From the NCBI GenBank assembly GCA_022749295.1, contig CP062007.1, positions 2,294,001-2,358,000 of the forward strand: a stretch of 64,000 bases of DNA, read 5' to 3'. Positions 1-64,000 of the stretch are shown here, piece after piece. Both the position numbers and the translations under genes were made by a program. Every line of letters starts with the position of its first letter. The first letter of the stretch is position 1. A model generated the notes under the pieces. The model saw only the letters and a list, made by a program, of their open reading frames with translations. It searched no databases and was not told the origin of the DNA. The DNA is from Flavobacteriaceae bacterium GSB9 (GTDB taxonomy: Bacteria; Bacteroidota; Bacteroidia; Flavobacteriales; Flavobacteriaceae).

Positions 1-223
1 TTATTTTATCATTGAACGTTCTGTCACGCATACCAAAATAAGTCGTGTCGTTGCCTATAGTTGGCAATTCGCCTTCAAAGTTATCGTGCGCAAATTTCAA
101 TACCGATAGTTTTTCGTATAGCACCGAAACCTCTGCATGCATTTTAAGCACGTCTTCCTTCCCTTTTAACTCAAGAATCCTATTGGCGACACTTATAAGT
201 TGTTCTTCTATCTTCTTCTTCAT
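1..223 (-). CDS. Hypothetical protein, N-terminal part only
   Basis: An ATG at 223 opens a minus-strand frame that runs off the left edge of the window, giving 74 codons. The protein starts MKKKIEEQLISVANRILELK and is rich in charged residues with a heptad-like N-terminal helix, so it is probably soluble and partly coiled-coil. No signal peptide or catalytic motif is visible. It is divergent from thymidine kinase, with about 108 bp between the starts. I do not recognise the family. The opposite-strand frame over the same bases looks like a shadow, since this frame has better codon use and a proper ATG. Confidence 0.7.
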   Translation of the reverse strand, partial: MKKKIEEQLISVANRILELKGKEDVLKMHAEVSVLYEKLSVLKFAHDNFEGELPTIGNDTTYFGMRDRTFNDKI

Positions 224-331
224 AGTTTATAATTTTAAAAATTATTGTGCTATAGGCTTTTGTTTTTTAATAAATTTACGCCACCTTTATACAAACGAAT
301 AATTGCTTTGTTTTAGTGCTAAAATTACAAA

Positions 332-979
332 ATGTTTCTCGAAAATACGGTAAATCATAAAGAACAATTTGGTTGGATTGAAGTTATCTGTGGCTCAATG
401 TTTTCTGGTAAAACCGAAGAACTCATTAGGCGATTAAAACGCGCACAGTTTGCTAGACAAAAAGTAGAGATTTTTAAACCCACAATCGATGTACGTTATG
501 ATGAGGATATGGTTGTATCGCATGACGACAATGAAATTCGCTCAACACCCGTACCGGCAGCAGCTAACATACCTATTTTAGCCGATGGCTGCGATGTAGT
601 AGGTATCGACGAAGCCCAGTTTTTTGATGAAGAAATTGTTAGGGTGTGCAACGATTTGGCCAATAAAGGCGTTCGGGTAATTGTAGCTGGCTTGGATATG
701 GATTTTAAGGGCAATCCCTTTGGCCCTATGCCTAATTTAATGGCTACGGCCGAATATGTTACCAAAGTGCACGCCGTTTGCACGCGTACTGGTAACTTGG
801 CGCAGTACAGCTACCGCAAATCTAAAAGTGATAACCTGGTATTATTAGGTGAAGTTGAAGAGTACGAACCTTTAAGTCGTGCTGCTTACTATAAAGCCAT
901 GTTGCGCGATAAAGTTAGAAACATGCGGGTAAACGATGCTGAAGAAATAATCAATAAACCCAAAGACAACGATGCCTAA
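332..979 (+). CDS. tdk: Thymidine kinase
   Basis: Cytosolic salvage enzyme phosphorylating thymidine to dTMP with ATP. The 215-residue length fits type II TK. A P-loop ([10 protein letters not shown]) lies near residues 22-31, and the Walker B/lasso region DEAQFF near residue 94. The zinc-binding cysteines of the classical family are mostly gone: the first pair reads CTRTGN and the second region SRAAYYK has none. I recall other flavobacterial Tdk proteins looking like this, so the structural zinc has probably been lost without loss of function. The stop overlaps the alr start by 8 bp, so the two genes are likely translationally coupled. Confidence 0.95.
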
Positions 980-2081
980 AGCGCAAGAAACGGTGCTTGA
1001 AATAAACTTAAAGGCACTTCAGCACAACCTTGAATACCTCAAATCGAAACTACAGCCTACCACCAAATTCATGGCCGTGGTAAAAGCTTATGCCTATGGT
1101 AGCGACGCAAATAAAACAGCTTATTTTCTTCAAAAACTAGGTGTAGATTATTTTGCTGTTGCTTACATAAGTGAAGGTATTGCGCTAAGAAAATCTGGAA
1201 TAACAACGCCCATTTTGGTGTTGCACCCGCAAACAGTTAATTTCAATCAGCTCATTGAACATTGCTTAGAACCCGCGCTTTATAATACGAAGATTTTAGA
1301 TGAATTTTTGGAGGTCGCTTCCACAGAAAAACTTCAAAACTACCCAATTCACATTAAGTTTAATTCAGGGCTAAACCGATTGGGTTTTGATGAAAAACAC
1401 ATCAACGATAATGTTTCAAAACTAAAAACCAACAGCTCTGTAACAGTAAAATCGATATTTTCACATTTGGCAGCCAGTGAAGATTTAAACGAAAAAGCAT
1501 TCTCAATACAACAAATTGAACGCTTTAAAACTATTGCTAAAAATTTCACAAAAGGATTGGGCTACAAGCTTATTATGCACATGTGCAATACATCAGGAAT
1601 TTTAAACTACACCGAAGCCCATTTTGATATGGTAAGAAGTGGTATTGGGCTTTATGGCTTTGGAAATTCTGAAAAAGAAAACCAATACTTAAAACCCATT
1701 GGCACCTTAAAAACGGTAATTTCTCAAATTCACCACATAAAAGAAGGCGAAACCGTAGGGTATAACCGTGCGTTTAAAAGCCTTAAACCCACTAAAACAG
1801 CAACGTTGCCTATTGGGCATGCCGATGGTATTGGCAGGCAATACGGTAAAGGTAAAGGTTACGTAACCATAAACAACAAAAAAGCACCAATAATTGGCAA
1901 TGTTTGCATGGATATGATTATGGTTGATGTATCGAACATTAATTGTAAAGAAGGTGACGAAGTTATTGTATTCGACAATAAAAACACTGCTGAAAACCTA
2001 GCCGAAAGCGCAAATACTATTTCTTATGAGCTTATAACCTCTATCTCACAGCGCGTAAAGCGTGTTTTTACCGAAAAATAA
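972..2081 (+). CDS. alr: Alanine racemase
   Basis: PLP-dependent enzyme interconverting L- and D-alanine to supply D-Ala for peptidoglycan. The PLP-binding lysine is K38 in AVVKAYAYG, and the opposing catalytic tyrosine is Y264 in VGYNRAF. At 369 residues it matches the stand-alone racemase, without the MurF-like fusion often found in Bacteroidota. It overlaps tdk by 8 bp and is probably co-transcribed with it. The ATG at 972 is the only start giving a normal N-terminus. Confidence 0.95.
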
Positions 2082-2141
2082 ATTACTAAATGTTAAAATT
2101 TTTTAGTTACTTTGATAGGTACTAATCAAAAATTTATAATT

Positions 2142-2543
2142 ATGCTAAAGGAGTTTAAGGAATTTGCCATGAAAGGCAACCTGGTAGACATTGCAGTCGG
2201 TTTTGTAATGGGTGCCGCTTTTAAAGAGGTTGTTTCCTCATTTACCGGAGGAATTGTTTCGCCATTAATTGGATTGATTTTCAAAGCAGACTTTAAAGAT
2301 TTAAAATATGTGATTAAAGAAGGTACATTAAACGACGCAGGAGAAATGGTAGGTGAAGTTTCTGTACTTTGGGGCGCGTTCTTAACCAATGTTATCGACT
2401 TTATTATTGTAGCATTTGTAATGTTCCTTATTGTAAAAGGCGTTAACAAAATGAAGAAAAAAGAAGAACCAGCACCAGAGGCTCCTAAAGGTCCAACTCA
2501 AGAAGAGTTATTAGGTGAAATTAGAGATTTGTTAAAAAAATAA
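2142..2543 (+). CDS. mscL: Large-conductance mechanosensitive channel
   Basis: Inner-membrane homopentameric channel that opens on hypo-osmotic shock. The 133-residue protein begins MLKEFKEFAMKGNLVDIAVG, the amphipathic N-terminal helix and TM1 start typical of MscL. TM2 follows (residues ~75-97), then a charged C-terminal helix ending EELLGEIRDLLKK. A longer in-frame version starting at a TTG (2112) would add ten residues not found in the family, so the ATG at 2142 is preferred. The gene is followed directly by an intrinsic terminator. Confidence 0.95.
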   Translation: MLKEFKEFAMKGNLVDIAVGFVMGAAFKEVVSSFTGGIVSPLIGLIFKADFKDLKYVIKEGTLNDAGEMVGEVSVLWGAFLTNVIDFIIVAFVMFLIVKGVNKMKKKEEPAPEAPKGPTQEELLGEIRDLLKK

Positions 2544-2581
2544 CAAACAGTTAATAATACAACAACCTGTTATTTGTTGTT

Positions 2582-2618
2582 AAAAAGCCCTCGTTTTTAA
2601 AAAATGGGGGCTTTTTTT
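2582..2618 (+). terminator. Intrinsic terminator after mscL
   Basis: The stem AAAAAGCCC pairs with GGGGCTTTTT and is followed by a T-run. It lies 39 bp past the mscL stop and before the asd promoter. Confidence 0.8.
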
Positions 2619-2642
2619 AGATTTTAAAATGGAATTAATACT

Positions 2643-2650
2643 TAGTTTTG
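2643..2650 (+). promoter_or_regulatory. -7 promoter element for asd
   Basis: TAGTTTTG matches the Bacteroidota primary-sigma -7 consensus TAnnTTTG. It lies 31 bp before the asd ATG and immediately after a terminator. No clear TTG -33 box is visible at the expected spacing, so strength is uncertain. Confidence 0.5.
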
Positions 2651-2680
2651 TCCTCACAAAATTTTAAAACGTTAGAAAAG

Positions 2681-3670
2681 ATGAAAGTAGCTGTTGTTGG
2701 CGCCACCGGTATGGTTGGCGAAGTGATGCTAAAAGTTCTTGCAGAACGCAATTTTCCAGTAACCGAATTAATCCCAGTAGCCTCAGAGCGCTCTGTGGGT
2801 AAAACCATTACATACAAAGGCAACGATTATAAAGTAGTTGGTTTAGAAACGGCTGTTTCTATGCGTCCAGATATTGCTTTGTTTTCAGCAGGTGGCGGTA
2901 CCTCTTTAGAGTGGGCTCCTAAATTTGCCGAAGTTGGCACCACTGTAGTAGATAATTCTTCAGCATGGAGAATGGATGCTTCAAAAAAATTGGTAGTTCC
3001 AGAAATTAATGCCAACGAATTAACAAAAGACGACAAAATCATCGCCAATCCTAACTGTTCAACCATTCAGTTGGTCATGGCGTTAAACCCGCTTCATAAA
3101 AAATATAAAATGAAACGTGTTGTCGTTTCTACGTATCAATCTGTTTCCGGTACCGGTGTAAAAGCTGTACGCCAATTAGAAAACGAAATCGCGGGGGTTG
3201 AAGGCGAGATGGCGTACCCTTATCCTATTGGAAGAAATGCTTTGCCACACTGTGATGTTTTTGAAGAAAACGGTTATACAAAAGAAGAAATGAAATTGGC
3301 ACGCGAGCCACAAAAAATCATGAACGACCGTTCGTTCTCTGTTTCGGCTACCGCTGTTCGTATTCCTACAGCAGGAGGGCATTCTGAGTCTGTTAACGTT
3401 GAGTTTGAAAATGATTTTGATTTGGCCGATGTACGTAAATTATTAAGCGAAACACCTGGTGTTGTGGTTCAAGACAATACCGATACCAACACCTATCCAA
3501 TGCCTATTTACGCACATGAAAAGGATGAGGTTTTTGTTGGAAGAATTCGTCGTGACGAAACACAACCTAACACATTAAATATGTGGATTGTGGCCGACAA
3601 CCTTCGTAAAGGTGCTGCTACAAACACCATTCAAATTGCAGAATATTTAATCGAAAACAAATTAGTGTAA
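2681..3670 (+). CDS. asd: Aspartate-semialdehyde dehydrogenase
   Basis: NADP-dependent enzyme converting aspartyl phosphate to aspartate semialdehyde, the branch to lysine/diaminopimelate, threonine and methionine. The Rossmann motif VVGATGMVGE is at residues 5-14. The catalytic cysteine is C126 in NPNCSTIQ, and the substrate-binding region GGHSES is near residue 230. The 329-residue length is normal. The ATG at 2681 is preferred over an upstream in-frame TTG at 2648 because the TTG overlaps the -7 box and the Rossmann strand normally starts within a few residues of the N-terminus. Bounded by terminators on both sides, so monocistronic. Confidence 0.95.
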   Translation: MKVAVVGATGMVGEVMLKVLAERNFPVTELIPVASERSVGKTITYKGNDYKVVGLETAVSMRPDIALFSAGGGTSLEWAPKFAEVGTTVVDNSSAWRMDASKKLVVPEINANELTKDDKIIANPNCSTIQLVMALNPLHKKYKMKRVVVSTYQSVSGTGVKAVRQLENEIAGVEGEMAYPYPIGRNALPHCDVFEENGYTKEEMKLAREPQKIMNDRSFSVSATAVRIPTAGGHSESVNVEFENDFDLADVRKLLSETPGVVVQDNTDTNTYPMPIYAHEKDEVFVGRIRRDETQPNTLNMWIVADNLRKGAATNTIQIAEYLIENKLV

Positions 3671-3700
3671 ATTATCTGTATCTTAGATTATATAATTCTA

Positions 3701-3732
3701 AACTCCTGTATGCTTCTACAGGAGTTTTTTTA
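3701..3732 (+). terminator. Intrinsic terminator after asd
   Basis: The hairpin ACTCCTGTA / TACAGGAGT is followed by a run of Ts, 31 bp past the asd stop. Confidence 0.85.
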
Positions 3733-3734
3733 TT

Positions 3735-3742
3735 TATTTTTG
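3735..3742 (+). promoter_or_regulatory. -7 promoter element for the prolyl oligopeptidase gene
   Basis: TATTTTTG fits TAnnTTTG. A transcript starting just downstream would have a leader of roughly 20 nt before the TTG start at 3768, which helps fix that start codon. Confidence 0.45.
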
Positions 3743-3767
3743 AATTTCATATATTAAACCAAACCTT

Positions 3768-5819
3768 TTGAAATACCCTCAAACCAAAGTCGAAAATATT
3801 ATTGACACCTATTTTGGTGTCGAGGTAAAAGACTCCTACCGTTGGCTTGAGGACGACAGAAGTGCAGAAACAAAAGCTTGGGTTGAAGCTCAAAACCAAG
3901 TAACCAACAACTACCTGCAAAAAATTCCGTACCGGAACGATTTAAAAAATAGGCTTTCCAAACTATGGAATTACGAAAAGCGAAGCGCCCCATGTAAAGA
4001 GGGCGATTATATATATTTTTCAAAAAACCAAGGCCTACAAAACCAAAGTGTGGTCTACAGAAAAAAAACAAATGGAGAGGAAGAAATTTTTCTGGATCCT
4101 AATACGTTTTCAAAAGACGGAACAGTGTCTTTAGATACTCTTAGCTTTTCAAAAAGTGGAAAAATAGTGACTTACACCGTTTCAGAAGGCGGTAGCGATT
4201 GGCGAAAAGCTTTTATTATGGATACAGAGACAAAAACCATAATAGAGCCCGCTTTAACCAACATAAAGTTTTCACTAATTTCATGGTTTAAAGACGAAGG
4301 ATTTTATTATTCCAGTTACGATAAACCGCAAGGGAGCGTACTTTCGGCCAAAACAGACCAGCATAAAATATATTATCATAAAATGGGGACTTCGCAAAAA
4401 GATGATGTGCTCATTTTCGGCGGAAAGCCAGAAGAAAAACACCGATATATCTATGCCAAAGTGACTGAAGATAATCGGTTTTTAGTTTTAAGCCCTCGTA
4501 TTTCAACTTCTGGAAATAAATTGTTAATTAAAGACCTATCGAAACCAAAAAGTAAATTTGAAACCATTTTAAATCATACCGATAGCGACACCATCCTTAT
4601 CGACAATGATGGAGACAACCTTCTTTTATTGACGAATTTAAATGCGCCAAACAAAAAAGTAGTTAAGGTGAGCGCCTCTAACCCTACCCCAAAACATTGG
4701 GCAGACCTCATTCCGGAAACCCATCAAGCTTTAACCATTTCAAAAAGCAGCGGATATTTATTTGCGCATTATTTAGTTGATGCTGTTTCCAACATAAAAC
4801 AATTTGATTATAATGGTATTTTTATTCGCGAAATAGAACTACCAGGGCTCGGCACAGTATCGGGATTTAGCGGCAAAAAAGAAGACCAACAGATTTACTT
4901 TTATTTTACTAATTACAACACACCCTTATGTATCTATAAAATGGATGTTGAAAAAGGAAATAAAAGTTTGTTTTGGGAGCCTTCGGTTAATTTTAATCCC
5001 TCTGATTACGAAAGTCACCAAGTATTTGTGTCATCAAAAGATGGCACAAAAATCCCAATGATTATAACGCACAAAAAAGGCTTAGAAAAAAACGGCAAAA
5101 ACCCAACTATTCTTTACGGCTATGGTGGATTTAACATCAGTCTTACCCCAAGTTTTAGCATTACAAATGTAGTTTGGATGGAGCAAGGGGGTATCCTTGC
5201 CATTCCCAACTTGCGCGGCGGTGGTGAATACGGCAAAACCTGGCATACCGATGGTATACAACAAAAAAAACAAAACGTTTTCGACGACTTTATCGCGGCT
5301 GCGGAACACCTAATTGATAATAACTATACGGCATCAAAATATTTAGCCATTAGAGGCGGATCTAACGGCGGCTTATTGGTTGGCGCCACCATGACCCAGC
5401 GGCCTGATTTAGCCAAAGTGGCCTTACCTGCCGTTGGAGTTTTAGACATGCTACGCTATCATACATTTACCGCTGGTGCAGGTTGGGCTTACGATTATGG
5501 CACAGCCGAAGACAGTAAAGCCATGTTTGAATACCTAAAAGGATATTCACCATTGCACAACATTAAAAAAGGTATTGAATATCCAGCAACGCTAATTACA
5601 ACGGCCGACCACGACGACCGAGTAGTACCGGCACACAGTTTTAAGTTCGCTGCCGAACTGCAAAGCAAACAAAACGGCAAAAACCCTACCTTAATACGAA
5701 TTGAAACCAACGCTGGCCACGGCGCAGGCACCCCTGTTAACAAAACCATAGAACAATATGCCGATATTTTTGGCTTTACATTGTTCAATATGAACATTAA
5801 AAGTCTAAAGAAAGGTTGA
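3768..5819 (+). CDS. Prolyl oligopeptidase (peptidase family S9A)
   Basis: Serine peptidase cutting short peptides after proline. An N-terminal seven-bladed propeller (~75-400) precedes a C-terminal alpha/beta-hydrolase domain. The nucleophile is Ser532 in GGSNGG, the acid lies in ADHDDRVVP (~613-621), and the histidine is H651 in NAGHGAG. The length of 683 residues is standard. The start is TTG: upstream in-frame codons run to a stop at 3741 with no ATG or GTG, and the protein begins MKYPQTKVENIIDTYFG, matching the mature family start. No signal peptide or lipobox is encoded, so it is predicted cytoplasmic, whereas relatives I recall in this phylum are often exported. Confidence 0.92.
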   Translation: MKYPQTKVENIIDTYFGVEVKDSYRWLEDDRSAETKAWVEAQNQVTNNYLQKIPYRNDLKNRLSKLWNYEKRSAPCKEGDYIYFSKNQGLQNQSVVYRKKTNGEEEIFLDPNTFSKDGTVSLDTLSFSKSGKIVTYTVSEGGSDWRKAFIMDTETKTIIEPALTNIKFSLISWFKDEGFYYSSYDKPQGSVLSAKTDQHKIYYHKMGTSQKDDVLIFGGKPEEKHRYIYAKVTEDNRFLVLSPRISTSGNKLLIKDLSKPKSKFETILNHTDSDTILIDNDGDNLLLLTNLNAPNKKVVKVSASNPTPKHWADLIPETHQALTISKSSGYLFAHYLVDAVSNIKQFDYNGIFIREIELPGLGTVSGFSGKKEDQQIYFYFTNYNTPLCIYKMDVEKGNKSLFWEPSVNFNPSDYESHQVFVSSKDGTKIPMIITHKKGLEKNGKNPTILYGYGGFNISLTPSFSITNVVWMEQGGILAIPNLRGGGEYGKTWHTDGIQQKKQNVFDDFIAAAEHLIDNNYTASKYLAIRGGSNGGLLVGATMTQRPDLAKVALPAVGVLDMLRYHTFTAGAGWAYDYGTAEDSKAMFEYLKGYSPLHNIKKGIEYPATLITTADHDDRVVPAHSFKFAAELQSKQNGKNPTLIRIETNAGHGAGTPVNKTIEQYADIFGFTLFNMNIKSLKKG

Positions 5820-5840
5820 TTTTCTTTAACTTGCATCCAT

Positions 5841-6749
5841 ATGCTAAATGTAAAAAACTTAACTTTTTCTTATAAAAATACACCTGTATTAAAAGGTGTT
5901 TCCTTTAAGGCGCAAGCCGGCGAAAACCTAGCTATTATTGGTGAAAGTGGCGTGGGAAAAAGTACTTTGTTAAAAGTATTGTATGGCGAATACGATTTGG
6001 ATGAAGGGCATATTTTTTGGAAAGATATTGAAATTTTAGGTCCAAAATTTAATTTGGTTGTTGGTTACGATTTTATTAAGTATGTGGCTCAGGAATTCGA
6101 TTTGATGCCTGTTACATCTGTTGAAGAAAATATAGCCAAACATCTATCACGTTTTTTCCCTGAAGAAAGCCAAAAACGCGTTAACGAATTAATTAAAGTA
6201 GTAGAACTTGAAGCCTTTGCAAAAACTAAAGTTAAACGCTTGAGCGGCGGGCAAAAACAACGTGTGGCCTTGGCTAGAGCACTGGCCAAACAACCTGAAA
6301 TTTTACTTCTCGACGAACCCTTTAGCCATATAGACAACTTTAAAAAGCAGAGCTTAAGGCGTAGCGTTTTTAAATATTTAAAAGAAAACAACATAACGTG
6401 CATAGTAGCCACCCACGATAAAAACGATGTTTTGGGTTTTGCAGATAATATAATGGTTTTAAACAACCAAAATATTGAAGCTTATAACACACCCGAAAAT
6501 CTATATCAAAACCCTAAAACACCATTAATCGCCTCTTTTTTTGGGGAGTTCAATGTCATTGATGGTCAAATTGTTTATGCACATCAGTTAAAAATAGTTC
6601 AGCATTCTAAATTAATGGCAATTGTTATATGCAGCTATTTTAAAGGAAGCTCCTTTTTAATTGAAGCCGATTTAGATGGTGAAACGGTATTTTTTGAGCA
6701 TGAATTAGCTTTGAGAAAAAATGACAAAGTTTATCTATCAATTAGATAA
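5841..6749 (+). CDS. ABC transporter ATP-binding protein, PotA-like
   Basis: 302-residue ATPase with Walker A GESGVGKST (~34-42), signature LSGGQKQR (~134-141), Walker B ILLLDEP (~154-160) and H-loop THD (~191). About 80 residues after the nucleotide-binding domain resemble the regulatory extension of spermidine/iron-type importers. No permease or binding protein lies nearby, so the substrate is unknown and it must pair with membrane subunits encoded elsewhere. It starts 21 bp after the oligopeptidase stop, and its last 8 bp overlap the convergent gene on the minus strand. Confidence 0.85.
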   Translation: MLNVKNLTFSYKNTPVLKGVSFKAQAGENLAIIGESGVGKSTLLKVLYGEYDLDEGHIFWKDIEILGPKFNLVVGYDFIKYVAQEFDLMPVTSVEENIAKHLSRFFPEESQKRVNELIKVVELEAFAKTKVKRLSGGQKQRVALARALAKQPEILLLDEPFSHIDNFKKQSLRRSVFKYLKENNITCIVATHDKNDVLGFADNIMVLNNQNIEAYNTPENLYQNPKTPLIASFFGEFNVIDGQIVYAHQLKIVQHSKLMAIVICSYFKGSSFLIEADLDGETVFFEHELALRKNDKVYLSIR

Positions 6750-7200
6750 TGTCAACAACCTCTATCTTCATATTTCTAAAATTCACAACATCACCAACCG
6801 ATTTCCCTATTAACAATTTACCGATGGGTGTATTCGCCGAAATCGCATAAAATGTTTGGTCTTCAACAGTCAGTTCTCCGGCGCTAATGGCAATAAAATA
6901 GTTGAACTGCGTAGTAAATACAACACTGCCCAAACCAATACTTTTCACTGAATTTTCAATGTTTATTTTAGATAAGTTTTGTTTGGTCTTTTCTATTTCT
7001 GCAAGTTGACTTCCTGCTTTTTCGCGCTCTAATTGCAACATAGCCCTACCGGTTTCATGCTTATCTCCAGCACTACTTTTAGTTTCAGAAAGCATTGACT
7101 CCTGAATTTCAGAAATGGTGTTGTTTATGGTTTCAAACCGCATTTCTGTATATGCCAAACATTGCCTGTAAAGTTGTTCTTTTATTGACAGTTTTTCCAT
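6742..7200 (-). CDS. GreA/GreB-C-terminal-domain-like protein
   Basis: 152-residue protein with a helical, probably coiled-coil N-terminal half (residues 1-75). The C-terminal half ends with a GreA-C/FKBP-like pattern (TPIGKLLIGKSVGDVVNF). Classical GreA factors have this layout, but the acidic tip residues are not clearly recognisable, so binding in the RNA polymerase secondary channel is inference. I recall close relatives being mislabelled as 3-oxoacyl-ACP synthase; nothing here supports that. It lies 25 bp downstream of the FAD oxidoreductase gene and probably shares its transcript. Confidence 0.6.
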   Translation of the reverse strand: MEKLSIKEQLYRQCLAYTEMRFETINNTISEIQESMLSETKSSAGDKHETGRAMLQLEREKAGSQLAEIEKTKQNLSKINIENSVKSIGLGSVVFTTQFNYFIAISAGELTVEDQTFYAISANTPIGKLLIGKSVGDVVNFRNMKIEVVDII

Positions 7201-7225
7201 TTTGCTTTGTTGCTTCTCAACAGTA

Positions 7226-8338
7226 TTAAACTAAATCGACAAGTTGTTTGCCTATCAAACCTCCTATGGCAATCCCCATTCCTCCTAGCCTAACACCACA
7301 AAATACATTGTTCGATACTTGTTTTACTATGGCCTTCTTCTGGTGGCCTACCCCCATGATACCACTCCACCTGTGTTCAATTTCAAAGTCTTTATTAGGT
7401 AAAATAATTGAACTTAAGATGTCTTCTAATTTATTTTGAATTAAGGAATTTAGGGCGAATTCTGTTGTTTCTTCCGTTTTGAAATCAAGATTTCTTCCGC
7501 CGCCAAAGAGGATTCTATTATCAATATTCCTGAAATAATAAAAGCCCCTATCGAGATGAAATGTTCCTTTTATTTGAAGGTTTTTAATGGGTTTTGTAAT
7601 TACTACTTGTGCTCTGCCCGGTTTAACATTTTCATTGAGTAATTGTGAGGCAAATCCGTTTGTGGCTATTAATAATTTTGAAGTTGAAAACTCAAATCGA
7701 TTGGTTATTACTTTCACAGTATTATTATTTTCCGAAAAGCTTTCAACCTGTACATTATTTAGGATTTTTACACCTGCAGAATACACTTTTTTGAGTAAGG
7801 CAGCCATCATTTTCCCAGTATCAATCTGTCCTTCAAAAGGGTTATAAATAGTCTCTTCTTTTATATTTTGAAAATTGAAATGCTGCTTCTTCAAAGCAAA
7901 CACTTCAGCTTCAAAAATAGGAAAAAGCATTTGGTTTATGTCCTCAAGATTTGAAAGGCATTCATTAAAAAGTGTATCGTTATTTGGTGTAAATAATTCG
8001 TACCCACCGTAGTTTTTATAACCAATAGCTGTGTCACCCAAATTTTGTCTTAACAAGTTAAGGCCATCAACTCTTTTTTTTACCAAATCGAACATCTCCG
8101 TTAGCGTATGTGTTTCAAGGTCGCTAAGAATTTCACTAAGGCTCCCGAAACATGCAAAACCAGCATTTTTGGTACTTGCACCTTGCGGCAACATTCCCTT
8201 TTCTAAAACAAGAATTTTAGATTTGGGGAATCGCTGCTTCAAATAGAGGGCGCAATTTAAACCCACTATACCGCTACCAACAATACAAAAATCGATATTG
8301 GTTAACCATGATTTTATTTCCCAGTAAGACAGGTTCAT
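7226..8338 (-). CDS. FAD-dependent oxidoreductase, DAO family
   Basis: 370 residues with an N-terminal dinucleotide-binding motif (IVGSGIVGLNCALYL, ~19-33) and the DAO-fold adenine-binding segment ending LVLEKG (~44-49). The FAD-contact loop STKNAGFACFG is near residue 60 and a C-terminal GVRLGGMGIAIGG glycine run closes the FAD site. The family oxidises amines or D-amino acids; nothing in the sequence fixes the substrate. First gene of a minus-strand pair with the GreA-like gene. Confidence 0.85.
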   Translation of the reverse strand: MNLSYWEIKSWLTNIDFCIVGSGIVGLNCALYLKQRFPKSKILVLEKGMLPQGASTKNAGFACFGSLSEILSDLETHTLTEMFDLVKKRVDGLNLLRQNLGDTAIGYKNYGGYELFTPNNDTLFNECLSNLEDINQMLFPIFEAEVFALKKQHFNFQNIKEETIYNPFEGQIDTGKMMAALLKKVYSAGVKILNNVQVESFSENNNTVKVITNRFEFSTSKLLIATNGFASQLLNENVKPGRAQVVITKPIKNLQIKGTFHLDRGFYYFRNIDNRILFGGGRNLDFKTEETTEFALNSLIQNKLEDILSSIILPNKDFEIEHRWSGIMGVGHQKKAIVKQVSNNVFCGVRLGGMGIAIGGLIGKQLVDLV

Positions 8339-8396
8339 GATGCTAATTTAAGGCTTTAAACCATACAATCCCTTCGGTTAATATAGAGGTAGCACC

Positions 8397-8427
8397 ATAA
8401 AAAAACTCCGAAATTGCTTTCGGAGTT
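8397..8427 (-). terminator. Intrinsic terminator after accC
   Basis: On the minus strand AACTCCGAAA pairs with TTTCGGAGTT and is followed by a T-run. It lies just past the accC stop. Confidence 0.85.
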
Positions 8428-8436
8428 ATTATTTTT

Positions 8437-9789
8437 TTATTCTTCTGATGGTTTTTCCATCTTAAAATCTTCCATGAATTTTGTGGTATAATTACCAGCA
8501 ACATAATCTGGATGGTCCATAAGCTGTCTATGGAACGGAATAGTAGTTTTTATACCTTCTATAACAAACTCATCTAAAGCACGCTTCATTTTACTAATGG
8601 CCTCTTCTCGAGTTTGCGCTGTTGTAATCAACTTTGCAATCATAGAATCGTAGTTAGGCGGAATAGCATACCCTGCATAAACATGGGTATCTAAACGTAC
8701 ACCATGACCTCCTGGCGCATGCAAAGTGGTGATAACACCCGGTGATGGTCTAAAACCATTATATGGGTCTTCTGCGTTGATTCTACATTCTATGGAGTGT
8801 AGATTTGGCAAGTAATTCTTTCCAGAAATTGGAACGCCTGCCGCTACTAATATTTGTTCGCGAATTAAATCAAAATCAATAACCTGTTCTGTAATGGGGT
8901 GCTCTACTTGGATACGCGTATTCATTTCCATAAAATAGAAATTACGATGCTTATCGACCAAAAATTCGATAGTTCCTGCTCCTTCGTACTTAATGTATTC
9001 TGCAGCTTTAACAGCAGCCTCTCCCATTTTTTTGCGCAAAGCTGTTGTCATAAATGGCGAAGGCACCTCTTCGGTTAACTTTTGGTGACGACGCTGTATA
9101 GAACAATCGCGCTCCGATAGATGGCAAGCTTTACCATTTGAATCGCCAACAATCTGAATTTCGATATGTCTAGGCTCTTCAATAAGCTTTTCCATGTACA
9201 TATCATCATTTCCAAAGGCAGCCTTACTTTCTTGTCTGGCTGAATCCCATGCCGCTTTTAAATCTTCAGGCTTAAAAACACCTCGCATACCTTTACCTCC
9301 ACCACCGGCAGACGCTTTAAGCATTACAGGATACCCCACTTCTTTGGCCAGCTTTTCACACTCCTCGAAATCTTTTATAACCCCTTCACTACCCGGCACA
9401 CAAGGCACTCCTGCAGCTTTCATGGTCGCTTTTGCGTTAGCTTTATCGCCCATGCGATCAATCATTTCTGGGTCGGCACCAATAAATTTTATACCGTGCT
9501 CTTCACAAATTTTTGAAAATTTGGCATTTTCGGAAAGAAACCCATAGCCCGGGTGAATGGCATCGGCATTGGTTATTTCGGCCGCCGAAATAATATTGGA
9601 CATTTTCAAGTAAGACTCGCTACTTGGCGCTGGACCAATACACACCGCTTCGTCGGCAAATTTTACATGCAAACTTTCAGCATCTGCTTTCGAGTAAACG
9701 GCAACCGTTTTAATGCCCATTTCTTTACAGGTTCTAATAACACGAAGTGCTATTTCCCCCCTATTGGCAATCAATATTTTTTTAAACAT
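8437..9789 (-). CDS. accC: Acetyl-CoA carboxylase, biotin carboxylase subunit
   Basis: ATP-dependent carboxylation of biotin on AccB, the first half of malonyl-CoA formation. The 450-residue protein begins with the biotin carboxylase N-domain ([19 protein letters not shown]). The ATP-grasp glycine loop [12 protein letters not shown] lies near residues 163-174, and [14 protein letters not shown] near 290 holds catalytic and metal-binding residues. It is last in the fabH-accB-accC run, 74 bp after accB, and is followed by a terminator. Confidence 0.96.
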
Positions 9790-9863
9790 AACTTTTAAAT
9801 ATTAAAATCTCAAATTCCAAATTCCAACAAATTGGGATTTGTTTTTTGGAATTTTAAAATTGG

Positions 9864-10358
9864 TTATGATGGATCTACTAAAAATAAAGGTTGATCAAAT
9901 TCTACAGGTGAAGAATCGTCAACCAATATTTTTACAATTTTTCCTGAAACTTCAGATTCTATTTCGTTAAAAAGCTTCATTGCTTCAATAATACAAAGCA
10001 CATCGCCTTCGGCTATGGTTTGCCCTACCTCAACAAACAATGGCTTATCTGGAGAAGGTTTTCTATAGAATGTACCTATAATTGGCGATTTTATTGTAAT
10101 GTATTTAGAGTCGTCGTCTGCTTTTGCAGGTGCCGCTGGTTCGGCTGCTTTTGCAGGGGCTGCTGCCTCTGCTGGTGGAGCTGCCACTACCTGCTGCGGT
10201 ATTTGGGCTGGAACCGGTGCATACTGTACCGATGGATTTTTATCTGAATCCGATCCTGTTCTGATAGTGATTTTTACATCATCCATCTCTAGTTTAACCT
10301 CACTTGCCCCAGATTTGGCAACAAATTTGATAAGGTTTTGAATCTCTTTTATATCCAT
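9864..10358 (-). CDS. accB: Acetyl-CoA carboxylase, biotin carboxyl carrier protein
   Basis: 164 residues: a short N-terminal helical segment, an Ala/Pro-rich flexible linker (~45-82), then the biotinyl domain with the biotin-attachment lysine K128 in EAMKLF. It carries carboxybiotin between AccC and the carboxyltransferase. It lies 27 bp downstream of fabH and upstream of accC, the normal order. Confidence 0.96.
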
Positions 10359-10385
10359 AATTTACTAATTTTTGTTAGTGGGTTG

Positions 10386-11387
10386 TTAGTTTTTTGAATT
10401 ATAGGCCCATTTTAAATAGATGGCGCCCCAATTGAATCCGCCTCCAAAAGCGGCAAAAATAATATTATCGCCTTTTTTAAGTTGTGATTCGTAATCGTTT
10501 AAAAGTAGAGGTAGCGTAGCCGAGGTTGTGTTTCCATATTTATGGATGTTCACCATTACCTTCTCTTCTTCTAAATTTATGCGTTGCGCCGTAGCATCAA
10601 TAATACGTTTGTTGGCTTGGTGCGCTGCTAGCCAATCTACATTGTCTTTTGTTAAATTATTTCGCTCTAAAACCTTTACAGTGGCATCAGCCATATTGAA
10701 CACAGCATTTTTAAAAACGGTACGTCCTTCTTGAAAGGCGTATTGTCCGCCTTTTGCCATAGCCTCTTCGGTAATAGGAAAGGAAGACCCTCCGTATGTT
10801 GCCTGTAAAAATTCGCGACCTGTTCCATCACTTCTTAAGTATTCGTCTTGAAGCCCTAAATTTTCTTCATTAGGCTCGAATAACACCGCTCCGGCACCAT
10901 CACCAAAAATAATACAGGTAGCACGGTCTTTATAGTTTATGATTGACGACATTTTATCGGCACCTATCAACAATACATTTTTATAGCGTCCAGATTCTAT
11001 GTAACTGGCTGCTACTGACATGCCATACAAAAAACTCGAACAAGCGGCATCCATATCGAATGAAAAGGCATTGGTTGCCCCAATTTCTGATGCAGTAAAC
11101 GATGCCGTTGAAGCCGCTTTCATATCTGGAGTTGCTGTTGCAACGATAACAAGTTCTATATCTTTTGGATCGATGCCCTTCTTGTTTATAAGGTCTTGGG
11201 CTGCTTTAATGGCAAGAAACGATGTACCTTTTCCTTCATCTCTTAGAATTCGACGCTCTTTGATTCCTGTTCTGGTTGTAATCCATTCATCATTGGTCTC
11301 AACCATGTTTTCAAGCATCTGGTTGGTCAATACATATTCTGGCACATATGCACCTACAGCTGTAATTGCCGCTGAGATTTTACTCAT
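10386..11387 (-). CDS. fabH: 3-oxoacyl-ACP synthase III (KAS III)
   Basis: Condenses acetyl-CoA (or branched acyl-CoA, usual in this phylum) with malonyl-ACP to start fatty acid chains. The 333-residue protein has the thiolase fold with nucleophile C116 in DMDAACSSF, histidine in AAHQANKR (~256) and asparagine in KYGNTTSAT (~286). It precedes accB by 27 bp, linking chain initiation with malonyl-CoA supply. A hairpin terminator separates it from rpmF, so it has its own promoter, which I could not locate exactly. Confidence 0.96.
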   Translation of the reverse strand: MSKISAAITAVGAYVPEYVLTNQMLENMVETNDEWITTRTGIKERRILRDEGKGTSFLAIKAAQDLINKKGIDPKDIELVIVATATPDMKAASTASFTASEIGATNAFSFDMDAACSSFLYGMSVAASYIESGRYKNVLLIGADKMSSIINYKDRATCIIFGDGAGAVLFEPNEENLGLQDEYLRSDGTGREFLQATYGGSSFPITEEAMAKGGQYAFQEGRTVFKNAVFNMADATVKVLERNNLTKDNVDWLAAHQANKRIIDATAQRINLEEEKVMVNIHKYGNTTSATLPLLLNDYESQLKKGDNIIFAAFGGGFNWGAIYLKWAYNSKN

Positions 11388-11514
11388 ACCTTTTAAATTA
11401 TTTCGATTAAAAAATCGTTAAAAATAGGGGAAAACGCTCAATATTTTACGAAAACTACTAAATTTTGACGTAATAATTTGCAAATTACGTGTTTTTGTGA
11501 TTTAGAAAAAGTAT

Positions 11515-11548
11515 TTCATAAAAAAAACGCTCAACAATGAGCGTTTTA
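11515..11548 (-). terminator. Intrinsic terminator after rpmF
   Basis: On the minus strand AAAACGCTCA pairs with TGAGCGTTTT and runs into a T-stretch. It separates yceD-rpmF from fabH-accB-accC. Confidence 0.8.
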
Positions 11549-11570
11549 ATATATGCTTGCATAATTGTTT

Positions 11571-11774
11571 TTATGCTAAGTTCTCTACTTCTTCTGAATT
11601 GTCAATTAATACTTGACCTCTGTAGTATAATTTTCCTTCATGCCAGTGTGCTCTGTGGTAAAGGTGCGCTTCACCAGTTGTTGGACATGTTGCAATCTGT
11701 GGCGCAGTTGCTTTATAGTGCGTTCTTCTTTTATCTCTTCTTGTTTTCGAGATTTTTCTTTTAGGATGTGCCAT
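11571..11774 (-). CDS. rpmF: 50S ribosomal protein L32
   Basis: 67-residue basic protein beginning [20 protein letters not shown], the conserved L32 N-terminus. The zinc-ribbon cysteines of some L32 proteins are not kept: only one cysteine (in IATCPTTGE) is present, so it is the zinc-independent form. It follows the DUF177 gene by 8 bp, the widespread yceD-rpmF pairing. Confidence 0.96.
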
Positions 11775-11782
11775 TTTATATA

Positions 11783-12322
11783 TTATTTATCCGTTAATAA
11801 TTTCTTTAATTTATTCCATCGAGGATCAATTTCCTCTTCCTCTTCTTTTTCTTCTTTTTGCTTGGGTCTTAATTCTTCTAATCTTTTAAGTATGTCTGAA
11901 TCTAGAGAGCCATCTTCAATTCCTGGGTGTGTTCTTTTTAATGGAACGGCCAAGATTATCATTTCGTAAATATATTGTTGTATGTTTATTTCGAAGGTAC
12001 CATGAGGAACAATCAAAATATCAACAAATTCATCATTGTACTCCTCCCCAAATTTTACAACCAAATTGAATTCATTTTCAATAGTTTGGTTATAAGGCTC
12101 GTTAGTGAGGTCGCAATTAATGTTTACCCATCCAGAGATTTTAAAATGCAACTCTAAAAATGTCGATTTTTTTTCAAGCTCAACATCAACTAATACGTTT
12201 ACATCATTAAAATCCTCATACTCAAAATGCTCAAAGAACGTTTGCTCAATTTTGTAGTCAAAATGATGCTTCCCTATTTTCAACCCAACAAATGGAATTG
12301 TAAATTCTTTTAATAGCTTCAT
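11783..12322 (-). CDS. DUF177/YceD family protein
   Basis: About 180 residues with the YceD (DUF177) layout: N-terminal beta-rich half, a CxL..P..-like central stretch ([16 protein letters not shown], ~71-86) and an acidic Lys/Glu-rich C-terminus before [11 protein letters not shown]. In bacteria and plastids the family is linked to 23S rRNA processing and to expression with L32; the exact mechanism is unresolved. Another ATG three codons upstream (12331) is possible; 12322 is preferred because it leaves a more normal leader after the -7 box. Confidence 0.85.
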
Positions 12323-12345
12323 TTTCAACATCTATTTTGAGCCTG

Positions 12346-12353
12346 CAAATATA
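12346..12353 (-). promoter_or_regulatory. -7 promoter element for yceD-rpmF
   Basis: On the minus strand the bases read TATATTTG, an exact TAnnTTTG match, 23 bp before the DUF177 start. A -33 TTG is not obvious. Confidence 0.5.
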
Positions 12354-12447
12354 TAAATTTTTATTTACGCCACATGACTTATAAACATTTTTTTGTTTAT
12401 ATCTTTTAATCTATTGATTTTAAAGTTTATTTACTAATTATGAGCAC

Positions 12448-13500
12448 TTAACGTCGCTCCTTTCTTGGCGCTTTTTTGAGTGGGTTTTTGGTTAATTTTT
12501 TGTAACTCCTTCTATTTCTAAAAATTTGAATAGCACTAAAAACAGCTTCTTTGAACGAGTTTTCATCAGCCTTGCCTTTTCCTGCAATTTCAAAAGCGGT
12601 ACCGTGATCTGGAGAGGTCCTTACTTTATTTAAACCCGCAGTAAAATTTACGCCTTGCCCAAACGACAGCGTTTTAAAAGGCACCAAGCCTTGATCGTGG
12701 TACGAGGCTATTATGGCATCGAAATTTTTGTAATTGTTGGAACCAAAAAAGCTATCTGCGGCATAGGGGCCAAAAACCAGTTTGCCATCTTCTTTTATTT
12801 TTTTTAGTGTTGGCCTTAACACATCATCGTCTTCGCTACCAATTACACCATTATCGCCGGTATGCGGATTAATCCCCAGTACAGCAATTTTAGGTTTTTG
12901 TATTTTAAAATCACGTTTTAGCGAATCGTAAACAGTTTCTATTTTTTTCTCGATTAATTCGGGCGTAATATGGTTGGCTATATCCTTAACCGGCACATGG
13001 TCTGTTAAGAGCCCTACCCGCAATGTGTCGGTTATCATAAACATTAGGCTTTCCCCCTCCAACTCTTGAGCTAGATAATCGGTGTGTCCCGGGAATTTAA
13101 ATTTTTCAGATTGGATATTATGCTTATTTATTGGAGCCGTAACCAACACATCGATATCACCATTTTTTAAGGCTTTGGTTGCTTCCTCCAATGATTTTAT
13201 GGCATATTCGCCTATTTTAAGGTCTTCTTTTCCAAATTCAATATTAACGGGTTCTTTCCAACAATTAAAAACATTTACCTTTCCATGAACCACTTCCGCA
13301 AGGTTATTTATACTTTGGAAATTGATTTCGGAATTGAAATGTGATTTTAAAAACGACACCACCTTTATGGAAGCAAAAATCACAGGCGTACAAAAGTCCA
13401 ACATTCGCGAGTCTTCAAAAGTTTTTAAAACAATTTCGCCCCCAATACCATTTAAATCTCCTATCGATATTCCTACTATTATATTTTCTGCATGCTTCAT
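12448..13500 (-). CDS. pdxA: 4-hydroxythreonine-4-phosphate dehydrogenase
   Basis: NAD-dependent enzyme of pyridoxal 5'-phosphate synthesis in the DXP-dependent route. The 350-residue protein starts with the PdxA glycine-rich segment GISIGDLNGIGGEI. Metal-binding histidines lie in GHTDYLA (~138), LLTDHVPV (~166) and ASYHDQGLVPFK (~265), and SPDHGTAFEIAG is near residue 297. The C-terminal tail is strongly basic. It is divergent from ribE with 77 bp between starts. Confidence 0.95.
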   Translation of the reverse strand: MKHAENIIVGISIGDLNGIGGEIVLKTFEDSRMLDFCTPVIFASIKVVSFLKSHFNSEINFQSINNLAEVVHGKVNVFNCWKEPVNIEFGKEDLKIGEYAIKSLEEATKALKNGDIDVLVTAPINKHNIQSEKFKFPGHTDYLAQELEGESLMFMITDTLRVGLLTDHVPVKDIANHITPELIEKKIETVYDSLKRDFKIQKPKIAVLGINPHTGDNGVIGSEDDDVLRPTLKKIKEDGKLVFGPYAADSFFGSNNYKNFDAIIASYHDQGLVPFKTLSFGQGVNFTAGLNKVRTSPDHGTAFEIAGKGKADENSFKEAVFSAIQIFRNRRSYKKLTKNPLKKAPRKERR

Positions 13501-13523
13501 TTAAAAATGACAACTTTTGTTCG

Positions 13524-13531
13524 TAGTTTTG
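13524..13531 (+). promoter_or_regulatory. -7 promoter element for ribE
   Basis: TAGTTTTG lies 46 bp before the riboflavin synthase ATG. It matches TAnnTTTG; the -33 element is unclear. Confidence 0.4.
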
Positions 13532-13548
13532 AAATTCTTTTTGATTGG

Positions 13549-13556
13549 CAAATTTA
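13549..13556 (-). promoter_or_regulatory. -7 promoter element for pdxA
   Basis: On the minus strand TAAATTTG, an exact TAnnTTTG match, 48 bp before the pdxA start. It lies in the same short divergent region as the ribE element. Confidence 0.4.
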
Positions 13557-13577
13557 ACTAAATAAACAGAGAATAAT

Positions 13578-14174
13578 ATGTTTACAGGAATTATTGAAGA
13601 TATTGGCACAGTTTCAAACTTAAAAACGGAGTTGGATAATCTTCATATATCCATAAAGAGCCTCTTAACTCCTGAATTAAAAATAGACCAAAGTGTAGCG
13701 CACAATGGTGTTTGCCTAACCGTTGTTGCTATTAATGGTGATGAATATACAGTAACAGCTATTAAGGAAACTTTAGAAAAAACCAATCTAGCAACATTAC
13801 AGATTAACGATAAAGTAAATCTGGAGCGCGCTATGAAATTGGGCAACCGTTTGGATGGGCATATCGTACAGGGACATGTTGACCAAACTGCCGTTTGCAC
13901 TTCGATAAAAGAAGAAAGTGGAAGCTGGGTGTTTACTTTTAGTTACGACACTTCACTTAGCAACATGACTATTGAAAAAGGTTCGATTACTGTTAACGGC
14001 ACAAGTCTAACTGTTGTAAACTCCAAGCAAGATAGCTTCAGTGTAGCGATAATTCCGTACACTTATGAGCACACAAACTTTAATACTTTTAAAGAAGGAA
14101 CTATTGTTAATTTAGAATTTGATGTTTTAGGGAAATACGTGGCAAGACTTACAGAACTTAACAAAAATAGTTAA
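13578..14174 (+). CDS. ribE: Riboflavin synthase, alpha subunit
   Basis: Dismutates two 6,7-dimethyl-8-ribityllumazines to riboflavin. The 198-residue protein shows the two tandem lumazine-binding barrels: the first starts MFTGIIEDIGTV, and the second begins near residue 97 after LGNRLDGHIVQGHVD. VAHNGVCLTV (~40-49) and KGSITVNGTSLTV (~133-145) are the paired binding loops. The stop overlaps the end of the convergent PID-CTERM gene by 4 bp. Confidence 0.95.
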   Translation: MFTGIIEDIGTVSNLKTELDNLHISIKSLLTPELKIDQSVAHNGVCLTVVAINGDEYTVTAIKETLEKTNLATLQINDKVNLERAMKLGNRLDGHIVQGHVDQTAVCTSIKEESGSWVFTFSYDTSLSNMTIEKGSITVNGTSLTVVNSKQDSFSVAIIPYTYEHTNFNTFKEGTIVNLEFDVLGKYVARLTELNKNS

Positions 14175-14380
14175 TCATTATTTTTATTGAACAGTAACTT
14201 TTTAACACCATAAAATAGCGCAAAAACCACACCAAAAAGAACACCGCCATCAATAGGAGTGCCTACCGGAGGAGGAGGAGCGCCAGGTGGCGGAGGCGTT
14301 GGCCCAACTTGAGCAGCACATACAATACTTATTAATACAAATAAGATTGAGGCAAATATTCTTTTAATTTGTATTGTCAT
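14171..14380 (-). CDS. Small PID-CTERM-like sorted membrane peptide
   Basis: 69 residues: an N-terminal signal peptide (residues ~1-23, cut near CAAQ), a proline-rich stretch of PP repeats (~27-40), the motif GTPIDGG, then a hydrophobic helix (GVLFGVVFALFYGVKKLLF) and a short polar end. This matches the PID-CTERM layout described for Bacteroidota: signal peptide, Pro linker, P-I-D-G-G, membrane helix, basic tail. Such tails are thought to be sorting signals, but no function is known for these mini-proteins. A TACATTTG -7-like element lies only 9 bp upstream (14389-14396, minus strand). Confidence 0.7.
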   Translation of the reverse strand: MTIQIKRIFASILFVLISIVCAAQVGPTPPPPGAPPPPVGTPIDGGVLFGVVFALFYGVKKLLFNKNND

Positions 14381-14396
14381 CTGGGTTACAAATGTA

Positions 14397-14669
14397 TGAA
14401 AAAAAGCGATTTTAAAAAATTTTTGTAATTTTTACGCACAAAAATCATCTGTGAAACGTAAAAATACTCGACGAAACACACTTTGTAAGCTTTCAAAAAC
14501 TAAGAAACAAAACAATTTCATTTCTTTATTTCCAACAAATATATGTATTATTTAATTTAAATTTTACATGAGTTCGTCGTTAATAAGAACTTTATAAAAG
14601 TTTTCGTTTGTATAAAAAGCACTTTATTTCATTATATATTTTTGTGTTCTGTACTTTCTTATTTTTAAA
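14397..14669. other. AT-rich intergenic region before the methyltransferase gene
   Basis: About 270 bp without an open frame. It contains a TATTTTTG -7-like element at 14637-14644, 26 bp before the methyltransferase start; a TTG at 14608-14610 is slightly too far for an ideal -33 box. It marks the left edge of the RM insertion. No repeat or RNA was recognised. Confidence 0.45.
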
Positions 14670-15905
14670 ATGCAAAACAACAAACTAAAAGTAGTAGAGC
14701 TTTTTGCTGGAGTTGGCGGTTTTAGGTTAGGGCTAGAAGTCAACAACTACAAGGTGATTTGGAGCAACCAATGGGAACCTTCAACAAAAACACAACATGC
14801 GTCTATGGTTTACGAGGCACGATTTGGCAAAGACAACCACAGTGATGCCGATATCGCCACCGTGGCAACAAAAGATATTCCTGACCATGATGTGTTGGTA
14901 GGCGGTTTTCCGTGTCAGGATTATTCCGTGGCCACCACCCTGCATAACTCTAAAGGCTTAAAAGGCAAAAAAGGTGTGCTTTGGTGGTCTATCCACCGAA
15001 TTTTGGAGGAAAAGAAAAACAGACCCAAATACCTTTTTTTAGAAAACGTAGATCGGCTTTTAAAATCGCCATCAACGCAACGTGGTCGCGATTTCGCTGT
15101 AATGCTACAAAGCCTAAACCTGTTAGGATACGCCGTAGAATGGCGCGTTATAAATGCTGCCGATTACGGCATGCCCCAGCGCCGCCGACGCGTATTTTTT
15201 ATTGGTTACCATAAAACATCGCCCATTTATAAACGTATCGAAAACACCAACAAAATAAACTGGCTTATTGAAGACGGCACCATAGCCAAAGCGTTTCCTG
15301 TTGAAAAAAATAATTCAATACAAGAAATTGAACTAAAAGGTAATTTGGTTGACATCACCAATAACTTTAATAAAAATGGCAAACTATCACCTTTTCAAAA
15401 TTCCGGCCTTTTAATTAACGATAAAGTTTATACCACAAAAACCACCCCTTCTTACGAAGGAAAAAAAACGGTTTTGGCCGATGTTTTACAAAATGGCGAA
15501 GTTACCCCCGAGTTTTTTTTAAGCGAAACCGACAAACCTAAATGGGAATACCTAAAAGGTGCCAAAAAAGAAAAGCGAAAAACCAAAGCGGGATTTGAAT
15601 ACAATTATAGTGAAGGCGCCATGATTTACCCAGACCCCTTAGACAATGCCTCACGTACCATAATTACAGGCGAGGGCGGCAAATCGCCCTCGCGTTTTAA
15701 ACATGTTGTGGCCACGAAAAGCGGCCTTAGACGGTTAACGCCCGTAGAACTGGAGCGACTCAATATGTTCCCCGATAACCACACCAAACTCGAAGGCATT
15801 ACCGATACCAAACGAGCCTTTTTTATGGGCAACGCACTCGTTGTGGGCGTGGTTGAAAAAATAGGTAAGGCGCTTTACAACCAAGTAACCAAAGCATATA
15901 AATAG
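14670..15905 (+). CDS. DNA (cytosine-5-)-methyltransferase
   Basis: 411-residue C5 methyltransferase, probably the modification half of a type II RM pair. Motif I (LFAGVGGFRLG) is at residues 10-20. Motif IV GGFPCQDYS carries nucleophile C82, motif VI ENVDRLL is near 125 and motif VIII QRRRRVFFIGY near 170. The variable target-recognition region spans ~190-330, with C-terminal motifs IX-X (RRLTPVELERLNMFP and the final helix) after that. The stop TAG shares its last base with the GTG of the next gene, indicating coupling. The recognition sequence cannot be read from the protein. Confidence 0.92.
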   Translation: MQNNKLKVVELFAGVGGFRLGLEVNNYKVIWSNQWEPSTKTQHASMVYEARFGKDNHSDADIATVATKDIPDHDVLVGGFPCQDYSVATTLHNSKGLKGKKGVLWWSIHRILEEKKNRPKYLFLENVDRLLKSPSTQRGRDFAVMLQSLNLLGYAVEWRVINAADYGMPQRRRRVFFIGYHKTSPIYKRIENTNKINWLIEDGTIAKAFPVEKNNSIQEIELKGNLVDITNNFNKNGKLSPFQNSGLLINDKVYTTKTTPSYEGKKTVLADVLQNGEVTPEFFLSETDKPKWEYLKGAKKEKRKTKAGFEYNYSEGAMIYPDPLDNASRTIITGEGGKSPSRFKHVVATKSGLRRLTPVELERLNMFPDNHTKLEGITDTKRAFFMGNALVVGVVEKIGKALYNQVTKAYK

Positions 15906-16531
15906 TGTCTAATTTTAAATTCGACTTAGAACAAGAGCACATTCTGAATACTTATTTAGACGACGTTTATGAATCGAAAAAATTAAAATTTTCACGCATT
16001 ACAGATTTTAACAAGCAACATCAAGGCATCGACATTATATTTCATCACAACTCGAACGATTACTTTATTGATGAAAAAGCCCAATTGCATTATCTTAACC
16101 AAGATTTACCCACATTTACATTCGAACTATCATACCTTAATAAAAACCACGAAATTAAAGAAGGGTGGCTGTTGGACACGTCTAAAAAGACACATTATTA
16201 CTTTTTAATTACCGCCATTATTTTAAAAACAGGTAAAACAAAGCTGACTGACCGCAACGATATTAAATCAGTAAAAATTACCAGTGTTAACCGAAGCAAA
16301 TTGATTGGACACCTGAAACATCATGGCTTAACGCGGCATGAGCTTGAAGCGTACGATTACAGCATAAGGCACGCCCAATCTTTTGGAAAAAACACCATTC
16401 CAGAATTGGATAAAAAATCGGCCGGAATAATTTATTACACAAAACACCTCAACGAACAACCTATGAACTTACAACTCCGCCTTCAATATTTAATCGATTG
16501 CCGTATTGCCAAAGCATTCCATGGGTTTTAG
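15905..16531 (+). CDS. Probable type II restriction endonuclease partner
   Basis: 208-residue protein starting at a GTG overlapping the methyltransferase stop (TAGTG), so the two are coupled. I see a PD-(D/E)xK-like signature: D43 in GIDIIF, a beta-hairpin, then D56-E57-K58 in FIDEKAQ, with further beta strands. With a C5 methyltransferase immediately upstream, cognate restriction enzyme is the most economical reading. I do not recognise a named enzyme family, and the catalytic assignment is from motif spacing only. Confidence 0.6.
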   Translation: MSNFKFDLEQEHILNTYLDDVYESKKLKFSRITDFNKQHQGIDIIFHHNSNDYFIDEKAQLHYLNQDLPTFTFELSYLNKNHEIKEGWLLDTSKKTHYYFLITAIILKTGKTKLTDRNDIKSVKITSVNRSKLIGHLKHHGLTRHELEAYDYSIRHAQSFGKNTIPELDKKSAGIIYYTKHLNEQPMNLQLRLQYLIDCRIAKAFHGF

Positions 16532-16643
16532 TGGTTCTTTTAAATCATCAAAAGCCACCTTAATATTGAAAAAAACCTGTATTTCGCGCCATTTCATTTG
16601 TGTATTATAGATTTTTTCACCACTTTGAACCAAAAGTGTATCC

Positions 16644-17525
16644 ATGAGTAAAATAGTCTGTTTTGGTGAAATTTTATGGGATGTATTTCCTGAGCATAGA
16701 AATATTGGCGGAGCCCCATTAAACGTTGCAAGTAGATTGAGCGCATTTGGCCACGACATATCGATGGTTAGCGCCATAGGCGCAGATGTTTGGGGAGAGA
16801 AATTATTACAATATCTCAATGAAAACAACATAAATACAGATAACATTCAAGTGCTTTACAAGTATAAAACCGGTAAAGTTAAAGTAAAGCTGAGCGAAAA
16901 AGGCTCGGCAACCTACGATATAAAACAACCCCGAGCTTGGGATAAAATACTGTTAACAGACGAAGCACAAAACATAGTTAAAAATGCTGATGCCTTTGTT
17001 TTTGGGAGTTTAGCAGCGCGAGATGAAACATCCAGAGAAACGCTGTACAGCTTAATAGAATTGGCTAAATACAAAATTTTCGACCTTAATTTAAGGCCTC
17101 CGCATTACACCAGAGATGTGCTTTTTCATTTAATGGATAATGCCGATTTTATTAAGTTTAATGATGACGAACTTTACGAGGTTAGCCAGCTTATGGGCTC
17201 AAAATACAAATCTTTGGAACAAAACCTCTATTTAATAGCCGAAAAAACCAATACCAAGCATATTTGTGTTACCAAAGGCGAACACGGCGCCGTTTTATTG
17301 TACAACGGCAAACTTTATTACAATAGCGGCTACATTACTAAAGTTGTAGACACTGTTGGGGCTGGCGACTCGTTTTTAGGGTCGTTAATTAGTCAACTTT
17401 TAAATGAAACCACCCCTCAGAAAGCTATCGATTTTGCCTGTGCGGTTGGTGCTTTGGTAGCCGGAAACGAAGGAGCCAATCCCAAGATCTCGGATGAAGC
17501 AATTACGAGGTTTATGGAGCCTTGA
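16644..17525 (+). CDS. PfkB-family carbohydrate kinase (fructokinase-like)
   Basis: 293-residue ribokinase-fold sugar kinase. It begins with the PfkB pattern VCFGEILWDVFP and NIGGAPLNVA (residues 4-31). The C-terminal signature DTVGAGDSFLGSLI near residue 240 holds the catalytic aspartate in GAGD. The GGAPLNVA box is typical of fructokinases; fructose is the likely substrate but this is inference. It stands alone between the RM pair and the accessory island. Confidence 0.85.
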   Translation: MSKIVCFGEILWDVFPEHRNIGGAPLNVASRLSAFGHDISMVSAIGADVWGEKLLQYLNENNINTDNIQVLYKYKTGKVKVKLSEKGSATYDIKQPRAWDKILLTDEAQNIVKNADAFVFGSLAARDETSRETLYSLIELAKYKIFDLNLRPPHYTRDVLFHLMDNADFIKFNDDELYEVSQLMGSKYKSLEQNLYLIAEKTNTKHICVTKGEHGAVLLYNGKLYYNSGYITKVVDTVGAGDSFLGSLISQLLNETTPQKAIDFACAVGALVAGNEGANPKISDEAITRFMEP

Positions 17526-17564
17526 TTCTAAATGGATATTTAAATAAGTTATTACATTTGAGAA

Positions 17565-19247
17565 ATGAAACAACTTTCGGTATCATTCCTCTTTTTTACG
17601 ATGTTCAATTTTGGGTTCTGCACAAATATCAACTTGACAAAACAACAAATTGATAGCACATCATACTACTCAAATTTAGCCAATAACCCCAAAACTAGTA
17701 CAAGTTTAGTTCAATCTTATGTCTTTTTTAATAAAGCTTTCGAAAAAAATATTCGTTCAAAGGATACTATTTCGGCAATTAACAGTCTAAGACAATTATC
17801 AATAATACAATTTGGCCTTGGAGACTATTATGGTAGTGAAACGAGTGCCGTTGAAGCGTTGAAACTATTAAGTAGTATTTCAGATAAAAAAATTTTATCA
17901 CAAAGCAAAGTAGGGCTCTACAATCAACTTGGAAGAATATATAATATGTTGATGGAATACAATGAAGCCATCAAATATTACAAAAAAGCGTTAAAACACA
18001 CCACTAACCAAGGCTATATCAATATTATTAGAAATAATATAGGTTTAATTTATTTAGACCAATCAAATTACACTAGAGCTGAAAGCGAATTTTTAGAAGT
18101 TTATAAAAATAGTATCCCGCTTAAAGACAAAAAACAAACTGCTCGGGCTTTAGATAATTTAGGGCTTGCCCAGCTCAAACTAAACAAGCAAGAAGCGCTG
18201 CACAATTTACAGGATGCCTTGCAAATAAGGCTAAAAATTGACGACTCGAAAGGCCTTTATTCAAGCTATAAAAACCTATCGACCTACTTCAAGGCAAAAG
18301 ACGACAAGAACACTGCTAACCATTATGCAAAAAAAGCCTATGAGGCTGCAAAAAAACTAAATAGCCCATCGTTTGTAGAAGATGCCCTTTCAAATTGGAT
18401 AACTTTAAATCCAACCGCCATGGTGTTGGAGTACCAAAAGTTAAAGGATAGTATTGATAAAGCAAAACCTCAAAGACTTCTTGATATAAATAATGATCTA
18501 CAAGCAAAATTTATTGCTGTCACAGGCAACACTGTTGCTGATTTTAAAGAAAATGCAAAAAAACTATTCGTTAATTCAGGTTTTACAAGTTGGTTTTCAA
18601 AAGATGAAAATACAGGAGAAAAGTGGAATTATCGATTAGCCCGATTGTTAGATAAACACACTTGTACATATTGTAATAGAGAGTATATTTTTGTTTATAG
18701 AAATCCGTCTGGCAGTGGAAAAAGTATGGTCCCGCAATTTGATCATTGGTTTGCTAAGACAGATTTTCCATTACTTGGTATTTCTTTTTATAATCTAATA
18801 CCTTCATGTTCTACATGTAATACTATTAAATCATCAACTGAGTTAAATCTAAAGGATCATTTGCACCCATATCTAGATTCTAATATTTCAAGCACATATA
18901 ATTTTAGTTATTCACCTATTTCTATTTCAGAAAACAAAATAGTATTTAAGAATAGTTCCTTATTTAACACAAAGGGAATTGATACAGTTAGAGCTCTTAA
19001 TTTGCCTTTAATATATAGAGGTCATTCTAGTAAAGAGTTACAAGACTTAATTGATTTGCGATTTAAGTACTCAGATAATTATCTAAACATACTTTTAGAA
19101 AAAACCTTTGGTCATCTTGATGTCCCAAAAGAAGAAATATATAGGTTAATCTTTGGAATTGAATTAGAAGAAGATAAATATCACAAACGTGTTTTTAGTA
19201 AGTTCAAAAATGATATAATTAAAGAATTGCTTTCAATTAAAAATTAA
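17565..19247 (+). CDS. Chimeric protein: secreted TPR half fused to HNH endonuclease half
   Basis: 560-residue frame made of two unrelated halves. Residues 1-~20 are a signal peptide and ~85-300 hold several tetratricopeptide repeats, ending in a segment ([15 protein letters not shown]) like the pre-membrane part of flavobacterial TPR sensor kinases or regulators. From ~305 on the protein is an HNH nuclease: CTYC (~368-371), a DHWF histidine (~393-395) and CSTCN (~415-419), followed by a helical C-terminus. An exported TPR protein joined to a DNA nuclease makes no sense, and base composition becomes more AT-rich at the join (~18,475). I infer that insertion of accessory DNA replaced the 3' half of a native gene and left an accidental in-frame fusion. 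Whether the HNH half has its own internal start is unknown. Confidence 0.6.
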
Positions 19248-19249
19248 AT

Positions 19250-19333
19250 ATGCAAACACAAAAATATTCCGTCAATCAACACCCAATAGAAACGCTTTTA
19301 TCTTGGGTAAAATCAAGCCAAATAATAAAATAA
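19250..19333 (+). pseudogene. Fragment of a DUF262 gene start
   Basis: A 27-codon frame opening two bases after the chimeric gene's stop. It encodes [20 protein letters not shown], the same N-terminus as the DUF262 gene starting at 20229, then stops after SSQIIK. DNA identity to 20229-20290 is high but with scattered third-position changes, so it is an older, diverged copy rather than a fresh duplication. Confidence 0.6.
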
Positions 19334-19344
19334 AACCAAATCAT

Positions 19345-20214
19345 ATGAAATTAATATCTACAACTCAATTAGCTAAAATTAAAAGTATAGAAACCAAAGA
19401 TTTATTTAATCAACTAGCCAATAATGGATGGATTTATAAAAAAGACGATAAGTGGCAATTAACACAAGATGGCAGAGTAGCTGGAGGCGATACCAAATAC
19501 ACTCCTAAATACGGGGAATATGTCGTATGGCCATCAAATTTAGACTTAGACCAATCAATCAGCGCCAAAGAACTTTTGAATCCAACTAAAATTGGAGAGC
19601 ACTTTAAAATTTCTAATAGAAGAGTCAATTTGTACCTCTCCGAAATAGGTTGGATAAACAAGAATTTAGATGGTTGGAATGTAACAAAAGCTGGAGAAAA
19701 AAATGGAGGTCATCAAATGGAGTCAAAAAACGGAGTGCCCTATGCGCTTTGGGATGAAAGCATTTTGAATAATAAGCACTTGGTCAGAACAATAAAAATT
19801 GGAGAAGGTCATGAGGTTGAACAAATTTCTGAGTATTCCCAAACAGGTGATGAAGAAATGGATTTCCGCTTAAAAATTAAGGCAGAAAAAAGAACCTCTG
19901 ATGGCCATTATGTTAGAAGTAGAGCTGAACTTTTAATAGATAACTTCTTCTATAACAATGGAATCGTTCATGCCTATGAAAAAAAGCTAAATATTGATGA
20001 GGACATGTACTGTGACTTTTATTTGCCAGAAAATAAAATTTATGTAGAGTTTTGGGGTATGTCCGACCCTAAATATTTAGAACGAAAAAAGAGAAAACTC
20101 GAATTATACAGTAAGTATAATTTTATTTTAGTAGAACTGGATGATTCCGACCTTGAAAACTTAGACGAAAATTTGCAATCTAAATTAAGAAAGGTTGGTT
20201 TAGTGGTTCATTAA
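19345..20214 (+). CDS. Tandem winged-helix protein with C-terminal VSR-like nuclease domain
   Basis: 289 residues from the ATG at 19345; an upstream in-frame TTG at 19303 lies inside the DUF262 fragment and is unlikely. Two similar winged-helix modules are visible, each ending in a GWI-K-W-T-G pattern (~20-45 and ~95-120). The C-terminal ~110 residues look like a PD-(D/E)xK fold of the DUF559/VSR type: E in [11 protein letters not shown] in CDFYLPE, E in KIYVEFWG. Probably a sequence-specific nuclease of a defence island. I recall similar proteins mislabelled glycerol kinase. It sits between two DUF262 fragments. Confidence 0.6.
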
Positions 20215-20228
20215 AAAACATAAATATT

Positions 20229-20525
20229 ATGCAAACACAAAAATATTCGGTCAATCAACATCCCATAGAAACCCTATTATCTTGGGTAAAATCGGGCGAA
20301 ATAGCCATACCCGAAATACAGCGCCCTTTTGTTTGGAAATCAAGTAAGGTAAGAGATTTAATGGATTCCCTTTATAAAGGCTATCCCATAGGCTACATCA
20401 TTTCATGGCGTAACCATAATGTAAAATTAAAGGATGAGTCTATGTCAGAAGGCAAAAAGATTCTAATCGATGGGCAACAACGTATTACCGCTCTAAGAGC
20501 AGCTATTCTGGATGCGGAGGAATGA
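20229..20525 (+). pseudogene. Truncated DUF262 (GmrSD/ParB-like) protein
   Basis: Encodes the first 98 residues of a DUF262 protein: [11 protein letters not shown] near residue 27 and the family signature [12 protein letters not shown] near 80, then a stop. Intact DUF262 proteins (as in GmrSD type IV restriction and SspE-like enzymes) are several hundred residues long, so the NTPase/nickase body is missing. Either a pseudogene or a retained fragment. The following gene begins 24 bp later with unrelated sequence, marking the breakpoint. Confidence 0.65.
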
Positions 20526-20548
20526 GAAGATTTTAAATAACTATACTA

Positions 20549-22246
20549 ATGCCTATTAATAATCAAGCCAGTTTCAATCAAAGATTAATATCGTCTCACA
20601 TTCATGAGAGAGGAACAACTATTAATTTCGAAGTAACTATTGATTCTTCAGTCGTAAATTGGAATTTTAGAATAATCGAAGGTCTGGTTTTTAATAGACT
20701 TGTGAAAGTTAACCATGTTCACATAAACCATGGTTTAGTATTCAAAAATTGCACATTTAAATCCGGAATTGTTTTTAATGAGGTTTCAACTTCAGACTAT
20801 TCACAGACAACCAATCCTTATAACTGTTCCATTCTAATTTCTGATTGTAAGGGAGAGCATATATTCGTCGCTTACAAAAATAGATTGGAAAGGTCTTTTG
20901 TTGTAGATTCTAATTCAGAATTTGAACGAATAAAAATTGATACAGCAGTAATTGAGGGAGGTCTCAAAATCAAGGATAGTAATATTAAATCTATATTGGA
21001 TATTACAAGGGGTGATTTCGAACTTGAACTTCGTAATACCAATATAGGTGGTAATTTAAGGGTAGAAACTCTAAAAGGAGATGTTTCAATTATAAGGTGT
21101 GAGATAAAAGAATGGTGTAGATTTTGGAACGTTGAATGTCCAAATAACTTTACTTTTAATGATAATGTTTTCAATGGAACATTTAATATAGAGGCATCTA
21201 GAATTAAAGGCGTTTTCATCCACAGGGATGTATTTAATAAAAAATTAAAACTCGAAAACAGAGATTTAGTTGGTACAAACAAAGCAAATTGTGATGAAAT
21301 ATTTATTACTGAAGCAAAGTTTATTGAAGGAGCAGATTTTAATGGTTTGGGTTATCCTATTGATAAAATTACTTTAAGGTTATCACCTAGTTTTGAAGGT
21401 GTCCTTAATTTTGATAATTGGAGAGTTGATGATTTACAGGTGTCAGGCATAAATCAGAACCTCAAATTGCTGTTTAACAGAATGGTATTTAGGTTGGTTC
21501 TCTTCAATAATTTCACAAATTATGCTGACTTGAGTTTTGTAAAATGTTCTGCAACGGAAAATAGCTCGTTGAATTTCAGTAATTCCGATTTCGGTTCAGC
21601 AAGATTTAATGAATTTGATTTAGGCTCATTCGGTGTTATTAGAATTGATAATGTACAGTTAGATAGCATAAAAGCTTCAAATGTTAAATGGTTTGATAAT
21701 GATAAACTTGAAATAATATCTAATGTTTCAGAAGAAGATAAACAAAGAGGAATTCGTGAAATTTCTAAACAATTAAAATCCGCTTTATCCAAATCAGGCA
21801 ATGAAATTGACAGTCTTTTATTTAAGGCAAGGGAGATGCAAGCCTACCGAAACGAACTTAAAGAATATGGAGAAAATTATAAATGGACTGACAAGGTCAT
21901 AATGACGGTTAGCCGTACTAATAATTACGGGTTGAGTTGGTGGAAACCACTTTGGATTATTTCTTTAATTACACTTGGTTTTTATGTTATAATGCTTCCC
22001 ATATTTTCAGACCAAATAAATTATACAATGGCTAAAAGTATGGATGATATTTCACTAACATTGTCTGAGGTATGGAATAATTTTAATGTATTCTGGCAAA
22101 TGTTTAATCCAGCGAGAAAATTTTCTTCCACGTATGGAGAAATTGATAGTAGTTGGTTGCAGTTTTTAGACCTTTTCCACCGTGTTATACTGGGTATATT
22201 TATTTATCAAATTATTAAAGGTTTTAGAAGATTAAGTTCAAAATAA
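20549..22246 (+). CDS. Beta-helix (pentapeptide-like) protein with two C-terminal membrane helices
   Basis: 565 residues. Residues ~20-390 are a long series of short beta strands with F/L/I at regular spacing (FNxxxF, xxLxFxN), typical of degenerate pentapeptide or right-handed beta-helix repeats. A charged helical segment (KAREMQAYRNELKE, ~430) follows, then two membrane helices near 470-493 and 535-557. I recall a widespread but uncharacterised bacterial group with this layout. It could be a membrane effector of the island; no enzyme motif is visible. Confidence 0.6.
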   Translation: MPINNQASFNQRLISSHIHERGTTINFEVTIDSSVVNWNFRIIEGLVFNRLVKVNHVHINHGLVFKNCTFKSGIVFNEVSTSDYSQTTNPYNCSILISDCKGEHIFVAYKNRLERSFVVDSNSEFERIKIDTAVIEGGLKIKDSNIKSILDITRGDFELELRNTNIGGNLRVETLKGDVSIIRCEIKEWCRFWNVECPNNFTFNDNVFNGTFNIEASRIKGVFIHRDVFNKKLKLENRDLVGTNKANCDEIFITEAKFIEGADFNGLGYPIDKITLRLSPSFEGVLNFDNWRVDDLQVSGINQNLKLLFNRMVFRLVLFNNFTNYADLSFVKCSATENSSLNFSNSDFGSARFNEFDLGSFGVIRIDNVQLDSIKASNVKWFDNDKLEIISNVSEEDKQRGIREISKQLKSALSKSGNEIDSLLFKAREMQAYRNELKEYGENYKWTDKVIMTVSRTNNYGLSWWKPLWIISLITLGFYVIMLPIFSDQINYTMAKSMDDISLTLSEVWNNFNVFWQMFNPARKFSSTYGEIDSSWLQFLDLFHRVILGIFIYQIIKGFRRLSSK

Positions 22247-22303
22247 GAAATGAGAACATGAAGTATAACAACATATAACTCGAATTATTAAAATAAAAAT
22301 ATC

Positions 22304-22525
22304 ATGGCAGTACTCGGTAAAATTATTAAAGAAAAAATTGATAGAATTAGTATCAGACAAGGAGATGTAGTTGCAGATGTAATTATAGAAAAACACTGGA
22401 TGCAGTTAAGAACCTATGCCTTCGGAGACCTTGATAGAAGCCGGGGTGCCAAACAAAACATTCAATTTGATAGAGATAAGGCCATAGAACTAAGAAATTT
22501 GTTAGACGAATTTATAAATCAATAA
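22304..22525 (+). CDS. Small protein, possibly PC4-like ssDNA-binding
   Basis: 73 residues starting MAVLGKIIKEKIDRISIRQG. The pattern is four strands and a C-terminal helix (WMQLRTYAFGD, then GAKQNIQFDRDKAIELRNLLDEFI), resembling the PC4-type single-strand DNA-binding fold. That is a fold guess from the strand/helix order. It is first in a run with the 529- and 845-residue genes (39-bp gap, then zero gap). Confidence 0.55.
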   Translation: MAVLGKIIKEKIDRISIRQGDVVADVIIEKHWMQLRTYAFGDLDRSRGAKQNIQFDRDKAIELRNLLDEFINQ

Positions 22526-22564
22526 TTCCAAATATTTAATAGCAGACTTTTATTTTAGATAATT

Positions 22565-24154
22565 ATGTATAGCATCGCTTCCTATAAAATCCCTTTCTGG
22601 GCAGAAAATAGCGGTTTCATGACAGGCCGTGATGCCTTGGGAATACAAAATAGTTCCATTACTACTTATGGAAGATTACTCCCGGGGTTAACCAACTTAA
22701 CGCAACGATTGAGATACTATGGTTTCTATATGTGGATTATTCGAGAATTTTATAAAGCCAATGAAGGTAGAACAGATTTCACCCATAGAGAACATTATAA
22801 CTTTATTCGAAGAGGAGAGCTAATTATAGCTTTTATAATGCGAAATAAGGCTCCTGAGGTAAAAAGTGTAATAGGAAGCAAATTTACAGGAGAAAATGAA
22901 TCCGAAATAGTTGAAAAGGGGTATTATGACATTCACTTAGGCGCCGATAAGCTAAAAGACACAAAAAAAGGGTCTGTTTATTGGGATTTTAGGTCCGGTG
23001 CGCTGGGTCAGTATTATGCAGGGGCTTTGTCCACACTCAATCTAATCAATACTGAAGGCCAATTTTTTCATTTGGAAAAGAAAGGAAAATTACTCGCAGA
23101 TGATTATGCCAATTCAATAGATAAATTACAGCAAAAAAGGTTTTTAGATGTAATAGAAAGTGGAAGGCTGTATTTAAACGACATAGATAATCTTGAAGAT
23201 TTTAGAATAGACAAAATAGTTCCTGAAACAAAAGAATGGAATTATTACTTACATATTCTGTTAAAAGACGATGGTGAAGGAATAGAAGACATAAAAGGCA
23301 ATAAGTCTTATATGCGAAGAGAAAGTATAAAATTATTGCTGAATTATTTCAATTCAGAAATTGATGAATATGATGAGCGGAGTTTTATTCTTTATCAATT
23401 TATATCTCATAAGAAAATTGATAAGGTAGATGCGTCATTTGGATGGTATTATTATTATTTAAATGAAGCTTTCCATATAGCGTTAGAATCAATTTTCTGG
23501 TCAATTTTAGTACAACTTGATGGTCGTCCAAGGGAGATTGAAAGTTTTATAGACGAAATTACAATGAAAACAATTGATTTGTGCCATCAAGAACTTGGAA
23601 TTAACAAGGATGAAAAATTAAAAGAAATCATTGAAAAAATTCCTTTTAGTAATTCCACTCAAATTAGCAGCCACTTACAGGAATTACTTGAATTATCTAA
23701 AAACTCAAGCCATGCGCCAAAATCAATGTTCAAGGCTTTTGTATTTATTTTAGCAATTTATAAATCTATCCCTTCTGAAGAGAAGGAAAGCATACTAGAA
23801 TTCGAAAAGCAATACAGCATTCTTGGCCAAAAAGGAAGAATTTCTGAAAATCTAAAGATTTTTGTTGAGGTTTGTCTTTCAAATGAATTTAATGAATTCA
23901 TTAAGAAGAGTATTCAACAAATTATAAATGGCCATATAAATACAGCCTATCGCAAAATGGGTAATGGCGAGAGCAATCTGTTAAAATTTATTATTGAGGA
24001 TGGAATCATCTCACATATCCAAACCATGAAACCTCAACACACGTCACCAAGATTGAATTCAATTACCAATTTTTTACATGATTTATCTCTTGTAAATCAA
24101 GAAAATAAATTAACATCACTCGGAAAAAAACAACTAAAAATTCTTTCGAATTAA
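22565..24154 (+). CDS. Unknown 529-residue protein, middle gene of candidate defence operon
   Basis: Soluble, mostly helical, no signal peptide. The N-terminus (YKIPFWAENSGFMTGRDALG) and LTQRLRYYGFYMWI near residue 45 look conserved, but no known catalytic motif can be seen. The stop codon is immediately followed by the ATG of the phospholipase D-like gene, so the two products are probably made together and may form a complex. I do not recognise the family. Confidence 0.6.
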   Translation: MYSIASYKIPFWAENSGFMTGRDALGIQNSSITTYGRLLPGLTNLTQRLRYYGFYMWIIREFYKANEGRTDFTHREHYNFIRRGELIIAFIMRNKAPEVKSVIGSKFTGENESEIVEKGYYDIHLGADKLKDTKKGSVYWDFRSGALGQYYAGALSTLNLINTEGQFFHLEKKGKLLADDYANSIDKLQQKRFLDVIESGRLYLNDIDNLEDFRIDKIVPETKEWNYYLHILLKDDGEGIEDIKGNKSYMRRESIKLLLNYFNSEIDEYDERSFILYQFISHKKIDKVDASFGWYYYYLNEAFHIALESIFWSILVQLDGRPREIESFIDEITMKTIDLCHQELGINKDEKLKEIIEKIPFSNSTQISSHLQELLELSKNSSHAPKSMFKAFVFILAIYKSIPSEEKESILEFEKQYSILGQKGRISENLKIFVEVCLSNEFNEFIKKSIQQIINGHINTAYRKMGNGESNLLKFIIEDGIISHIQTMKPQHTSPRLNSITNFLHDLSLVNQENKLTSLGKKQLKILSN

Positions 24155-26692
24155 ATGGTTGAGCTAAAGCTATATCATGAAATTCCAGGGGGTCGAAATA
24201 AATTTCATTCTGCAATCTTAACGACCTACTCATTCAATTTCCATCATTTTGAATATCAAGTATTAAAAACCCTAAAACATAAATCAATATATAACATTGG
24301 TGTCTTAGTAGACTCTACAATGCTCGATAATGTTTTGGGGGCATCTTCTGCTGGATTAAAACAACTAACAGAAACGTATTCTATTAATGGCGTTTATGCC
24401 AGAGGTGCATTTCATCCCAAAATTAATTTCTTTATTGGCGATAATCATTTAATGATGGTTTTTGGTTCCGGAAACATTACGGCTGGCGGACATGGAAAAA
24501 ACCATGAAACGTTTTCTGCTCTATTTGCAGATTCATCAGAGAGTCCTCTTTTGCCAATTTTAAATGAAGGCTGGGAATATCTCATCAAGCTCGCAGATAA
24601 TTTGGAGGGTTACTCGGGTTTGCGAATTAAAAAGGTAATCCCCAGAAACTGCACCTTAATTAAACCTTTTCAATCTGAAAAGCACAAATTTCATAAGGTT
24701 GATGAAGACACAGAATTGGCGTTACTTTATAACGAAGATTCTTCAATATTAAATCAATTACTTGCATTAATACCAGCCAATGAAATAGATAATATTACCA
24801 TAGTGTCTCCTTATTATGATGAAGACGGGACATTCCTTAAATCGATACTTGAGGAATATTCAAAAAGCAGAGTAGATGTGTATTTACCAAAAGAAAATGG
24901 GTTACCTCCTACTAAAATGACTGAGGATAAAAGAATAAAATTTTATCAATGGGAAAATACAAATAGGGGGGAAAAAACCATCAATGCATCTGAGGGGTAT
25001 ATTAGAAAATTGCATAGCAAGCTTTTCTTCTTTAAAGGGAAAAATTATAATTACTGTTTGGTTGGCAGTGCAAATGCAACAAAGGCAGCCTTTGGCACAA
25101 GGGATATAAGAGGCATAAATGAAGAGTTTGGCATGCTATATAAATCCTCAAAAACTAATTATTTAAATAATCTTGGGATAACAGGAAAAAAAGAAGTTCT
25201 AGACCCGAGTACTTTAACAAGAGACAAATATTTAGTCAATACCGCTCCAATAACTGAAAAATATCAAAAATCCGTTAAAATTGAAAGCTGCGATTTAGAT
25301 GGATTAACTTTAAAATGCTTTTTTACTTTTTCCAGTAATATTGATAATCTCTACATATGCTTTTATAATGATATAGGAGAAGAGCTTTCAAAATTCAATC
25401 AAATAATAACTTTAACAGAAAAATTACAAATAAGAGTAGCAAAAGACTTTCTGTTATATAGTCCTGCCTATGTTTTGTTAAAGGACCAAAACGAAAGGAT
25501 TATCTCCAACAAACAAGTAATAAATAACATTGCAAAGCTTTTCAATACTGACCCATCTAAAGAAAATAGAGCAATTAGAAGTATGAGAAGTGCCTTGGAA
25601 ATGGGGAAATTAAATGAATATAGCCTATTGGGATATTTAAATGAATTAAGCGCAGGAAACAATTACCATAAAGATAAAACTAATACATATTCTGTTTCTC
25701 AAGAAGAAAAATTAGAAGCCCATAGTGAAATGACTTTTGAGGAAGCCATGATGGCTTCAAAACACAAGGATAAAAATCAACAACTATCTACAAAACATTA
25801 TACCGTTCAGTTTTGGCAAACTATTTCAATGTTTTATAAAGAAAAACTGGAAATAGAACAAGAAGAGTTGAACGATGAGGAAGAAGAGGCTGATGCCACC
25901 GAAAGTAATGAAAGGAAAGTTGCTGATGATAAAGAAAAAGATATTTCCATTAGTCAAAAAGCAGAATTAAAAAGAATCCCCGAATCTACAGAAACACAAG
26001 CTAATTACTTTATCAAGTCACTAAACATTATTTCCCGAGATAGTGAAATTGAAATAAATGAGGTATTACTATGTCAATTTCTCTTAATATCACAAATCAT
26101 CACAGCGGTTCATATATTCAAGTCTTATGATTTGCCATATGATGAAAAAAGAAAAATGTACAAGTTTTACACTCCTGAAGAGTGGAAGAAAATTTTACAG
26201 GACAAGTATCATGGCTTAATGCAAGACATATTGGTAACCTTTGCTAAAACAATTATAAATTTATCCATAACTACACCAGAGGATGACCATAGAGCCCGAA
26301 ATTTAAATTCATACAAACAAGAAGTTCTTACTTTTATTTTTTTATATCATTATTTCATTAATAGAAATGTGGAAAGTCCACATTCAGAAATTTCAGATTT
26401 AGCTTGTTTAAACATACTTTACAAATTGGGGCTTCCCGATAATGATGGTTTTAAAGAGTATATCGAAAATTCCTTTAAACCCATAGCAGAAAAAAAATAT
26501 GATGCTTATGCTGTATCTAAATTGAAATCAAGAATTGAAAATTTAATGAATGAAGTTAATGACAAAACAAAATACTTTTACCATAAGCATTATGGAGTAT
26601 GCCATATAATAAGAAAAGACTCTAAGAAAGTATTTTTTAAATCAATAATGGACGAGTACGGAATCTTCAATCTAAACTTAAAAGATTTATAA
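24155..26692 (+). CDS. Phospholipase D-like nuclease, large
   Basis: 845 residues with two PLD-type half-sites: FHPKINFFIGD followed by VFGSGNITAGG (~85-112) and LHSKLFFFKG followed by VGSANATKAAFG (~285-310). Each gives the HxK plus downstream GSxN arrangement of the PLD superfamily. A very acidic linker (~565-605) leads to a helical C-terminal ~240 residues. No helicase or NTPase motif is visible, unlike DISARM DrmC-type or helicase-PLD systems that I know. PLD-fold proteins in defence loci are generally nucleases. Third gene of the operon starting at 22304. Confidence 0.65.
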   Translation: MVELKLYHEIPGGRNKFHSAILTTYSFNFHHFEYQVLKTLKHKSIYNIGVLVDSTMLDNVLGASSAGLKQLTETYSINGVYARGAFHPKINFFIGDNHLMMVFGSGNITAGGHGKNHETFSALFADSSESPLLPILNEGWEYLIKLADNLEGYSGLRIKKVIPRNCTLIKPFQSEKHKFHKVDEDTELALLYNEDSSILNQLLALIPANEIDNITIVSPYYDEDGTFLKSILEEYSKSRVDVYLPKENGLPPTKMTEDKRIKFYQWENTNRGEKTINASEGYIRKLHSKLFFFKGKNYNYCLVGSANATKAAFGTRDIRGINEEFGMLYKSSKTNYLNNLGITGKKEVLDPSTLTRDKYLVNTAPITEKYQKSVKIESCDLDGLTLKCFFTFSSNIDNLYICFYNDIGEELSKFNQIITLTEKLQIRVAKDFLLYSPAYVLLKDQNERIISNKQVINNIAKLFNTDPSKENRAIRSMRSALEMGKLNEYSLLGYLNELSAGNNYHKDKTNTYSVSQEEKLEAHSEMTFEEAMMASKHKDKNQQLSTKHYTVQFWQTISMFYKEKLEIEQEELNDEEEEADATESNERKVADDKEKDISISQKAELKRIPESTETQANYFIKSLNIISRDSEIEINEVLLCQFLLISQIITAVHIFKSYDLPYDEKRKMYKFYTPEEWKKILQDKYHGLMQDILVTFAKTIINLSITTPEDDHRARNLNSYKQEVLTFIFLYHYFINRNVESPHSEISDLACLNILYKLGLPDNDGFKEYIENSFKPIAEKKYDAYAVSKLKSRIENLMNEVNDKTKYFYHKHYGVCHIIRKDSKKVFFKSIMDEYGIFNLNLKDL

Positions 26693-26901
26693 GTTTCGTT
26701 AAGTTTTTAATTATTGGTATATACCTTGAAATTAAGAAAGATGTGTACGTGCGGCAGGAGCGTCAAGTGATACGGGGGCGGTTTTTTTTTGTTTTTCTTT
26801 GAATTAATTCGTAATATCAATTATCCATTTACTTGAATATTTATTCCAGTTTTTAAAAGAATAAAATAAACTTACCGTACATAAATCGTACAATTATTAA
26901 A
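26693..26901. other. Gene-free region left of the integrated element
   Basis: Mostly AT-rich and without a convincing frame. At 26744-26780 there is a conspicuous GC-rich block (around GTGCGGCAGGAGCGTC and ACGGGGGCGG) ending in a run of nine Ts, unlike its surroundings. It could be a terminator remnant, an old gene tail or a repeat copy. Confidence 0.4.
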
Positions 26902-26943
26902 TAAAAAAATCCGTAACTACTTAATTGTTAAGTTATTACGGAT
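26902..26943 (-). terminator. Original terminator of the tRNA gene, now left of attL
   Basis: On the minus strand ATCCGTAATAACTTAA pairs imperfectly with TTAAGTAGTTACGGAT and is followed by seven Ts. It lies just beyond the displaced tRNA 3' part, as expected for the terminator that served the tRNA before integration. Confidence 0.7.
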
Positions 26944-26950
26944 ATTTTAT

Positions 26951-27004
26951 GTGGTCCCACCTGGGCTCGAACCAGGGACTTTCTGATTATGAGTCAGATA
27001 CTCT
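26951..27004 (-). repeat. attL: displaced 3' part of the tRNA gene
   Basis: 54 bp identical to 41942-41995, covering the tRNA 3' end, T arm, variable region and the whole anticodon arm; identity ends in the region leading to the D arm. The 5' part is missing, so this copy is not a functional tRNA. Confidence 0.9.
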
Positions 27005-27056
27005 TAGCTTTATATGGCTTGTTATTATTGACTTTATCCAATATTGCTTTTTAACG

Positions 27057-27075
27057 TGCAAGTTATATGCAAGTT
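27057..27075 (+). repeat. Left copy of terminal 19-bp repeat (recombinase arm-site candidate)
   Basis: TGCAAGTTATATGCAAGTT, itself two GCAAGTT units 11 bp apart, occurs here and again at 41777-41795 in the same orientation. One helical turn between units and a position just inside each att core fit integrase or excisionase binding sites. Confidence 0.65.
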
Positions 27076-27130
27076 TTAGCAGTTATTAAAGAACTTATTG
27101 TCTCAAATATAGCAATAATAAAATTTATTC

Positions 27131-27463
27131 TTATACTAAATCATCTTGATATAAAATCAATCCAATAACAACTTCGCCATCAACTTCTGTTTCATCAATT
27201 CTAACATCGTTTGACATCACATTGAAATCATTTTTATAGAACTCTGTGTCTAGCTGGTAATCATCCATTTTTATTTGAAACTGAACATATGGACAACAAT
27301 CATCCCAATTAAAGTATCCCTTAACAACAACTTCTGTTCTTTGGTTTACTGGATACTCATTATCATATATCTTATTGTTAATTTCATCAATGAAATTAAC
27401 TTTATTACCGTTAAATGCATCTACTATCATTCGTTGCAGTTTTTCTTTTTTTAAATCAATCAT
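27131..27463 (-). CDS. Hypothetical protein near the element's left end
   Basis: 110 residues, acidic, with alternating strands (EVVVKGYFNWDDCCPYVQFQ) and a C-terminus EVVIGLILYQDDLV. No known motif. It lies 30 bp downstream of the replication gene on the same strand, so probably in its transcript and involved in element biology. Not recognised. Confidence 0.6.
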   Translation of the reverse strand: MIDLKKEKLQRMIVDAFNGNKVNFIDEINNKIYDNEYPVNQRTEVVVKGYFNWDDCCPYVQFQIKMDDYQLDTEFYKNDFNVMSNDVRIDETEVDGEVVIGLILYQDDLV

Positions 27464-27493
27464 TTTTTTTATTAATTAAAGTATGAAGGTCAA

Positions 27494-29479
27494 TTATAAT
27501 TGACCTTCATTATTATTATGTTTATTAACCCATCGCTCTACTGTTGATTTTGGAACACCAGTTGTGGACTCAATGGCTCTATAAGACGCACCATTCTCAT
27601 GGAGTTCTATTACCATATCCAATTTTTGGTTACGCCTTTCTTTTGGTGATGAGAAATCCAAGTGCTCGGATTCATGTGTACAATCTAAATAATCGAACCC
27701 AAGGAATTTATTTCGCTTATTAAGTGTGAGTCCAATAACATTTTCAATATCGAATATGATTTCAGCCGACCTCGATGGTTTAACCTGTTTTAGGTATCTA
27801 ACATCTTTTTCTTGAGAGCTTTTACCTAAGCATGAAACGCTATCGGCAAAATTAGATAAATGCTTGCTGCCACCAAGTTCGTTTAGTGTCAGAAATGTCC
27901 CGTTCTTAACTTTAGGTGTATGTGCTAAAACAAGTATCGATATTCCAAACTCTTTTTTCATTGAATCCAACTCTTTCATTAAATCTAAAGCCACTGAAGT
28001 TTCCTGTGCAGCTTGAGTAGTTAAAAATGTTATATTATCAATAATCACGACATTCGCTCTAGTCTCCTTGATGTCCTGTCTTATTTTCCTAAACATACAT
28101 TTGTCAAGACTCTCATTCGGGTAGTCAATCATTAATTGCTTAAAATCGATATCACTTAAAATAAAATCCTCATGAAAATCGTACATATTATTTGTGTCAT
28201 CTGAATAACGTTTCAAAAACTGTCTGTCTGATAGTTCAAAATCGTAGACTAGAACTTTCTGTGGTCCAACACCATTAGTAAGAATATTCAGAACATTAAT
28301 TCCCCTAGATAGACTATTTGCTATTTGTATAGCTAACACACTTTTACCAGAACCAGTGTCTCCAAATAGAATGTGTAATTCTCCCATTTGCCATACCACT
28401 CCAATCAATGGTTTAATTTCAGGCATTTTCTGCGCATCTTGCATGCGTTGAGAAGCTGTTCTAATTGTATTCCCTATGCTTTCCACCATTTTTATTGACT
28501 CCATTTGTGAAACCATATGGAAAATTGTACCAATACCCAATCTACCATCATAGGATTCCAGTAAGGCATCATATTTAGAGTTTGTACTATTTGTGTCGTA
28601 CTTAGTGCTCACTTCGCTAAACAAATGAAATAATTCCCGTCCCTGTTCTCCTAATTGGCAAAATGAATGTCCCACTCTAACCCAATCATGATAATCATCA
28701 GATATGCAAACACCTTTAGATTTTAAACCATTTCCAATTTTATAAAGCTTTTCAATTGTATTGATATCAAGCTCATTATCGTATACTACTCCTTGATTGG
28801 AAGCCCAATGATTTATAAAGTTGGCGTCTAATCCCTTTTCATTTAAAAAAATATCGTTATAAATAGCATCGGGGTCATAAGACAAAAAGCATGCACGAGA
28901 AACATCTTTACAGGCTTTATCAATTTCTAAATCATATTCCAGCTTAAAATAGGATTCCAATGCTTCAAAATAGTTAAAGTGGGTGCTCTGGTCAACATCT
29001 ATCTTAAGAAATACTTTTAAACCAAATCCACATGGTGAAGTAAATATCAAAATAGGCTTTATTTGGATGTCAGCAGCAAGCCTTCTTTTAAGTCCGACAA
29101 AATCGTTTGACTGAACGTCATCTATATCTATACAGATTATACCGCTATGACGAATAAGCCCATTAGCCTTTCTGATTTTAAATTTCCCAGATGGCGTTAC
29201 AGATGGAAGTACATTTGCCTTCTCCTTTTTATATACGGCACTACCTTTTTGGAAAAGCATCTCCCTGAGCCTAAATATTTTATTATTTAAGTCTTCGCTG
29301 GTGCTAATAAATTTATATAATTCTGGAAGTGTTGTTTCCCCAATTGGGGTTATTGAAGTAATAGGTTCTTTATAAATACTAAACTCACCATTTGGCAGAA
29401 CCTGTTCTTTAGTATTGTTTTCATAGTCAAAACAATTTGAATGAAAACTAGCGTTTGTCTTTAATTCATCATACTGCAT
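27494..29479 (-). CDS. Element replication protein: VirE N-terminal / PriCT / RepA-like ATPase
   Basis: 661 residues. The N-terminal ~60-180 resembles the BT4734/VirE N-terminal domain found in Bacteroidota mobile elements (GIICIDIDDVQ, SRACFLSYDPDAIY). A primase-C-terminal-like helical stretch lies at ~240-300 (HDWVRVGHSFCQLG). A RecA/RepA-type ATPase follows with Walker A GDTGSGKS (~371-378) and Walker B VVIIDN (~475). The last ~40 residues form a helix-turn-helix (GASYRAIESTTGVPKSTVERW). Likely primase-helicase for replication of the excised circle. It follows a possible small gene that overlaps its start. Confidence 0.82.
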   Translation of the reverse strand: MQYDELKTNASFHSNCFDYENNTKEQVLPNGEFSIYKEPITSITPIGETTLPELYKFISTSEDLNNKIFRLREMLFQKGSAVYKKEKANVLPSVTPSGKFKIRKANGLIRHSGIICIDIDDVQSNDFVGLKRRLAADIQIKPILIFTSPCGFGLKVFLKIDVDQSTHFNYFEALESYFKLEYDLEIDKACKDVSRACFLSYDPDAIYNDIFLNEKGLDANFINHWASNQGVVYDNELDINTIEKLYKIGNGLKSKGVCISDDYHDWVRVGHSFCQLGEQGRELFHLFSEVSTKYDTNSTNSKYDALLESYDGRLGIGTIFHMVSQMESIKMVESIGNTIRTASQRMQDAQKMPEIKPLIGVVWQMGELHILFGDTGSGKSVLAIQIANSLSRGINVLNILTNGVGPQKVLVYDFELSDRQFLKRYSDDTNNMYDFHEDFILSDIDFKQLMIDYPNESLDKCMFRKIRQDIKETRANVVIIDNITFLTTQAAQETSVALDLMKELDSMKKEFGISILVLAHTPKVKNGTFLTLNELGGSKHLSNFADSVSCLGKSSQEKDVRYLKQVKPSRSAEIIFDIENVIGLTLNKRNKFLGFDYLDCTHESEHLDFSSPKERRNQKLDMVIELHENGASYRAIESTTGVPKSTVERWVNKHNNNEGQL

Positions 29480-29630
29480 AATAATTAAGAGGTTTTACAA
29501 ATACCACCGCAACTATTGCGACTACGTTATTTAAGAAACTATTGAATGCTGCCAATAATTCTTTGTGAATTTTCACATTACTTTTTACCCTCAGTGACAA
29601 AGCACCTGAGCTTGTTATTGTTTTTTTCAT
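29469..29630 (-). CDS. Possible 53-residue leader protein of the replication gene
   Basis: Starts at ATG 29630 and encodes MKKTITSSGALSLRVKSNVK, then a helix and a hydrophobic segment (VVAIVAVVFV). Its stop overlaps the replication gene's ATG by 11 bp, a coupling-like arrangement, and an upstream promoter-like sequence (29715-29745) reads into it. No family recognised, so this could also be a chance frame. Confidence 0.35.
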   Translation of the reverse strand: MKKTITSSGALSLRVKSNVKIHKELLAAFNSFLNNVVAIVAVVFVKPLNYYAV

Positions 29631-29714
29631 AATAAATTGAAAATTGCCTACGGAAATGTTTTAATATAGGACTTTTTGTTATTCTTGGGCAAATGTAATT
29701 CGCCATAATTAGTG

Positions 29715-29745
29715 CAAATATACTACATAAAAATCCAAAAAACAA
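29715..29745 (-). promoter_or_regulatory. Promoter for the minus-strand replication genes
   Basis: On the minus strand a TTG (29743-29745) is followed after 20 bp by TATATTTG (29715-29722), a full Bacteroidota -33/-7 pair, 85 bp before the ATG at 29630. Confidence 0.55.
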
Positions 29746-29800
29746 GTAAAATTGAATATTTTGTGTTAAAATATTTGGTTTTTACATTTTAATTCACTAT

Positions 29801-29833
29801 ATGTCCCGTTTTTACCATCCCAAAACGGGACAT
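29801..29833. repeat. Palindrome TGTCCCGTTTT, left of the RM operon
   Basis: Perfect 12-bp arms (ATGTCCCGTTTT / AAAACGGGACAT) around a 9-nt loop with no following T-run, so more like a protein-binding dyad than a terminator. A near-identical dyad lies at 39371-39401. Confidence 0.6.
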
Positions 29834-30087
29834 TTACGGTCTTTAATTCTTCTATATTGCATAACTGTAGCACGTATTCGCTATGCCTCTTTTTCAAAAA
29901 AGCCCTTAAAGACCCTGAAAAAACTGCATACCTATCGGACCCCTCCCCCTCCTGTTGATAAAAAATATTTCTCGCTGCCGTATCCTCTCTTATGTATTAA
30001 GGTGGTTCCTTTAAAAACCTAACAACGGACCTGTCACCAAAAATTTTTCAGAATTTTTTTCACATCAATAAGATATAAAATAATAAT
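29834..30087. other. Gene-free region upstream of the RM operon
   Basis: About 250 bp between the left palindrome and the RM operator repeats. A 73-codon frame crosses 29801-30022, but it starts inside the palindrome and has unconvincing composition. An origin or transfer site of the element could lie here; I see no specific signal. Confidence 0.3.
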
Positions 30088-30170
30088 TTGAAAACTTGTA
30101 CAATATTTTTTTTACTTTGAAAGCTTGTACAATAAAATTATTATTCGTATATTTGAAACCTCATACAATA
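30088..30170 (+). repeat. Three operator-like direct repeats over the RM promoter
   Basis: TTGAAAACTTGTACAATA (30088-30105), TTGAAAGCTTGTACAATA (30117-30134) and the weaker TTGAAACCTCATACAATA (30153-30170). Starts are 29 and 36 bp apart. The second covers the -33 box and the third the end of the -7 box, so a protein bound here would block transcription. Confidence 0.65.
30125..30155 (+). promoter_or_regulatory. Promoter of the type I RM operon
   Basis: TTG (30125-30127), 20-bp spacer, TATATTTG (30148-30155): a full Bacteroidota promoter. A transcript would start close to 30162, ruling out upstream start codons and supporting the ATG at 30182. Confidence 0.65.
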
Positions 30171-30181
30171 GTATTTTTAAA

Positions 30182-30751
30182 ATGATAAAGAGAATATATG
30201 AAATAGCAGACATTCAATTTGGCTTGTATAAGAAGGCTAAATCTAAAGGTAAGCAGAAGTATTTATTAAGTAGTCATTTTGATGATAATTTTCAGCCATC
30301 AGATTTTGATGATAGCTATGTTGATATAGCAGATGATATGAGTAAGTTTCTTTTAGGGCCTAACGATGTGATTCTAGCTGGAAAAGGGAACAGAATTTTT
30401 GCTTGGGCTTATGACCCCTCTTTTGGCCCAACTGTCCCGTCTTCTTTGTTTTTTATAATTAGGACAAATCCAAAAGAGATACTGGGACAATATCTTGCGG
30501 AGTATTTAAACTCTGATAGTGTTCAATACAGACTAATGAATATTGGTGCTGGTGCAAGTATTACCTCTATACCCAAAAAAGAGCTGGAACAGATAGAAGT
30601 TGTTATCCCTTCAATTAAGCAACAAAATGATATTTCAAAACTTACGGACTTAATGCAAAAAGAGTTAGAGTTGTCTGAGAAATTAATTGAACTTAAGGCA
30701 ACACTAAAGAGGGGGCTCATTAACAGAATGATTAACAATACAAAGAAATAA
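30182..30751 (+). CDS. Half-size type I restriction specificity (HsdS-like) protein
   Basis: 189 residues from the ATG at 30182. It has one target-recognition domain (~5-130, including SKFLLGPNDVILAGKGNR and SSLFFIIRTNP) and one conserved helix (~140-185, IPSIKQQNDISKLTDLM ending LKRGLINRM). This corresponds to half of a full HsdS. Half-size subunits can act as dimers. A full hsdS lies 2 kb downstream in the same operon, so this may offer a second specificity or be a relic. It lies 8 bp before hsdM. Confidence 0.75.
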   Translation: MIKRIYEIADIQFGLYKKAKSKGKQKYLLSSHFDDNFQPSDFDDSYVDIADDMSKFLLGPNDVILAGKGNRIFAWAYDPSFGPTVPSSLFFIIRTNPKEILGQYLAEYLNSDSVQYRLMNIGAGASITSIPKKELEQIEVVIPSIKQQNDISKLTDLMQKELELSEKLIELKATLKRGLINRMINNTKK

Positions 30752-30759
30752 ATATAGAT

Positions 30760-32247
30760 ATGGAAAGTAAATTAACACAGCAAGTAATAAATCAAAAGGT
30801 TTGGAAGGCTTGTGATTCATTTAGAGGTACAATCAGCGCAAGCGACTATAAAGACTACATTCTTACTATGCTCTTTATTAAATACATCACCGATGTGCAA
30901 AAAGAAAAAAGAGCGGAATACACTAAAAAATATAATGGTGACTTAGTAAGGGTGGAAAGAGCTATGAGTTTAGAGCGCTTCAAGATTCCTGAAAATAGCA
31001 GCTTCGATTTTCTATACAACAGCAGAAATGAATCCAATCTTGGAGAGCTAATTAATATCTCCCTTGAAAAAATTGAAGATGCCAATCGTTCTAAGCTCGA
31101 AGGTGTATTCAGAAATATAGACTATAATTCTGAAGGTAATCTTGGTCAAACTAAAGACAGGAATAGAATACTTAAAAACCTATTAACTGATTTCTCTGAT
31201 TTAGACTTAAGACCATCAAATCTTTCTGGGAATGATGTAATTGGTGATGCCTACGAATATCTCATCGCTAATTTTGCAGCTGGTGCTGGTAAAAAAGCTG
31301 GTGAGTTTTATACACCAGCAGAAGTATCAACATTGCTGGCCAAATTGGTAGAACCTAAAGCAGCCGATAAGGTCTGTGACCCCACTTGTGGTTCAGGTTC
31401 CTTATTATTAAAAGTGGCTGATGAAATAGGAAGTAAAAATGTCTCATTAAATGGTCAAGAAATTAATGGAAGTACGTGGGCACTGGCTAGGATGAACATG
31501 TTTCTTCACGAAATGGACAATGCCAGAATAGAATGGGGAGACACTATAAATAGCCCAAAACTTACCGAGAACGATGCGCTAATGAAATTTGATATTGTGG
31601 TTGCTAATCCGCCTTTTTCTCTCGATAAATGGGGAGCGGAAGATGCTAGTGCTGACAGGTATAATAGGTTTCATAGAGGCACGCCACCAAAAAGTAAAGG
31701 TGATTATGCCTTTATCACACATATGATAGAGACCTTAAACGAACATGGTAGAGCTGGTGTGGTACTGCCGCATGGTGTTCTATTTAGAGGTAGCTCTGAA
31801 GGAAAAATACGTAAGCAAATTATTGATGAGAATCTTTTGAAGGCCGTTATAGGGTTACCGCCTAATCTGTTTTTTGGCACAGGTATACCAGCAACGATTT
31901 TAGTGTTTGATAAGAACAAAGGTGATAACACAGAGGTATTGTTTATTGATGCGAGCAACGATTTTGAAAATGGCAAAAACCAGAATAAATTAAGTGATGA
32001 CAATATTAAAGATATTATACGCACTTATAAAAAATGGGAGACTGTTGATAAATACAGCTATGTTGCAACGTTAGAAGAAATAAAAGATAATGATTATAAT
32101 TTAAACATCCCTCGTTATGTTGACACCTTTGAAGAGGAAGAGCCTGTTGACATTAAAGCCACTCAAGAAGAGATTAAGGCTATAAAGCAGCAGATTGAAG
32201 AAGTCGAGCACAAACTTGAACAACATTTAGCAGAGTTAGGATTATGA
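30760..32247 (+). CDS. hsdM: Type I restriction-modification methyltransferase subunit
   Basis: 495-residue adenine methyltransferase subunit. An N-terminal helical HsdM domain (~5-150) precedes the SAM-binding motif DPTCGSGS (~207) and catalytic motif NPPF (~283). The C-terminal ~40 residues form a coiled coil for contact with HsdS. It modifies adenine at the site chosen by HsdS and forms the core of the M2S1R2 complex. The last four bases overlap the next gene (ATGA). Confidence 0.95.
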   Translation: MESKLTQQVINQKVWKACDSFRGTISASDYKDYILTMLFIKYITDVQKEKRAEYTKKYNGDLVRVERAMSLERFKIPENSSFDFLYNSRNESNLGELINISLEKIEDANRSKLEGVFRNIDYNSEGNLGQTKDRNRILKNLLTDFSDLDLRPSNLSGNDVIGDAYEYLIANFAAGAGKKAGEFYTPAEVSTLLAKLVEPKAADKVCDPTCGSGSLLLKVADEIGSKNVSLNGQEINGSTWALARMNMFLHEMDNARIEWGDTINSPKLTENDALMKFDIVVANPPFSLDKWGAEDASADRYNRFHRGTPPKSKGDYAFITHMIETLNEHGRAGVVLPHGVLFRGSSEGKIRKQIIDENLLKAVIGLPPNLFFGTGIPATILVFDKNKGDNTEVLFIDASNDFENGKNQNKLSDDNIKDIIRTYKKWETVDKYSYVATLEEIKDNDYNLNIPRYVDTFEEEEPVDIKATQEEIKAIKQQIEEVEHKLEQHLAELGL

Positions 32248-32648
32248 AAACATTAAAAGAGTATTTTTTAAATAAGGACGAGCAAATTAAGAGACTAGTA
32301 CAGTCTATGGCTGGATATAAAAATTTAAACGTTGAATTTCTGGGGTACTATATCGACAACAACAATTTAACTGGAACTTTCACATCAAGGCCGCTATATA
32401 AATCTTATAAGGATTATAAGTCTCAAAACCCGTATGAAGAGATAAATCATATTCGATATTTCTTTGAGTTGAATAACGATAACAAAAAACACAGCTTAAC
32501 GGTTACTTTAAACAATGCTGGAGTTTTTGATGTTGGCTTCTCTATTGATGCATTAGCACAGGGTTTTGAAGACAACTCCCCAGAATTAGATTTTAAAGAG
32601 TCTGATTTCAGTCAGTTAATGGCTATAATAAAATTAAAATTTGATTAA
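32244..32648 (+). CDS. Unknown 134-residue protein between hsdM and hsdS
   Basis: Acidic-to-neutral protein with an N-terminal helix, a beta-rich middle (NVEFLGYYIDNNNLTGTF, SLTVTLNNAGVFDVGF) and a helical end. The 4-bp overlap with hsdM and 2-bp gap to hsdS indicate co-translation. No motif recognised; an accessory or cargo gene of this RM operon. Confidence 0.65.
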   Translation: MKTLKEYFLNKDEQIKRLVQSMAGYKNLNVEFLGYYIDNNNLTGTFTSRPLYKSYKDYKSQNPYEEINHIRYFFELNNDNKKHSLTVTLNNAGVFDVGFSIDALAQGFEDNSPELDFKESDFSQLMAIIKLKFD

Positions 32649-32650
32649 CA

Positions 32651-33904
32651 ATGAACGAACTGTCAAGAACATTTGAAGAGGGAGTTGAGGTAAAAGAGGG
32701 CTTTAAGATGACGAAAATTGGATTCATTCCCAATGATTGGGAGGTTTTCAATTTAGGTGATTTGGGTGAACTGTTAAATGGTTTAACCTATAGTCCGAAA
32801 GACATTAATGAAAATGGAACATTGGTGCTCCGCTCTTCAAATGTGCAAAATCGTCAATTAGAATTCGAGGACAATGTATACGTTGATGTTGAAGAAGGAA
32901 AATATAATCCTGTAAAAGAAAATGATATTTTAATTTGTGTACGTAATGGAAGTCGTTCTTTAATTGGAAAAAACGCATTAATCAATAAAGAAAGCGAAGG
33001 TTATGCGTTTGGAGCATTCATGGCCGTTTATAGAAGTCCATTAAATAAATTTTTATTTCAACTATTTGACACTGATATATATAATAGGGAAGTTCATAGA
33101 AACCTAGGCGCAACTATCAATTCAATAAATGGAAAGGATTTTAAACGCTTTCTAATGCCAATGCCACCCGAAAAGGAAAGAGCTAAAATAGCCTTTATCT
33201 TATCTGATTGGGACGAAGCCATTGAAAATACACAAACTCTTGTTGAAAAATTAGAGCTTCGTAAAAAAGGATTAATGCAACAGTTGTTAACTGGAAAAAC
33301 TCGTTTAGCTGGGTTTACTGACAAATGGAGAAAAGTTAGCATAGGTGAAATTGCAACACAGTTTACAGATAAGAATAAAAAAGATGAAAACATTGAGGTG
33401 CTTTCATGCACTAAATATGATGGTTTAGTAAGGTCATTAGATTATTTCGGAAGAAAAGTTTTTGGTGATGATTTGTCTAAATACAAAATAGTACCAAGAG
33501 ACTATTTTGCTTATGCTACCAATCACATTGAAGAAGGTTCTATTGGTTATCAAGATTTGATGGAAAGAGGTTTAGTAAGCCCAATGTATACCGTTTTCAA
33601 AACTGATAATACTATTAATGATTCATTTATGTACAGACTACTTAAAACCGATAGAATGATATATAACTATCAAAGCAATATGTCTGGCTCTATTGCAAGA
33701 AGGGGTGGTTTAAGGTGGAATGTTTTTGAAACCATAGATGTGAGTATTCCGCCTTTACAAGAACAAAATGCAATTGCTGTTTTTTTTGATAAAATTGATG
33801 AAGAAATAATGCAGACTGAAAACTATTTAATGCAGCTACAGGAACAGAAAAAAGGCTTGATGCAGCAGTTGTTAACTGGACAAATTCGAGTAAAACTTAA
33901 TTAA
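32651..33904 (+). CDS. hsdS: Type I restriction-modification specificity subunit
   Basis: 417 residues with the two-domain HsdS plan: TRD1 ~20-150, spacer helix ~165-215 ending KKGLMQQLLTG, TRD2 ~225-375, second helix ending KKGLMQQLLTG (~399-409). TRDs choose a bipartite DNA site and the two conserved helices set the spacing. The repeated helix-end coding sequences (near 33268 and 33850) are close to identical at DNA level and could serve domain shuffling. Confidence 0.93.
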   Translation: MNELSRTFEEGVEVKEGFKMTKIGFIPNDWEVFNLGDLGELLNGLTYSPKDINENGTLVLRSSNVQNRQLEFEDNVYVDVEEGKYNPVKENDILICVRNGSRSLIGKNALINKESEGYAFGAFMAVYRSPLNKFLFQLFDTDIYNREVHRNLGATINSINGKDFKRFLMPMPPEKERAKIAFILSDWDEAIENTQTLVEKLELRKKGLMQQLLTGKTRLAGFTDKWRKVSIGEIATQFTDKNKKDENIEVLSCTKYDGLVRSLDYFGRKVFGDDLSKYKIVPRDYFAYATNHIEEGSIGYQDLMERGLVSPMYTVFKTDNTINDSFMYRLLKTDRMIYNYQSNMSGSIARRGGLRWNVFETIDVSIPPLQEQNAIAVFFDKIDEEIMQTENYLMQLQEQKKGLMQQLLTGQIRVKLN

Positions 33905-33910
33905 AATATT

Positions 33911-34918
33911 ATGGCAGCGAAAAACTTAACAACATCAAACGTTGACAGGCAGAACATTTTAAACAATAGGTTTGCCATAAGTCGTATTCAAGAATACATA
34001 GGTATTCCTGGGATGGAGTTTAAAGGCGAATACCGTTTTACTAAAAAAATGGTGGCTGATTTTTATAATGTAGACACTTCAACGATTGATAGGTATTTAT
34101 CAAATCATGAGGAGGAATTAAAACATAATGGATACATTTTAATACGGGGTAAGGCCTTGAAAGAGTTCAAATTAGCGTTTGGTCACCTTATGAATGAGGC
34201 GACCAAAACTACTATTTTAGGATTATTCAATTTTAGGTCGTTTATCAATTTAGGGATGTTGCTTTCTGAAAGTGAAAACGCTAAACTATTAAGGTCTAAA
34301 GTTTTAGACATAGTAATTGAGGTTATAAATGAAAAAACAGGAAGCGGAACCAAGTTCATAAACAGAAATGATGCTGATTATTTACCAACTGCAATAAGGG
34401 AAAGTAAATACCGAAAAGAGTTTACCTCTGCTTTAAGTAGATATGTTGACATGGGTAATTATAAATACGCATTGTATACCGACAAAATCTATCAATCCAT
34501 ATTTATTGAAAATGCAAAAGAGTATAAACAAATACTAAAATTAGAAGCAAAGGATAGTGCAAGAGATACAATGTATGCTGAAATCTTGAATCTAATAGCT
34601 TCATTTGAAACAGGTATTGCACATGATATTGAGAGAAAGTATTCGCTTTTAGGACGAAAACTAACTTCATCCGAAGTGGATGAGGTTTTTAAAAATTTCT
34701 CTGAACATCCATCACAAAGACCACATATTGAAGATGCTCGAATAAAAATGGCTTCCAGAGATTTACATTTTAGGGATGCTTTTCATCAAAAATTAGAAAA
34801 ATATGTCCAATCTATTTCACCAGCTGATTTCGAAAGGTTTTTGGGAGAACAAAGTGTGAACTTTGACAAACAATTAGAGGAGGCAAAGGATGTTTTTAAA
34901 CGTTTAAAAGATAGCTAA
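33911..34918 (+). CDS. DNA-binding protein, putative antitoxin partner of Doc
   Basis: 335 residues. A helix-turn-helix is seen near residues 45-70 (FTKKMVADFYNVDTSTIDRYL), and a long helical region follows. I recall this family beside death-on-curing toxins in Bacteroidota RM loci. It is much larger than the classical Phd antitoxin. The stop shares a base with the Doc start (TAATG). A possible regulator of the operator repeats at 30088-30170. Confidence 0.6.
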   Translation: MAAKNLTTSNVDRQNILNNRFAISRIQEYIGIPGMEFKGEYRFTKKMVADFYNVDTSTIDRYLSNHEEELKHNGYILIRGKALKEFKLAFGHLMNEATKTTILGLFNFRSFINLGMLLSESENAKLLRSKVLDIVIEVINEKTGSGTKFINRNDADYLPTAIRESKYRKEFTSALSRYVDMGNYKYALYTDKIYQSIFIENAKEYKQILKLEAKDSARDTMYAEILNLIASFETGIAHDIERKYSLLGRKLTSSEVDEVFKNFSEHPSQRPHIEDARIKMASRDLHFRDAFHQKLEKYVQSISPADFERFLGEQSVNFDKQLEEAKDVFKRLKDS

Positions 34919-35370
34919 TGGTTCCTGTTATATATATAACTGATATTGAAGAGGTGATTTCAATTCATGGAAGAACTGTAGAAATTAGTGGAGGCGGTGC
35001 AGATGGCGTTCTTGATACAGGAGCTCTAGAAGCGGCATTAGAACACATTCAAAATGACGATTACTACCCAACACTAATTGAAAAATTAACTCATCTTTTT
35101 TTTGCAGCAAATAAAAACCATTGTTTTCAAGACGGAAATAAGAGAATTGCTATTTCATTGGGAAGTATGTTTCTCTTGAAAAACGGATACTTGGAAGCAG
35201 CAACTCGCTTTTTGTACAAAATGGAGACTATAAGTTACCATGTAGCGGCTAACAATATAAGCAAAGAGTTTTTGGGTAGAATAATTGATTCTATTGTTTA
35301 CCAAGAAGATTACTCTGAAGAAATAAAACTAGAACTATTAGAGTGCATATCAGGAGATGATAGTAATTAA
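34918..35370 (+). CDS. Death-on-curing (Doc/Fic) family toxin
   Basis: 150 residues with the Fic-fold active loop HCFQDGNKR (H68, D72, K75, R76). Lysine in place of the second glycine of Fic AMP-transferases is the Doc signature; phage P1 Doc phosphorylates EF-Tu using this loop. The N-terminal IYITDIEEVISIH and the GADGVLDTGALEAALE segment are also Doc-typical. Located inside the RM operon before hsdR, so it may stabilise the element or act when restriction fails. Confidence 0.85.
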   Translation: MVPVIYITDIEEVISIHGRTVEISGGGADGVLDTGALEAALEHIQNDDYYPTLIEKLTHLFFAANKNHCFQDGNKRIAISLGSMFLLKNGYLEAATRFLYKMETISYHVAANNISKEFLGRIIDSIVYQEDYSEEIKLELLECISGDDSN

Positions 35371-35407
35371 AAGAAAAATTTAGCTAAAGAGCCAATAAAA
35401 TAACAAA

Positions 35408-38400
35408 ATGAGTACACCATCTTTTTTAGAAGACCATATTTCACAAATTCCAGCTATTCAGTTGCTCATGAATATGGGCTACAAATACATAACTCCAGAA
35501 AAAGCAAATGAATGGCGAGGAGGCAAAGGCTCTCATGTTTTATTTGAAGATGTATTGCGAGAACAGTTAATGAAAATTAATACGATTATTCGTAAAGGGA
35601 AAGAATATAAATTTTCAGATGCTAATATTCATTCAGCAGTAGTTGCCATTAAAGACCTTCCTTTTCAAGACGGTTTTATCAACGCAAATGCAGCTTTATA
35701 TGATTTGCTAACTTTAGGAAAAGCCTATGAACAAAGTATTGAGGGCGACAAAAAAAGCCACACACTTCACTATATAGACTGGGAGAGTCCTGAAAATAAT
35801 GTTTTTCATGTTACCGAGGAATTTAGTGTTTTAAGAACTGCTCGAACTGATACGTATAGACCAGATGTGTTGCTTTTTATAAATGGAATACCAACAGTAA
35901 TTATTGAATGTAAATCACCTTCATTAAAGGGGACAAAATCACCAACTGAATTAGCGATAGAACAACATATTAGAAATTTCAGTAAAGATGGTATACGGTC
36001 TCTGTATGTTTACTCAAATCTATTATTAAGTATTGCAACTAATGATGGTAGTTATGCCACCACTGGAACCAGTAAAGAGTTCTGGGCAAAATGGAAAGAA
36101 CAGTTTAGCACAAGCGATTCCGAAAAAGAATATTGGTCAACATTAAAAAAATTAAAAAATCATCCTCTTGACGCTAATCAAAAAAGTAATTTATTTTCAG
36201 ATAGATTTAAGTATGTGAAAAACTACTTTGATGGATTGGAAAATGAAGAGCGAGTATTAACAAAACAAGATGAATTGCTATATAGTTTATGTCGCCCAGA
36301 ACGGATTTTAGACCTCATCAGGAACTTTACTTTATATGATGAAGGAATTAAAAAAGTAGCCAGATATCAGCAATATTTTGCTGTTAAGGAGACCTTAAAT
36401 CGTATAGTTCATTTTGATAATACTGGCAGAAGAAAAGGTGGTGTCATATGGCATACTCAGGGCTCGGGAAAGAGTCTTACAATGGTTATGCTTGCACAGT
36501 TAATAGCATCAAGTGAACATATTAATAATCCAAAAATTTTATTAGTAACTGACCGAATAGACCTTGATGACCAGATTTCTGAAACATTCAAAAAATGCGA
36601 TAAAGAGGTTAAACAAGCCAAAACAGGTTCACATCTAACAGAATTGTTAAATGATAGTAGTGATGCGATTATAACTACAATCATTAATAAATTTGAAGCC
36701 GCAGTTAATCAATGTAAAAGACCGTTTACCTCATCAGATATATTTGTAATGATTGATGAAGGTCACAGGACACAATACGGGTCTTTTAATGTTAGTATGC
36801 AAAGAGTGTTTCCAAATGCCTGTTTTCTAGCGTTTACAGGAACTCCTTTAATGAAGAAGGAAAGAAGTACTGCTAATAAGTTTGGCGGCTATATTGGGCT
36901 TCCTTATACTGTAAAAGATGCTGTTGAAGATGGAGCTGTTGTACCATTATTGTATGAGGGGAGGCATAATATTATGACCTTAAACGAGGACCCCATTAAT
37001 CGCTATTTTGAGAAAGTTTCCGAACCTTTTACGGATTATGGTAAGGCATCGCTTAAAAGGAAGTTTAACTCTATTAATCAGCTAAACAAGGCTGAACAGG
37101 TCATTTATGCCAGAGCATGGGATATAAGTGAACACTACGTTAATTTCTTTCAAACAGAAAAAGATAAGTATAAGCCGAAAGGTCAATTAGTTGCGCCATC
37201 AATTAAAACAGCTCTTCTTTACAAGCAGTATTTAGATGAAATTGGTATGGTCTCATCAGAAGTTATTGTAACGCAATCTGACCAGCGTGAAGGATATACA
37301 GATGGTTTCTATAATGTAGATGAAGAAAAAGATAGAGAGGACAATTATTTCAACGCAATGATTGACAAGTATGGTGACTTAAAACGATTCGAAAAAAGCG
37401 TCATTGCAAAGTTTAAGAAGCGAGAGCACCCAGAAATATTGATTGTTGTAGCGAAATTATTAACTGGTTTCGATGCTCCTAATAATACCATATTATACTT
37501 ATGTAGGTCACTAAAAGAGCACACCCTTTTACAAGCAATTGCAAGAGTAAATCGGGTATTCCCTGGAAAAGATTATGGATATGTTATAGATTATTACGGT
37601 AATTTAGAAAACCTAGACAATGCTATAAGCACTTATTCTGGACTACAAGATTTCAATGAAGATGAATTGGAAGGAACGCTTACAAAGTTAACAGATGAGG
37701 TTAAAAAGCTTCCACAATCGCACTCGGAATTATGGGACATCTTTAAAACTTTAAAAGACAAAAATGTTGAACCAACTGCATACGAAGAGTTATTGTCGCA
37801 AGAAGACATTAGAAATAAGTTCTATGAAAAATTAAGTCACTTCTCAAGACTGTTAAAAATGGCTTTATCATCAGTAGATTTTGTTACCAATACGGATGAG
37901 AAAAAAATAAAATCTTATAAGAAGGATGCGTTGTTCTTTTTAAAACTGCGTGTTGATGTAAAACGCAGATATAATGATGACTTATCTTATCAAGAGTTTG
38001 AGCCTCAAATTCAAAAGCTAATTAATAAACATATATCAACAGAAGGTGAGATATTAAAAGTAACAGAATTAGTAAATGTTTTTAATAAAGAAGAGCGAGA
38101 GGCTGAAGTCGAAAAAATTACTGGAAAAGCAGCACAAGCTGACCATATTGCAAGTAGAACAATTAAGGCTATAAACGTAAAAATGCAAGAGGACCCAATT
38201 TACTATAAAAAACTTGCAGACCTAATAAAAGAAACTATTGCAGAATATTACCAAAGACGAATAAATGAAGCAGAATTTTTAAAAAAGGTAAAAGCGCATG
38301 AAAATAAATTTTTCTCTGGGCGTTCCGATGATGCCCCAAAGGAATTAGTTAATAATGAAGTGGCATTAGCGTTTTATAATTATAGTAAATCAGTTTTTGA

Positions 38401-38659
38401 TGACGTTGAATTAATAAAAACTCCTTTTCATATTGAAATTAGTTTAGCTATTGACAATACTGTAAAAGAACGTATTTATTTAAACGATAATAAAATAATT
38501 GATTGGCACAAAAATGAGGATGTCACGAGCAAAATAAATATTGCGCTAGGCGACATAATTTATGATATTCATCAGAAATTTGATTTAGACACTGATTGGG
38601 ACAAGATTGACCACATTATAGAAGAATGTCTGAAAATCGCTATTTTAAAATACAAATAA
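35408..38659 (+). CDS. hsdR: Type I restriction enzyme R (motor-nuclease) subunit
   Basis: 1083 residues. The N-terminal nuclease domain has YRPDVLLF and VIIECKS (~150-170), giving the PD..ExK site. The SF2 motor has Walker A QGSGKSLT (~350), DEGH (~450), TGTPL (~477) and the arginine-finger motif QAIARVNR (~715). The C-terminal helical domain docks to HsdM/HsdS. Length and motifs are intact, so the system is probably active. Its TAA overlaps the next ATG (TAATG). Confidence 0.95.
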   Translation: MSTPSFLEDHISQIPAIQLLMNMGYKYITPEKANEWRGGKGSHVLFEDVLREQLMKINTIIRKGKEYKFSDANIHSAVVAIKDLPFQDGFINANAALYDLLTLGKAYEQSIEGDKKSHTLHYIDWESPENNVFHVTEEFSVLRTARTDTYRPDVLLFINGIPTVIIECKSPSLKGTKSPTELAIEQHIRNFSKDGIRSLYVYSNLLLSIATNDGSYATTGTSKEFWAKWKEQFSTSDSEKEYWSTLKKLKNHPLDANQKSNLFSDRFKYVKNYFDGLENEERVLTKQDELLYSLCRPERILDLIRNFTLYDEGIKKVARYQQYFAVKETLNRIVHFDNTGRRKGGVIWHTQGSGKSLTMVMLAQLIASSEHINNPKILLVTDRIDLDDQISETFKKCDKEVKQAKTGSHLTELLNDSSDAIITTIINKFEAAVNQCKRPFTSSDIFVMIDEGHRTQYGSFNVSMQRVFPNACFLAFTGTPLMKKERSTANKFGGYIGLPYTVKDAVEDGAVVPLLYEGRHNIMTLNEDPINRYFEKVSEPFTDYGKASLKRKFNSINQLNKAEQVIYARAWDISEHYVNFFQTEKDKYKPKGQLVAPSIKTALLYKQYLDEIGMVSSEVIVTQSDQREGYTDGFYNVDEEKDREDNYFNAMIDKYGDLKRFEKSVIAKFKKREHPEILIVVAKLLTGFDAPNNTILYLCRSLKEHTLLQAIARVNRVFPGKDYGYVIDYYGNLENLDNAISTYSGLQDFNEDELEGTLTKLTDEVKKLPQSHSELWDIFKTLKDKNVEPTAYEELLSQEDIRNKFYEKLSHFSRLLKMALSSVDFVTNTDEKKIKSYKKDALFFLKLRVDVKRRYNDDLSYQEFEPQIQKLINKHISTEGEILKVTELVNVFNKEEREAEVEKITGKAAQADHIASRTIKAINVKMQEDPIYYKKLADLIKETIAEYYQRRINEAEFLKKVKAHENKFFSGRSDDAPKELVNNEVALAFYNYSKSVFDDVELIKTPFHIEISLAIDNTVKERIYLNDNKIIDWHKNEDVTSKINIALGDIIYDIHQKFDLDTDWDKIDHIIEECLKIAILKYK

Positions 38660-39366
38660 TGATTAAGGACCAAATACAGTACGGGACTACAATAATTGAC
38701 TACGAGCTCGAATTTTCTGAACGTAAAACTTTAGGAATAAAAGTTCATCCCGATAAGACTGTTGAGGTAAATGCTCCTAGTGATAGTAATATAGACGTTA
38801 TAAAAGCAAGAGTTAAGCAAAAGGCTAGTTGGATTTTAAAACAACAGGAATTCTTCTTATCATTTGACCCAATTACTCCACCGAGAAAATTTGTCAGTGG
38901 AGAGACACACCTATACCTTGGAAAACAGTATCGCTTAAAAATCATTGAATCAGAAAATGAATCTGTCAAAATGAAAGATGGTTATATTCTCATACAAGTG
39001 GCTTTAAATAATGACACCCCTCGTATTGAGTTCTTATTGAAAAAGTGGTATAAAGAAAAAGCATCGTTACATTTTAATAAGCTATTCAAAGAAACTGTCC
39101 CATACTCCAAAGGATTCTATAATGGGACACCCGTGTTAAAGTATCGGTGGATGAAAAAAAGGTGGGGAAGTTGTGACGTAAATGGTCAAATACACCTCAA
39201 CTTAGAACTTATCAAGGCTCCTAAAAGCTGCATTGAATACGTGATTGTGCATGAGCTATGTCACTTGGCCCATTTAAACCACAGTAAAGCTTTTTTTGAG
39301 CTTATGGAAAAGATATATCCTAACTGGAAAGAGACAAAAAATAAATTAGAAAAATTAATGGTATAA
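38659..39366 (+). CDS. YgjP-like (DUF45) zinc metallopeptidase
   Basis: 235 residues from the overlapping ATG; a longer form from 38626 is less likely. The C-terminal half holds RWMKKRWGSC (~165), the zinc-binding motif VIVHELCHLAHLNH (~198-211) and a glutamate-containing helix. The family commonly follows hsdR in type I RM operons. Its role is unknown; processing of RM subunits is a guess. Confidence 0.85.
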   Translation: MIKDQIQYGTTIIDYELEFSERKTLGIKVHPDKTVEVNAPSDSNIDVIKARVKQKASWILKQQEFFLSFDPITPPRKFVSGETHLYLGKQYRLKIIESENESVKMKDGYILIQVALNNDTPRIEFLLKKWYKEKASLHFNKLFKETVPYSKGFYNGTPVLKYRWMKKRWGSCDVNGQIHLNLELIKAPKSCIEYVIVHELCHLAHLNHSKAFFELMEKIYPNWKETKNKLEKLMV

Positions 39367-39370
39367 ATGC

Positions 39371-39401
39371 TGTCCCATTTTATTGATTATAAAATGGGAC
39401 A
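39371..39401. repeat. Palindrome TGTCCCATTTT, right of the RM operon
   Basis: 11-bp arms (TGTCCCATTTT / AAAATGGGACA) around a 9-nt loop. Same arm pattern and loop length as 29801-29833, with one base changed symmetrically in both arms. No T-run follows on either strand. Confidence 0.6.
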
Positions 39402-39415
39402 TAAAAACTTTAATT

Positions 39416-39574
39416 ATGACAACAAAAATGTACAAAGGAAAAATCAGATTAAAATCAGGAGGGCACTTTATTAATGTAAGCGCCAGTGCAACATCAAATC
39501 AAGCTGCTAAAAAGGTTATAGAGGCACAGTTTTCAGGACAAATAAAGTCATGGGGTAAACAAATGTCTTCTTAA
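39416..39574 (+). CDS. Small basic hypothetical protein
   Basis: 52 residues from the ATG at 39416 (MTTKMYKGKIRLKSGGHFIN), with a strand-strand-helix look (HFINVSASATSNQAAKKVIE). An upstream in-frame start at 39383 overlaps the palindrome. I recall similar short proteins near type I RM operons; function unknown. Confidence 0.55.
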   Translation: MTTKMYKGKIRLKSGGHFINVSASATSNQAAKKVIEAQFSGQIKSWGKQMSS

Positions 39575-39622
39575 GCTTTTTCAACTGAATGACTTCAATT
39601 ATTCTTATTCAAATATTTATAA

Positions 39623-40336
39623 ATGACTAAACACGAAATAGAAAACGCTACTCTTGAAGCTATTTATTGGTGGAACAGAAATGAAGATTATTACCATTCT
39701 TATTTTTCAAAATTAATAGAAATTCATAAAGACAAACCTCTTCTTGAATTTTTTACTGGAAAGGTTTTCGAAGTGTTTCTTAGAGAGTATTCTATCCGTA
39801 GAAATATTTCATCAGGCTATCAGAATGTAGATTCATTTATTAATGAATTGTTTGAGGTTGGTTTTATAGAGAATGTAATAAAGGGAGATGTTTCGGTAAT
39901 TGATACAACTAGTGACATATTAAAAAAGAATAACAATTCTACCAATCGCAAAACTATCTCATTGTTGAGCAAAATCGCTTTTTTGGTAAACCCGAACAAA
40001 TTTTCGCTATACGATACGCTGGCTAAAGACTCTTTATGGGAGTTGAATAAAAGTAAAAAACAGTTTAAGAAAAATGAATTAGAAAAATATATTGGTTTCA
40101 TAGAACAAACTGAGAAACTTCGAGAACAAGCTAATGCTGATTTATTATTTAAACAATCATATGTTATTCTTAATGAATTTAAAAATACTACAGCTTATCA
40201 TTTTTTTATAAATAATGACTCAGCTTTTAAACTAAGAATTATAGATAAGTATTTATGGCTAATTCAGCAAAATTCTGATGGAAGAAAGCTCGTTAATAGA
40301 GAATACGTCAAGTTCAATAAGATGTCTACTTCCTAA
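39623..40336 (+). CDS. Hypothetical 237-residue protein
   Basis: Mostly helical, with aromatic-rich segments (IYWWNRNEDYYHSYF at ~14-28). No transmembrane helix, signal or known motif. Own frame between the RM operon and the recombinase, convergent with the latter; possibly a cargo or defence gene. Not recognised. Confidence 0.55.
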   Translation: MTKHEIENATLEAIYWWNRNEDYYHSYFSKLIEIHKDKPLLEFFTGKVFEVFLREYSIRRNISSGYQNVDSFINELFEVGFIENVIKGDVSVIDTTSDILKKNNNSTNRKTISLLSKIAFLVNPNKFSLYDTLAKDSLWELNKSKKQFKKNELEKYIGFIEQTEKLREQANADLLFKQSYVILNEFKNTTAYHFFINNDSAFKLRIIDKYLWLIQQNSDGRKLVNREYVKFNKMSTS

Positions 40337-40500
40337 ATATTACTAATTCTTTTTATTTTATCTTTTATAATTTCAATTTCCTTTTCAAATTGTAGTTTTT
40401 TAATTTGATTTTGAACACGTATTCTTTCTTTATAATCTTTTGCAATTTGTAGCTCTACCTGTTTCAATCTCAATTGGTCATTAATGTCTTGAATATTCAT
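40333..40500 (-). CDS. Small coiled-coil protein downstream of the recombinase
   Basis: 55 residues beginning MNIQDINDQLRLKQVELQIA. Almost entirely one charged amphipathic helix with Leu/Ile heptads (LRLKQVELQI, NQIKKLQFEKEIEII). It starts 22 bp after the recombinase stop on the same strand, so co-transcription is likely, and its end overlaps the preceding gene's stop by 4 bp. It could assist recombination or excision; that is inference from position. Confidence 0.5.
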   Translation of the reverse strand: MNIQDINDQLRLKQVELQIAKDYKERIRVQNQIKKLQFEKEIEIIKDKIKRISNI

Positions 40501-40522
40501 ATGCCTTTATATATAAATATCA

Positions 40523-41743
40523 TTATAATTCATAAAAACACTTTTTAATTATTTGTTTATTGGCCCCATCTATTAAATCATTCCCATAAGTATCTAAATA
40601 AATACCCGTAACATGGTTTCCATAGGTATGACCGAGTGCTTCAGCTATAAGCTCTTTAGAACATCCTGTACTTTTTGCAATATTGGCCCAACTATATCTG
40701 GCTACATAGGTGGTTAAGGTTATGGGTAAGTCTAACCTCTTACCTATCTTTTTAAGATATTTGTTGGTTTTATTTAAGCCGAGACTTACACAATGTCTAT
40801 ATTGACTTTTTTTAAAATTATCCTGTTGAAATTGAGGCAGAATAAAGTCAGAAGATTTATGACAATACTTCTTAATTATCCTAATTGAAAAGGAACTTAA
40901 TTTTATGCTATATACTTTACCTGTTTTTCTTCTTTTGTAAATAATCCTATCTCTATCTATATTTGACTTCTTCAATAAAATAAGGTCCATAAACGAAATA
41001 CCTATTAAAGATAATATTAACAAAAAAATATCCTTTGCTTGTTCTTCTTTGTTTGTTAAGTCATCTAATTGGTAAATCTTTCTAATCTCTAATAAGCCAA
41101 TAGCTCTTGAAATAGTTTTTTCCGTTCTAATCTTGTATTTTTTAAATGGGTAATTCTTTAAATTATACTTGTCTTCTTTAGCGGCTAGATTAAGAATTGC
41201 TCTTAAGGTCCTCATATAAACAGCTACACTATTTCGGCTTACTCCATCTATTAACAAATAATTCTCAAAAGACAGAATAAGGTTATAATCTATTTGATTT
41301 AACTCTAGTTGCATCCCTTTAAAACGTAGAATTCTGTCAGAAGCTGTTTTATAAGATTGAGCATTACCATATCTTTCCTGTTCTTTTAAAACTTTCATTT
41401 TTTCTTTTGCAAAAGCTGAAAAGTAAACAGCGGTGTTTTGAGGCTTTTCAATAAGAAGTTGTTTTACTTTTTTGACCTGGTCCATCAACATAATTTTTTC
41501 TGCGTTTCTAAAAGCTAATATTTCTAATTCTGTTTGTTTATTTTTTAATTCAATATTTAACTCTTTACAAAATGGGTGGCTATTTTTTATCCTCAATTTA
41601 TTAGCATTCCATTCCCTTTCCAGAAGCTTTATTCCAATATGTATTGATGTACTACGCCCTTTATGGGTTAATCTAAATATTAACGGACTTCTGCCGTCTT
41701 TATATTTTCTACGCTTGTCTAATGTTAATTTAAGTGTCGCCAT
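40523..41743 (-). CDS. Tyrosine recombinase (integrase) of the element
   Basis: 406 residues with the Bacteroidota integrase layout: an arm-binding N-terminal domain (~1-95), a SAM-like core-binding domain (~105-200) and a catalytic domain (~215-400). Visible catalytic residues are R349 in YVARYSWA, H372 in LGHTYG and nucleophile candidate Y382 in GIYLDTY. The usual first arginine is replaced: the box reads LIGISFMDL, a serine at that position, as I recall for the CTnDOT integrase, and the HxxR histidine is tyrosine. Adjacent to attR and the tRNA. Confidence 0.9.
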   Translation of the reverse strand: MATLKLTLDKRRKYKDGRSPLIFRLTHKGRSTSIHIGIKLLEREWNANKLRIKNSHPFCKELNIELKNKQTELEILAFRNAEKIMLMDQVKKVKQLLIEKPQNTAVYFSAFAKEKMKVLKEQERYGNAQSYKTASDRILRFKGMQLELNQIDYNLILSFENYLLIDGVSRNSVAVYMRTLRAILNLAAKEDKYNLKNYPFKKYKIRTEKTISRAIGLLEIRKIYQLDDLTNKEEQAKDIFLLILSLIGISFMDLILLKKSNIDRDRIIYKRRKTGKVYSIKLSSFSIRIIKKYCHKSSDFILPQFQQDNFKKSQYRHCVSLGLNKTNKYLKKIGKRLDLPITLTTYVARYSWANIAKSTGCSKELIAEALGHTYGNHVTGIYLDTYGNDLIDGANKQIIKKCFYEL

Positions 41744-41776
41744 TTGCTCTGTTAGCGCTAATACTTAAACATTAAA

Positions 41777-41795
41777 TGCAAGTTATATGCAAGTT
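41777..41795 (+). repeat. Right copy of terminal 19-bp repeat
   Basis: Identical to 27057-27075 and in the same orientation, between the recombinase start and the att core, the usual place for arm-type sites. Confidence 0.65.
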
Positions 41796-41854
41796 GGAAG
41801 TAAAAAGGAGTTGAGTATATTGTATTGCCGTGCCTTTTTATACGAATTCAATCA

Positions 41855-41888
41855 GGTCCTATAACTCAGTTGGTTAGAGTATCTGACT
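41855..41888 (+). pseudogene. Inverted copy of the tRNA 5' half
   Basis: 34 bp identical to the first 34 nt of the neighbouring tRNA (GGTCCTATAACTCAGTTGGT and on), on the opposite strand, and ending exactly before the anticodon. The 3' half is absent. It lies inside the element, 53 bp from its att core. Confidence 0.75.
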
Positions 41889-41896
41889 GGTTTAAA

Positions 41897-41930
41897 CCAA
41901 AAGAGCTTGTTACATTTGTAACAAGCTCTT
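41897..41930 (-). terminator. Terminator of the tRNA gene supplied by the element
   Basis: Perfect 13-bp stem AAGAGCTTGTTAC / GTAACAAGCTCTT with a 4-nt loop. On the minus strand it is followed by TTTT and lies just past the tRNA 3' end. The element thus restores both the tRNA 3' half and a terminator. Confidence 0.75.
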
Positions 41931-41941
41931 AACTTTTAAAA

Positions 41942-41995
41942 GTGGTCCCACCTGGGCTCGAACCAGGGACTTTCTGATTATGAGTCAGATACTCT
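41942..41995 (-). repeat. attR: element copy of the tRNA 3' part
   Basis: 54 bp identical to 26951-27004 and contained in the intact tRNA gene. Confidence 0.9.
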
Positions 41996-42016
41996 AACCA
42001 ACTGAGTTATAGGACC
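41943..42016 (-). tRNA. tRNA with anticodon CAU (elongator Met or Ile2)
   Basis: 74 nt, CCA not encoded. Acceptor GGTCCTA pairs with TGGGACC, discriminator A. D loop contains AGTTGGTTA, the anticodon arm TCTGA-CTCATAA-TCAGA presents CAT at positions 34-36, and the T arm has GGTTCGAGCCC. CAU can be elongator methionine or lysidine-modified isoleucine; I cannot decide without comparison. Confidence 0.9.
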
Positions 42017-42126
42017 TATTAGTTTTCACTAACTTCACTCTTTTAAAAGAGAGTGCAATATTACTACATATTTTATAACTCTACAAGAAATTTTACGCGA
42101 TAATCTTGAATTATACACTTCTAAAC

Positions 42127-42528
42127 TCATTTTATATCTTGGCACAATTCAATTAACACACCGTTTGTTGTTTTAGGATGCAAAAACGCTACCATTTTAT
42201 TATCGGCACCTCGCCTTGGGGTATCGTTAAGTACCACAAAACCTTCTTTTTGAAGTCGTTCAATTTCGACCTTAATATCATCAACAGCAAAAGCAATGTG
42301 GTGAATGCCCTCGCCTTTTTTTTCAATAAATTTGGCAATGGGGCTATCGTTTTCTGTGGCTTCTAAAAGCTCTATTTTATTATCGCCCACTTTAAAAAAA
42401 GAAGTGTTAACACCCTCAGTATCCACTTCTTCAGTTTTATAACACCGTTGGCCGAACAGCTTTGAAAATAAATCGTTTGAATCTTTTAGGCTTTTAACGG
42501 CTATCCCTATGTGTTCAATTTTGTTCAT
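42127..42528 (-). CDS. mce: Methylmalonyl-CoA epimerase
   Basis: 133-residue vicinal-oxygen-chelate protein. It starts MNKIEHIGIAVKSLKDS, with the metal-binding His in HIGIAV, further ligands in GEGIHHIAFAVDD (~73-85), and the final glutamate in GVLIELCQD. It interconverts (2R)- and (2S)-methylmalonyl-CoA in propionate/succinate metabolism. The mutase genes are not in this window. Confidence 0.92.
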   Translation of the reverse strand: MNKIEHIGIAVKSLKDSNDLFSKLFGQRCYKTEEVDTEGVNTSFFKVGDNKIELLEATENDSPIAKFIEKKGEGIHHIAFAVDDIKVEIERLQKEGFVVLNDTPRRGADNKMVAFLHPKTTNGVLIELCQDIK

Positions 42529-42612
42529 CTTTGATTTTTTAACTTGTAACTTTATTTCATCTCAAAATACGAAAATCGTATTCTAAATGTAACATAATCC
42601 TTAAATATCCGT

Positions 42613-42620
42613 TATTTTTG
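42613..42620 (+). promoter_or_regulatory. -7 promoter element for rbfA
   Basis: TATTTTTG matches TAnnTTTG, 34 bp before the GTG start. Confidence 0.45.
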
Positions 42621-42654
42621 CACTCTAACCTTAAGGTTTTAAAAAATTTATACT

Positions 42655-43050
42655 GTGGAAGAAAGTCAAAGACAAAAAAAAATAGGGTCTGTTTTACAAC
42701 AAGATTTGGTTGAAGTTTTACAAGGTGCGGCAACGCAGGGCGGCATGCGCGGTGTATTGATTTCGGTCTCGAAAGTAAAAGTAACAGTAGACCTATCGAT
42801 TGCCAAGGTCTATTTGAGTATTTTTCCAAACAATAAAGCCAAAGAACTTCTGGAAGGTATTCGCTCCAACACGCCTTTGATTCGTCATGAATTGGCACAA
42901 CGCACAAAAAACCAATTGCGTCGTATGCCAAATTTGGAATTTTTTATTGACGATTCTTTAGAGTATATCGAAAAGATTGAACAGTCGCTAAAGGGCGAAG
43001 ACAACCCTATAAAGAACCCAGATGCTTTAGACAAAAGAAAAAAATCGTAA
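42655..43050 (+). CDS. rbfA: Ribosome-binding factor A
   Basis: 131 residues with the KH-like RbfA fold: SQRQKKIGSVLQQDL at the start, then VSKVKVTVDLSIAKVYLSIF and IRHELAQRTKNQLRRMPNLEFFIDDS. It acts in 30S maturation at the 16S rRNA 5' end. The start is GTG; no upstream ATG is available. It precedes the FtsX-like permease gene by a single base, a common flavobacterial pairing. Confidence 0.93.
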   Translation: MEESQRQKKIGSVLQQDLVEVLQGAATQGGMRGVLISVSKVKVTVDLSIAKVYLSIFPNNKAKELLEGIRSNTPLIRHELAQRTKNQLRRMPNLEFFIDDSLEYIEKIEQSLKGEDNPIKNPDALDKRKKS

Positions 43051-43051
43051 A

Positions 43052-44257
43052 TTGAATTTTCCCCTCTATATAGCTAAACGTTACCTGCGCAGTAAAAGCA
43101 GTAACAATGCTATTAATTTTATAACCAACATAGCACTTGTTGGTGTTATCTTAGGGGCCGCTTCGCTATTTATCGTCCTTTCTGGTTTTGCCGGACTCAA
43201 GGATTTTACCCTACAATTTTCAACTATTGTAGACCCCGATTTAAAGGCCGAACCTTCTACTGGAAAATCGTTTGTGCTTTCGGATGACGAAATCAACAAG
43301 TTGAATAATCTTGATGACATTGCCCAATATTCAAAAATTATTGAAGAACGGGTTTTTATTACTTCCGACAATAAAAACACCTTAGCTACGCTAAAAGGTG
43401 TTGACCAACATTTTCAAAATGTAGTAAATATCGATTCTGTGATTGAGTATGGTAGTTGGGTTGAACAAAAAACCAATCAGCTTGTGGTTGGTTGGGGTAT
43501 TTCGAACAGTTTGTCTTTGGGCGTTTTAGATTTTACCAAACCCATAAACGTTTTTGTGCCCAAACCTGGAAAAGGTCAAATAACCTCTACAAAAAATGCT
43601 TTTAACAGTGTTAGAGCCATAAATGTTGGGGTGTTTTTTATAAATGAAACTTTAAACGACAGCTACATTTATGCCCCAATTGATTTAGCTAAAAACCTCT
43701 TGAACTATAACACCAATCAATATACTGCGTTAGAATTTAAACTCAAGGACGATATTGATGAAACCCATGCAAAAGCTAACATCCAATCTATTTTAGGCGA
43801 TAAAGCGATTTTAAAAAATCGTGCACAACTTAACGATGCCATATATAAAATGTTGAATACCGAAAACTTAGCGGTTTATCTCATTTTTACTTTAGTACTA
43901 ATTATTGCATTTTTTAACGTTATTGGCTCGTTGATTATGATGATGTTGGATAAAAAACAAAGCTTGAATACTATTTTTAATATGGGCACAACGGTAAAAG
44001 ATATTCGGAAAATATTCTTTTACCAAGGCAGCCTGATGAGTGTTGTAGGTGGACTTATCGGGCTAATTGTAGCACTGGTTGTTACTACATTACAAAAAAC
44101 CTTTGGTTGGGTAATGATAACACCAACATTACCTTATCCCGTTACCGTAAAACTTGAAAACTTCATTATTGTATTTTTAACCATTTCGGTATTGGGCATT
44201 GTGGCTTCAAAAATTGCATCGGCCCGCATTACCAAGGCTTTGGTACAACATATTTGA
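43052..44257 (+). CDS. FtsX-family ABC permease (LolC/LolE-like)
   Basis: 401-residue inner-membrane protein: N-terminal helix ~22-46, a large periplasmic domain (~47-270), then three helices near 275-300, 325-345 and 370-390. This is the MacB/LolCE permease topology. The probable job is lipoprotein release or outer-membrane lipid transport with a separately encoded ATPase. The TTG start lies one base after the rbfA stop; no ATG is available in phase. Confidence 0.85.
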   Translation: MNFPLYIAKRYLRSKSSNNAINFITNIALVGVILGAASLFIVLSGFAGLKDFTLQFSTIVDPDLKAEPSTGKSFVLSDDEINKLNNLDDIAQYSKIIEERVFITSDNKNTLATLKGVDQHFQNVVNIDSVIEYGSWVEQKTNQLVVGWGISNSLSLGVLDFTKPINVFVPKPGKGQITSTKNAFNSVRAINVGVFFINETLNDSYIYAPIDLAKNLLNYNTNQYTALEFKLKDDIDETHAKANIQSILGDKAILKNRAQLNDAIYKMLNTENLAVYLIFTLVLIIAFFNVIGSLIMMMLDKKQSLNTIFNMGTTVKDIRKIFFYQGSLMSVVGGLIGLIVALVVTTLQKTFGWVMITPTLPYPVTVKLENFIIVFLTISVLGIVASKIASARITKALVQHI

Positions 44258-44258
44258 T

Positions 44259-44537
44259 TTACTTTTTTCTATCAATATGGCCTAAATCTTTATCAGGATT
44301 TATAACATCCCTAACCTTTATTTTTAAGGTTGTTATCTCAGGAAAGCCATTCATGGCTTTGCGCGACCAAATTTTTTCGCCATTAGCATAGATTTCAAAA
44401 ATGCCGCCCGTTCCGGGTACGAGTGTTAATGCTTGAATGTCTTCGCTAAAAGTTGTTAATAATTCTTGGGCCATCCATGTTGCCCTTAGTAACCATCGAC
44501 ATTGGGTGCAGTATATAATTTTAACTTGATTTTTCAT
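44259..44537 (-). CDS. Rdx/SelW-family thioredoxin-like protein
   Basis: 92 residues with the CxxC motif at C10-C13 (IYCTQCRW), the family pattern (selenoprotein W/T/H-related, here with cysteine), and a GTGGIFEIYANGEKIWSR strand pair. Probably a small redox protein; substrate unknown. Convergent with the permease gene, 1 bp apart. Confidence 0.85.
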   Translation of the reverse strand: MKNQVKIIYCTQCRWLLRATWMAQELLTTFSEDIQALTLVPGTGGIFEIYANGEKIWSRKAMNGFPEITTLKIKVRDVINPDKDLGHIDRKK

Positions 44538-44656
44538 CTTTAACTTTTAGCTTTTCTCGAGACGTTAAGGTTTGGGCTTGCAAACAAAAATGGACTTAAT
44601 TTGCTTCCACTCTGCTCATTATGATAATTTACCCTACTCTTGAAATTAACAGCAAG

Positions 44657-45667
44657 TTACTCAGCAAACTGATAATTGGCAAATTTTTCTTCAACCTCAT
44701 CAAAGGCAGCGAAAACATCTTCAGCATGGTCGCTTGTTACCATTTTCATACGGTATTCCTTAAAGTGCGGAATCCCCTTAAAGTAATTGGTGTAATGGCG
44801 GCGCGTTTCAAATACGCCCAACGTTTCACCTTTCCAATCGATAGACATTTGCAGGTGTCGCCTAGCTGCTTCAACGCGTTCTTTTAACGAAATGGGCTCT
44901 AGGTGTTCACCTGTATGAAAAAAGTGTTTTACTTGCTTAAAAAACCAGGGGTTACCAATACTGGCACGGCCAATCATACAACCATCTAAACCATATTGGT
45001 CACGCATTTCCATAGCACGTTCGGGAGTATCAACATCGCCATTTCCGAATACCGGAATATGCATTCTTGGGTTGTTTTTCACCTGGGCAATAGGCTTCCA
45101 ATCGGCATGGCCTTTATACATTTGCGCTCGGGTACGACCATGGATGGCTATGGCCTTACAACCAACATCCTGCAAGCGTTCGGCCACCTCAACAATGCGA
45201 ATGGAGTCGTGGTCCCAACCCAAACGGGTTTTCACGGTAATAGGGATGTTGGTACGCTTAACCATTTCGGCAGTGAGTTGCTCCATTAAACAAACATCCT
45301 TTAAAATACCAGCTCCAGCACCTTTGCTCACCACCTTTTTAACGGGGCAGCCAAAATTAATATCAATAATATCTGGTTTCGACTCTGCAACAATATCTAT
45401 AGTTTGCAGCATGCTATCTAGATTAGATCCAAAAATTTGAATCCCCACGGGACGCTCCTTTTCATAAATATCCAATTTCATAACGCTTTTGGCCGCATTA
45501 CGAATTAGTCCTTCGCTAGATACAAACTCGGTGTAAACCACATCGGCACCTTGCTCTTTGCAAAGCGCACGGAATGGTGGGTCGCTCACATCTTCCATGG
45601 GTGCCAGAAGCAACGGAAAATCAGGAAGTTCTATATTGTCTATCTTTACCAAAACTTTTTTTGGCAA
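44657..45667 (-). CDS. dusB: tRNA-dihydrouridine synthase
   Basis: 336-residue FMN enzyme reducing uridines in the tRNA D-loop. It shows PLLLAPMEDVSDPPFRALC (~19-37), INFGCPVKKVVSKGAGAG (~102-119, catalytic cysteine), KTRLGWD and the FMN phosphate loop GNGDVDTPE. There is no ATG near the N-terminus: TTG at 45667 gives the listed form, and another TTG at 45652 (MVKIDNIELPDF) fits relatives I recall and may be the true start. Confidence 0.93.
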   Translation of the reverse strand: MPKKVLVKIDNIELPDFPLLLAPMEDVSDPPFRALCKEQGADVVYTEFVSSEGLIRNAAKSVMKLDIYEKERPVGIQIFGSNLDSMLQTIDIVAESKPDIIDINFGCPVKKVVSKGAGAGILKDVCLMEQLTAEMVKRTNIPITVKTRLGWDHDSIRIVEVAERLQDVGCKAIAIHGRTRAQMYKGHADWKPIAQVKNNPRMHIPVFGNGDVDTPERAMEMRDQYGLDGCMIGRASIGNPWFFKQVKHFFHTGEHLEPISLKERVEAARRHLQMSIDWKGETLGVFETRRHYTNYFKGIPHFKEYRMKMVTSDHAEDVFAAFDEVEEKFANYQFAE

Positions 45668-45698
45668 ATTTAAGCTTTTTTAAAAAACACGGCGTATT

Positions 45699-46832
45699 TT
45701 AAATTTTTACTAGCCTTTTGAACACTGTTTGCCCTTGATCTAAATGAATTTTTAACAAATAAACGCCTTGGTGGTATTTCTGCATGTCCAATTGTTTATC
45801 CTGTGATATTAAAAGTCGTTTAGAATGCATTCCAAACAACTCGATATAATCGAACCCTACAGTATCTATATTTAAAGAATGTTTCACAGGATTAGGGTAA
45901 ACCGTAACATTATACTTATTTTGAAGCGTCTCATCATTATTATTCAAACTGGTATCGTTGGTAGAAAAAGAAATTAGCTTGGCGGTATCGCTCAACGTAA
46001 ATCCGCCAACCGATACATTAAAAGATTCCGATGTGATAAAAAACCGATTTTCATTTACAAACGTTATACCCTCAACCTGTTCTAAAGCCAAAGAGGTTAG
46101 CTGGGTTTGGGTATTTAAATTTGAAAAACCTGAGTCTGTAAATCCTTCGACCACCCAAACGAATGGTTGCAAATTTGATGAATATCCCACCAAATAAAGT
46201 TTGTTGGTGTAAGTATTGTATGTAGCACCAGTTATAAGGCCGTTACTGTTTAAACTATTGGGCAAAGCTGTGATTTGGTAATCTCCAACGGCTTTAGGAA
46301 TACTATAGGCAAGAGTAATATTATCAACCCAGTTCTTACTGAAAAGCACCAAATTATTCTCGTTAAACGAAATTAAAGCTTCTGCATCCCAGGGTGTATT
46401 ATTTGTATTTGAAGTAAAATCGGTTTGGTCTTTATAGCTAAAACTTATAACCTCGGCCGTTACGTTTGTATCGTTTAGATAATCAGATTTAATTATTTTG
46501 TAAATTTTCAAGTCTGTCCTATTCCCATTATTATTACCAAAATCGCCTATATAAATGTATTCCTCATCCTGTGCGATATCCTCCCAATCTTTGTTTTCTG
46601 CATTGGTTATGGTTACAGTCCGCGTAATTGCTCCAGAAATAGTATCCACCTCGTAAAGCCTATTTTCATTCCCCGAATCGTTGTGCGTAATAAGCTTTCC
46701 ATTAAAGAAAATAGCCCCAGAAGATTCAGCTACAGTTTCAGGCAATGTAAATTTTTCATCAACATTTTCAATTTGTGCTTGGATACTGAACGAAATAAAA
46801 GCGAACGAAACTAGCAACGAAAGATTTTTCAT
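45699..46832 (-). CDS. Secreted protein with T9SS C-terminal sorting domain
   Basis: About 377 residues. Signal peptide (1-~20, ending IQAQ), a beta-propeller-like region of repeated short strands (~25-285), a linker of Asn/Asp, then a type A sorting domain: VTVYPNPVKHSLNI (~310) to the basic end VFKRLVKI. Exported by the type IX system and likely surface-attached or released. The propeller has acidic repeats (EDIAQDEEYIYIGDFGNN); ligand unknown. The ATG at 46832 is used; an upstream TTG would add two residues. Confidence 0.82.
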   Translation of the reverse strand: MKNLSLLVSFAFISFSIQAQIENVDEKFTLPETVAESSGAIFFNGKLITHNDSGNENRLYEVDTISGAITRTVTITNAENKDWEDIAQDEEYIYIGDFGNNNGNRTDLKIYKIIKSDYLNDTNVTAEVISFSYKDQTDFTSNTNNTPWDAEALISFNENNLVLFSKNWVDNITLAYSIPKAVGDYQITALPNSLNSNGLITGATYNTYTNKLYLVGYSSNLQPFVWVVEGFTDSGFSNLNTQTQLTSLALEQVEGITFVNENRFFITSESFNVSVGGFTLSDTAKLISFSTNDTSLNNNDETLQNKYNVTVYPNPVKHSLNIDTVGFDYIELFGMHSKRLLISQDKQLDMQKYHQGVYLLKIHLDQGQTVFKRLVKI

Positions 46833-46976
46833 AATCAATTTTTAAAATGCTTAACAAAATTAATTCATTTTCATGAACTTAATATCAAACAAAAACCATT
46901 AATTTAAATACAAAAACACTCACGTTTTATGAACTTTATGATAAAAACTCTAACTTTAAAGCCCAAAACTTAACCT

Positions 46977-47519
46977 ATGAGAACACAAATTTTACTATTC
47001 TGCACTACGTTTTTGATCTTGTTTAACTGCGATGTAGTTGATAAGCTCGACGAGTTGACCAAGTTTGAAATGGATTACCAAGCCACCTATTCCATTCCTC
47101 CTGTTCCTATCGTTAATGTACCGGTTAGCTTATCATCTTCAGAAATCGATACTAATAGCGAAACTACCTTTAGCAATAATAAAACCGATAAAAATTCTAT
47201 TGAAAGCATCAAACTGAAGCGGATAACAATCAATATTACATCTCCAGATGATGCCAATTTCAATTTTCTTAAAGACATCCATATTTACATAAAGTCTGAC
47301 AATGTTGAGGAAGTTGAAATAGCTAAACTAACCGATATTGAAAACCTAAATTCCAGCACCTTAGAGCTCGATGTTTTAGACAAAGAACTGGAGGCTTACC
47401 TTAAAGAAGAAACCATTACATTACGTGTAAATGGCACAGCCGATGAAACCACATCACAACAAATTGATGTGCTGATTGACACCGTTTTTAATGTAGATGC
47501 TAAAATTTTAGGATTCTAA
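46977..47519 (+). CDS. Putative lipoprotein
   Basis: 180 residues with a lipoprotein signal: hydrophobic core then LFNC, cysteine at 18. The mature part is beta-rich and acidic with long Asn/Thr stretches (ETTFSNNKTDKNS). Probably anchored in the outer membrane; no enzyme motif. Unknown function, divergent from the T9SS protein. Confidence 0.7.
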   Translation: MRTQILLFCTTFLILFNCDVVDKLDELTKFEMDYQATYSIPPVPIVNVPVSLSSSEIDTNSETTFSNNKTDKNSIESIKLKRITINITSPDDANFNFLKDIHIYIKSDNVEEVEIAKLTDIENLNSSTLELDVLDKELEAYLKEETITLRVNGTADETTSQQIDVLIDTVFNVDAKILGF

Positions 47520-47575
47520 TCAAAAAAAATCATTGACACTTTTCCTCAGGAATATTCTTCAAAGAAATTCTTAAT

Positions 47576-50011
47576 TTATTTTTTTATGGAATAAAAAGCG
47601 TGTTTAACCACCGGAATACCGGACGCCGTAATACCTTCTAAAGTCACTTTAGCTTGGGTTTCTACCTTAGTATTTTTAAAGCTAACTTTTGCCGTACCTG
47701 TGGCATCGGGATGCACATAAGGACTCCAGAAAATAGTATTTCGCACAGCAGCCTTATTGTCCTTTTCAAAATCGGGTTCTTCTGGGTTAGGCGTATAAAA
47801 AGTACGCTCTGCATAAAAGCCTTCGATTTCCTTTTTTATACTGTGGAACACTTTCTTTTCAGTTGTATTAGTCGTTCCTTCCTTAGTGTAAATTGCAATA
47901 ACGCCATTGGCACCCTCGGCACCGTAAATAGCCGCCGAAGGCCCTTTAATAGCTTCTATTCTTTCAACATTTTCTGGCAGCACAAAATCTAAATCGGCTT
48001 GGGTGAACAACGGAAAACCGTCCAATATAATATGTGCAGGGCCACTAAATCGCATAAAACGTACAGTATCGTTAGTAACAATTGTTCCAGGTATAGTAAG
48101 CTGAATAAACTGATAAATATCATTCACCACAGGTGAGTTTTCGTCAACTTCATAAGTAAAATCGGCTATGCCGTGTAAACTCGTTGATTCCCTTTTCTTG
48201 GTGGCCGTAATTTCTACGGCATCCAACACGTTTTCAGCAGCAATGCCAAACGAGGCGTATTTCCTGTAAACGTTTTCAATAATTTTTTCTGAAGTCGTTA
48301 CTGGTTCGAGAAAAATGCTGTCTTTAACACTAAAGTTTGCTGGCATCGGTTTCGTTTCAAAAGGGTTCATTACAATCTCTCCTCTAAATTTTCCTCGGTC
48401 GTTTCTAGAATTTAAAAACATATTGGTTTTTCCAACAAACATCAACTCATCGAATTTAAAATGGCCAAGCGAATCGGTTTCCGCGTTTAAAATATTCATG
48501 CCTTTTTCACCCATCAAAGCTAATGTAAGATTGAGCCCTACTTTGGGTTTTTGCCCAAAAAGTTGTTTGACATTTCCTGTAATTTCAAATCCCTTTTCAA
48601 CCTCATAATAACGATCGGCTGATGGTTTCGGCATAGTTTTCCAAAGGAAATTGCGCCAGCCTTGTGTTAGCAACAGTAAATCAAGATGTGCCAGTCTTTG
48701 CTTATTACGCTTATCAAAATAGTAACCTGGGTCTATAATTTTTCCTCGAATATCAGATTCCAACAAAAAATGCGAACAGATGTTGGAACTGTAATCGTTT
48801 GTTAGATTTGAACCATTGGTATCAGCCACACTTAGCGAGAAACTAGCTAAAACGCCATCACCGCTTTTTGTCTGGCTTTTAAGGTTTAAATGTACATGCT
48901 CTCCTATTACATATTCGTTTTTGTCTGTACTAAGCTCTACTTGCAAATCTTGTGACTTTTCAATATATACCAAGCGTTCACTTTGCGGGAGACCTTTACT
49001 ATCGTACAACGTAATTTGCGAAATGCCCTCGGTAAAACGCTGGGTGGGCAATTCAAAAGACAGTACGGTTTTATTTAGTTGTTGGGTACCTTCTAGGTAA
49101 TTAATGCCTCTAGTATTACAAGAAATGCTTACTTGGCCACCTTGTTCTGCCATGGTTTTTGCATTTGTTCTAATGCTTACTATATCTCTGTTTTGGTATT
49201 TTTTATATGACAAGAGATAACCAGTTTCAATAACTTCCGGCAACTGCTTTTCAAACGTTAATCCGCTGGATGTTGTTATCTTTGCATAATAATTTGATCC
49301 TAATTGGGGTTTGAGCTGAAACTTGCCCATGCCATTGTGCACACCCAAAAACAACGAAACCAATTGGTTATTGGAATCGTAAATCTCGCCTTTTACCTCA
49401 ACAGGATTACCATAACTATCTGTGGCCTTAAACGCCACGGCCGAAGGCACATTATGCACCAAAGATCCTCCTTCAGGAAAAAACTGAATGTCAATTTGAT
49501 TTTCTTTAGCTTCTATAGTTTTGGCCGCTTTGGCCTGGTCAGCATTTAAATCCGTCTCTTCGGTTTTAAACTGCTGATAAACATCAATAATTTCAAAATC
49601 CTTTTCAAAAATAAAATCGTCACCAAAGTTTCTGCTATAATTCGTGTAAGCCCTAAGTTGATAACGCCCGGGCTTAGCACCAATGGAATCGTTGAGCTTA
49701 AAATCGCCATGGCCCAAACCTTCTTGAATTAAGGTTTTGTTTCTTGCCAATATTTTAGATTCTGGTGAAATCAGCTCCACATAAAGCACATTGCTGTAAT
49801 CGAAAAGCTGGTGGCTGTACGCATTCACTACATAGGCCTTGTACCATAAATCTTCACCCAAAACATAATAATCTCTGTCGGTGTGGACATATATTTTTTC
49901 AATGTCTGTGATTGATTTTTTTTCTTGGGCGCTTAAAATATTGAACGTAGAAAGCAAGCATATAAGGCAAAGCAAAAGGCCTTTTTTAACTTTGGTAGAA
50001 TGGTGAGTCAT
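47576..50011 (-). CDS. Large secreted MG2-domain / TonB-plug-like protein
   Basis: 811 residues with a signal peptide (1-~28). The N-terminal MG2-type macroglobulin-like domain is KIYVHTDRDYYVLGEDLWYKAYV (in two parts, ~39-61). Several Ig-like repeats follow, then a carboxypeptidase-regulatory-like segment (~480-560) and a TonB-dependent receptor plug-like domain (~640-720, VERIEAIKGPSAAIYG and NGVIAIYTKEG) without a barrel. Such proteins are common in Bacteroidota and lie at the cell envelope; cargo unknown. Confidence 0.75.
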   Translation of the reverse strand: MTHHSTKVKKGLLLCLICLLSTFNILSAQEKKSITDIEKIYVHTDRDYYVLGEDLWYKAYVVNAYSHQLFDYSNVLYVELISPESKILARNKTLIQEGLGHGDFKLNDSIGAKPGRYQLRAYTNYSRNFGDDFIFEKDFEIIDVYQQFKTEETDLNADQAKAAKTIEAKENQIDIQFFPEGGSLVHNVPSAVAFKATDSYGNPVEVKGEIYDSNNQLVSLFLGVHNGMGKFQLKPQLGSNYYAKITTSSGLTFEKQLPEVIETGYLLSYKKYQNRDIVSIRTNAKTMAEQGGQVSISCNTRGINYLEGTQQLNKTVLSFELPTQRFTEGISQITLYDSKGLPQSERLVYIEKSQDLQVELSTDKNEYVIGEHVHLNLKSQTKSGDGVLASFSLSVADTNGSNLTNDYSSNICSHFLLESDIRGKIIDPGYYFDKRNKQRLAHLDLLLLTQGWRNFLWKTMPKPSADRYYEVEKGFEITGNVKQLFGQKPKVGLNLTLALMGEKGMNILNAETDSLGHFKFDELMFVGKTNMFLNSRNDRGKFRGEIVMNPFETKPMPANFSVKDSIFLEPVTTSEKIIENVYRKYASFGIAAENVLDAVEITATKKRESTSLHGIADFTYEVDENSPVVNDIYQFIQLTIPGTIVTNDTVRFMRFSGPAHIILDGFPLFTQADLDFVLPENVERIEAIKGPSAAIYGAEGANGVIAIYTKEGTTNTTEKKVFHSIKKEIEGFYAERTFYTPNPEEPDFEKDNKAAVRNTIFWSPYVHPDATGTAKVSFKNTKVETQAKVTLEGITASGIPVVKHAFYSIKK

Positions 50012-50108
50012 TTATATTTCTGAATATTGAATCTCAAAGATATACAAAAGTAAGTTTTTTTTGTCATAAAACTATTTTTATGTTTATAATGCCAACAGAT
50101 AAAATAAT

Positions 50109-50142
50109 TTGCAAATATTCCACCTTAAAACATCTATATTTG
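50109..50142 (+). promoter_or_regulatory. Promoter of lepA
   Basis: TTG at 50109-50111 and TATATTTG at 50135-50142 with a 23-bp spacer, upstream of a leader of about 110 nt. Confidence 0.5.
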
Positions 50143-50258
50143 CAAATTGAATCTTGGTATAGATTGCTTTATGAAACCCTTAAAGGGCGGTTGGCAGTTA
50201 AGCAAGAATACCTACTAGGTTTAATTACTTAAAAAAGGAGTTGTAGTATATTGTTTGT

Positions 50259-52055
50259 ATGAAAAATATCAGGAATTTTTGCATCATTGCACATATAGAT
50301 CACGGAAAAAGTACATTGGCAGACCGTTTGCTCGATTACACAGGGTCGGTAACAGCACGTGAAAAGCAAGACCAGTTGCTTGATAACATGGATTTGGAGC
50401 GCGAGCGTGGTATTACCATAAAATCGCACGCCATACAAATGGACTATATTTACAACGACGAACACTTTGTATTAAACCTAATTGACACACCCGGCCATGT
50501 AGATTTTAGTTACGAAGTATCGCGATCCATCGCAGCTTGCGAGGGCGCTTTGCTTATTGTTGATGCGGCCCAAAGCATACAAGCGCAAACCATTTCTAAT
50601 CTTTATTTGGCCTTAGAAAACGATTTGGAAATTATTCCTGTGTTAAATAAGGTTGATTTGCCCAGTGCCAATCCCGAAGAGGTAACCGACGATATCGTCG
50701 ATTTATTGGGCTGCGATCCCGAAGAAGTCATTCACGCCAGTGGAAAAACAGGTTTCGGAGTAGATAATATTTTAAAAGCCATTATTGAGCGCATTCCAGC
50801 ACCAAAAGGAGACCCCAATGCACCTTTACGTGCATTGATTTTCGATTCGGTTTACAACACATTTAGAGGCGTTGAAACTTATTTTAGGGTGTTTGATGGC
50901 GAAATAAAAAAAGGCCAGCATATTAAATTTGCCGCTACCAATAAAGATTATTATGCCGATGAAGTGGGCACACTAAAACTCACTCAAGTTGCAAAAAAAG
51001 ATATCAAAACAGGCGATGTGGGTTACTTGATTACAGGTATTAAAACGGCTAAGGAAGTAAAAGTAGGTGATACTATTACCAGTTTTACCAACCCTACCAA
51101 AAATGTGGTTTCAGGGTTTGAAGACGTTAAACCTATGGTATTTGCAGGTATTTATCCCGTTGACACGGAAGATTTCGAAGAACTTCGTGCCTCGATGGAA
51201 AAATTACAGCTTAACGATGCTTCGTTGGTTTTCCAACCCGAAAGTTCTGCAGCTTTAGGCTTCGGGTTCCGTTGCGGATTTTTAGGCATGCTCCACATGG
51301 AAATTATACAAGAACGTTTGGAGCGCGAATTCGATATGACGGTAATCACCACCGTTCCTAACGTATCGTACCACGCCTACACCAACAAAGAACCCGACGA
51401 CATTGTTATTGTTAACAACCCTTCAGATTTACCCGATCCTTCAACTTTAAATCGTGTTGAAGAACCCTATATAAAAGCCACCATCATTACCAAAGCCGAT
51501 TTTATTGGAAATGTTATGTCGCTTTGTATTGAAAAACGCGGTATTATTACCAATCAAACCTATTTGACTACCGAACGTGTGGAATTAACTTTTGAAATGC
51601 CCTTGGCGGAAATTGTATTCGATTTTTATGATAGGTTGAAAACCGTTTCAAAAGGTTATGCGTCTTTCGATTACCACCCCATAGGCATGAAACCTTCAAA
51701 ATTGGTTCGATTGGATATTTTATTGAACGCTCAACCCGTTGATGCGCTTTCGGCATTAATCCATGCCGACAATGCACAATCAGTTGGAAGAAAGATGTGC
51801 GAAAAACTTAAGGAACTTATTCCACGTCAGCAATTCGATATTCCTATCCAGGCTGCTGTTGGCGCTAAAATTATATCGCGCGAAACTATAAAAGCATTGC
51901 GTAAAGACGTTACAGCAAAATGTTACGGTGGCGATATTTCGCGTAAACGTAAACTTTTGGAAAAACAGAAAAAGGGTAAAAAACGTATGCGCCAAGTGGG
52001 TAACGTAGAAATTCCACAGCAAGCATTTATGGCGGTATTGAAGCTTAACGATTAA
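50259..52055 (+). CDS. lepA: Elongation factor 4 (LepA GTPase)
   Basis: 598 residues. G1 AHIDHGKST (~11-19), G2 region [10 protein letters not shown]3 DTPGH (~75-79), G4 NKVD (~129-132); EF-G-like domains II-V and the LepA-specific C-terminus ([20 protein letters not shown]) follow. A ribosome-binding GTPase important for translation initiation and 30S assembly. Monocistronic, followed by a terminator. Confidence 0.97.
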
Positions 52056-52120
52056 TTGCGAATTTTAACCCATTTGATTCAATCAAAATTTTAAATACTT
52101 CGGTATTAATTTAAAAGATA

Positions 52121-52153
52121 AACCCAAATGTTAATTTAGCATTGGGGTTTTTG
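52121..52153 (+). terminator. Intrinsic terminator after lepA
   Basis: AACCCAAATG pairs with CATTGGGGTT and is followed by TTTTTG, 65 bp past the lepA stop. Confidence 0.65.
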
Positions 52154-52645
52154 TTACATCTAAGCTTTATATTTTTTTGGGTGACTGGAAAGCGTTTTAT
52201 CGAAAAACACATGATTTTTTACTTTTCAATAAAAAAACAATGAATGATTAAAACCAAAACCGCCTTTTCTCTCTTTTTTTTTATTGATAATTTTCTCTAT
52301 TCACGTTTTTGCCTTAATTTCTTCAAAAAACAAAATTCGTTTAAATTGTTAATAATTATTTTGTATGTTTATAACATAGTAACTAAAATAAATTAACAAA
52401 CTACACCTACCCCTTAAATACCCTAGCTTAAGTGGTACATGCCTTTGGTTAATTTAAAACTCAACAGGGCAATTGTTATTAACAATTTTACGATTTAACA
52501 ACTTGTATTGGCCTCGTTTACAAACAAGGGCTATTAGTGTTTAACAATCGTAATTTTAACTTTTAGTAACACCAAATAAGTTCTTTGTTTGTTAATTTTC
52601 TTTTTTTTTGACATGCTATTAACCAATTTTATGAGATAACATTAT
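52154..52645 (+). promoter_or_regulatory. Long regulatory region before the glucan operon
   Basis: About 490 bp, AT-rich, no gene. It contains the dyad halves TTACGATT (52488-52495) and AATCGTAA (52546-52553), each beside TTAACAA-type sequence, and GGCCTCGTTTAC nearby. These could be operator sites for a sugar-responsive regulator; I see no regulator gene nearby. No perfect TAnnTTTG could be fixed. Confidence 0.4.
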
Positions 52646-53848
52646 ATGAAAGCACTTTTTTACACTAGAGAATTTCCTCCATATGTCTATGGCGGAGCCG
52701 GAGTTCATGTTGAATACCTAGCCGATGAGTTGTCAAAACTTATGGAAGTAGATGTAAGGTGCTTTGGTGACCAAGATGAAAAATCAGGAAAACTTAATGT
52801 TAAAGGCTTCCCGTTTGATGATGGTGTTTTTGAAAACTCAGACGACAAACTCAAATCTGTTTTTAAAACATTAAGTACCTGTCTACATATGAACGCCGAA
52901 CCAATTGATGCTGACGTGGTACATTGCCATACTTGGTATGCACATTTTGCCGGCATTGTCTCTAAACTATGCTATGGTACACCGCTTGTTATAACAACAC
53001 ATTCGCTAGAACCGCTTAGGCCATGGAAACGCGAACAGTTGGGTAGGGGTTACGATGCATCGTCTTGGGTAGAAAAAACAGCTATTGAAATGGCCGATGC
53101 TTTAATTGCCGTTTCAGAAGAAACGAAAGAGGATGTTATAAAACATTTTAATGTCGACGAAGAAAAAGTAAAAGTTATCTACAACGGTATAAACCTGAAA
53201 CAATATAAAGTTACATCAGACACTTCAACTTTAGATGAATACGGTGTAGATAAATCTAAGCCCTACGTACTTTTTGTAGGACGCATTACCCGCCAAAAAG
53301 GAATTATTCATTTGGTGAACGCCATAAAATACATAGACCCCGATACACAAATTGTATTATGCGCTGGTGCTCCTGACACCAAAGAAATTGGCAAGGAAAT
53401 GGAAGATGCCGTTAACGAGGTTAAAAAAACCAGAGAAAATGTTATTTGGATTGACAAGATGGTTTCCAAAGAAGAAATCATCCAACTGTACTCGCATGCC
53501 GATGTATTTTGTTGCCCATCTATTTACGAGCCTTTCGGAATTATAAACATAGAAGCCATGGCATGCGAAACAGCCGTAGTAGCCAGTGCGGTTGGAGGTA
53601 TAAAAGAAGTTGTTGTTGATGGTGAAACCGGACTTTTAATTCCACTGGAACAACAAACCGAAGCGCCTTTCGAACCTATAAATCCAGACACATTTTCTAG
53701 AGATTTAGCTGAAGGTATAAATAAGGTAATTAGAGACAAAGCCTTAAGAGAAAGTATGGCCAAAAAAGGCCGAAAACGTGTAGAAGACTATTTCGATTGG
53801 GTGGCTATTTCTAAACAGGTTGAGGACCTTTACAAATCTTTGATATAA
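52646..53848 (+). CDS. Glycogen synthase / alpha-maltose-1-phosphate synthase (GlgM-like GT4)
   Basis: 400-residue GT-B glycosyltransferase. N-terminal FPPYVYGGAGVHVEYLADEL (~11-30), VVHCHTWYAHFAG (~90), FVGRITRQKGI (~211-221) and the donor-site YEPFGIINIEAMAC (~295). This is the short GT4, actinobacterial-type (GlgA/GlgM) enzyme, not the longer GT5 starch synthase. In mycobacteria the homologue makes maltose-1-phosphate from ADP-glucose and glucose-1-phosphate; with glgE in the same operon, that role is favoured here. First gene of the five-gene operon. Confidence 0.85.
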   Translation: MKALFYTREFPPYVYGGAGVHVEYLADELSKLMEVDVRCFGDQDEKSGKLNVKGFPFDDGVFENSDDKLKSVFKTLSTCLHMNAEPIDADVVHCHTWYAHFAGIVSKLCYGTPLVITTHSLEPLRPWKREQLGRGYDASSWVEKTAIEMADALIAVSEETKEDVIKHFNVDEEKVKVIYNGINLKQYKVTSDTSTLDEYGVDKSKPYVLFVGRITRQKGIIHLVNAIKYIDPDTQIVLCAGAPDTKEIGKEMEDAVNEVKKTRENVIWIDKMVSKEEIIQLYSHADVFCCPSIYEPFGIINIEAMACETAVVASAVGGIKEVVVDGETGLLIPLEQQTEAPFEPINPDTFSRDLAEGINKVIRDKALRESMAKKGRKRVEDYFDWVAISKQVEDLYKSLI

Positions 53849-53887
53849 TTATAAATGAAACTAAGCACTAAAAAAAAACCATAAGAT

Positions 53888-55153
53888 ATGATTAACAATA
53901 AAGTATTAGCCATTGTTTTAGGAGGTGGCCAAGGATCTAGACTTTATCCATTAACCGACAAAAGATCTAAACCCGCTGTTCCCATAGCTGGCAAATATAG
54001 GCTGGTAGACATTCCCATATCCAACTGCATCAACGCAGACATTAAACGTATTTTTGTTTTAACTCAGTTTAATTCTGCTGGCTTAAACAAACATATTAAA
54101 AACACATATCATTTTAGTTTTTTTAGTAGTGCCTTTGTAGATGTACTAGCTGCCGAACAAACACCACACAACAAAACTTGGTTTCAGGGAACCGCCGATG
54201 CCGTTAGGCAAAGCATGCACCACTTCTTAAACCACAATTTTGAATATGCCTTAATCTTATCTGGAGACCAATTGTACCAAATGGATTACGATAAAATGAT
54301 CGAAGCCCATGAAGAAAGTGGAGCGGAAATCTCTATTGCCACCATTCCTGTAAATGCAAAAGATGCTACTGGATTTGGCATACTCAAAGCCAACGAAGAC
54401 AATATTATAACCTCTTTTGTTGAAAAACCAGATGCTAGTTTACTACCTGACTGGAAATCGGATGTTAGTGACGAAATGAAATCCCAAGGCAGAGACTACT
54501 TAGCCTCAATGGGTATTTATGTGTTTAACAGAGATTTGCTAATCAAACTCACGGAAAACCCAGACACCAACGATTTTGGAAAGGAAATTATACCGCAATC
54601 CATCGACTCCCATAAAACTCTCAGCTATCAGTACGAAGGCTACTGGACCGATATTGGAACTGTAGAATCATTCTTTGAAGCCAACCTCGGGCTAACAGAC
54701 GATATTCCAAAATTCGATTTATACGATAGAGACAAACGTATCTATACCCACGCCCGTATGCTCCCAACTACAAAAGTAGCAGGGACATCTCTTGACAAAG
54801 CCGTGATTTCGGAAGGCTGCATTATAAGCGCTGCCAAAATCGAAAAATCAGTAATAGGCATTCGGTCAAGAATAGGTAAAGAATCAACCGTTATCAACAC
54901 GTACATGATGGGTAGCGATTACTACGAAACCTTAGAGGAAATGCAAAATAATAAAATTGAAATCTTAATGGGTATTGGTGAGCGCTGCTTTATAAAAAAC
55001 TGTATTATTGATAAAAATTGCCGTATAGGTGATGATGTGAGAATTAATGGTGGCACCCACTTAGAAGATACTGAGACCGATACATACTGTGTAAAAGAAG
55101 GCATTGTCGTTATTAAAAACGGGGCTACTATTCCAAAAGGATTTATTCTCTAA
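53888..55153 (+). CDS. glgC: Glucose-1-phosphate adenylyltransferase
   Basis: 421 residues: nucleotidyltransferase motif LGGGQGSRLYPLT, then KPAVPIAGKYRLVDIPISN (~27-45), GTADAVRQ (~100), and a C-terminal left-handed beta-helix. It makes ADP-glucose, the donor for the preceding enzyme. 39 bp after the GlgM-like gene. Confidence 0.95.
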   Translation: MINNKVLAIVLGGGQGSRLYPLTDKRSKPAVPIAGKYRLVDIPISNCINADIKRIFVLTQFNSAGLNKHIKNTYHFSFFSSAFVDVLAAEQTPHNKTWFQGTADAVRQSMHHFLNHNFEYALILSGDQLYQMDYDKMIEAHEESGAEISIATIPVNAKDATGFGILKANEDNIITSFVEKPDASLLPDWKSDVSDEMKSQGRDYLASMGIYVFNRDLLIKLTENPDTNDFGKEIIPQSIDSHKTLSYQYEGYWTDIGTVESFFEANLGLTDDIPKFDLYDRDKRIYTHARMLPTTKVAGTSLDKAVISEGCIISAAKIEKSVIGIRSRIGKESTVINTYMMGSDYYETLEEMQNNKIEILMGIGERCFIKNCIIDKNCRIGDDVRINGGTHLEDTETDTYCVKEGIVVIKNGATIPKGFIL

Positions 55154-55195
55154 AGCACTAAAATTTATTGACCCTATTAAATATCTAACCAAACA

Positions 55196-57133
55196 ATGCA
55201 AAACCAGAAAAGAGTAGTCATTGATTATGTATCACCAAGTATTAATTGTGGCGAATTTTACATCAAACGTGTCGTTAACGAAGTTGTTAATGTAGAAGCC
55301 CATATTTTGGCCGATGGCCACGATGTTTTAGGGGCTTCTGTTCTTTACAAACACGAAGATGAACAAAATTGGAAAGAGTCGCGAATGATTTTGCGCTCTA
55401 ACGACGAGTGGCAAACATCTTTTAAAGTAGAAAAGCAAGGTTTTTATACCTACAAAGTTGAAGCTTGGGTTGATTATGCCCTAAATTGGCGATATGGCCT
55501 AATAAGAAAAATTAACGATGGACAACACGTATCATCTGAATTACTTGAAGGTGCCGAATTTATTGAACCGCTCATTAAAACCGCTTTAGGTGACGACAAA
55601 GCATATTTAGAATACTTACACCGCATTTTTAAGAATGAAAACAATTACGGTGAAGCCATAACCGAAGCAGCCAAAGACAGGCTCTACTATATATTCTTTA
55701 ACAACCCCATAAAAACCCTTGCTAATACATCAAAAGCGTATCAAGTTTATGTAGACAGAAAACGCGCAAGGTTTAGCACTTGGTACGAGTTTTTTCCTCG
55801 ATCGGCCTCAGAGCACGAAGGCGTTCATGGTACATTTAACGATTGTGTGCGTTTATTACCTAGAATTAAAAGCATGGGGTTTGATGTGGTTTACCTACCT
55901 CCCATCCATCCCATTGGAGAGGTTAATCGTAAAGGCAAAAATAACACTACAGAAGCCAAACCTGGCGATGTAGGGTCGTGCTGGGGTATTGGCTCGCAAT
56001 ATGGCGGCCACAAAGACATACATCCACAACTTGGGAATCTGGATGATTTTAAGGCTTTAATCCAAGCTGCTAAAGACAACAACTTAGAGATTGCCATGGA
56101 CTACGCTTTGCAAGCAGCTCCTGATCATCCTTGGGTAAAAGACCACCCAAAGTGGTTTAAATGGCGGCCAGACGGCACAGTACAATATGCCGAAAACCCA
56201 CCCAAAAAATATCAAGATATTCTACCTATTTATTGGGAAAGTGAAGATTACAAAAACCTATGGAACGAATGCTTGGATATTTTAATGTTTTGGATCGATT
56301 GCGGCATCAAAATTTTTAGGGTAGATAACCCACACACCAAACCATTTTATTTTTGGAGTTGGATTATTTCAAAAGTAAAAGAAAAACATCCCGATGTTAT
56401 CTTTTTAGCCGAAGCGTTTACCGCACCCAAAGTTATGCAACAACTCGCCAAACAGGGTTATACACAATCTTATACCTATTTTACTTGGCGAGAAAGCAAA
56501 CATGACCTTATTCAGTATATTGAGGAGTTAACTAAATCGGAGCTCAAAGAATATATGCAGCCCAACTTTTGGCCCAATACGCCCGATATAAACCCGTATC
56601 ACCTGCAGGGTGCTAACGAAGCGATGCATATTATTCGTTACACTTTGGCAGCAACCCTTAGCTCATGTATAGGCATTTATGGACCTGTTTTTGAATATAT
56701 GCTTTCCGACCCGTTGCTTGGAAAAGAGGAATACCTGAATTCTGAAAAATTTCAATTTACACATTACGATTGGGGAATAAAAAACAAGTTGATTACCATT
56801 ATTGCTAAGATAAACTACATCAGAAACCTCAACGAAGCGCTTCAGCAAACCAATAATATTAAGTTTTGCCACATTCAAAACGACAATTTATTGGCATTTT
56901 ACAAATGGAACGAAGACAAATCCAATGAAATTTTTGTAGTCATCAGTTTAGATTCACATAATTCGCAACAAGGTACCGTACAGGTTCCTTTACATGAAAT
57001 CGGTGTTCATCATGGGCATAACCTTGAAATGCACGACTTAATAACCGATAGTCGTTATAACTGGAATAGCGAGTGGTGCTATGTGGAGTTGCACCCAACT
57101 TTACCGTTCCATATCTTTAAAATCAACAAATAA
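55196..57133 (+). CDS. glgE: Alpha-1,4-glucan:maltose-1-phosphate maltosyltransferase
   Basis: 645 residues, GH13_3. The N-terminal beta domain and helical insert typical of GlgE (~1-195) precede ARFSTWYEFFPRS (~191) and the catalytic barrel. Nucleophile Asp lies in FRVDNPHTKP (~377), general acid Glu in FLAEAFT (~405), and GPVFEYMLSDP is near 497. It transfers maltosyl units from maltose-1-phosphate to glucan ends. The stop is 2 bp before the maltokinase start. The key residues are all present. Confidence 0.92.
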   Translation: MQNQKRVVIDYVSPSINCGEFYIKRVVNEVVNVEAHILADGHDVLGASVLYKHEDEQNWKESRMILRSNDEWQTSFKVEKQGFYTYKVEAWVDYALNWRYGLIRKINDGQHVSSELLEGAEFIEPLIKTALGDDKAYLEYLHRIFKNENNYGEAITEAAKDRLYYIFFNNPIKTLANTSKAYQVYVDRKRARFSTWYEFFPRSASEHEGVHGTFNDCVRLLPRIKSMGFDVVYLPPIHPIGEVNRKGKNNTTEAKPGDVGSCWGIGSQYGGHKDIHPQLGNLDDFKALIQAAKDNNLEIAMDYALQAAPDHPWVKDHPKWFKWRPDGTVQYAENPPKKYQDILPIYWESEDYKNLWNECLDILMFWIDCGIKIFRVDNPHTKPFYFWSWIISKVKEKHPDVIFLAEAFTAPKVMQQLAKQGYTQSYTYFTWRESKHDLIQYIEELTKSELKEYMQPNFWPNTPDINPYHLQGANEAMHIIRYTLAATLSSCIGIYGPVFEYMLSDPLLGKEEYLNSEKFQFTHYDWGIKNKLITIIAKINYIRNLNEALQQTNNIKFCHIQNDNLLAFYKWNEDKSNEIFVVISLDSHNSQQGTVQVPLHEIGVHHGHNLEMHDLITDSRYNWNSEWCYVELHPTLPFHIFKINK

Positions 57134-57135
57134 AT

Positions 57136-58767
57136 ATGAGCAATAATGTTTCAACAAAATCAGCCCAACCTGTTTTCGTGAGCGCCAAGCCATGGGAAGA
57201 CTTATTGGATTACCCTGATTTTGTTGAAACGTTCTTATCAGATGTACTAGAAAAATACATTGTCAATCAACGTTGGTACGGCGGAAAATCAAGTCAACTC
57301 AAATACATTGAACTATCTGAATTTTTTAAAATCCAACAAAACGGCGAAATTTACTATGGGCTTATTTTAGAAGTCAATTTTGTTGAAGCATTTTACCAAC
57401 ATTATTTTTTACCCATAGCCTTTGTAACCGATGAGGATTTTGCAAAAAAAGACCAAATTCTTCCTATAGAAATAAATAATCAATTTGGGTATATTATTGA
57501 TGCCACAAATTTAGAAGCTTTTAGGAAATTAGTCTTCGAGCGTATTGCCAAGGCAGAGCCGAAAGACACCACCAAGGTTCAGTATCACAAAAGCCATATG
57601 TTCGGCCACCTTAAATACGAGTCTTCAAGGTTTATTGGCTTAGAACAAAGCAACACCTCGTTGGTTTATAATGAAAAATATGTTTTAAAGTTTTTCAGAC
57701 GGATTTTCGCAGATAAAAATCCAGACTACGAGATGAGTCGTTTTCTTTCTGAAAAAAAGGAATTTAAAAACACTCCGGCCTATTTGGGCAGCATCAATTT
57801 GGTCGATTCCAATAATGTGAACATTACTATTGGCTTAATGCAACAAATGATTCCTAACCAAGGTGATGCTTGGGATTATATGCTGAAAGAATTGCACAAA
57901 GTTTTTTGTAACATAGAATACAAAACCATTGCTATTGACCAGCTTCCCAATACAGATTTGTACCAACGCTTAAACATTCAAAGTATTCCTCCAGAAATTA
58001 TAGATTGGGCCGGTTTAAATATATTTAACCAAGTACAAACCTTAGCCAAGCGAACAGCCGAAATGCACATCGCATTAGGCTCTGAGTTTGAAGAAACTGC
58101 ATTTACACCAACTCATTATAACGGCGATTATACAGTTTGGTTAAAGAATAAAATGCTTTATCAATTCCAAAACAGGCTCAATACCGTTGAAAACAACCTC
58201 AACAAACTAGAGGGCATGGCTTTAAAATTGGCCAACGAATTTCTGGATAAAAAAAACATAATCAGGAAACGCTTTGTTGATTTTAATTGGACCAAGCTAA
58301 AAGGCGAACGCATAAGAATTCATGGCGATTACCATTTAGGCCAAATACTGGTTAAAGACAACGATTTTTATATTCTCGATTTTGAAGGCGAGCCCGAAAG
58401 CACCATACGTGACCGAAAGGTAAAGCAGCCTCCTCTAAAAGATGTTGCAGGGTTGTTCAGGTCGTTTCATTATGCTATTTACGCCAATGTATTTAACAAC
58501 CATAAGCAACATTACAAAGCCTCTTTAGAAGAATTATTTAAAGCTTCAGAAATTCTATACCGCTACATTACCGGTCTGTTTTTAGGCACTTACGTTTACG
58601 AAACACAAAATGCAAACTTAAATCTAGGATATAACCAAGAGCGTATTTTTATACTAAAATACTGTCTGCTTGAAAAAGCAGTTTACGAGTTGGGGTACGA
58701 ACTCAACTCACGCCCAGAATGGGCAATCATCCCACTAAAGGGAATATCTAATATAATAAATCATTAA
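57136..58767 (+). CDS. Maltokinase (Pep2/Mak-like)
   Basis: 543 residues. The N-terminal cap domain begins near VNQRWYGGKSSQ (~44), and the C-terminal kinase half has the APH-like catalytic loop IHGDYHLGQIL (~394-404) and metal-binding DFEGEP (~415-420). It phosphorylates maltose to maltose-1-phosphate, the GlgE donor. In many bacteria this domain is fused to trehalose synthase; here it stands alone. Confidence 0.88.
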   Translation: MSNNVSTKSAQPVFVSAKPWEDLLDYPDFVETFLSDVLEKYIVNQRWYGGKSSQLKYIELSEFFKIQQNGEIYYGLILEVNFVEAFYQHYFLPIAFVTDEDFAKKDQILPIEINNQFGYIIDATNLEAFRKLVFERIAKAEPKDTTKVQYHKSHMFGHLKYESSRFIGLEQSNTSLVYNEKYVLKFFRRIFADKNPDYEMSRFLSEKKEFKNTPAYLGSINLVDSNNVNITIGLMQQMIPNQGDAWDYMLKELHKVFCNIEYKTIAIDQLPNTDLYQRLNIQSIPPEIIDWAGLNIFNQVQTLAKRTAEMHIALGSEFEETAFTPTHYNGDYTVWLKNKMLYQFQNRLNTVENNLNKLEGMALKLANEFLDKKNIIRKRFVDFNWTKLKGERIRIHGDYHLGQILVKDNDFYILDFEGEPESTIRDRKVKQPPLKDVAGLFRSFHYAIYANVFNNHKQHYKASLEELFKASEILYRYITGLFLGTYVYETQNANLNLGYNQERIFILKYCLLEKAVYELGYELNSRPEWAIIPLKGISNIINH

Positions 58768-58772
58768 AATAT

Positions 58773-60683
58773 ATGGCACAAGTAAAAGTTTACAGTTTAT
58801 TTACAGAATTCGACATCAACCTTTTTAAAGCCGGTAAGCATTACAGGCTTTACGAAAAATTTGGTTCACACCTAGTTACCGTTGATGGTATAGAAGGCGT
58901 CTATTTTGCCGTATGGGCGCCCAGCGCTAAGCAAGTTTCTGTAATTGGTGATTTTAATTATTGGATGGAAGGCGAACACCAGCTAAACGTACGTTGGGAT
59001 TCCAGCGGTATTTGGGAAGGTTTTATTCCTCTTGTTGAAAAGGGGGCAAAATATAAATACAAAATACAAAGCCATAACAATGATATAAAAACCGAAAAGG
59101 CCGACCCCTATGCAAGACGCTACGAACACCCACCAAGCACCGCATCTATAGTTTGGGACGATGACTACAAGTGGAAGGACAAAAACTGGATGAAAACCCG
59201 TAAAAAGAATAATGCGCTAGATGCACCATACTCTGTTTACGAAGTCCATTTAGGCTCTTGGAAGAAAAATGTAGAAGAGAATAGGTTCATGTCGTATTAT
59301 GAGCTGGCAGACGATTTGGTAAATTATGTAAAAGACATGAACTTTACCCATGTAGAGCTTATGCCTATTATGGAGTATCCTTACGACCCCTCTTGGGGCT
59401 ACCAACTTACGGGGTATTTTGCGCCCACATCGCGCTTTGGTTATCCCGAAGAGTTTAAGTATCTGATTGATAAACTCCACCAAAACGATATTGGTATTAT
59501 TTTAGATTGGGTACCGTCGCATTTCCCTGAAGATGCTCACGGTTTGGGCTTTTTCGATGGTTCTCACCTATACGAACACCCAGATAAACGTAAAGGCTAC
59601 CACCAAGACTGGAAAAGTTTAATATTTAATTACGAAAGAAACGAAGTGCGTTCGTTCTTAATAAGTAATGCCATTTTCTGGATGGACCAATACCATGCCG
59701 ACGGGCTGCGTGTAGATGCCGTAGCATCCATGTTATTTTTAGATTATTCACGTGAAGACGGCGAATGGGAGCCTAATATTTACGGTGGCAGAGAAAACTT
59801 GGCTGTTATAAGTTTTCTTAAAGAATTGAATGAAGAAATTTATGCATCCTTTCCCGATGTGCAGACCATTGCCGAAGAATCGACAGCCTTCCCTATGGTT
59901 TCAAAACCCACTTTTGTTGGCGGATTAGGTTTTGGCATGAAATGGATGATGGGCTGGATGCACGACACGCTTGAGTACTTTGCAAAAGATCCTGTTTACA
60001 GAAAATACCATCACAACGAGATTACCTTTAGTTTAGCATATGCCTTTACCGAAAACTTCATGTTGCCTTTGTCGCACGACGAAGTGGTTTATGGCAAAAA
60101 CTCAATAGTAGGAAGAATGCCCGGCGATGAGTGGCAACGTTTTGCTAACCTCAGGTTGCTCTATGGCTATATGTTTACACACCCAGGAACCAAGTTATTG
60201 TTTATGGGCGGTGAATTTGGACAATACAATGAATGGGATTTTCAAGAAAGTTTAGATTGGAACCTACTAGATTTTAAACCACATAAAGACACACAAAATT
60301 TCTATAAAGCACTAAACAAATTCTATAAAACAACACCAGCGCTTTACGAAAAACCATTTTCTGGCGAAGGTTTTGAATGGATAAGTTATGACGACCATGA
60401 AAATTGTGTGATTTCCTATATCCGAAAGGGCTACAACCCTGAAGAAAACGTTGCTGTAATTTGCAACCTAACCCCTAGCATTAGAGAAAACTACCGTATT
60501 GGTGTTCCGGTTAAGGGCAAACTAAAAGAAATCTTTAACAGCGATTTAGAGGAATTTGGTGGTAGTGGCGTTTCAAATACAAAACAAATAACCATTAAAA
60601 AAACACCTTGGAACGGCAAAGATTATTCAGCAGAAGTAACCTTACCGCCTTTAGCTGTAACGGTGTTTCAATTTAAATCTTAA
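58773..60683 (+). CDS. glgB: 1,4-alpha-glucan branching enzyme
   Basis: 636 residues: CBM48 N-terminal domain (FAVWAPSAKQVSVIGDFN, ~46-63), GH13_9 barrel with nucleophile in RVDAVASML (~312), acid/base in IAEESTAFP (~366) and HDE in LSHDEVVYG (~432). It makes alpha-1,6 branches in the glucan. Last gene of the operon, followed by a strong hairpin. Confidence 0.96.
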   Translation: MAQVKVYSLFTEFDINLFKAGKHYRLYEKFGSHLVTVDGIEGVYFAVWAPSAKQVSVIGDFNYWMEGEHQLNVRWDSSGIWEGFIPLVEKGAKYKYKIQSHNNDIKTEKADPYARRYEHPPSTASIVWDDDYKWKDKNWMKTRKKNNALDAPYSVYEVHLGSWKKNVEENRFMSYYELADDLVNYVKDMNFTHVELMPIMEYPYDPSWGYQLTGYFAPTSRFGYPEEFKYLIDKLHQNDIGIILDWVPSHFPEDAHGLGFFDGSHLYEHPDKRKGYHQDWKSLIFNYERNEVRSFLISNAIFWMDQYHADGLRVDAVASMLFLDYSREDGEWEPNIYGGRENLAVISFLKELNEEIYASFPDVQTIAEESTAFPMVSKPTFVGGLGFGMKWMMGWMHDTLEYFAKDPVYRKYHHNEITFSLAYAFTENFMLPLSHDEVVYGKNSIVGRMPGDEWQRFANLRLLYGYMFTHPGTKLLFMGGEFGQYNEWDFQESLDWNLLDFKPHKDTQNFYKALNKFYKTTPALYEKPFSGEGFEWISYDDHENCVISYIRKGYNPEENVAVICNLTPSIRENYRIGVPVKGKLKEIFNSDLEEFGGSGVSNTKQITIKKTPWNGKDYSAEVTLPPLAVTVFQFKS

Positions 60684-60690
60684 AATAAAA

Positions 60691-60734
60691 AGTCTCTTGC
60701 CCTGCTCTCACAATTACGGGGCAAAAGACTTTAA
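60691..60734 (+). terminator. Terminator after glgB
   Basis: Long stem AGTCTCTTGCCC / GGGGCAAAAGACT, ending in TTT, directly after glgB. Confidence 0.75.
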
Positions 60735-60951
60735 TCTAGTACTTAACACTAAAAATCACTACTGATTTTCAAATTAATTTGCTATTAATCTCCATAAAAA
60801 TACATCTGAAAATACTTTTTTGTAAGATCCACAACTATGTGTTTGAATATTTGAGCATTACACAAATTTCTTAGTTATTTTTTAATAAAATTTGACACGA
60901 CTTAAATTTAAAAATTAGTATTTTCGGCATTTATTATACACGCATAACTCT
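60735..60951. other. Intergenic region before the GH31 gene
   Basis: 217 bp, AT-rich. Probably contains the alpha-glucosidase promoter, since a terminator lies upstream; TAGTATTTTCGG at ~60917 is a weak -7-like match. Nothing else recognised. Confidence 0.3.
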
Positions 60952-63354
60952 ATGATATTAAATACAGAACTTGAATACAAAGGAAATTTATTTCCTTCCA
61001 AAATAATAAAATATGAAAAAAACCTAAATGTACTGTCTTTTACTACCGAGAATGGTGTAAAATTAGAGGTTACTGTACGCCGCGATAGTATCTTAAGGTT
61101 TAGGTTTACAACAACAGGTATATTTGATAACGATTTTTCGTATGCTATTACAAAATACGCTAGCCGTGGTTATAACCACCTAGAAGTTACCGAAGATAAT
61201 GAACATTACATCATTACCACATCAAAATTGATTTGCTACATTTCAAAAATAGATTTAAGATCATCTATTTACGACGCTAAAGATAATAGCCTGATATGTG
61301 AAGACGAATTAGGCTTCCACTGGGAAGAAAGCTACCAATTTGGCGGCGATGTCGTTAAAATGTCTAAAACAGCACAGCCCGGCGAAAGCTACTATGGTCT
61401 TGGCGACAAACCCGTAGACAACAACTTAAAAGGGAAGCGTTTTGAAAATTGGGTGACCGATTCTTATGCTTACGGAAGAGATACGGATCCCATTTATAAA
61501 GCCATTCCGTTTTACACGGCCTTACAGAACAAAAAATCTTACGGTATATTTTTCGATAACACGTTCCGTTCTTATTTCGATTTTTGCAGTGAACGACGTA
61601 ACATTACCAGCTTTTGGGCACATGGTGGTGAGATGAACTATTATTTTATCTATGGCCCAGAGATGTCTGAAGTAGTTGCCAACTACACCGATTTAACAGG
61701 TAAACCACACGAAATGCCCGCGCTGTGGGCACTTGGTTACCACCAATGCAAGTGGAGCTACTACCCAGAATCTAATGTTAAAGAAATTGCTGCTAAGTTT
61801 AGAGAACTGAAAATTCCTTGTGATGCCATTTATTTGGATATTGATTATATGGAAGGATTTAGGTGCTTTACATGGAGTAAAGAATATTTTCCAGATCCTA
61901 AACGTATGGTAAAGGAACTCGCTGACGATGGCTTTAAAACCATTGTTATTATAGATCCAGGAATTAAAATAGACATGGATTATTCTGTGTTTAAAGAAGG
62001 CCTTGAAAAAGACTATTTCTGCAAACGTGCCGATGGGCCATATATGAAAGGGAAAGTATGGCCTGGAGAATGTTATTTTCCAGACTTTACCAAACCAGAA
62101 GTAAGAGATTGGTGGTCCAATTTATTTAAGGAATTAGTAGAAGATATAGGCGTAAAAGGTGTTTGGAACGATATGAACGAACCTGCCGTTATGGATGTTC
62201 CTGGAAAAACTTTTCCAGACGATGTGCGACACGATTACGATGGCAACGCTTGCAGTCACCGAAAAGCGCATAACATTTACGGCATGCAAATGGCACGTGC
62301 CACCTATCAAGGCTTAAAGAAATTTTCATATCCTAAACGTCCTTTTGTTATTACCAGAGCGGCTTATTCGGGTACACAACGCTATACGTCAAGCTGGACG
62401 GGCGATAACGTGGCCTCTTGGGATCATCTAAACATTGCCAACCTGCAAGCCCAACGTATGGCTATGTCTGGTTTTTCATTCATTGGTTCAGATATTGGAG
62501 GGTTTGCCGAACAACCCAATGGTGAACTTTATGCCCGTTGGATACAATTGGGTATTTTCCACCCTTTTTGTAGAACGCACTCTTCTGGAGACCACGGAGA
62601 CCAAGAACCATGGGCATTTGACAAAACCATAACTGATGTCGTTAGAAAGTTCATTGAACTTCGTTATCAATTATTACCGTACTTATACACGGCGTTTTGG
62701 AGATATGCCGATGAAGGTATTCCTATCTTAAAATCGTTAGTACTTTACGATCAAGAAGATCAACAAACGCACTATAGAAACGACGAGTTTATTTTTGGTG
62801 AAAAAATACTGGTTTGCCCTGTAAATGGACCCAATCAAAAAGGAAGGCGCATGTACATTCCTCGCGGGAAATGGTATAACTTTTGGACTGACGAGGTTGT
62901 AAAAGGCGGGCAAGAACTATGGGTTGATGCTGATCTTGATAGTATGCCTCTTTTTGTTAAAGAAGGTGCAATTATTCCTAAATATCCTATCCAACAATAT
63001 GTAGGTGAAAAAACGATTGAAGAATTAACGCTAGATGTGTATTACAAACAAGGCAAAGAAAACTCAATGGTTTATGAAGATGCTAATGATGGTTACGATT
63101 ACATAAAAGGCCGCTATAGTTTAAGAGATTTTAAACTTCATGGCAAGAAAGATGAGTTGATAATTCAACAACATAAATCTGGAAAGTATGTAACCACATA
63201 CAAAACCTTTAAATTAAAATTACACGGCCTACCTTTCAAAATTTCAAAAATTGAGGTAGATAATGTTGAAATTCCGTTTAAAGAACTAAAGCTTAATGGG
63301 GACAACACTTTAACACTTATTAAAGAGTTTACAGAGTTGCACATTATGGCTTAA
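60952..63354 (+). CDS. GH31 alpha-glucosidase
   Basis: 800 residues, GH31 plan: N-terminal beta-sandwich (~1-235), barrel starting near PALWALGYHQCKWSYYPE (~257-274). Nucleophile Asp is in GVWNDMNEPAVMD (~403-415) and acid/base in SWTGDNVASW (~481-490), followed by C-terminal beta domains. No signal peptide, so cytoplasmic. Likely trims maltose/malto-oligosaccharides or glucan, balancing the operon upstream. Exact linkage specificity is unknown. Confidence 0.92.
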   Translation: MILNTELEYKGNLFPSKIIKYEKNLNVLSFTTENGVKLEVTVRRDSILRFRFTTTGIFDNDFSYAITKYASRGYNHLEVTEDNEHYIITTSKLICYISKIDLRSSIYDAKDNSLICEDELGFHWEESYQFGGDVVKMSKTAQPGESYYGLGDKPVDNNLKGKRFENWVTDSYAYGRDTDPIYKAIPFYTALQNKKSYGIFFDNTFRSYFDFCSERRNITSFWAHGGEMNYYFIYGPEMSEVVANYTDLTGKPHEMPALWALGYHQCKWSYYPESNVKEIAAKFRELKIPCDAIYLDIDYMEGFRCFTWSKEYFPDPKRMVKELADDGFKTIVIIDPGIKIDMDYSVFKEGLEKDYFCKRADGPYMKGKVWPGECYFPDFTKPEVRDWWSNLFKELVEDIGVKGVWNDMNEPAVMDVPGKTFPDDVRHDYDGNACSHRKAHNIYGMQMARATYQGLKKFSYPKRPFVITRAAYSGTQRYTSSWTGDNVASWDHLNIANLQAQRMAMSGFSFIGSDIGGFAEQPNGELYARWIQLGIFHPFCRTHSSGDHGDQEPWAFDKTITDVVRKFIELRYQLLPYLYTAFWRYADEGIPILKSLVLYDQEDQQTHYRNDEFIFGEKILVCPVNGPNQKGRRMYIPRGKWYNFWTDEVVKGGQELWVDADLDSMPLFVKEGAIIPKYPIQQYVGEKTIEELTLDVYYKQGKENSMVYEDANDGYDYIKGRYSLRDFKLHGKKDELIIQQHKSGKYVTTYKTFKLKLHGLPFKISKIEVDNVEIPFKELKLNGDNTLTLIKEFTELHIMA

Positions 63355-63378
63355 GCGCATCATAAATTAATTTTTAGA

Positions 63379-63408
63379 GCCCCACTTTTTGAAGTGGGGC
63401 TTTTTTTG
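63379..63408 (+). terminator. Terminator after the GH31 gene
   Basis: GCCCCACTT / AAGTGGGGC hairpin followed by seven Ts. Confidence 0.88.
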
Positions 63409-63510
63409 TCTTTGTTCGTGACTCTTAAAAAAGTCAAGAATGCCGTTCGTCGGAAAAATATTTTAAAAACCCACCTATTAAGGTTTCTTTGTAGAGCCAT
63501 AAGCTAAAAA

Positions 63511-64000
63511 ATGAAAAAAATACTCCTTTTACTACTTCTATTATTAACGCCATTGATATTTATAATGATGAATTCTTCTGAAGATTCGTTGCTCTACAAA
63601 ATTGAAGGTGACGGCTATTCAAAAGAAACTAAGAATATAAAGTGGGAGTATATTAAAGATAAACTCTTTGAAGGGAAGGTGTATAGAAGCCATGAAAAAG
63701 CCAAAAAGATTTCTGGCCCCATTATTTTATTTACACTCAATAATGCAACAAAACAAGATAGTTTAGCGGTAAAAACGGTTATTGAAGATTTAAAAAAAGT
63801 TATTCCTAACAAAACGACAGATTACTTTTCAAAGTTTACAAACATTGGGTTTTCAGAGTTTGTCAACAATAAAAGCAATGGGGATATCAAAGGATATTCC
63901 TATCGTGATATTATAGCATCTACCATAACAATAAATTTTGAAGTCAATAAATACCAAAATAAACGAGGCGCCAATAAAAGTACAAAATCGTTATACTTTA
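63511..64000 (+). CDS. Hypothetical membrane-anchored protein, cut by the window edge
   Basis: 163 codons are visible from the ATG at 63511, open to the edge. It begins MKKILLLLLLLLTPLIFIMM, a signal or N-terminal anchor, followed by a mixed alpha/beta, Lys-rich extracytoplasmic part (WEYIKDKLFEGKVYR, VIEDLKKVIPNKTTDYF). No family recognised. Confidence 0.75.
   Translation, partial: MKKILLLLLLLLTPLIFIMMNSSEDSLLYKIEGDGYSKETKNIKWEYIKDKLFEGKVYRSHEKAKKISGPIILFTLNNATKQDSLAVKTVIEDLKKVIPNKTTDYFSKFTNIGFSEFVNNKSNGDIKGYSYRDIIASTITINFEVNKYQNKRGANKSTKSLYF

Follow-up and report, generated by a model that had tools for sequence, protein, structure and literature searches.

A gene pair distantly related to zacA and zacB of Azaca: a candidate two-component defense module

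Described PLD systems and the GSB9 locus

Azaca, reportedly described originally by Millman et al. in 2022, comprises ZacA, ZacB, and ZacC, of which ZacB is a PLD protein encoded downstream of ZacA and ZacC is a helicase. The literature passages searched give no mechanism for Azaca. A PLD domain in a defense setting is also found in DISARM, as DrmC, and in Mokosh, the type II form of which combines helicase and PLD domains in a single protein. Restriction enzymes of the BfiI and CglI type build a PLD active site from two half-sites; passages of PMC4081073 describe BfiI as working without metal and without ATP, and passages of PMC5737866 describe CglI as a PLD subunit with a helicase. TgvAB, according to excerpts of PMC11411939, is a two-gene type IV system sited within a type I restriction operon, in which the two genes act together and protection is independent of HsdR.

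The window is the whole 64,000-nt stretch of Flavobacteriaceae bacterium GSB9 (CP062007.1) that was analyzed, and positions are window positions (Table 1). A reading of the sequence alone had proposed a three-gene defense operon within it, and ORF calls agree on three ORFs of 73, 529, and 845 amino acids, all on the plus strand and separated by gaps of 39 bp and 0 bp. We define the second gene as A and the third as B.

Table 1. Positions of the gene pair and associated features in the window
Feature	Position	Strand	Basis or remark
73-aa ORF, upstream of A	22304..22525	+	local passenger; not PC4 by profile
Gene A, 529 aa, mostly helical	22565..24154	+	ORF; PADLOC ZacA; hhalign; AF2
A N-terminal conserved stretch, residues 19-57, common to ZacA	22619..22735	+	sequence comparison
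Gene B, 845 aa, two-half-site PLD enzyme, ZacB-like	24155..26692	+	ORF; PLDc_2; PADLOC ZacB
PLD region of B, residues 1-345	24155..25189	+	AF2; Tdp1 match
B half-site 1: H87, K89, S105, N107, E118	24413..24508	+	conservation among 34 B; position checked
B half-site 2: H287, K289, S305, N307, E324	25013..25126	+	conservation among 34 B; position checked

Linkage and co-inheritance of A and B

A and B were adjacent in 34 loci, the hosts of which belong to Bacteroidota, Alpha- and Betaproteobacteria, Actinomycetota, and one haloarchaeon; because L004 and L030 are near-identical, as are L031 and L043, the 34 loci amount to about 32 independent ones. Adjacency held in all 17 loci found via A and in 17 of the 18 examined loci found only via B, and the two genes overlap or abut in 32/34. 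Moreover, the A tree and the B tree had 21 of 31 splits in common, compared to a chance mean of 0.2 and maximum of 2. Occurrence of the genes apart, which the sequence-only reading had named as evidence against a system, was not seen for A and B in these loci save for a truncated B without A (L039), a fragment that is missing residues 1 to 191, is 96% identical over the rest to the B of L029, and is not counted among the 34. The plasmid sample consisted of 17 distinct records out of 15 matched by A and 26 matched by B, and of the remaining records, several look like duplicates or close relatives by title and position, while others are partial matches. The phage collection contained no match for A or B. 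We conclude that linkage of A and B is far beyond chance.

The 73-residue protein had been read as PC4-like, which profile searches did not confirm, and as a small DNA-binding component of the system. The protein had no match in Pfam, PADLOC, or NCBIfam at an E value of ≤1 and none in the PDB at an E value of ≤10. The PC4 profile PF02229 had no match in the same genome at an E value of ≤10, a threshold at which matches appeared in 10 of 14 control genomes, one of them above the profile's cut-off. Homologs of the ORF were likewise absent from the 33 other A-B loci, from 59 relatives, from 295 other Bacteroidota genomes (a set that partly overlaps the 59 relatives), from the plasmids, and from IMG/VR. 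A three-gene system with a PC4 protein was rejected because the small ORF is neither conserved nor PC4 by profile, and the three-gene operon is limited to the window. We conclude that the conserved unit is the A-B pair and not the trio.

Relation to Azaca and to other PLD systems

Two HxK...GSxN half-sites had been predicted in the 845-residue protein, and both are present. B matched Pfam PLDc_2 (1.8e-9, above its cut-off); among 34 B proteins, H, K, N, and E of half-site 1 were found in 34/34 and S in 33/34, and H, K, S, and E of half-site 2 were found in 34/34 and N in 33/34. Residues 1 to 360 of the AF2 model resemble Tdp1 and other PLD folds (Foldseek and VIA-align), with a Z score of 23.4 over 324 aligned residues for Tdp1 (VIA-align), and the fold comparison rests on those residues without the C-terminal half, which was modeled at low confidence. 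We conclude that B, with its two half-sites and PLD fold, is a member of the PLD superfamily. The model also resembles lipid enzymes of PLD fold, namely PLD and phosphatidylserine synthase, and because the fold is common to such enzymes, DNA remains a putative substrate of B. B is likely a nuclease. As had been noted for the large PLD protein, B contains no helicase domain at an E value of ≤1.

Within PADLOC (2023), the pair in the window matched solely ZacB (6.7e-12, residues 206 to 332 of B) and, weakly, ZacA (E value of 0.0033, confined to residues 37 to 107 of A). Alignment by hhalign gave E values of 1.7e-5 over about 82 columns for A and ZacA and of 1e-6 over 40 columns only for B and ZacB. 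Relatives of the two proteins behaved similarly, as 10/11 relatives matched ZacA at an E value of ≤0.1 (best, 9.1e-6) and 10/10 relatives matched ZacB. A-B resembles Azaca in having a ZacA-like gene followed by a PLD gene, an N-terminal stretch common to A and ZacA, and both PLD half-sites in B and ZacB. A-B differs from Azaca in that all 34 B proteins have E at position 118, where all six ZacB proteins have D, and in that a long branch separates the B and ZacB groups in the PLD tree; the ZacB comparison comprised six proteins and left out L071, in which two unnamed ORFs replace the PLD gene, and the ZacA plasmid sample was 5 of 43 records with ZacA. Moreover, DUF6361, present in both ZacA proteins tested, was absent from the window's A at an E value of ≤1, and no ZacC helicase homolog was found in the 34 A-B loci at an E value of ≤0.01, save a generic SNF2 match in L008 (5.2e-10). 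Thus, B has the position of ZacB, as a PLD protein downstream of a ZacA-like gene, but A carries neither DUF6361 nor a ZacA match over most of its length and the operon has no ZacC. A full Azaca system with an overlooked ZacC was rejected, as neither the window nor the other A-B loci contain a ZacC-like gene. We conclude that A-B, as measured by profile and residue comparison, is distantly related to the zacA-zacB portion of Azaca, without ZacC. The system had been called undescribed, and in one respect it is: no description of a helicase-free version of Azaca was found in the literature, although supplements and most subscription journals fell outside the search, and a table published earlier may therefore already list one. 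The distant relationship of A and B to ZacA and ZacB nonetheless amounts to half of a match to a named system, which the same reading had held would count against it.

Identity with DISARM or Mokosh was rejected on scores and domains. DISARM membership was judged on a DrmC-type PLD protein, and the window's B scored 13.1 bits against NCBIfam DrmC, far under the cut-off of 133, and did not match DrmC in PADLOC at an E value of ≤1. DrmC models were matched by 7/10 relatives (best, 1.4e-7) under their ZacB scores, and PADLOC gave no Mokosh match. Whereas BfiI is one protein with a B3-like DNA-binding domain that forms one site as a dimer, A-B carries both halves in one chain and has an unrelated partner. 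TgvAB is related to GmrSD, but A and B of the window had no GmrSD match at an E value of ≤1.

The AF2 model of A had a pLDDT of 81.5 and no Foldseek match at an E value of ≤0.001. By VIA-align, A aligned to MntR (Z of 6.6, rmsd of 3.9, 97 aligned, residues 49 to 222), to MukF and JetA (Z of 4.5 and 4.4, about 90 aligned), and to transporter bundles (Z of about 5), and none was taken as a relative because the scores are within the range of unrelated helical models. The model appears to have no clear solved relative, which does not amount to a new fold. A is likely a sensor or regulator.

Genomic neighborhoods and the function of A-B

The pair in the window sits in a tRNA-Met insertion hotspot, A was absent from both congeners searched, and the mosaic of nuclease genes beside an integrated element, as first read, is a defense-rich, mobile setting. 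Enrichment near defense genes had been proposed as a check and was found in part: in searches seeded with the Hsd proteins of the window, which was itself excluded from the count, type I restriction genes were near 8/28 other loci but 0/18 control regions (P = 0.012), the latter drawn from seven host genomes and not from plasmids or viral contigs, and were in the 5-kb flanks of 0/5 of the loci added last (L063 to L067). The recount was made because seeds for a first count (9/29 versus 0/18; P = 0.007) came partly from positives, namely the window, L001, L004, and L005, the removal of which gave 5/25 (P = 0.055). Other neighbors include Zorya, type III Res-like, and HipA-like genes, but no neighbor family was constant, the commonest accounting for 5 of 85 proteins, and no housekeeping context was seen. 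We conclude that A and B are closely linked and inherited together, that the PLD catalytic residues of B are intact, and that the pair is carried on mobile DNA, partly next to or inside restriction operons.

One alternative, which we consider unlikely, is that A-B is a restriction accessory that processes DNA cut or unwound by a neighboring motor (HsdR, ZorD, SNF2, or DEAD helicase), such that a borrowed helicase replaces ZacC. Consistent with an accessory, A-B lies between hsdS and hsdR in Myroides and begins 9 bp after hsdS in L001, a DEAD-helicase gene begins 52 bp after B in L040, and SNF2 (L008) or Zorya (L010) lies just upstream. In 7/29 loci (L004, L005, L008, L010, L030, L040, and L042), a helicase-type gene lies no more than two genes away, which weakens any description of A-B as motor-free. 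However, none was seen within two genes in at least 22/29 loci, the neighbors of which were not all scanned singly, none adjoins the window's pair, and TgvAB as excerpted above protects without HsdR from inside a type I operon.

An abortive-infection or toxin-antitoxin-like module, in which A restrains B until infection releases B to kill the cell by degrading host nucleic acid or membrane, is rather improbable. Tight translational coupling of the genes, AbiEii-type genes near A-B in two plasmids, and the lack of a constant self-protecting methyltransferase would suit such a module, but A exceeds typical antitoxins in both size and conservation. That A-B instead serves plasmid or element maintenance, by stabilization or exclusion of competing plasmids and not anti-phage defense, is very improbable. 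Many loci are on plasmids and some are near partition or transfer genes, which would suit such a role, but chromosomal loci adjoining restriction and HipA-like genes were also found and no maintenance partner is conserved.

We favor, with a probability of roughly 55%, the interpretation that A-B is a two-component defense module, a distant relative of zacA-zacB without the helicase ZacC. A defense role is suggested by linkage, co-inheritance, catalytic residues, restriction-gene neighborhoods, and mobility, such that the original proposal of a defense operon that encodes a large PLD nuclease but no helicase survives for A and B but not for the 73-aa ORF. A and B would act jointly: A would detect either incoming foreign DNA or a signal of infection and then license B, which would cut DNA with a single active site formed by both half-sites, by metal-independent chemistry through a covalent phospho-histidine, as in PLD nucleases. 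No ATPase or methyltransferase accompanies the pair constantly, so the target is most likely chosen by A-B itself, which may recognize a feature missing from host DNA, a type IV-like logic complementing type I restriction, or may be switched on only during infection. More tentatively, and with the odds against it, A-B could be a widespread, autonomous, ATP-independent restriction system in which A reads a foreign-DNA mark or structure and licenses a single-site PLD nuclease. The pair would then be the helicase-free branch of Azaca, or its ancestor, entering and leaving type I operons as a type IV-like complement.

The window's pair was not recognized as its own system by PADLOC (2023), Pfam, or NCBIfam, and since the models miss A-B yet relatives span several phyla and an archaeon, model-based annotation pipelines would miss A-B as well. 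A naturally occurring two-gene version that lacks the helicase would reveal whether the sensor-nuclease core consists of the ZacA-like and ZacB-like parts, with the helicase as an add-on.

Conservation of the A-B pair

ORF calls agreed with the sequence-only reading that three ORFs lie 39 and 0 bp apart: a 73-aa ORF, A (529 residues) and B (an 845-residue PLD protein). NCBIfam gave nothing above its cut-off for the three. To survey A and B, A was searched against genome contigs, 99 genomes and plasmids, and then as a profile against 395 Bacteroidota genomes and IMG/VR; B was searched against plasmids and IMG/VR. B adjoined A in all 17 loci fetched via A (the window counted), and A adjoined B in 17 of 18 further loci reached via B only, giving 34 A-B loci among those fetched. 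The lone B, in L039, was a fragment missing its first 191 residues. In 32 loci A came first and either overlapped B by 1 to 41 bp or abutted it without a gap; the order was reversed in L064, and A was broken into two ORFs in L014. The hosts were Bacteroidota, Alpha- and Betaproteobacteria, Actinomycetota and one haloarchaeon, and A was present in 6 of the 395 genomes of an even Bacteroidota sample, this genome counted. The A tree and the tree built from the PLD region of B had 21 of 31 splits in common (shuffled labels: mean, 0.2; maximum, 2), and A and B distances were correlated (Spearman 0.78, reached by 0 of 2,000 permutations). This agreement shows that A-B was transferred as a cassette; tree agreement alone does not prove physical contact.

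The 73-aa ORF had been read as a PC4-like protein and as the first gene of a three-gene candidate defence system. A and B were conserved as a pair, but homologues of the 73-aa ORF were found in 0 of 33 other A-B loci, and none appeared in 59 relatives, plasmids, IMG/VR or 295 other Bacteroidota genomes. The ORF had no Pfam match at E ≤ 1, and the PC4 label was not borne out, as the PC4 profile matched nothing in this genome (E ≤ 10), whereas 10 of 14 control genomes gave matches. We treat the 73-aa ORF as a presumed local passenger.

Genomic setting of A-B

Synteny with the congener genomes G001 and G002 extended to window positions 18459 and 17516, respectively, and resumed at the tRNA-Met gene. 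Because synteny broke before A-B and resumed at the tRNA, and because A was absent from both congeners, we place A-B in a tRNA-Met insertion hotspot. A-B lay in the left segment, just outside an integrated element that carried an integrase, a primase-like gene and a type I restriction set and that both congeners lacked at this tRNA.

Features of the tRNA-Met hotspot
Feature	Window positions	Strand	Remarks
TPR protein and KilAC-domain protein	17565-20214		PADLOC candidates PDC-M62B (4.7e-45) and PDC-S69 (3.2e-102), respectively; left segment, upstream, same hotspot
98-aa ORF	20229-20525		start of GmrSD_N only (9e-23); left segment; apparently a truncated GmrSD-type gene
565-aa protein	20549-22246		weak pentapeptide-repeat similarity, probable membrane segments; directly before 73-aa ORF; absent from both congeners
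73-aa ORF	22304-22525	+	ORF call
A, 529 aa	22565-24154	+	ORF call
B, 845 aa	24155-26692	+	ORF call
Copy of last 54 bases of tRNA-Met gene	26951-27004		
Integrated element	26951-42016		bounded by tRNA-Met gene and 54-base repeat of its 3' end
tRNA-Met gene	41942-42016		

Elsewhere, type I restriction genes, sought in searches seeded with the Hsd proteins of the window itself, flanked 8 of 28 other loci versus 0 of 18 control 20-kb regions (p = 0.012; controls from seven host genomes, none matched to plasmid or viral loci). The five last-added loci, which had shorter flanks, gave 0 of 5. In Myroides, A-B sat between hsdS and hsdR, and in L001 it began 9 bp past an hsdS-like gene; other neighbors included Zorya, a type III Res-like gene and a HipA-like gene. 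There was no constant neighbor family, the commonest Pfam family accounting for 5 of 85 neighbor proteins.

Relation to Azaca

Each protein of the window pair matched a single PADLOC family, A matching ZacA (E = 0.0033) and B matching ZacB (E = 6.7e-12), the first two components of the anti-phage system Azaca (zacA-zacB-zacC). Ten of 11 A proteins matched ZacA and no other PADLOC family (E ≤ 0.1), and A resembled ZacA over a common N-terminal stretch of ~82 residues (hhalign E = 1.7e-5; probability, 78%). All 10 B proteins searched matched ZacB (best, 5.7e-18), and there were weaker matches to PDC-M27B in 7 of 10 (best, 3.6e-8) and to a DrmC model in 7 of 10 (best, 1.4e-7).

ZacA loci were sampled from two Bacteroidota genomes and five fetched plasmids (of 43 plasmids matched). 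DUF6361 was annotated in the five plasmid ZacA proteins and matched by the other two. A large helicase gene lay two steps 3' of zacA in 7/7 loci, with one PLD gene between in six and two unnamed ORFs in L071. In three rhizobial plasmids (L069, L071 and L072), a PD-(D/E)XK nuclease and UvrD-helicase gene pair preceded Azaca, and multiubiquitin, ThiF and DUF6527 genes lay farther upstream of zacA in the latter two. A PLD-like domain is described in Azaca (PMC10952713), and ZacC is counted among SF1/SF2 helicases (PMC12278908). No ZacC homologue was found in the 34 A-B loci, save a generic SNF2 match in L008. Moreover, the 34 B proteins stood apart from six ZacB proteins on a long branch of the PLD tree (2.4; support, 0.70), and position 118 was E in 34/34 B but D in 6/6 ZacB. 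Judged by homology, A-B is a relative of Azaca that lies outside Azaca as defined, because it lacks ZacC and differs in PLD branch and position 118. No description of A-B turned up in the main text of the openly readable papers searched.

Proposed function of A and B

PLDc_2 was the sole Pfam match of B (1.8e-9; E ≤ 1). H87, K89, N107, E118, H287, K289, S305 and E324 were invariant in 34/34 B proteins, and S105 and N307 were kept in 33, so that its sequence is that of a complete PLD enzyme. In its first half-site, K-N and N-E are spaced by 18 and 11, as in the PLD restriction enzyme BfiI (H105, K107, N125 and E136). The AF2 model of B was poor overall (pLDDT, 64.8; pTM, 0.50) and mostly confident for residues 1-345. 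Its closest solved structure was Tdp1 (Z, 23.4; rmsd, 3.9; 324 aligned), with PLD3, phospholipase D and others within about 1 Z, and thus the fold alone cannot separate a nuclease from a lipid enzyme. A had a single, chance-level Pfam match (E ≤ 1) and a mostly helical model (pLDDT, 81.5; pTM, 0.80) with no clear match to solved structures by sequence or fold; its invariant residues fell in the N- and C-terminal parts.

The data show that A and B are linked and co-inherited, that the catalytic residues are intact, and that the pair is mobile and lies in surroundings partly rich in defence genes. In the proposed mechanism, A would sense and license B, and B would cut DNA; we consider DNA cutting by B likely. 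Autonomous, ATP-free restriction is a more tentative proposal. BfiI cleaves without metal, a single strand each time, through a covalent histidine intermediate in one active site (PMC4081073); in CglI, the PLD subunit has a helicase-like ATPase as its partner (PMC5737866). Helicase-type genes of differing kinds lay within two genes of A-B in at least 7 of 29 loci (L004, L005, L008, L010, L030, L040 and L042), which counts against a strictly motor-free reading. In L008, a Sphingobium plasmid, the genes directly upstream of A-B (3979-8852) encoded an SNF2 helicase and a 587-aa protein that fell into no known family; they may form a separate system or supply a borrowed motor.

As A-B has neither a constant motor nor a constant methyltransferase, discrimination is probably built in: A-B may read a feature of foreign DNA in a type IV-like manner, or it may be switched on during infection. 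TgvAB, described as a two-gene type IV system within a type I operon (PMC11411939), offers a precedent for such an arrangement. We conclude that A-B is probably a defence system, with a probability of about 0.8.
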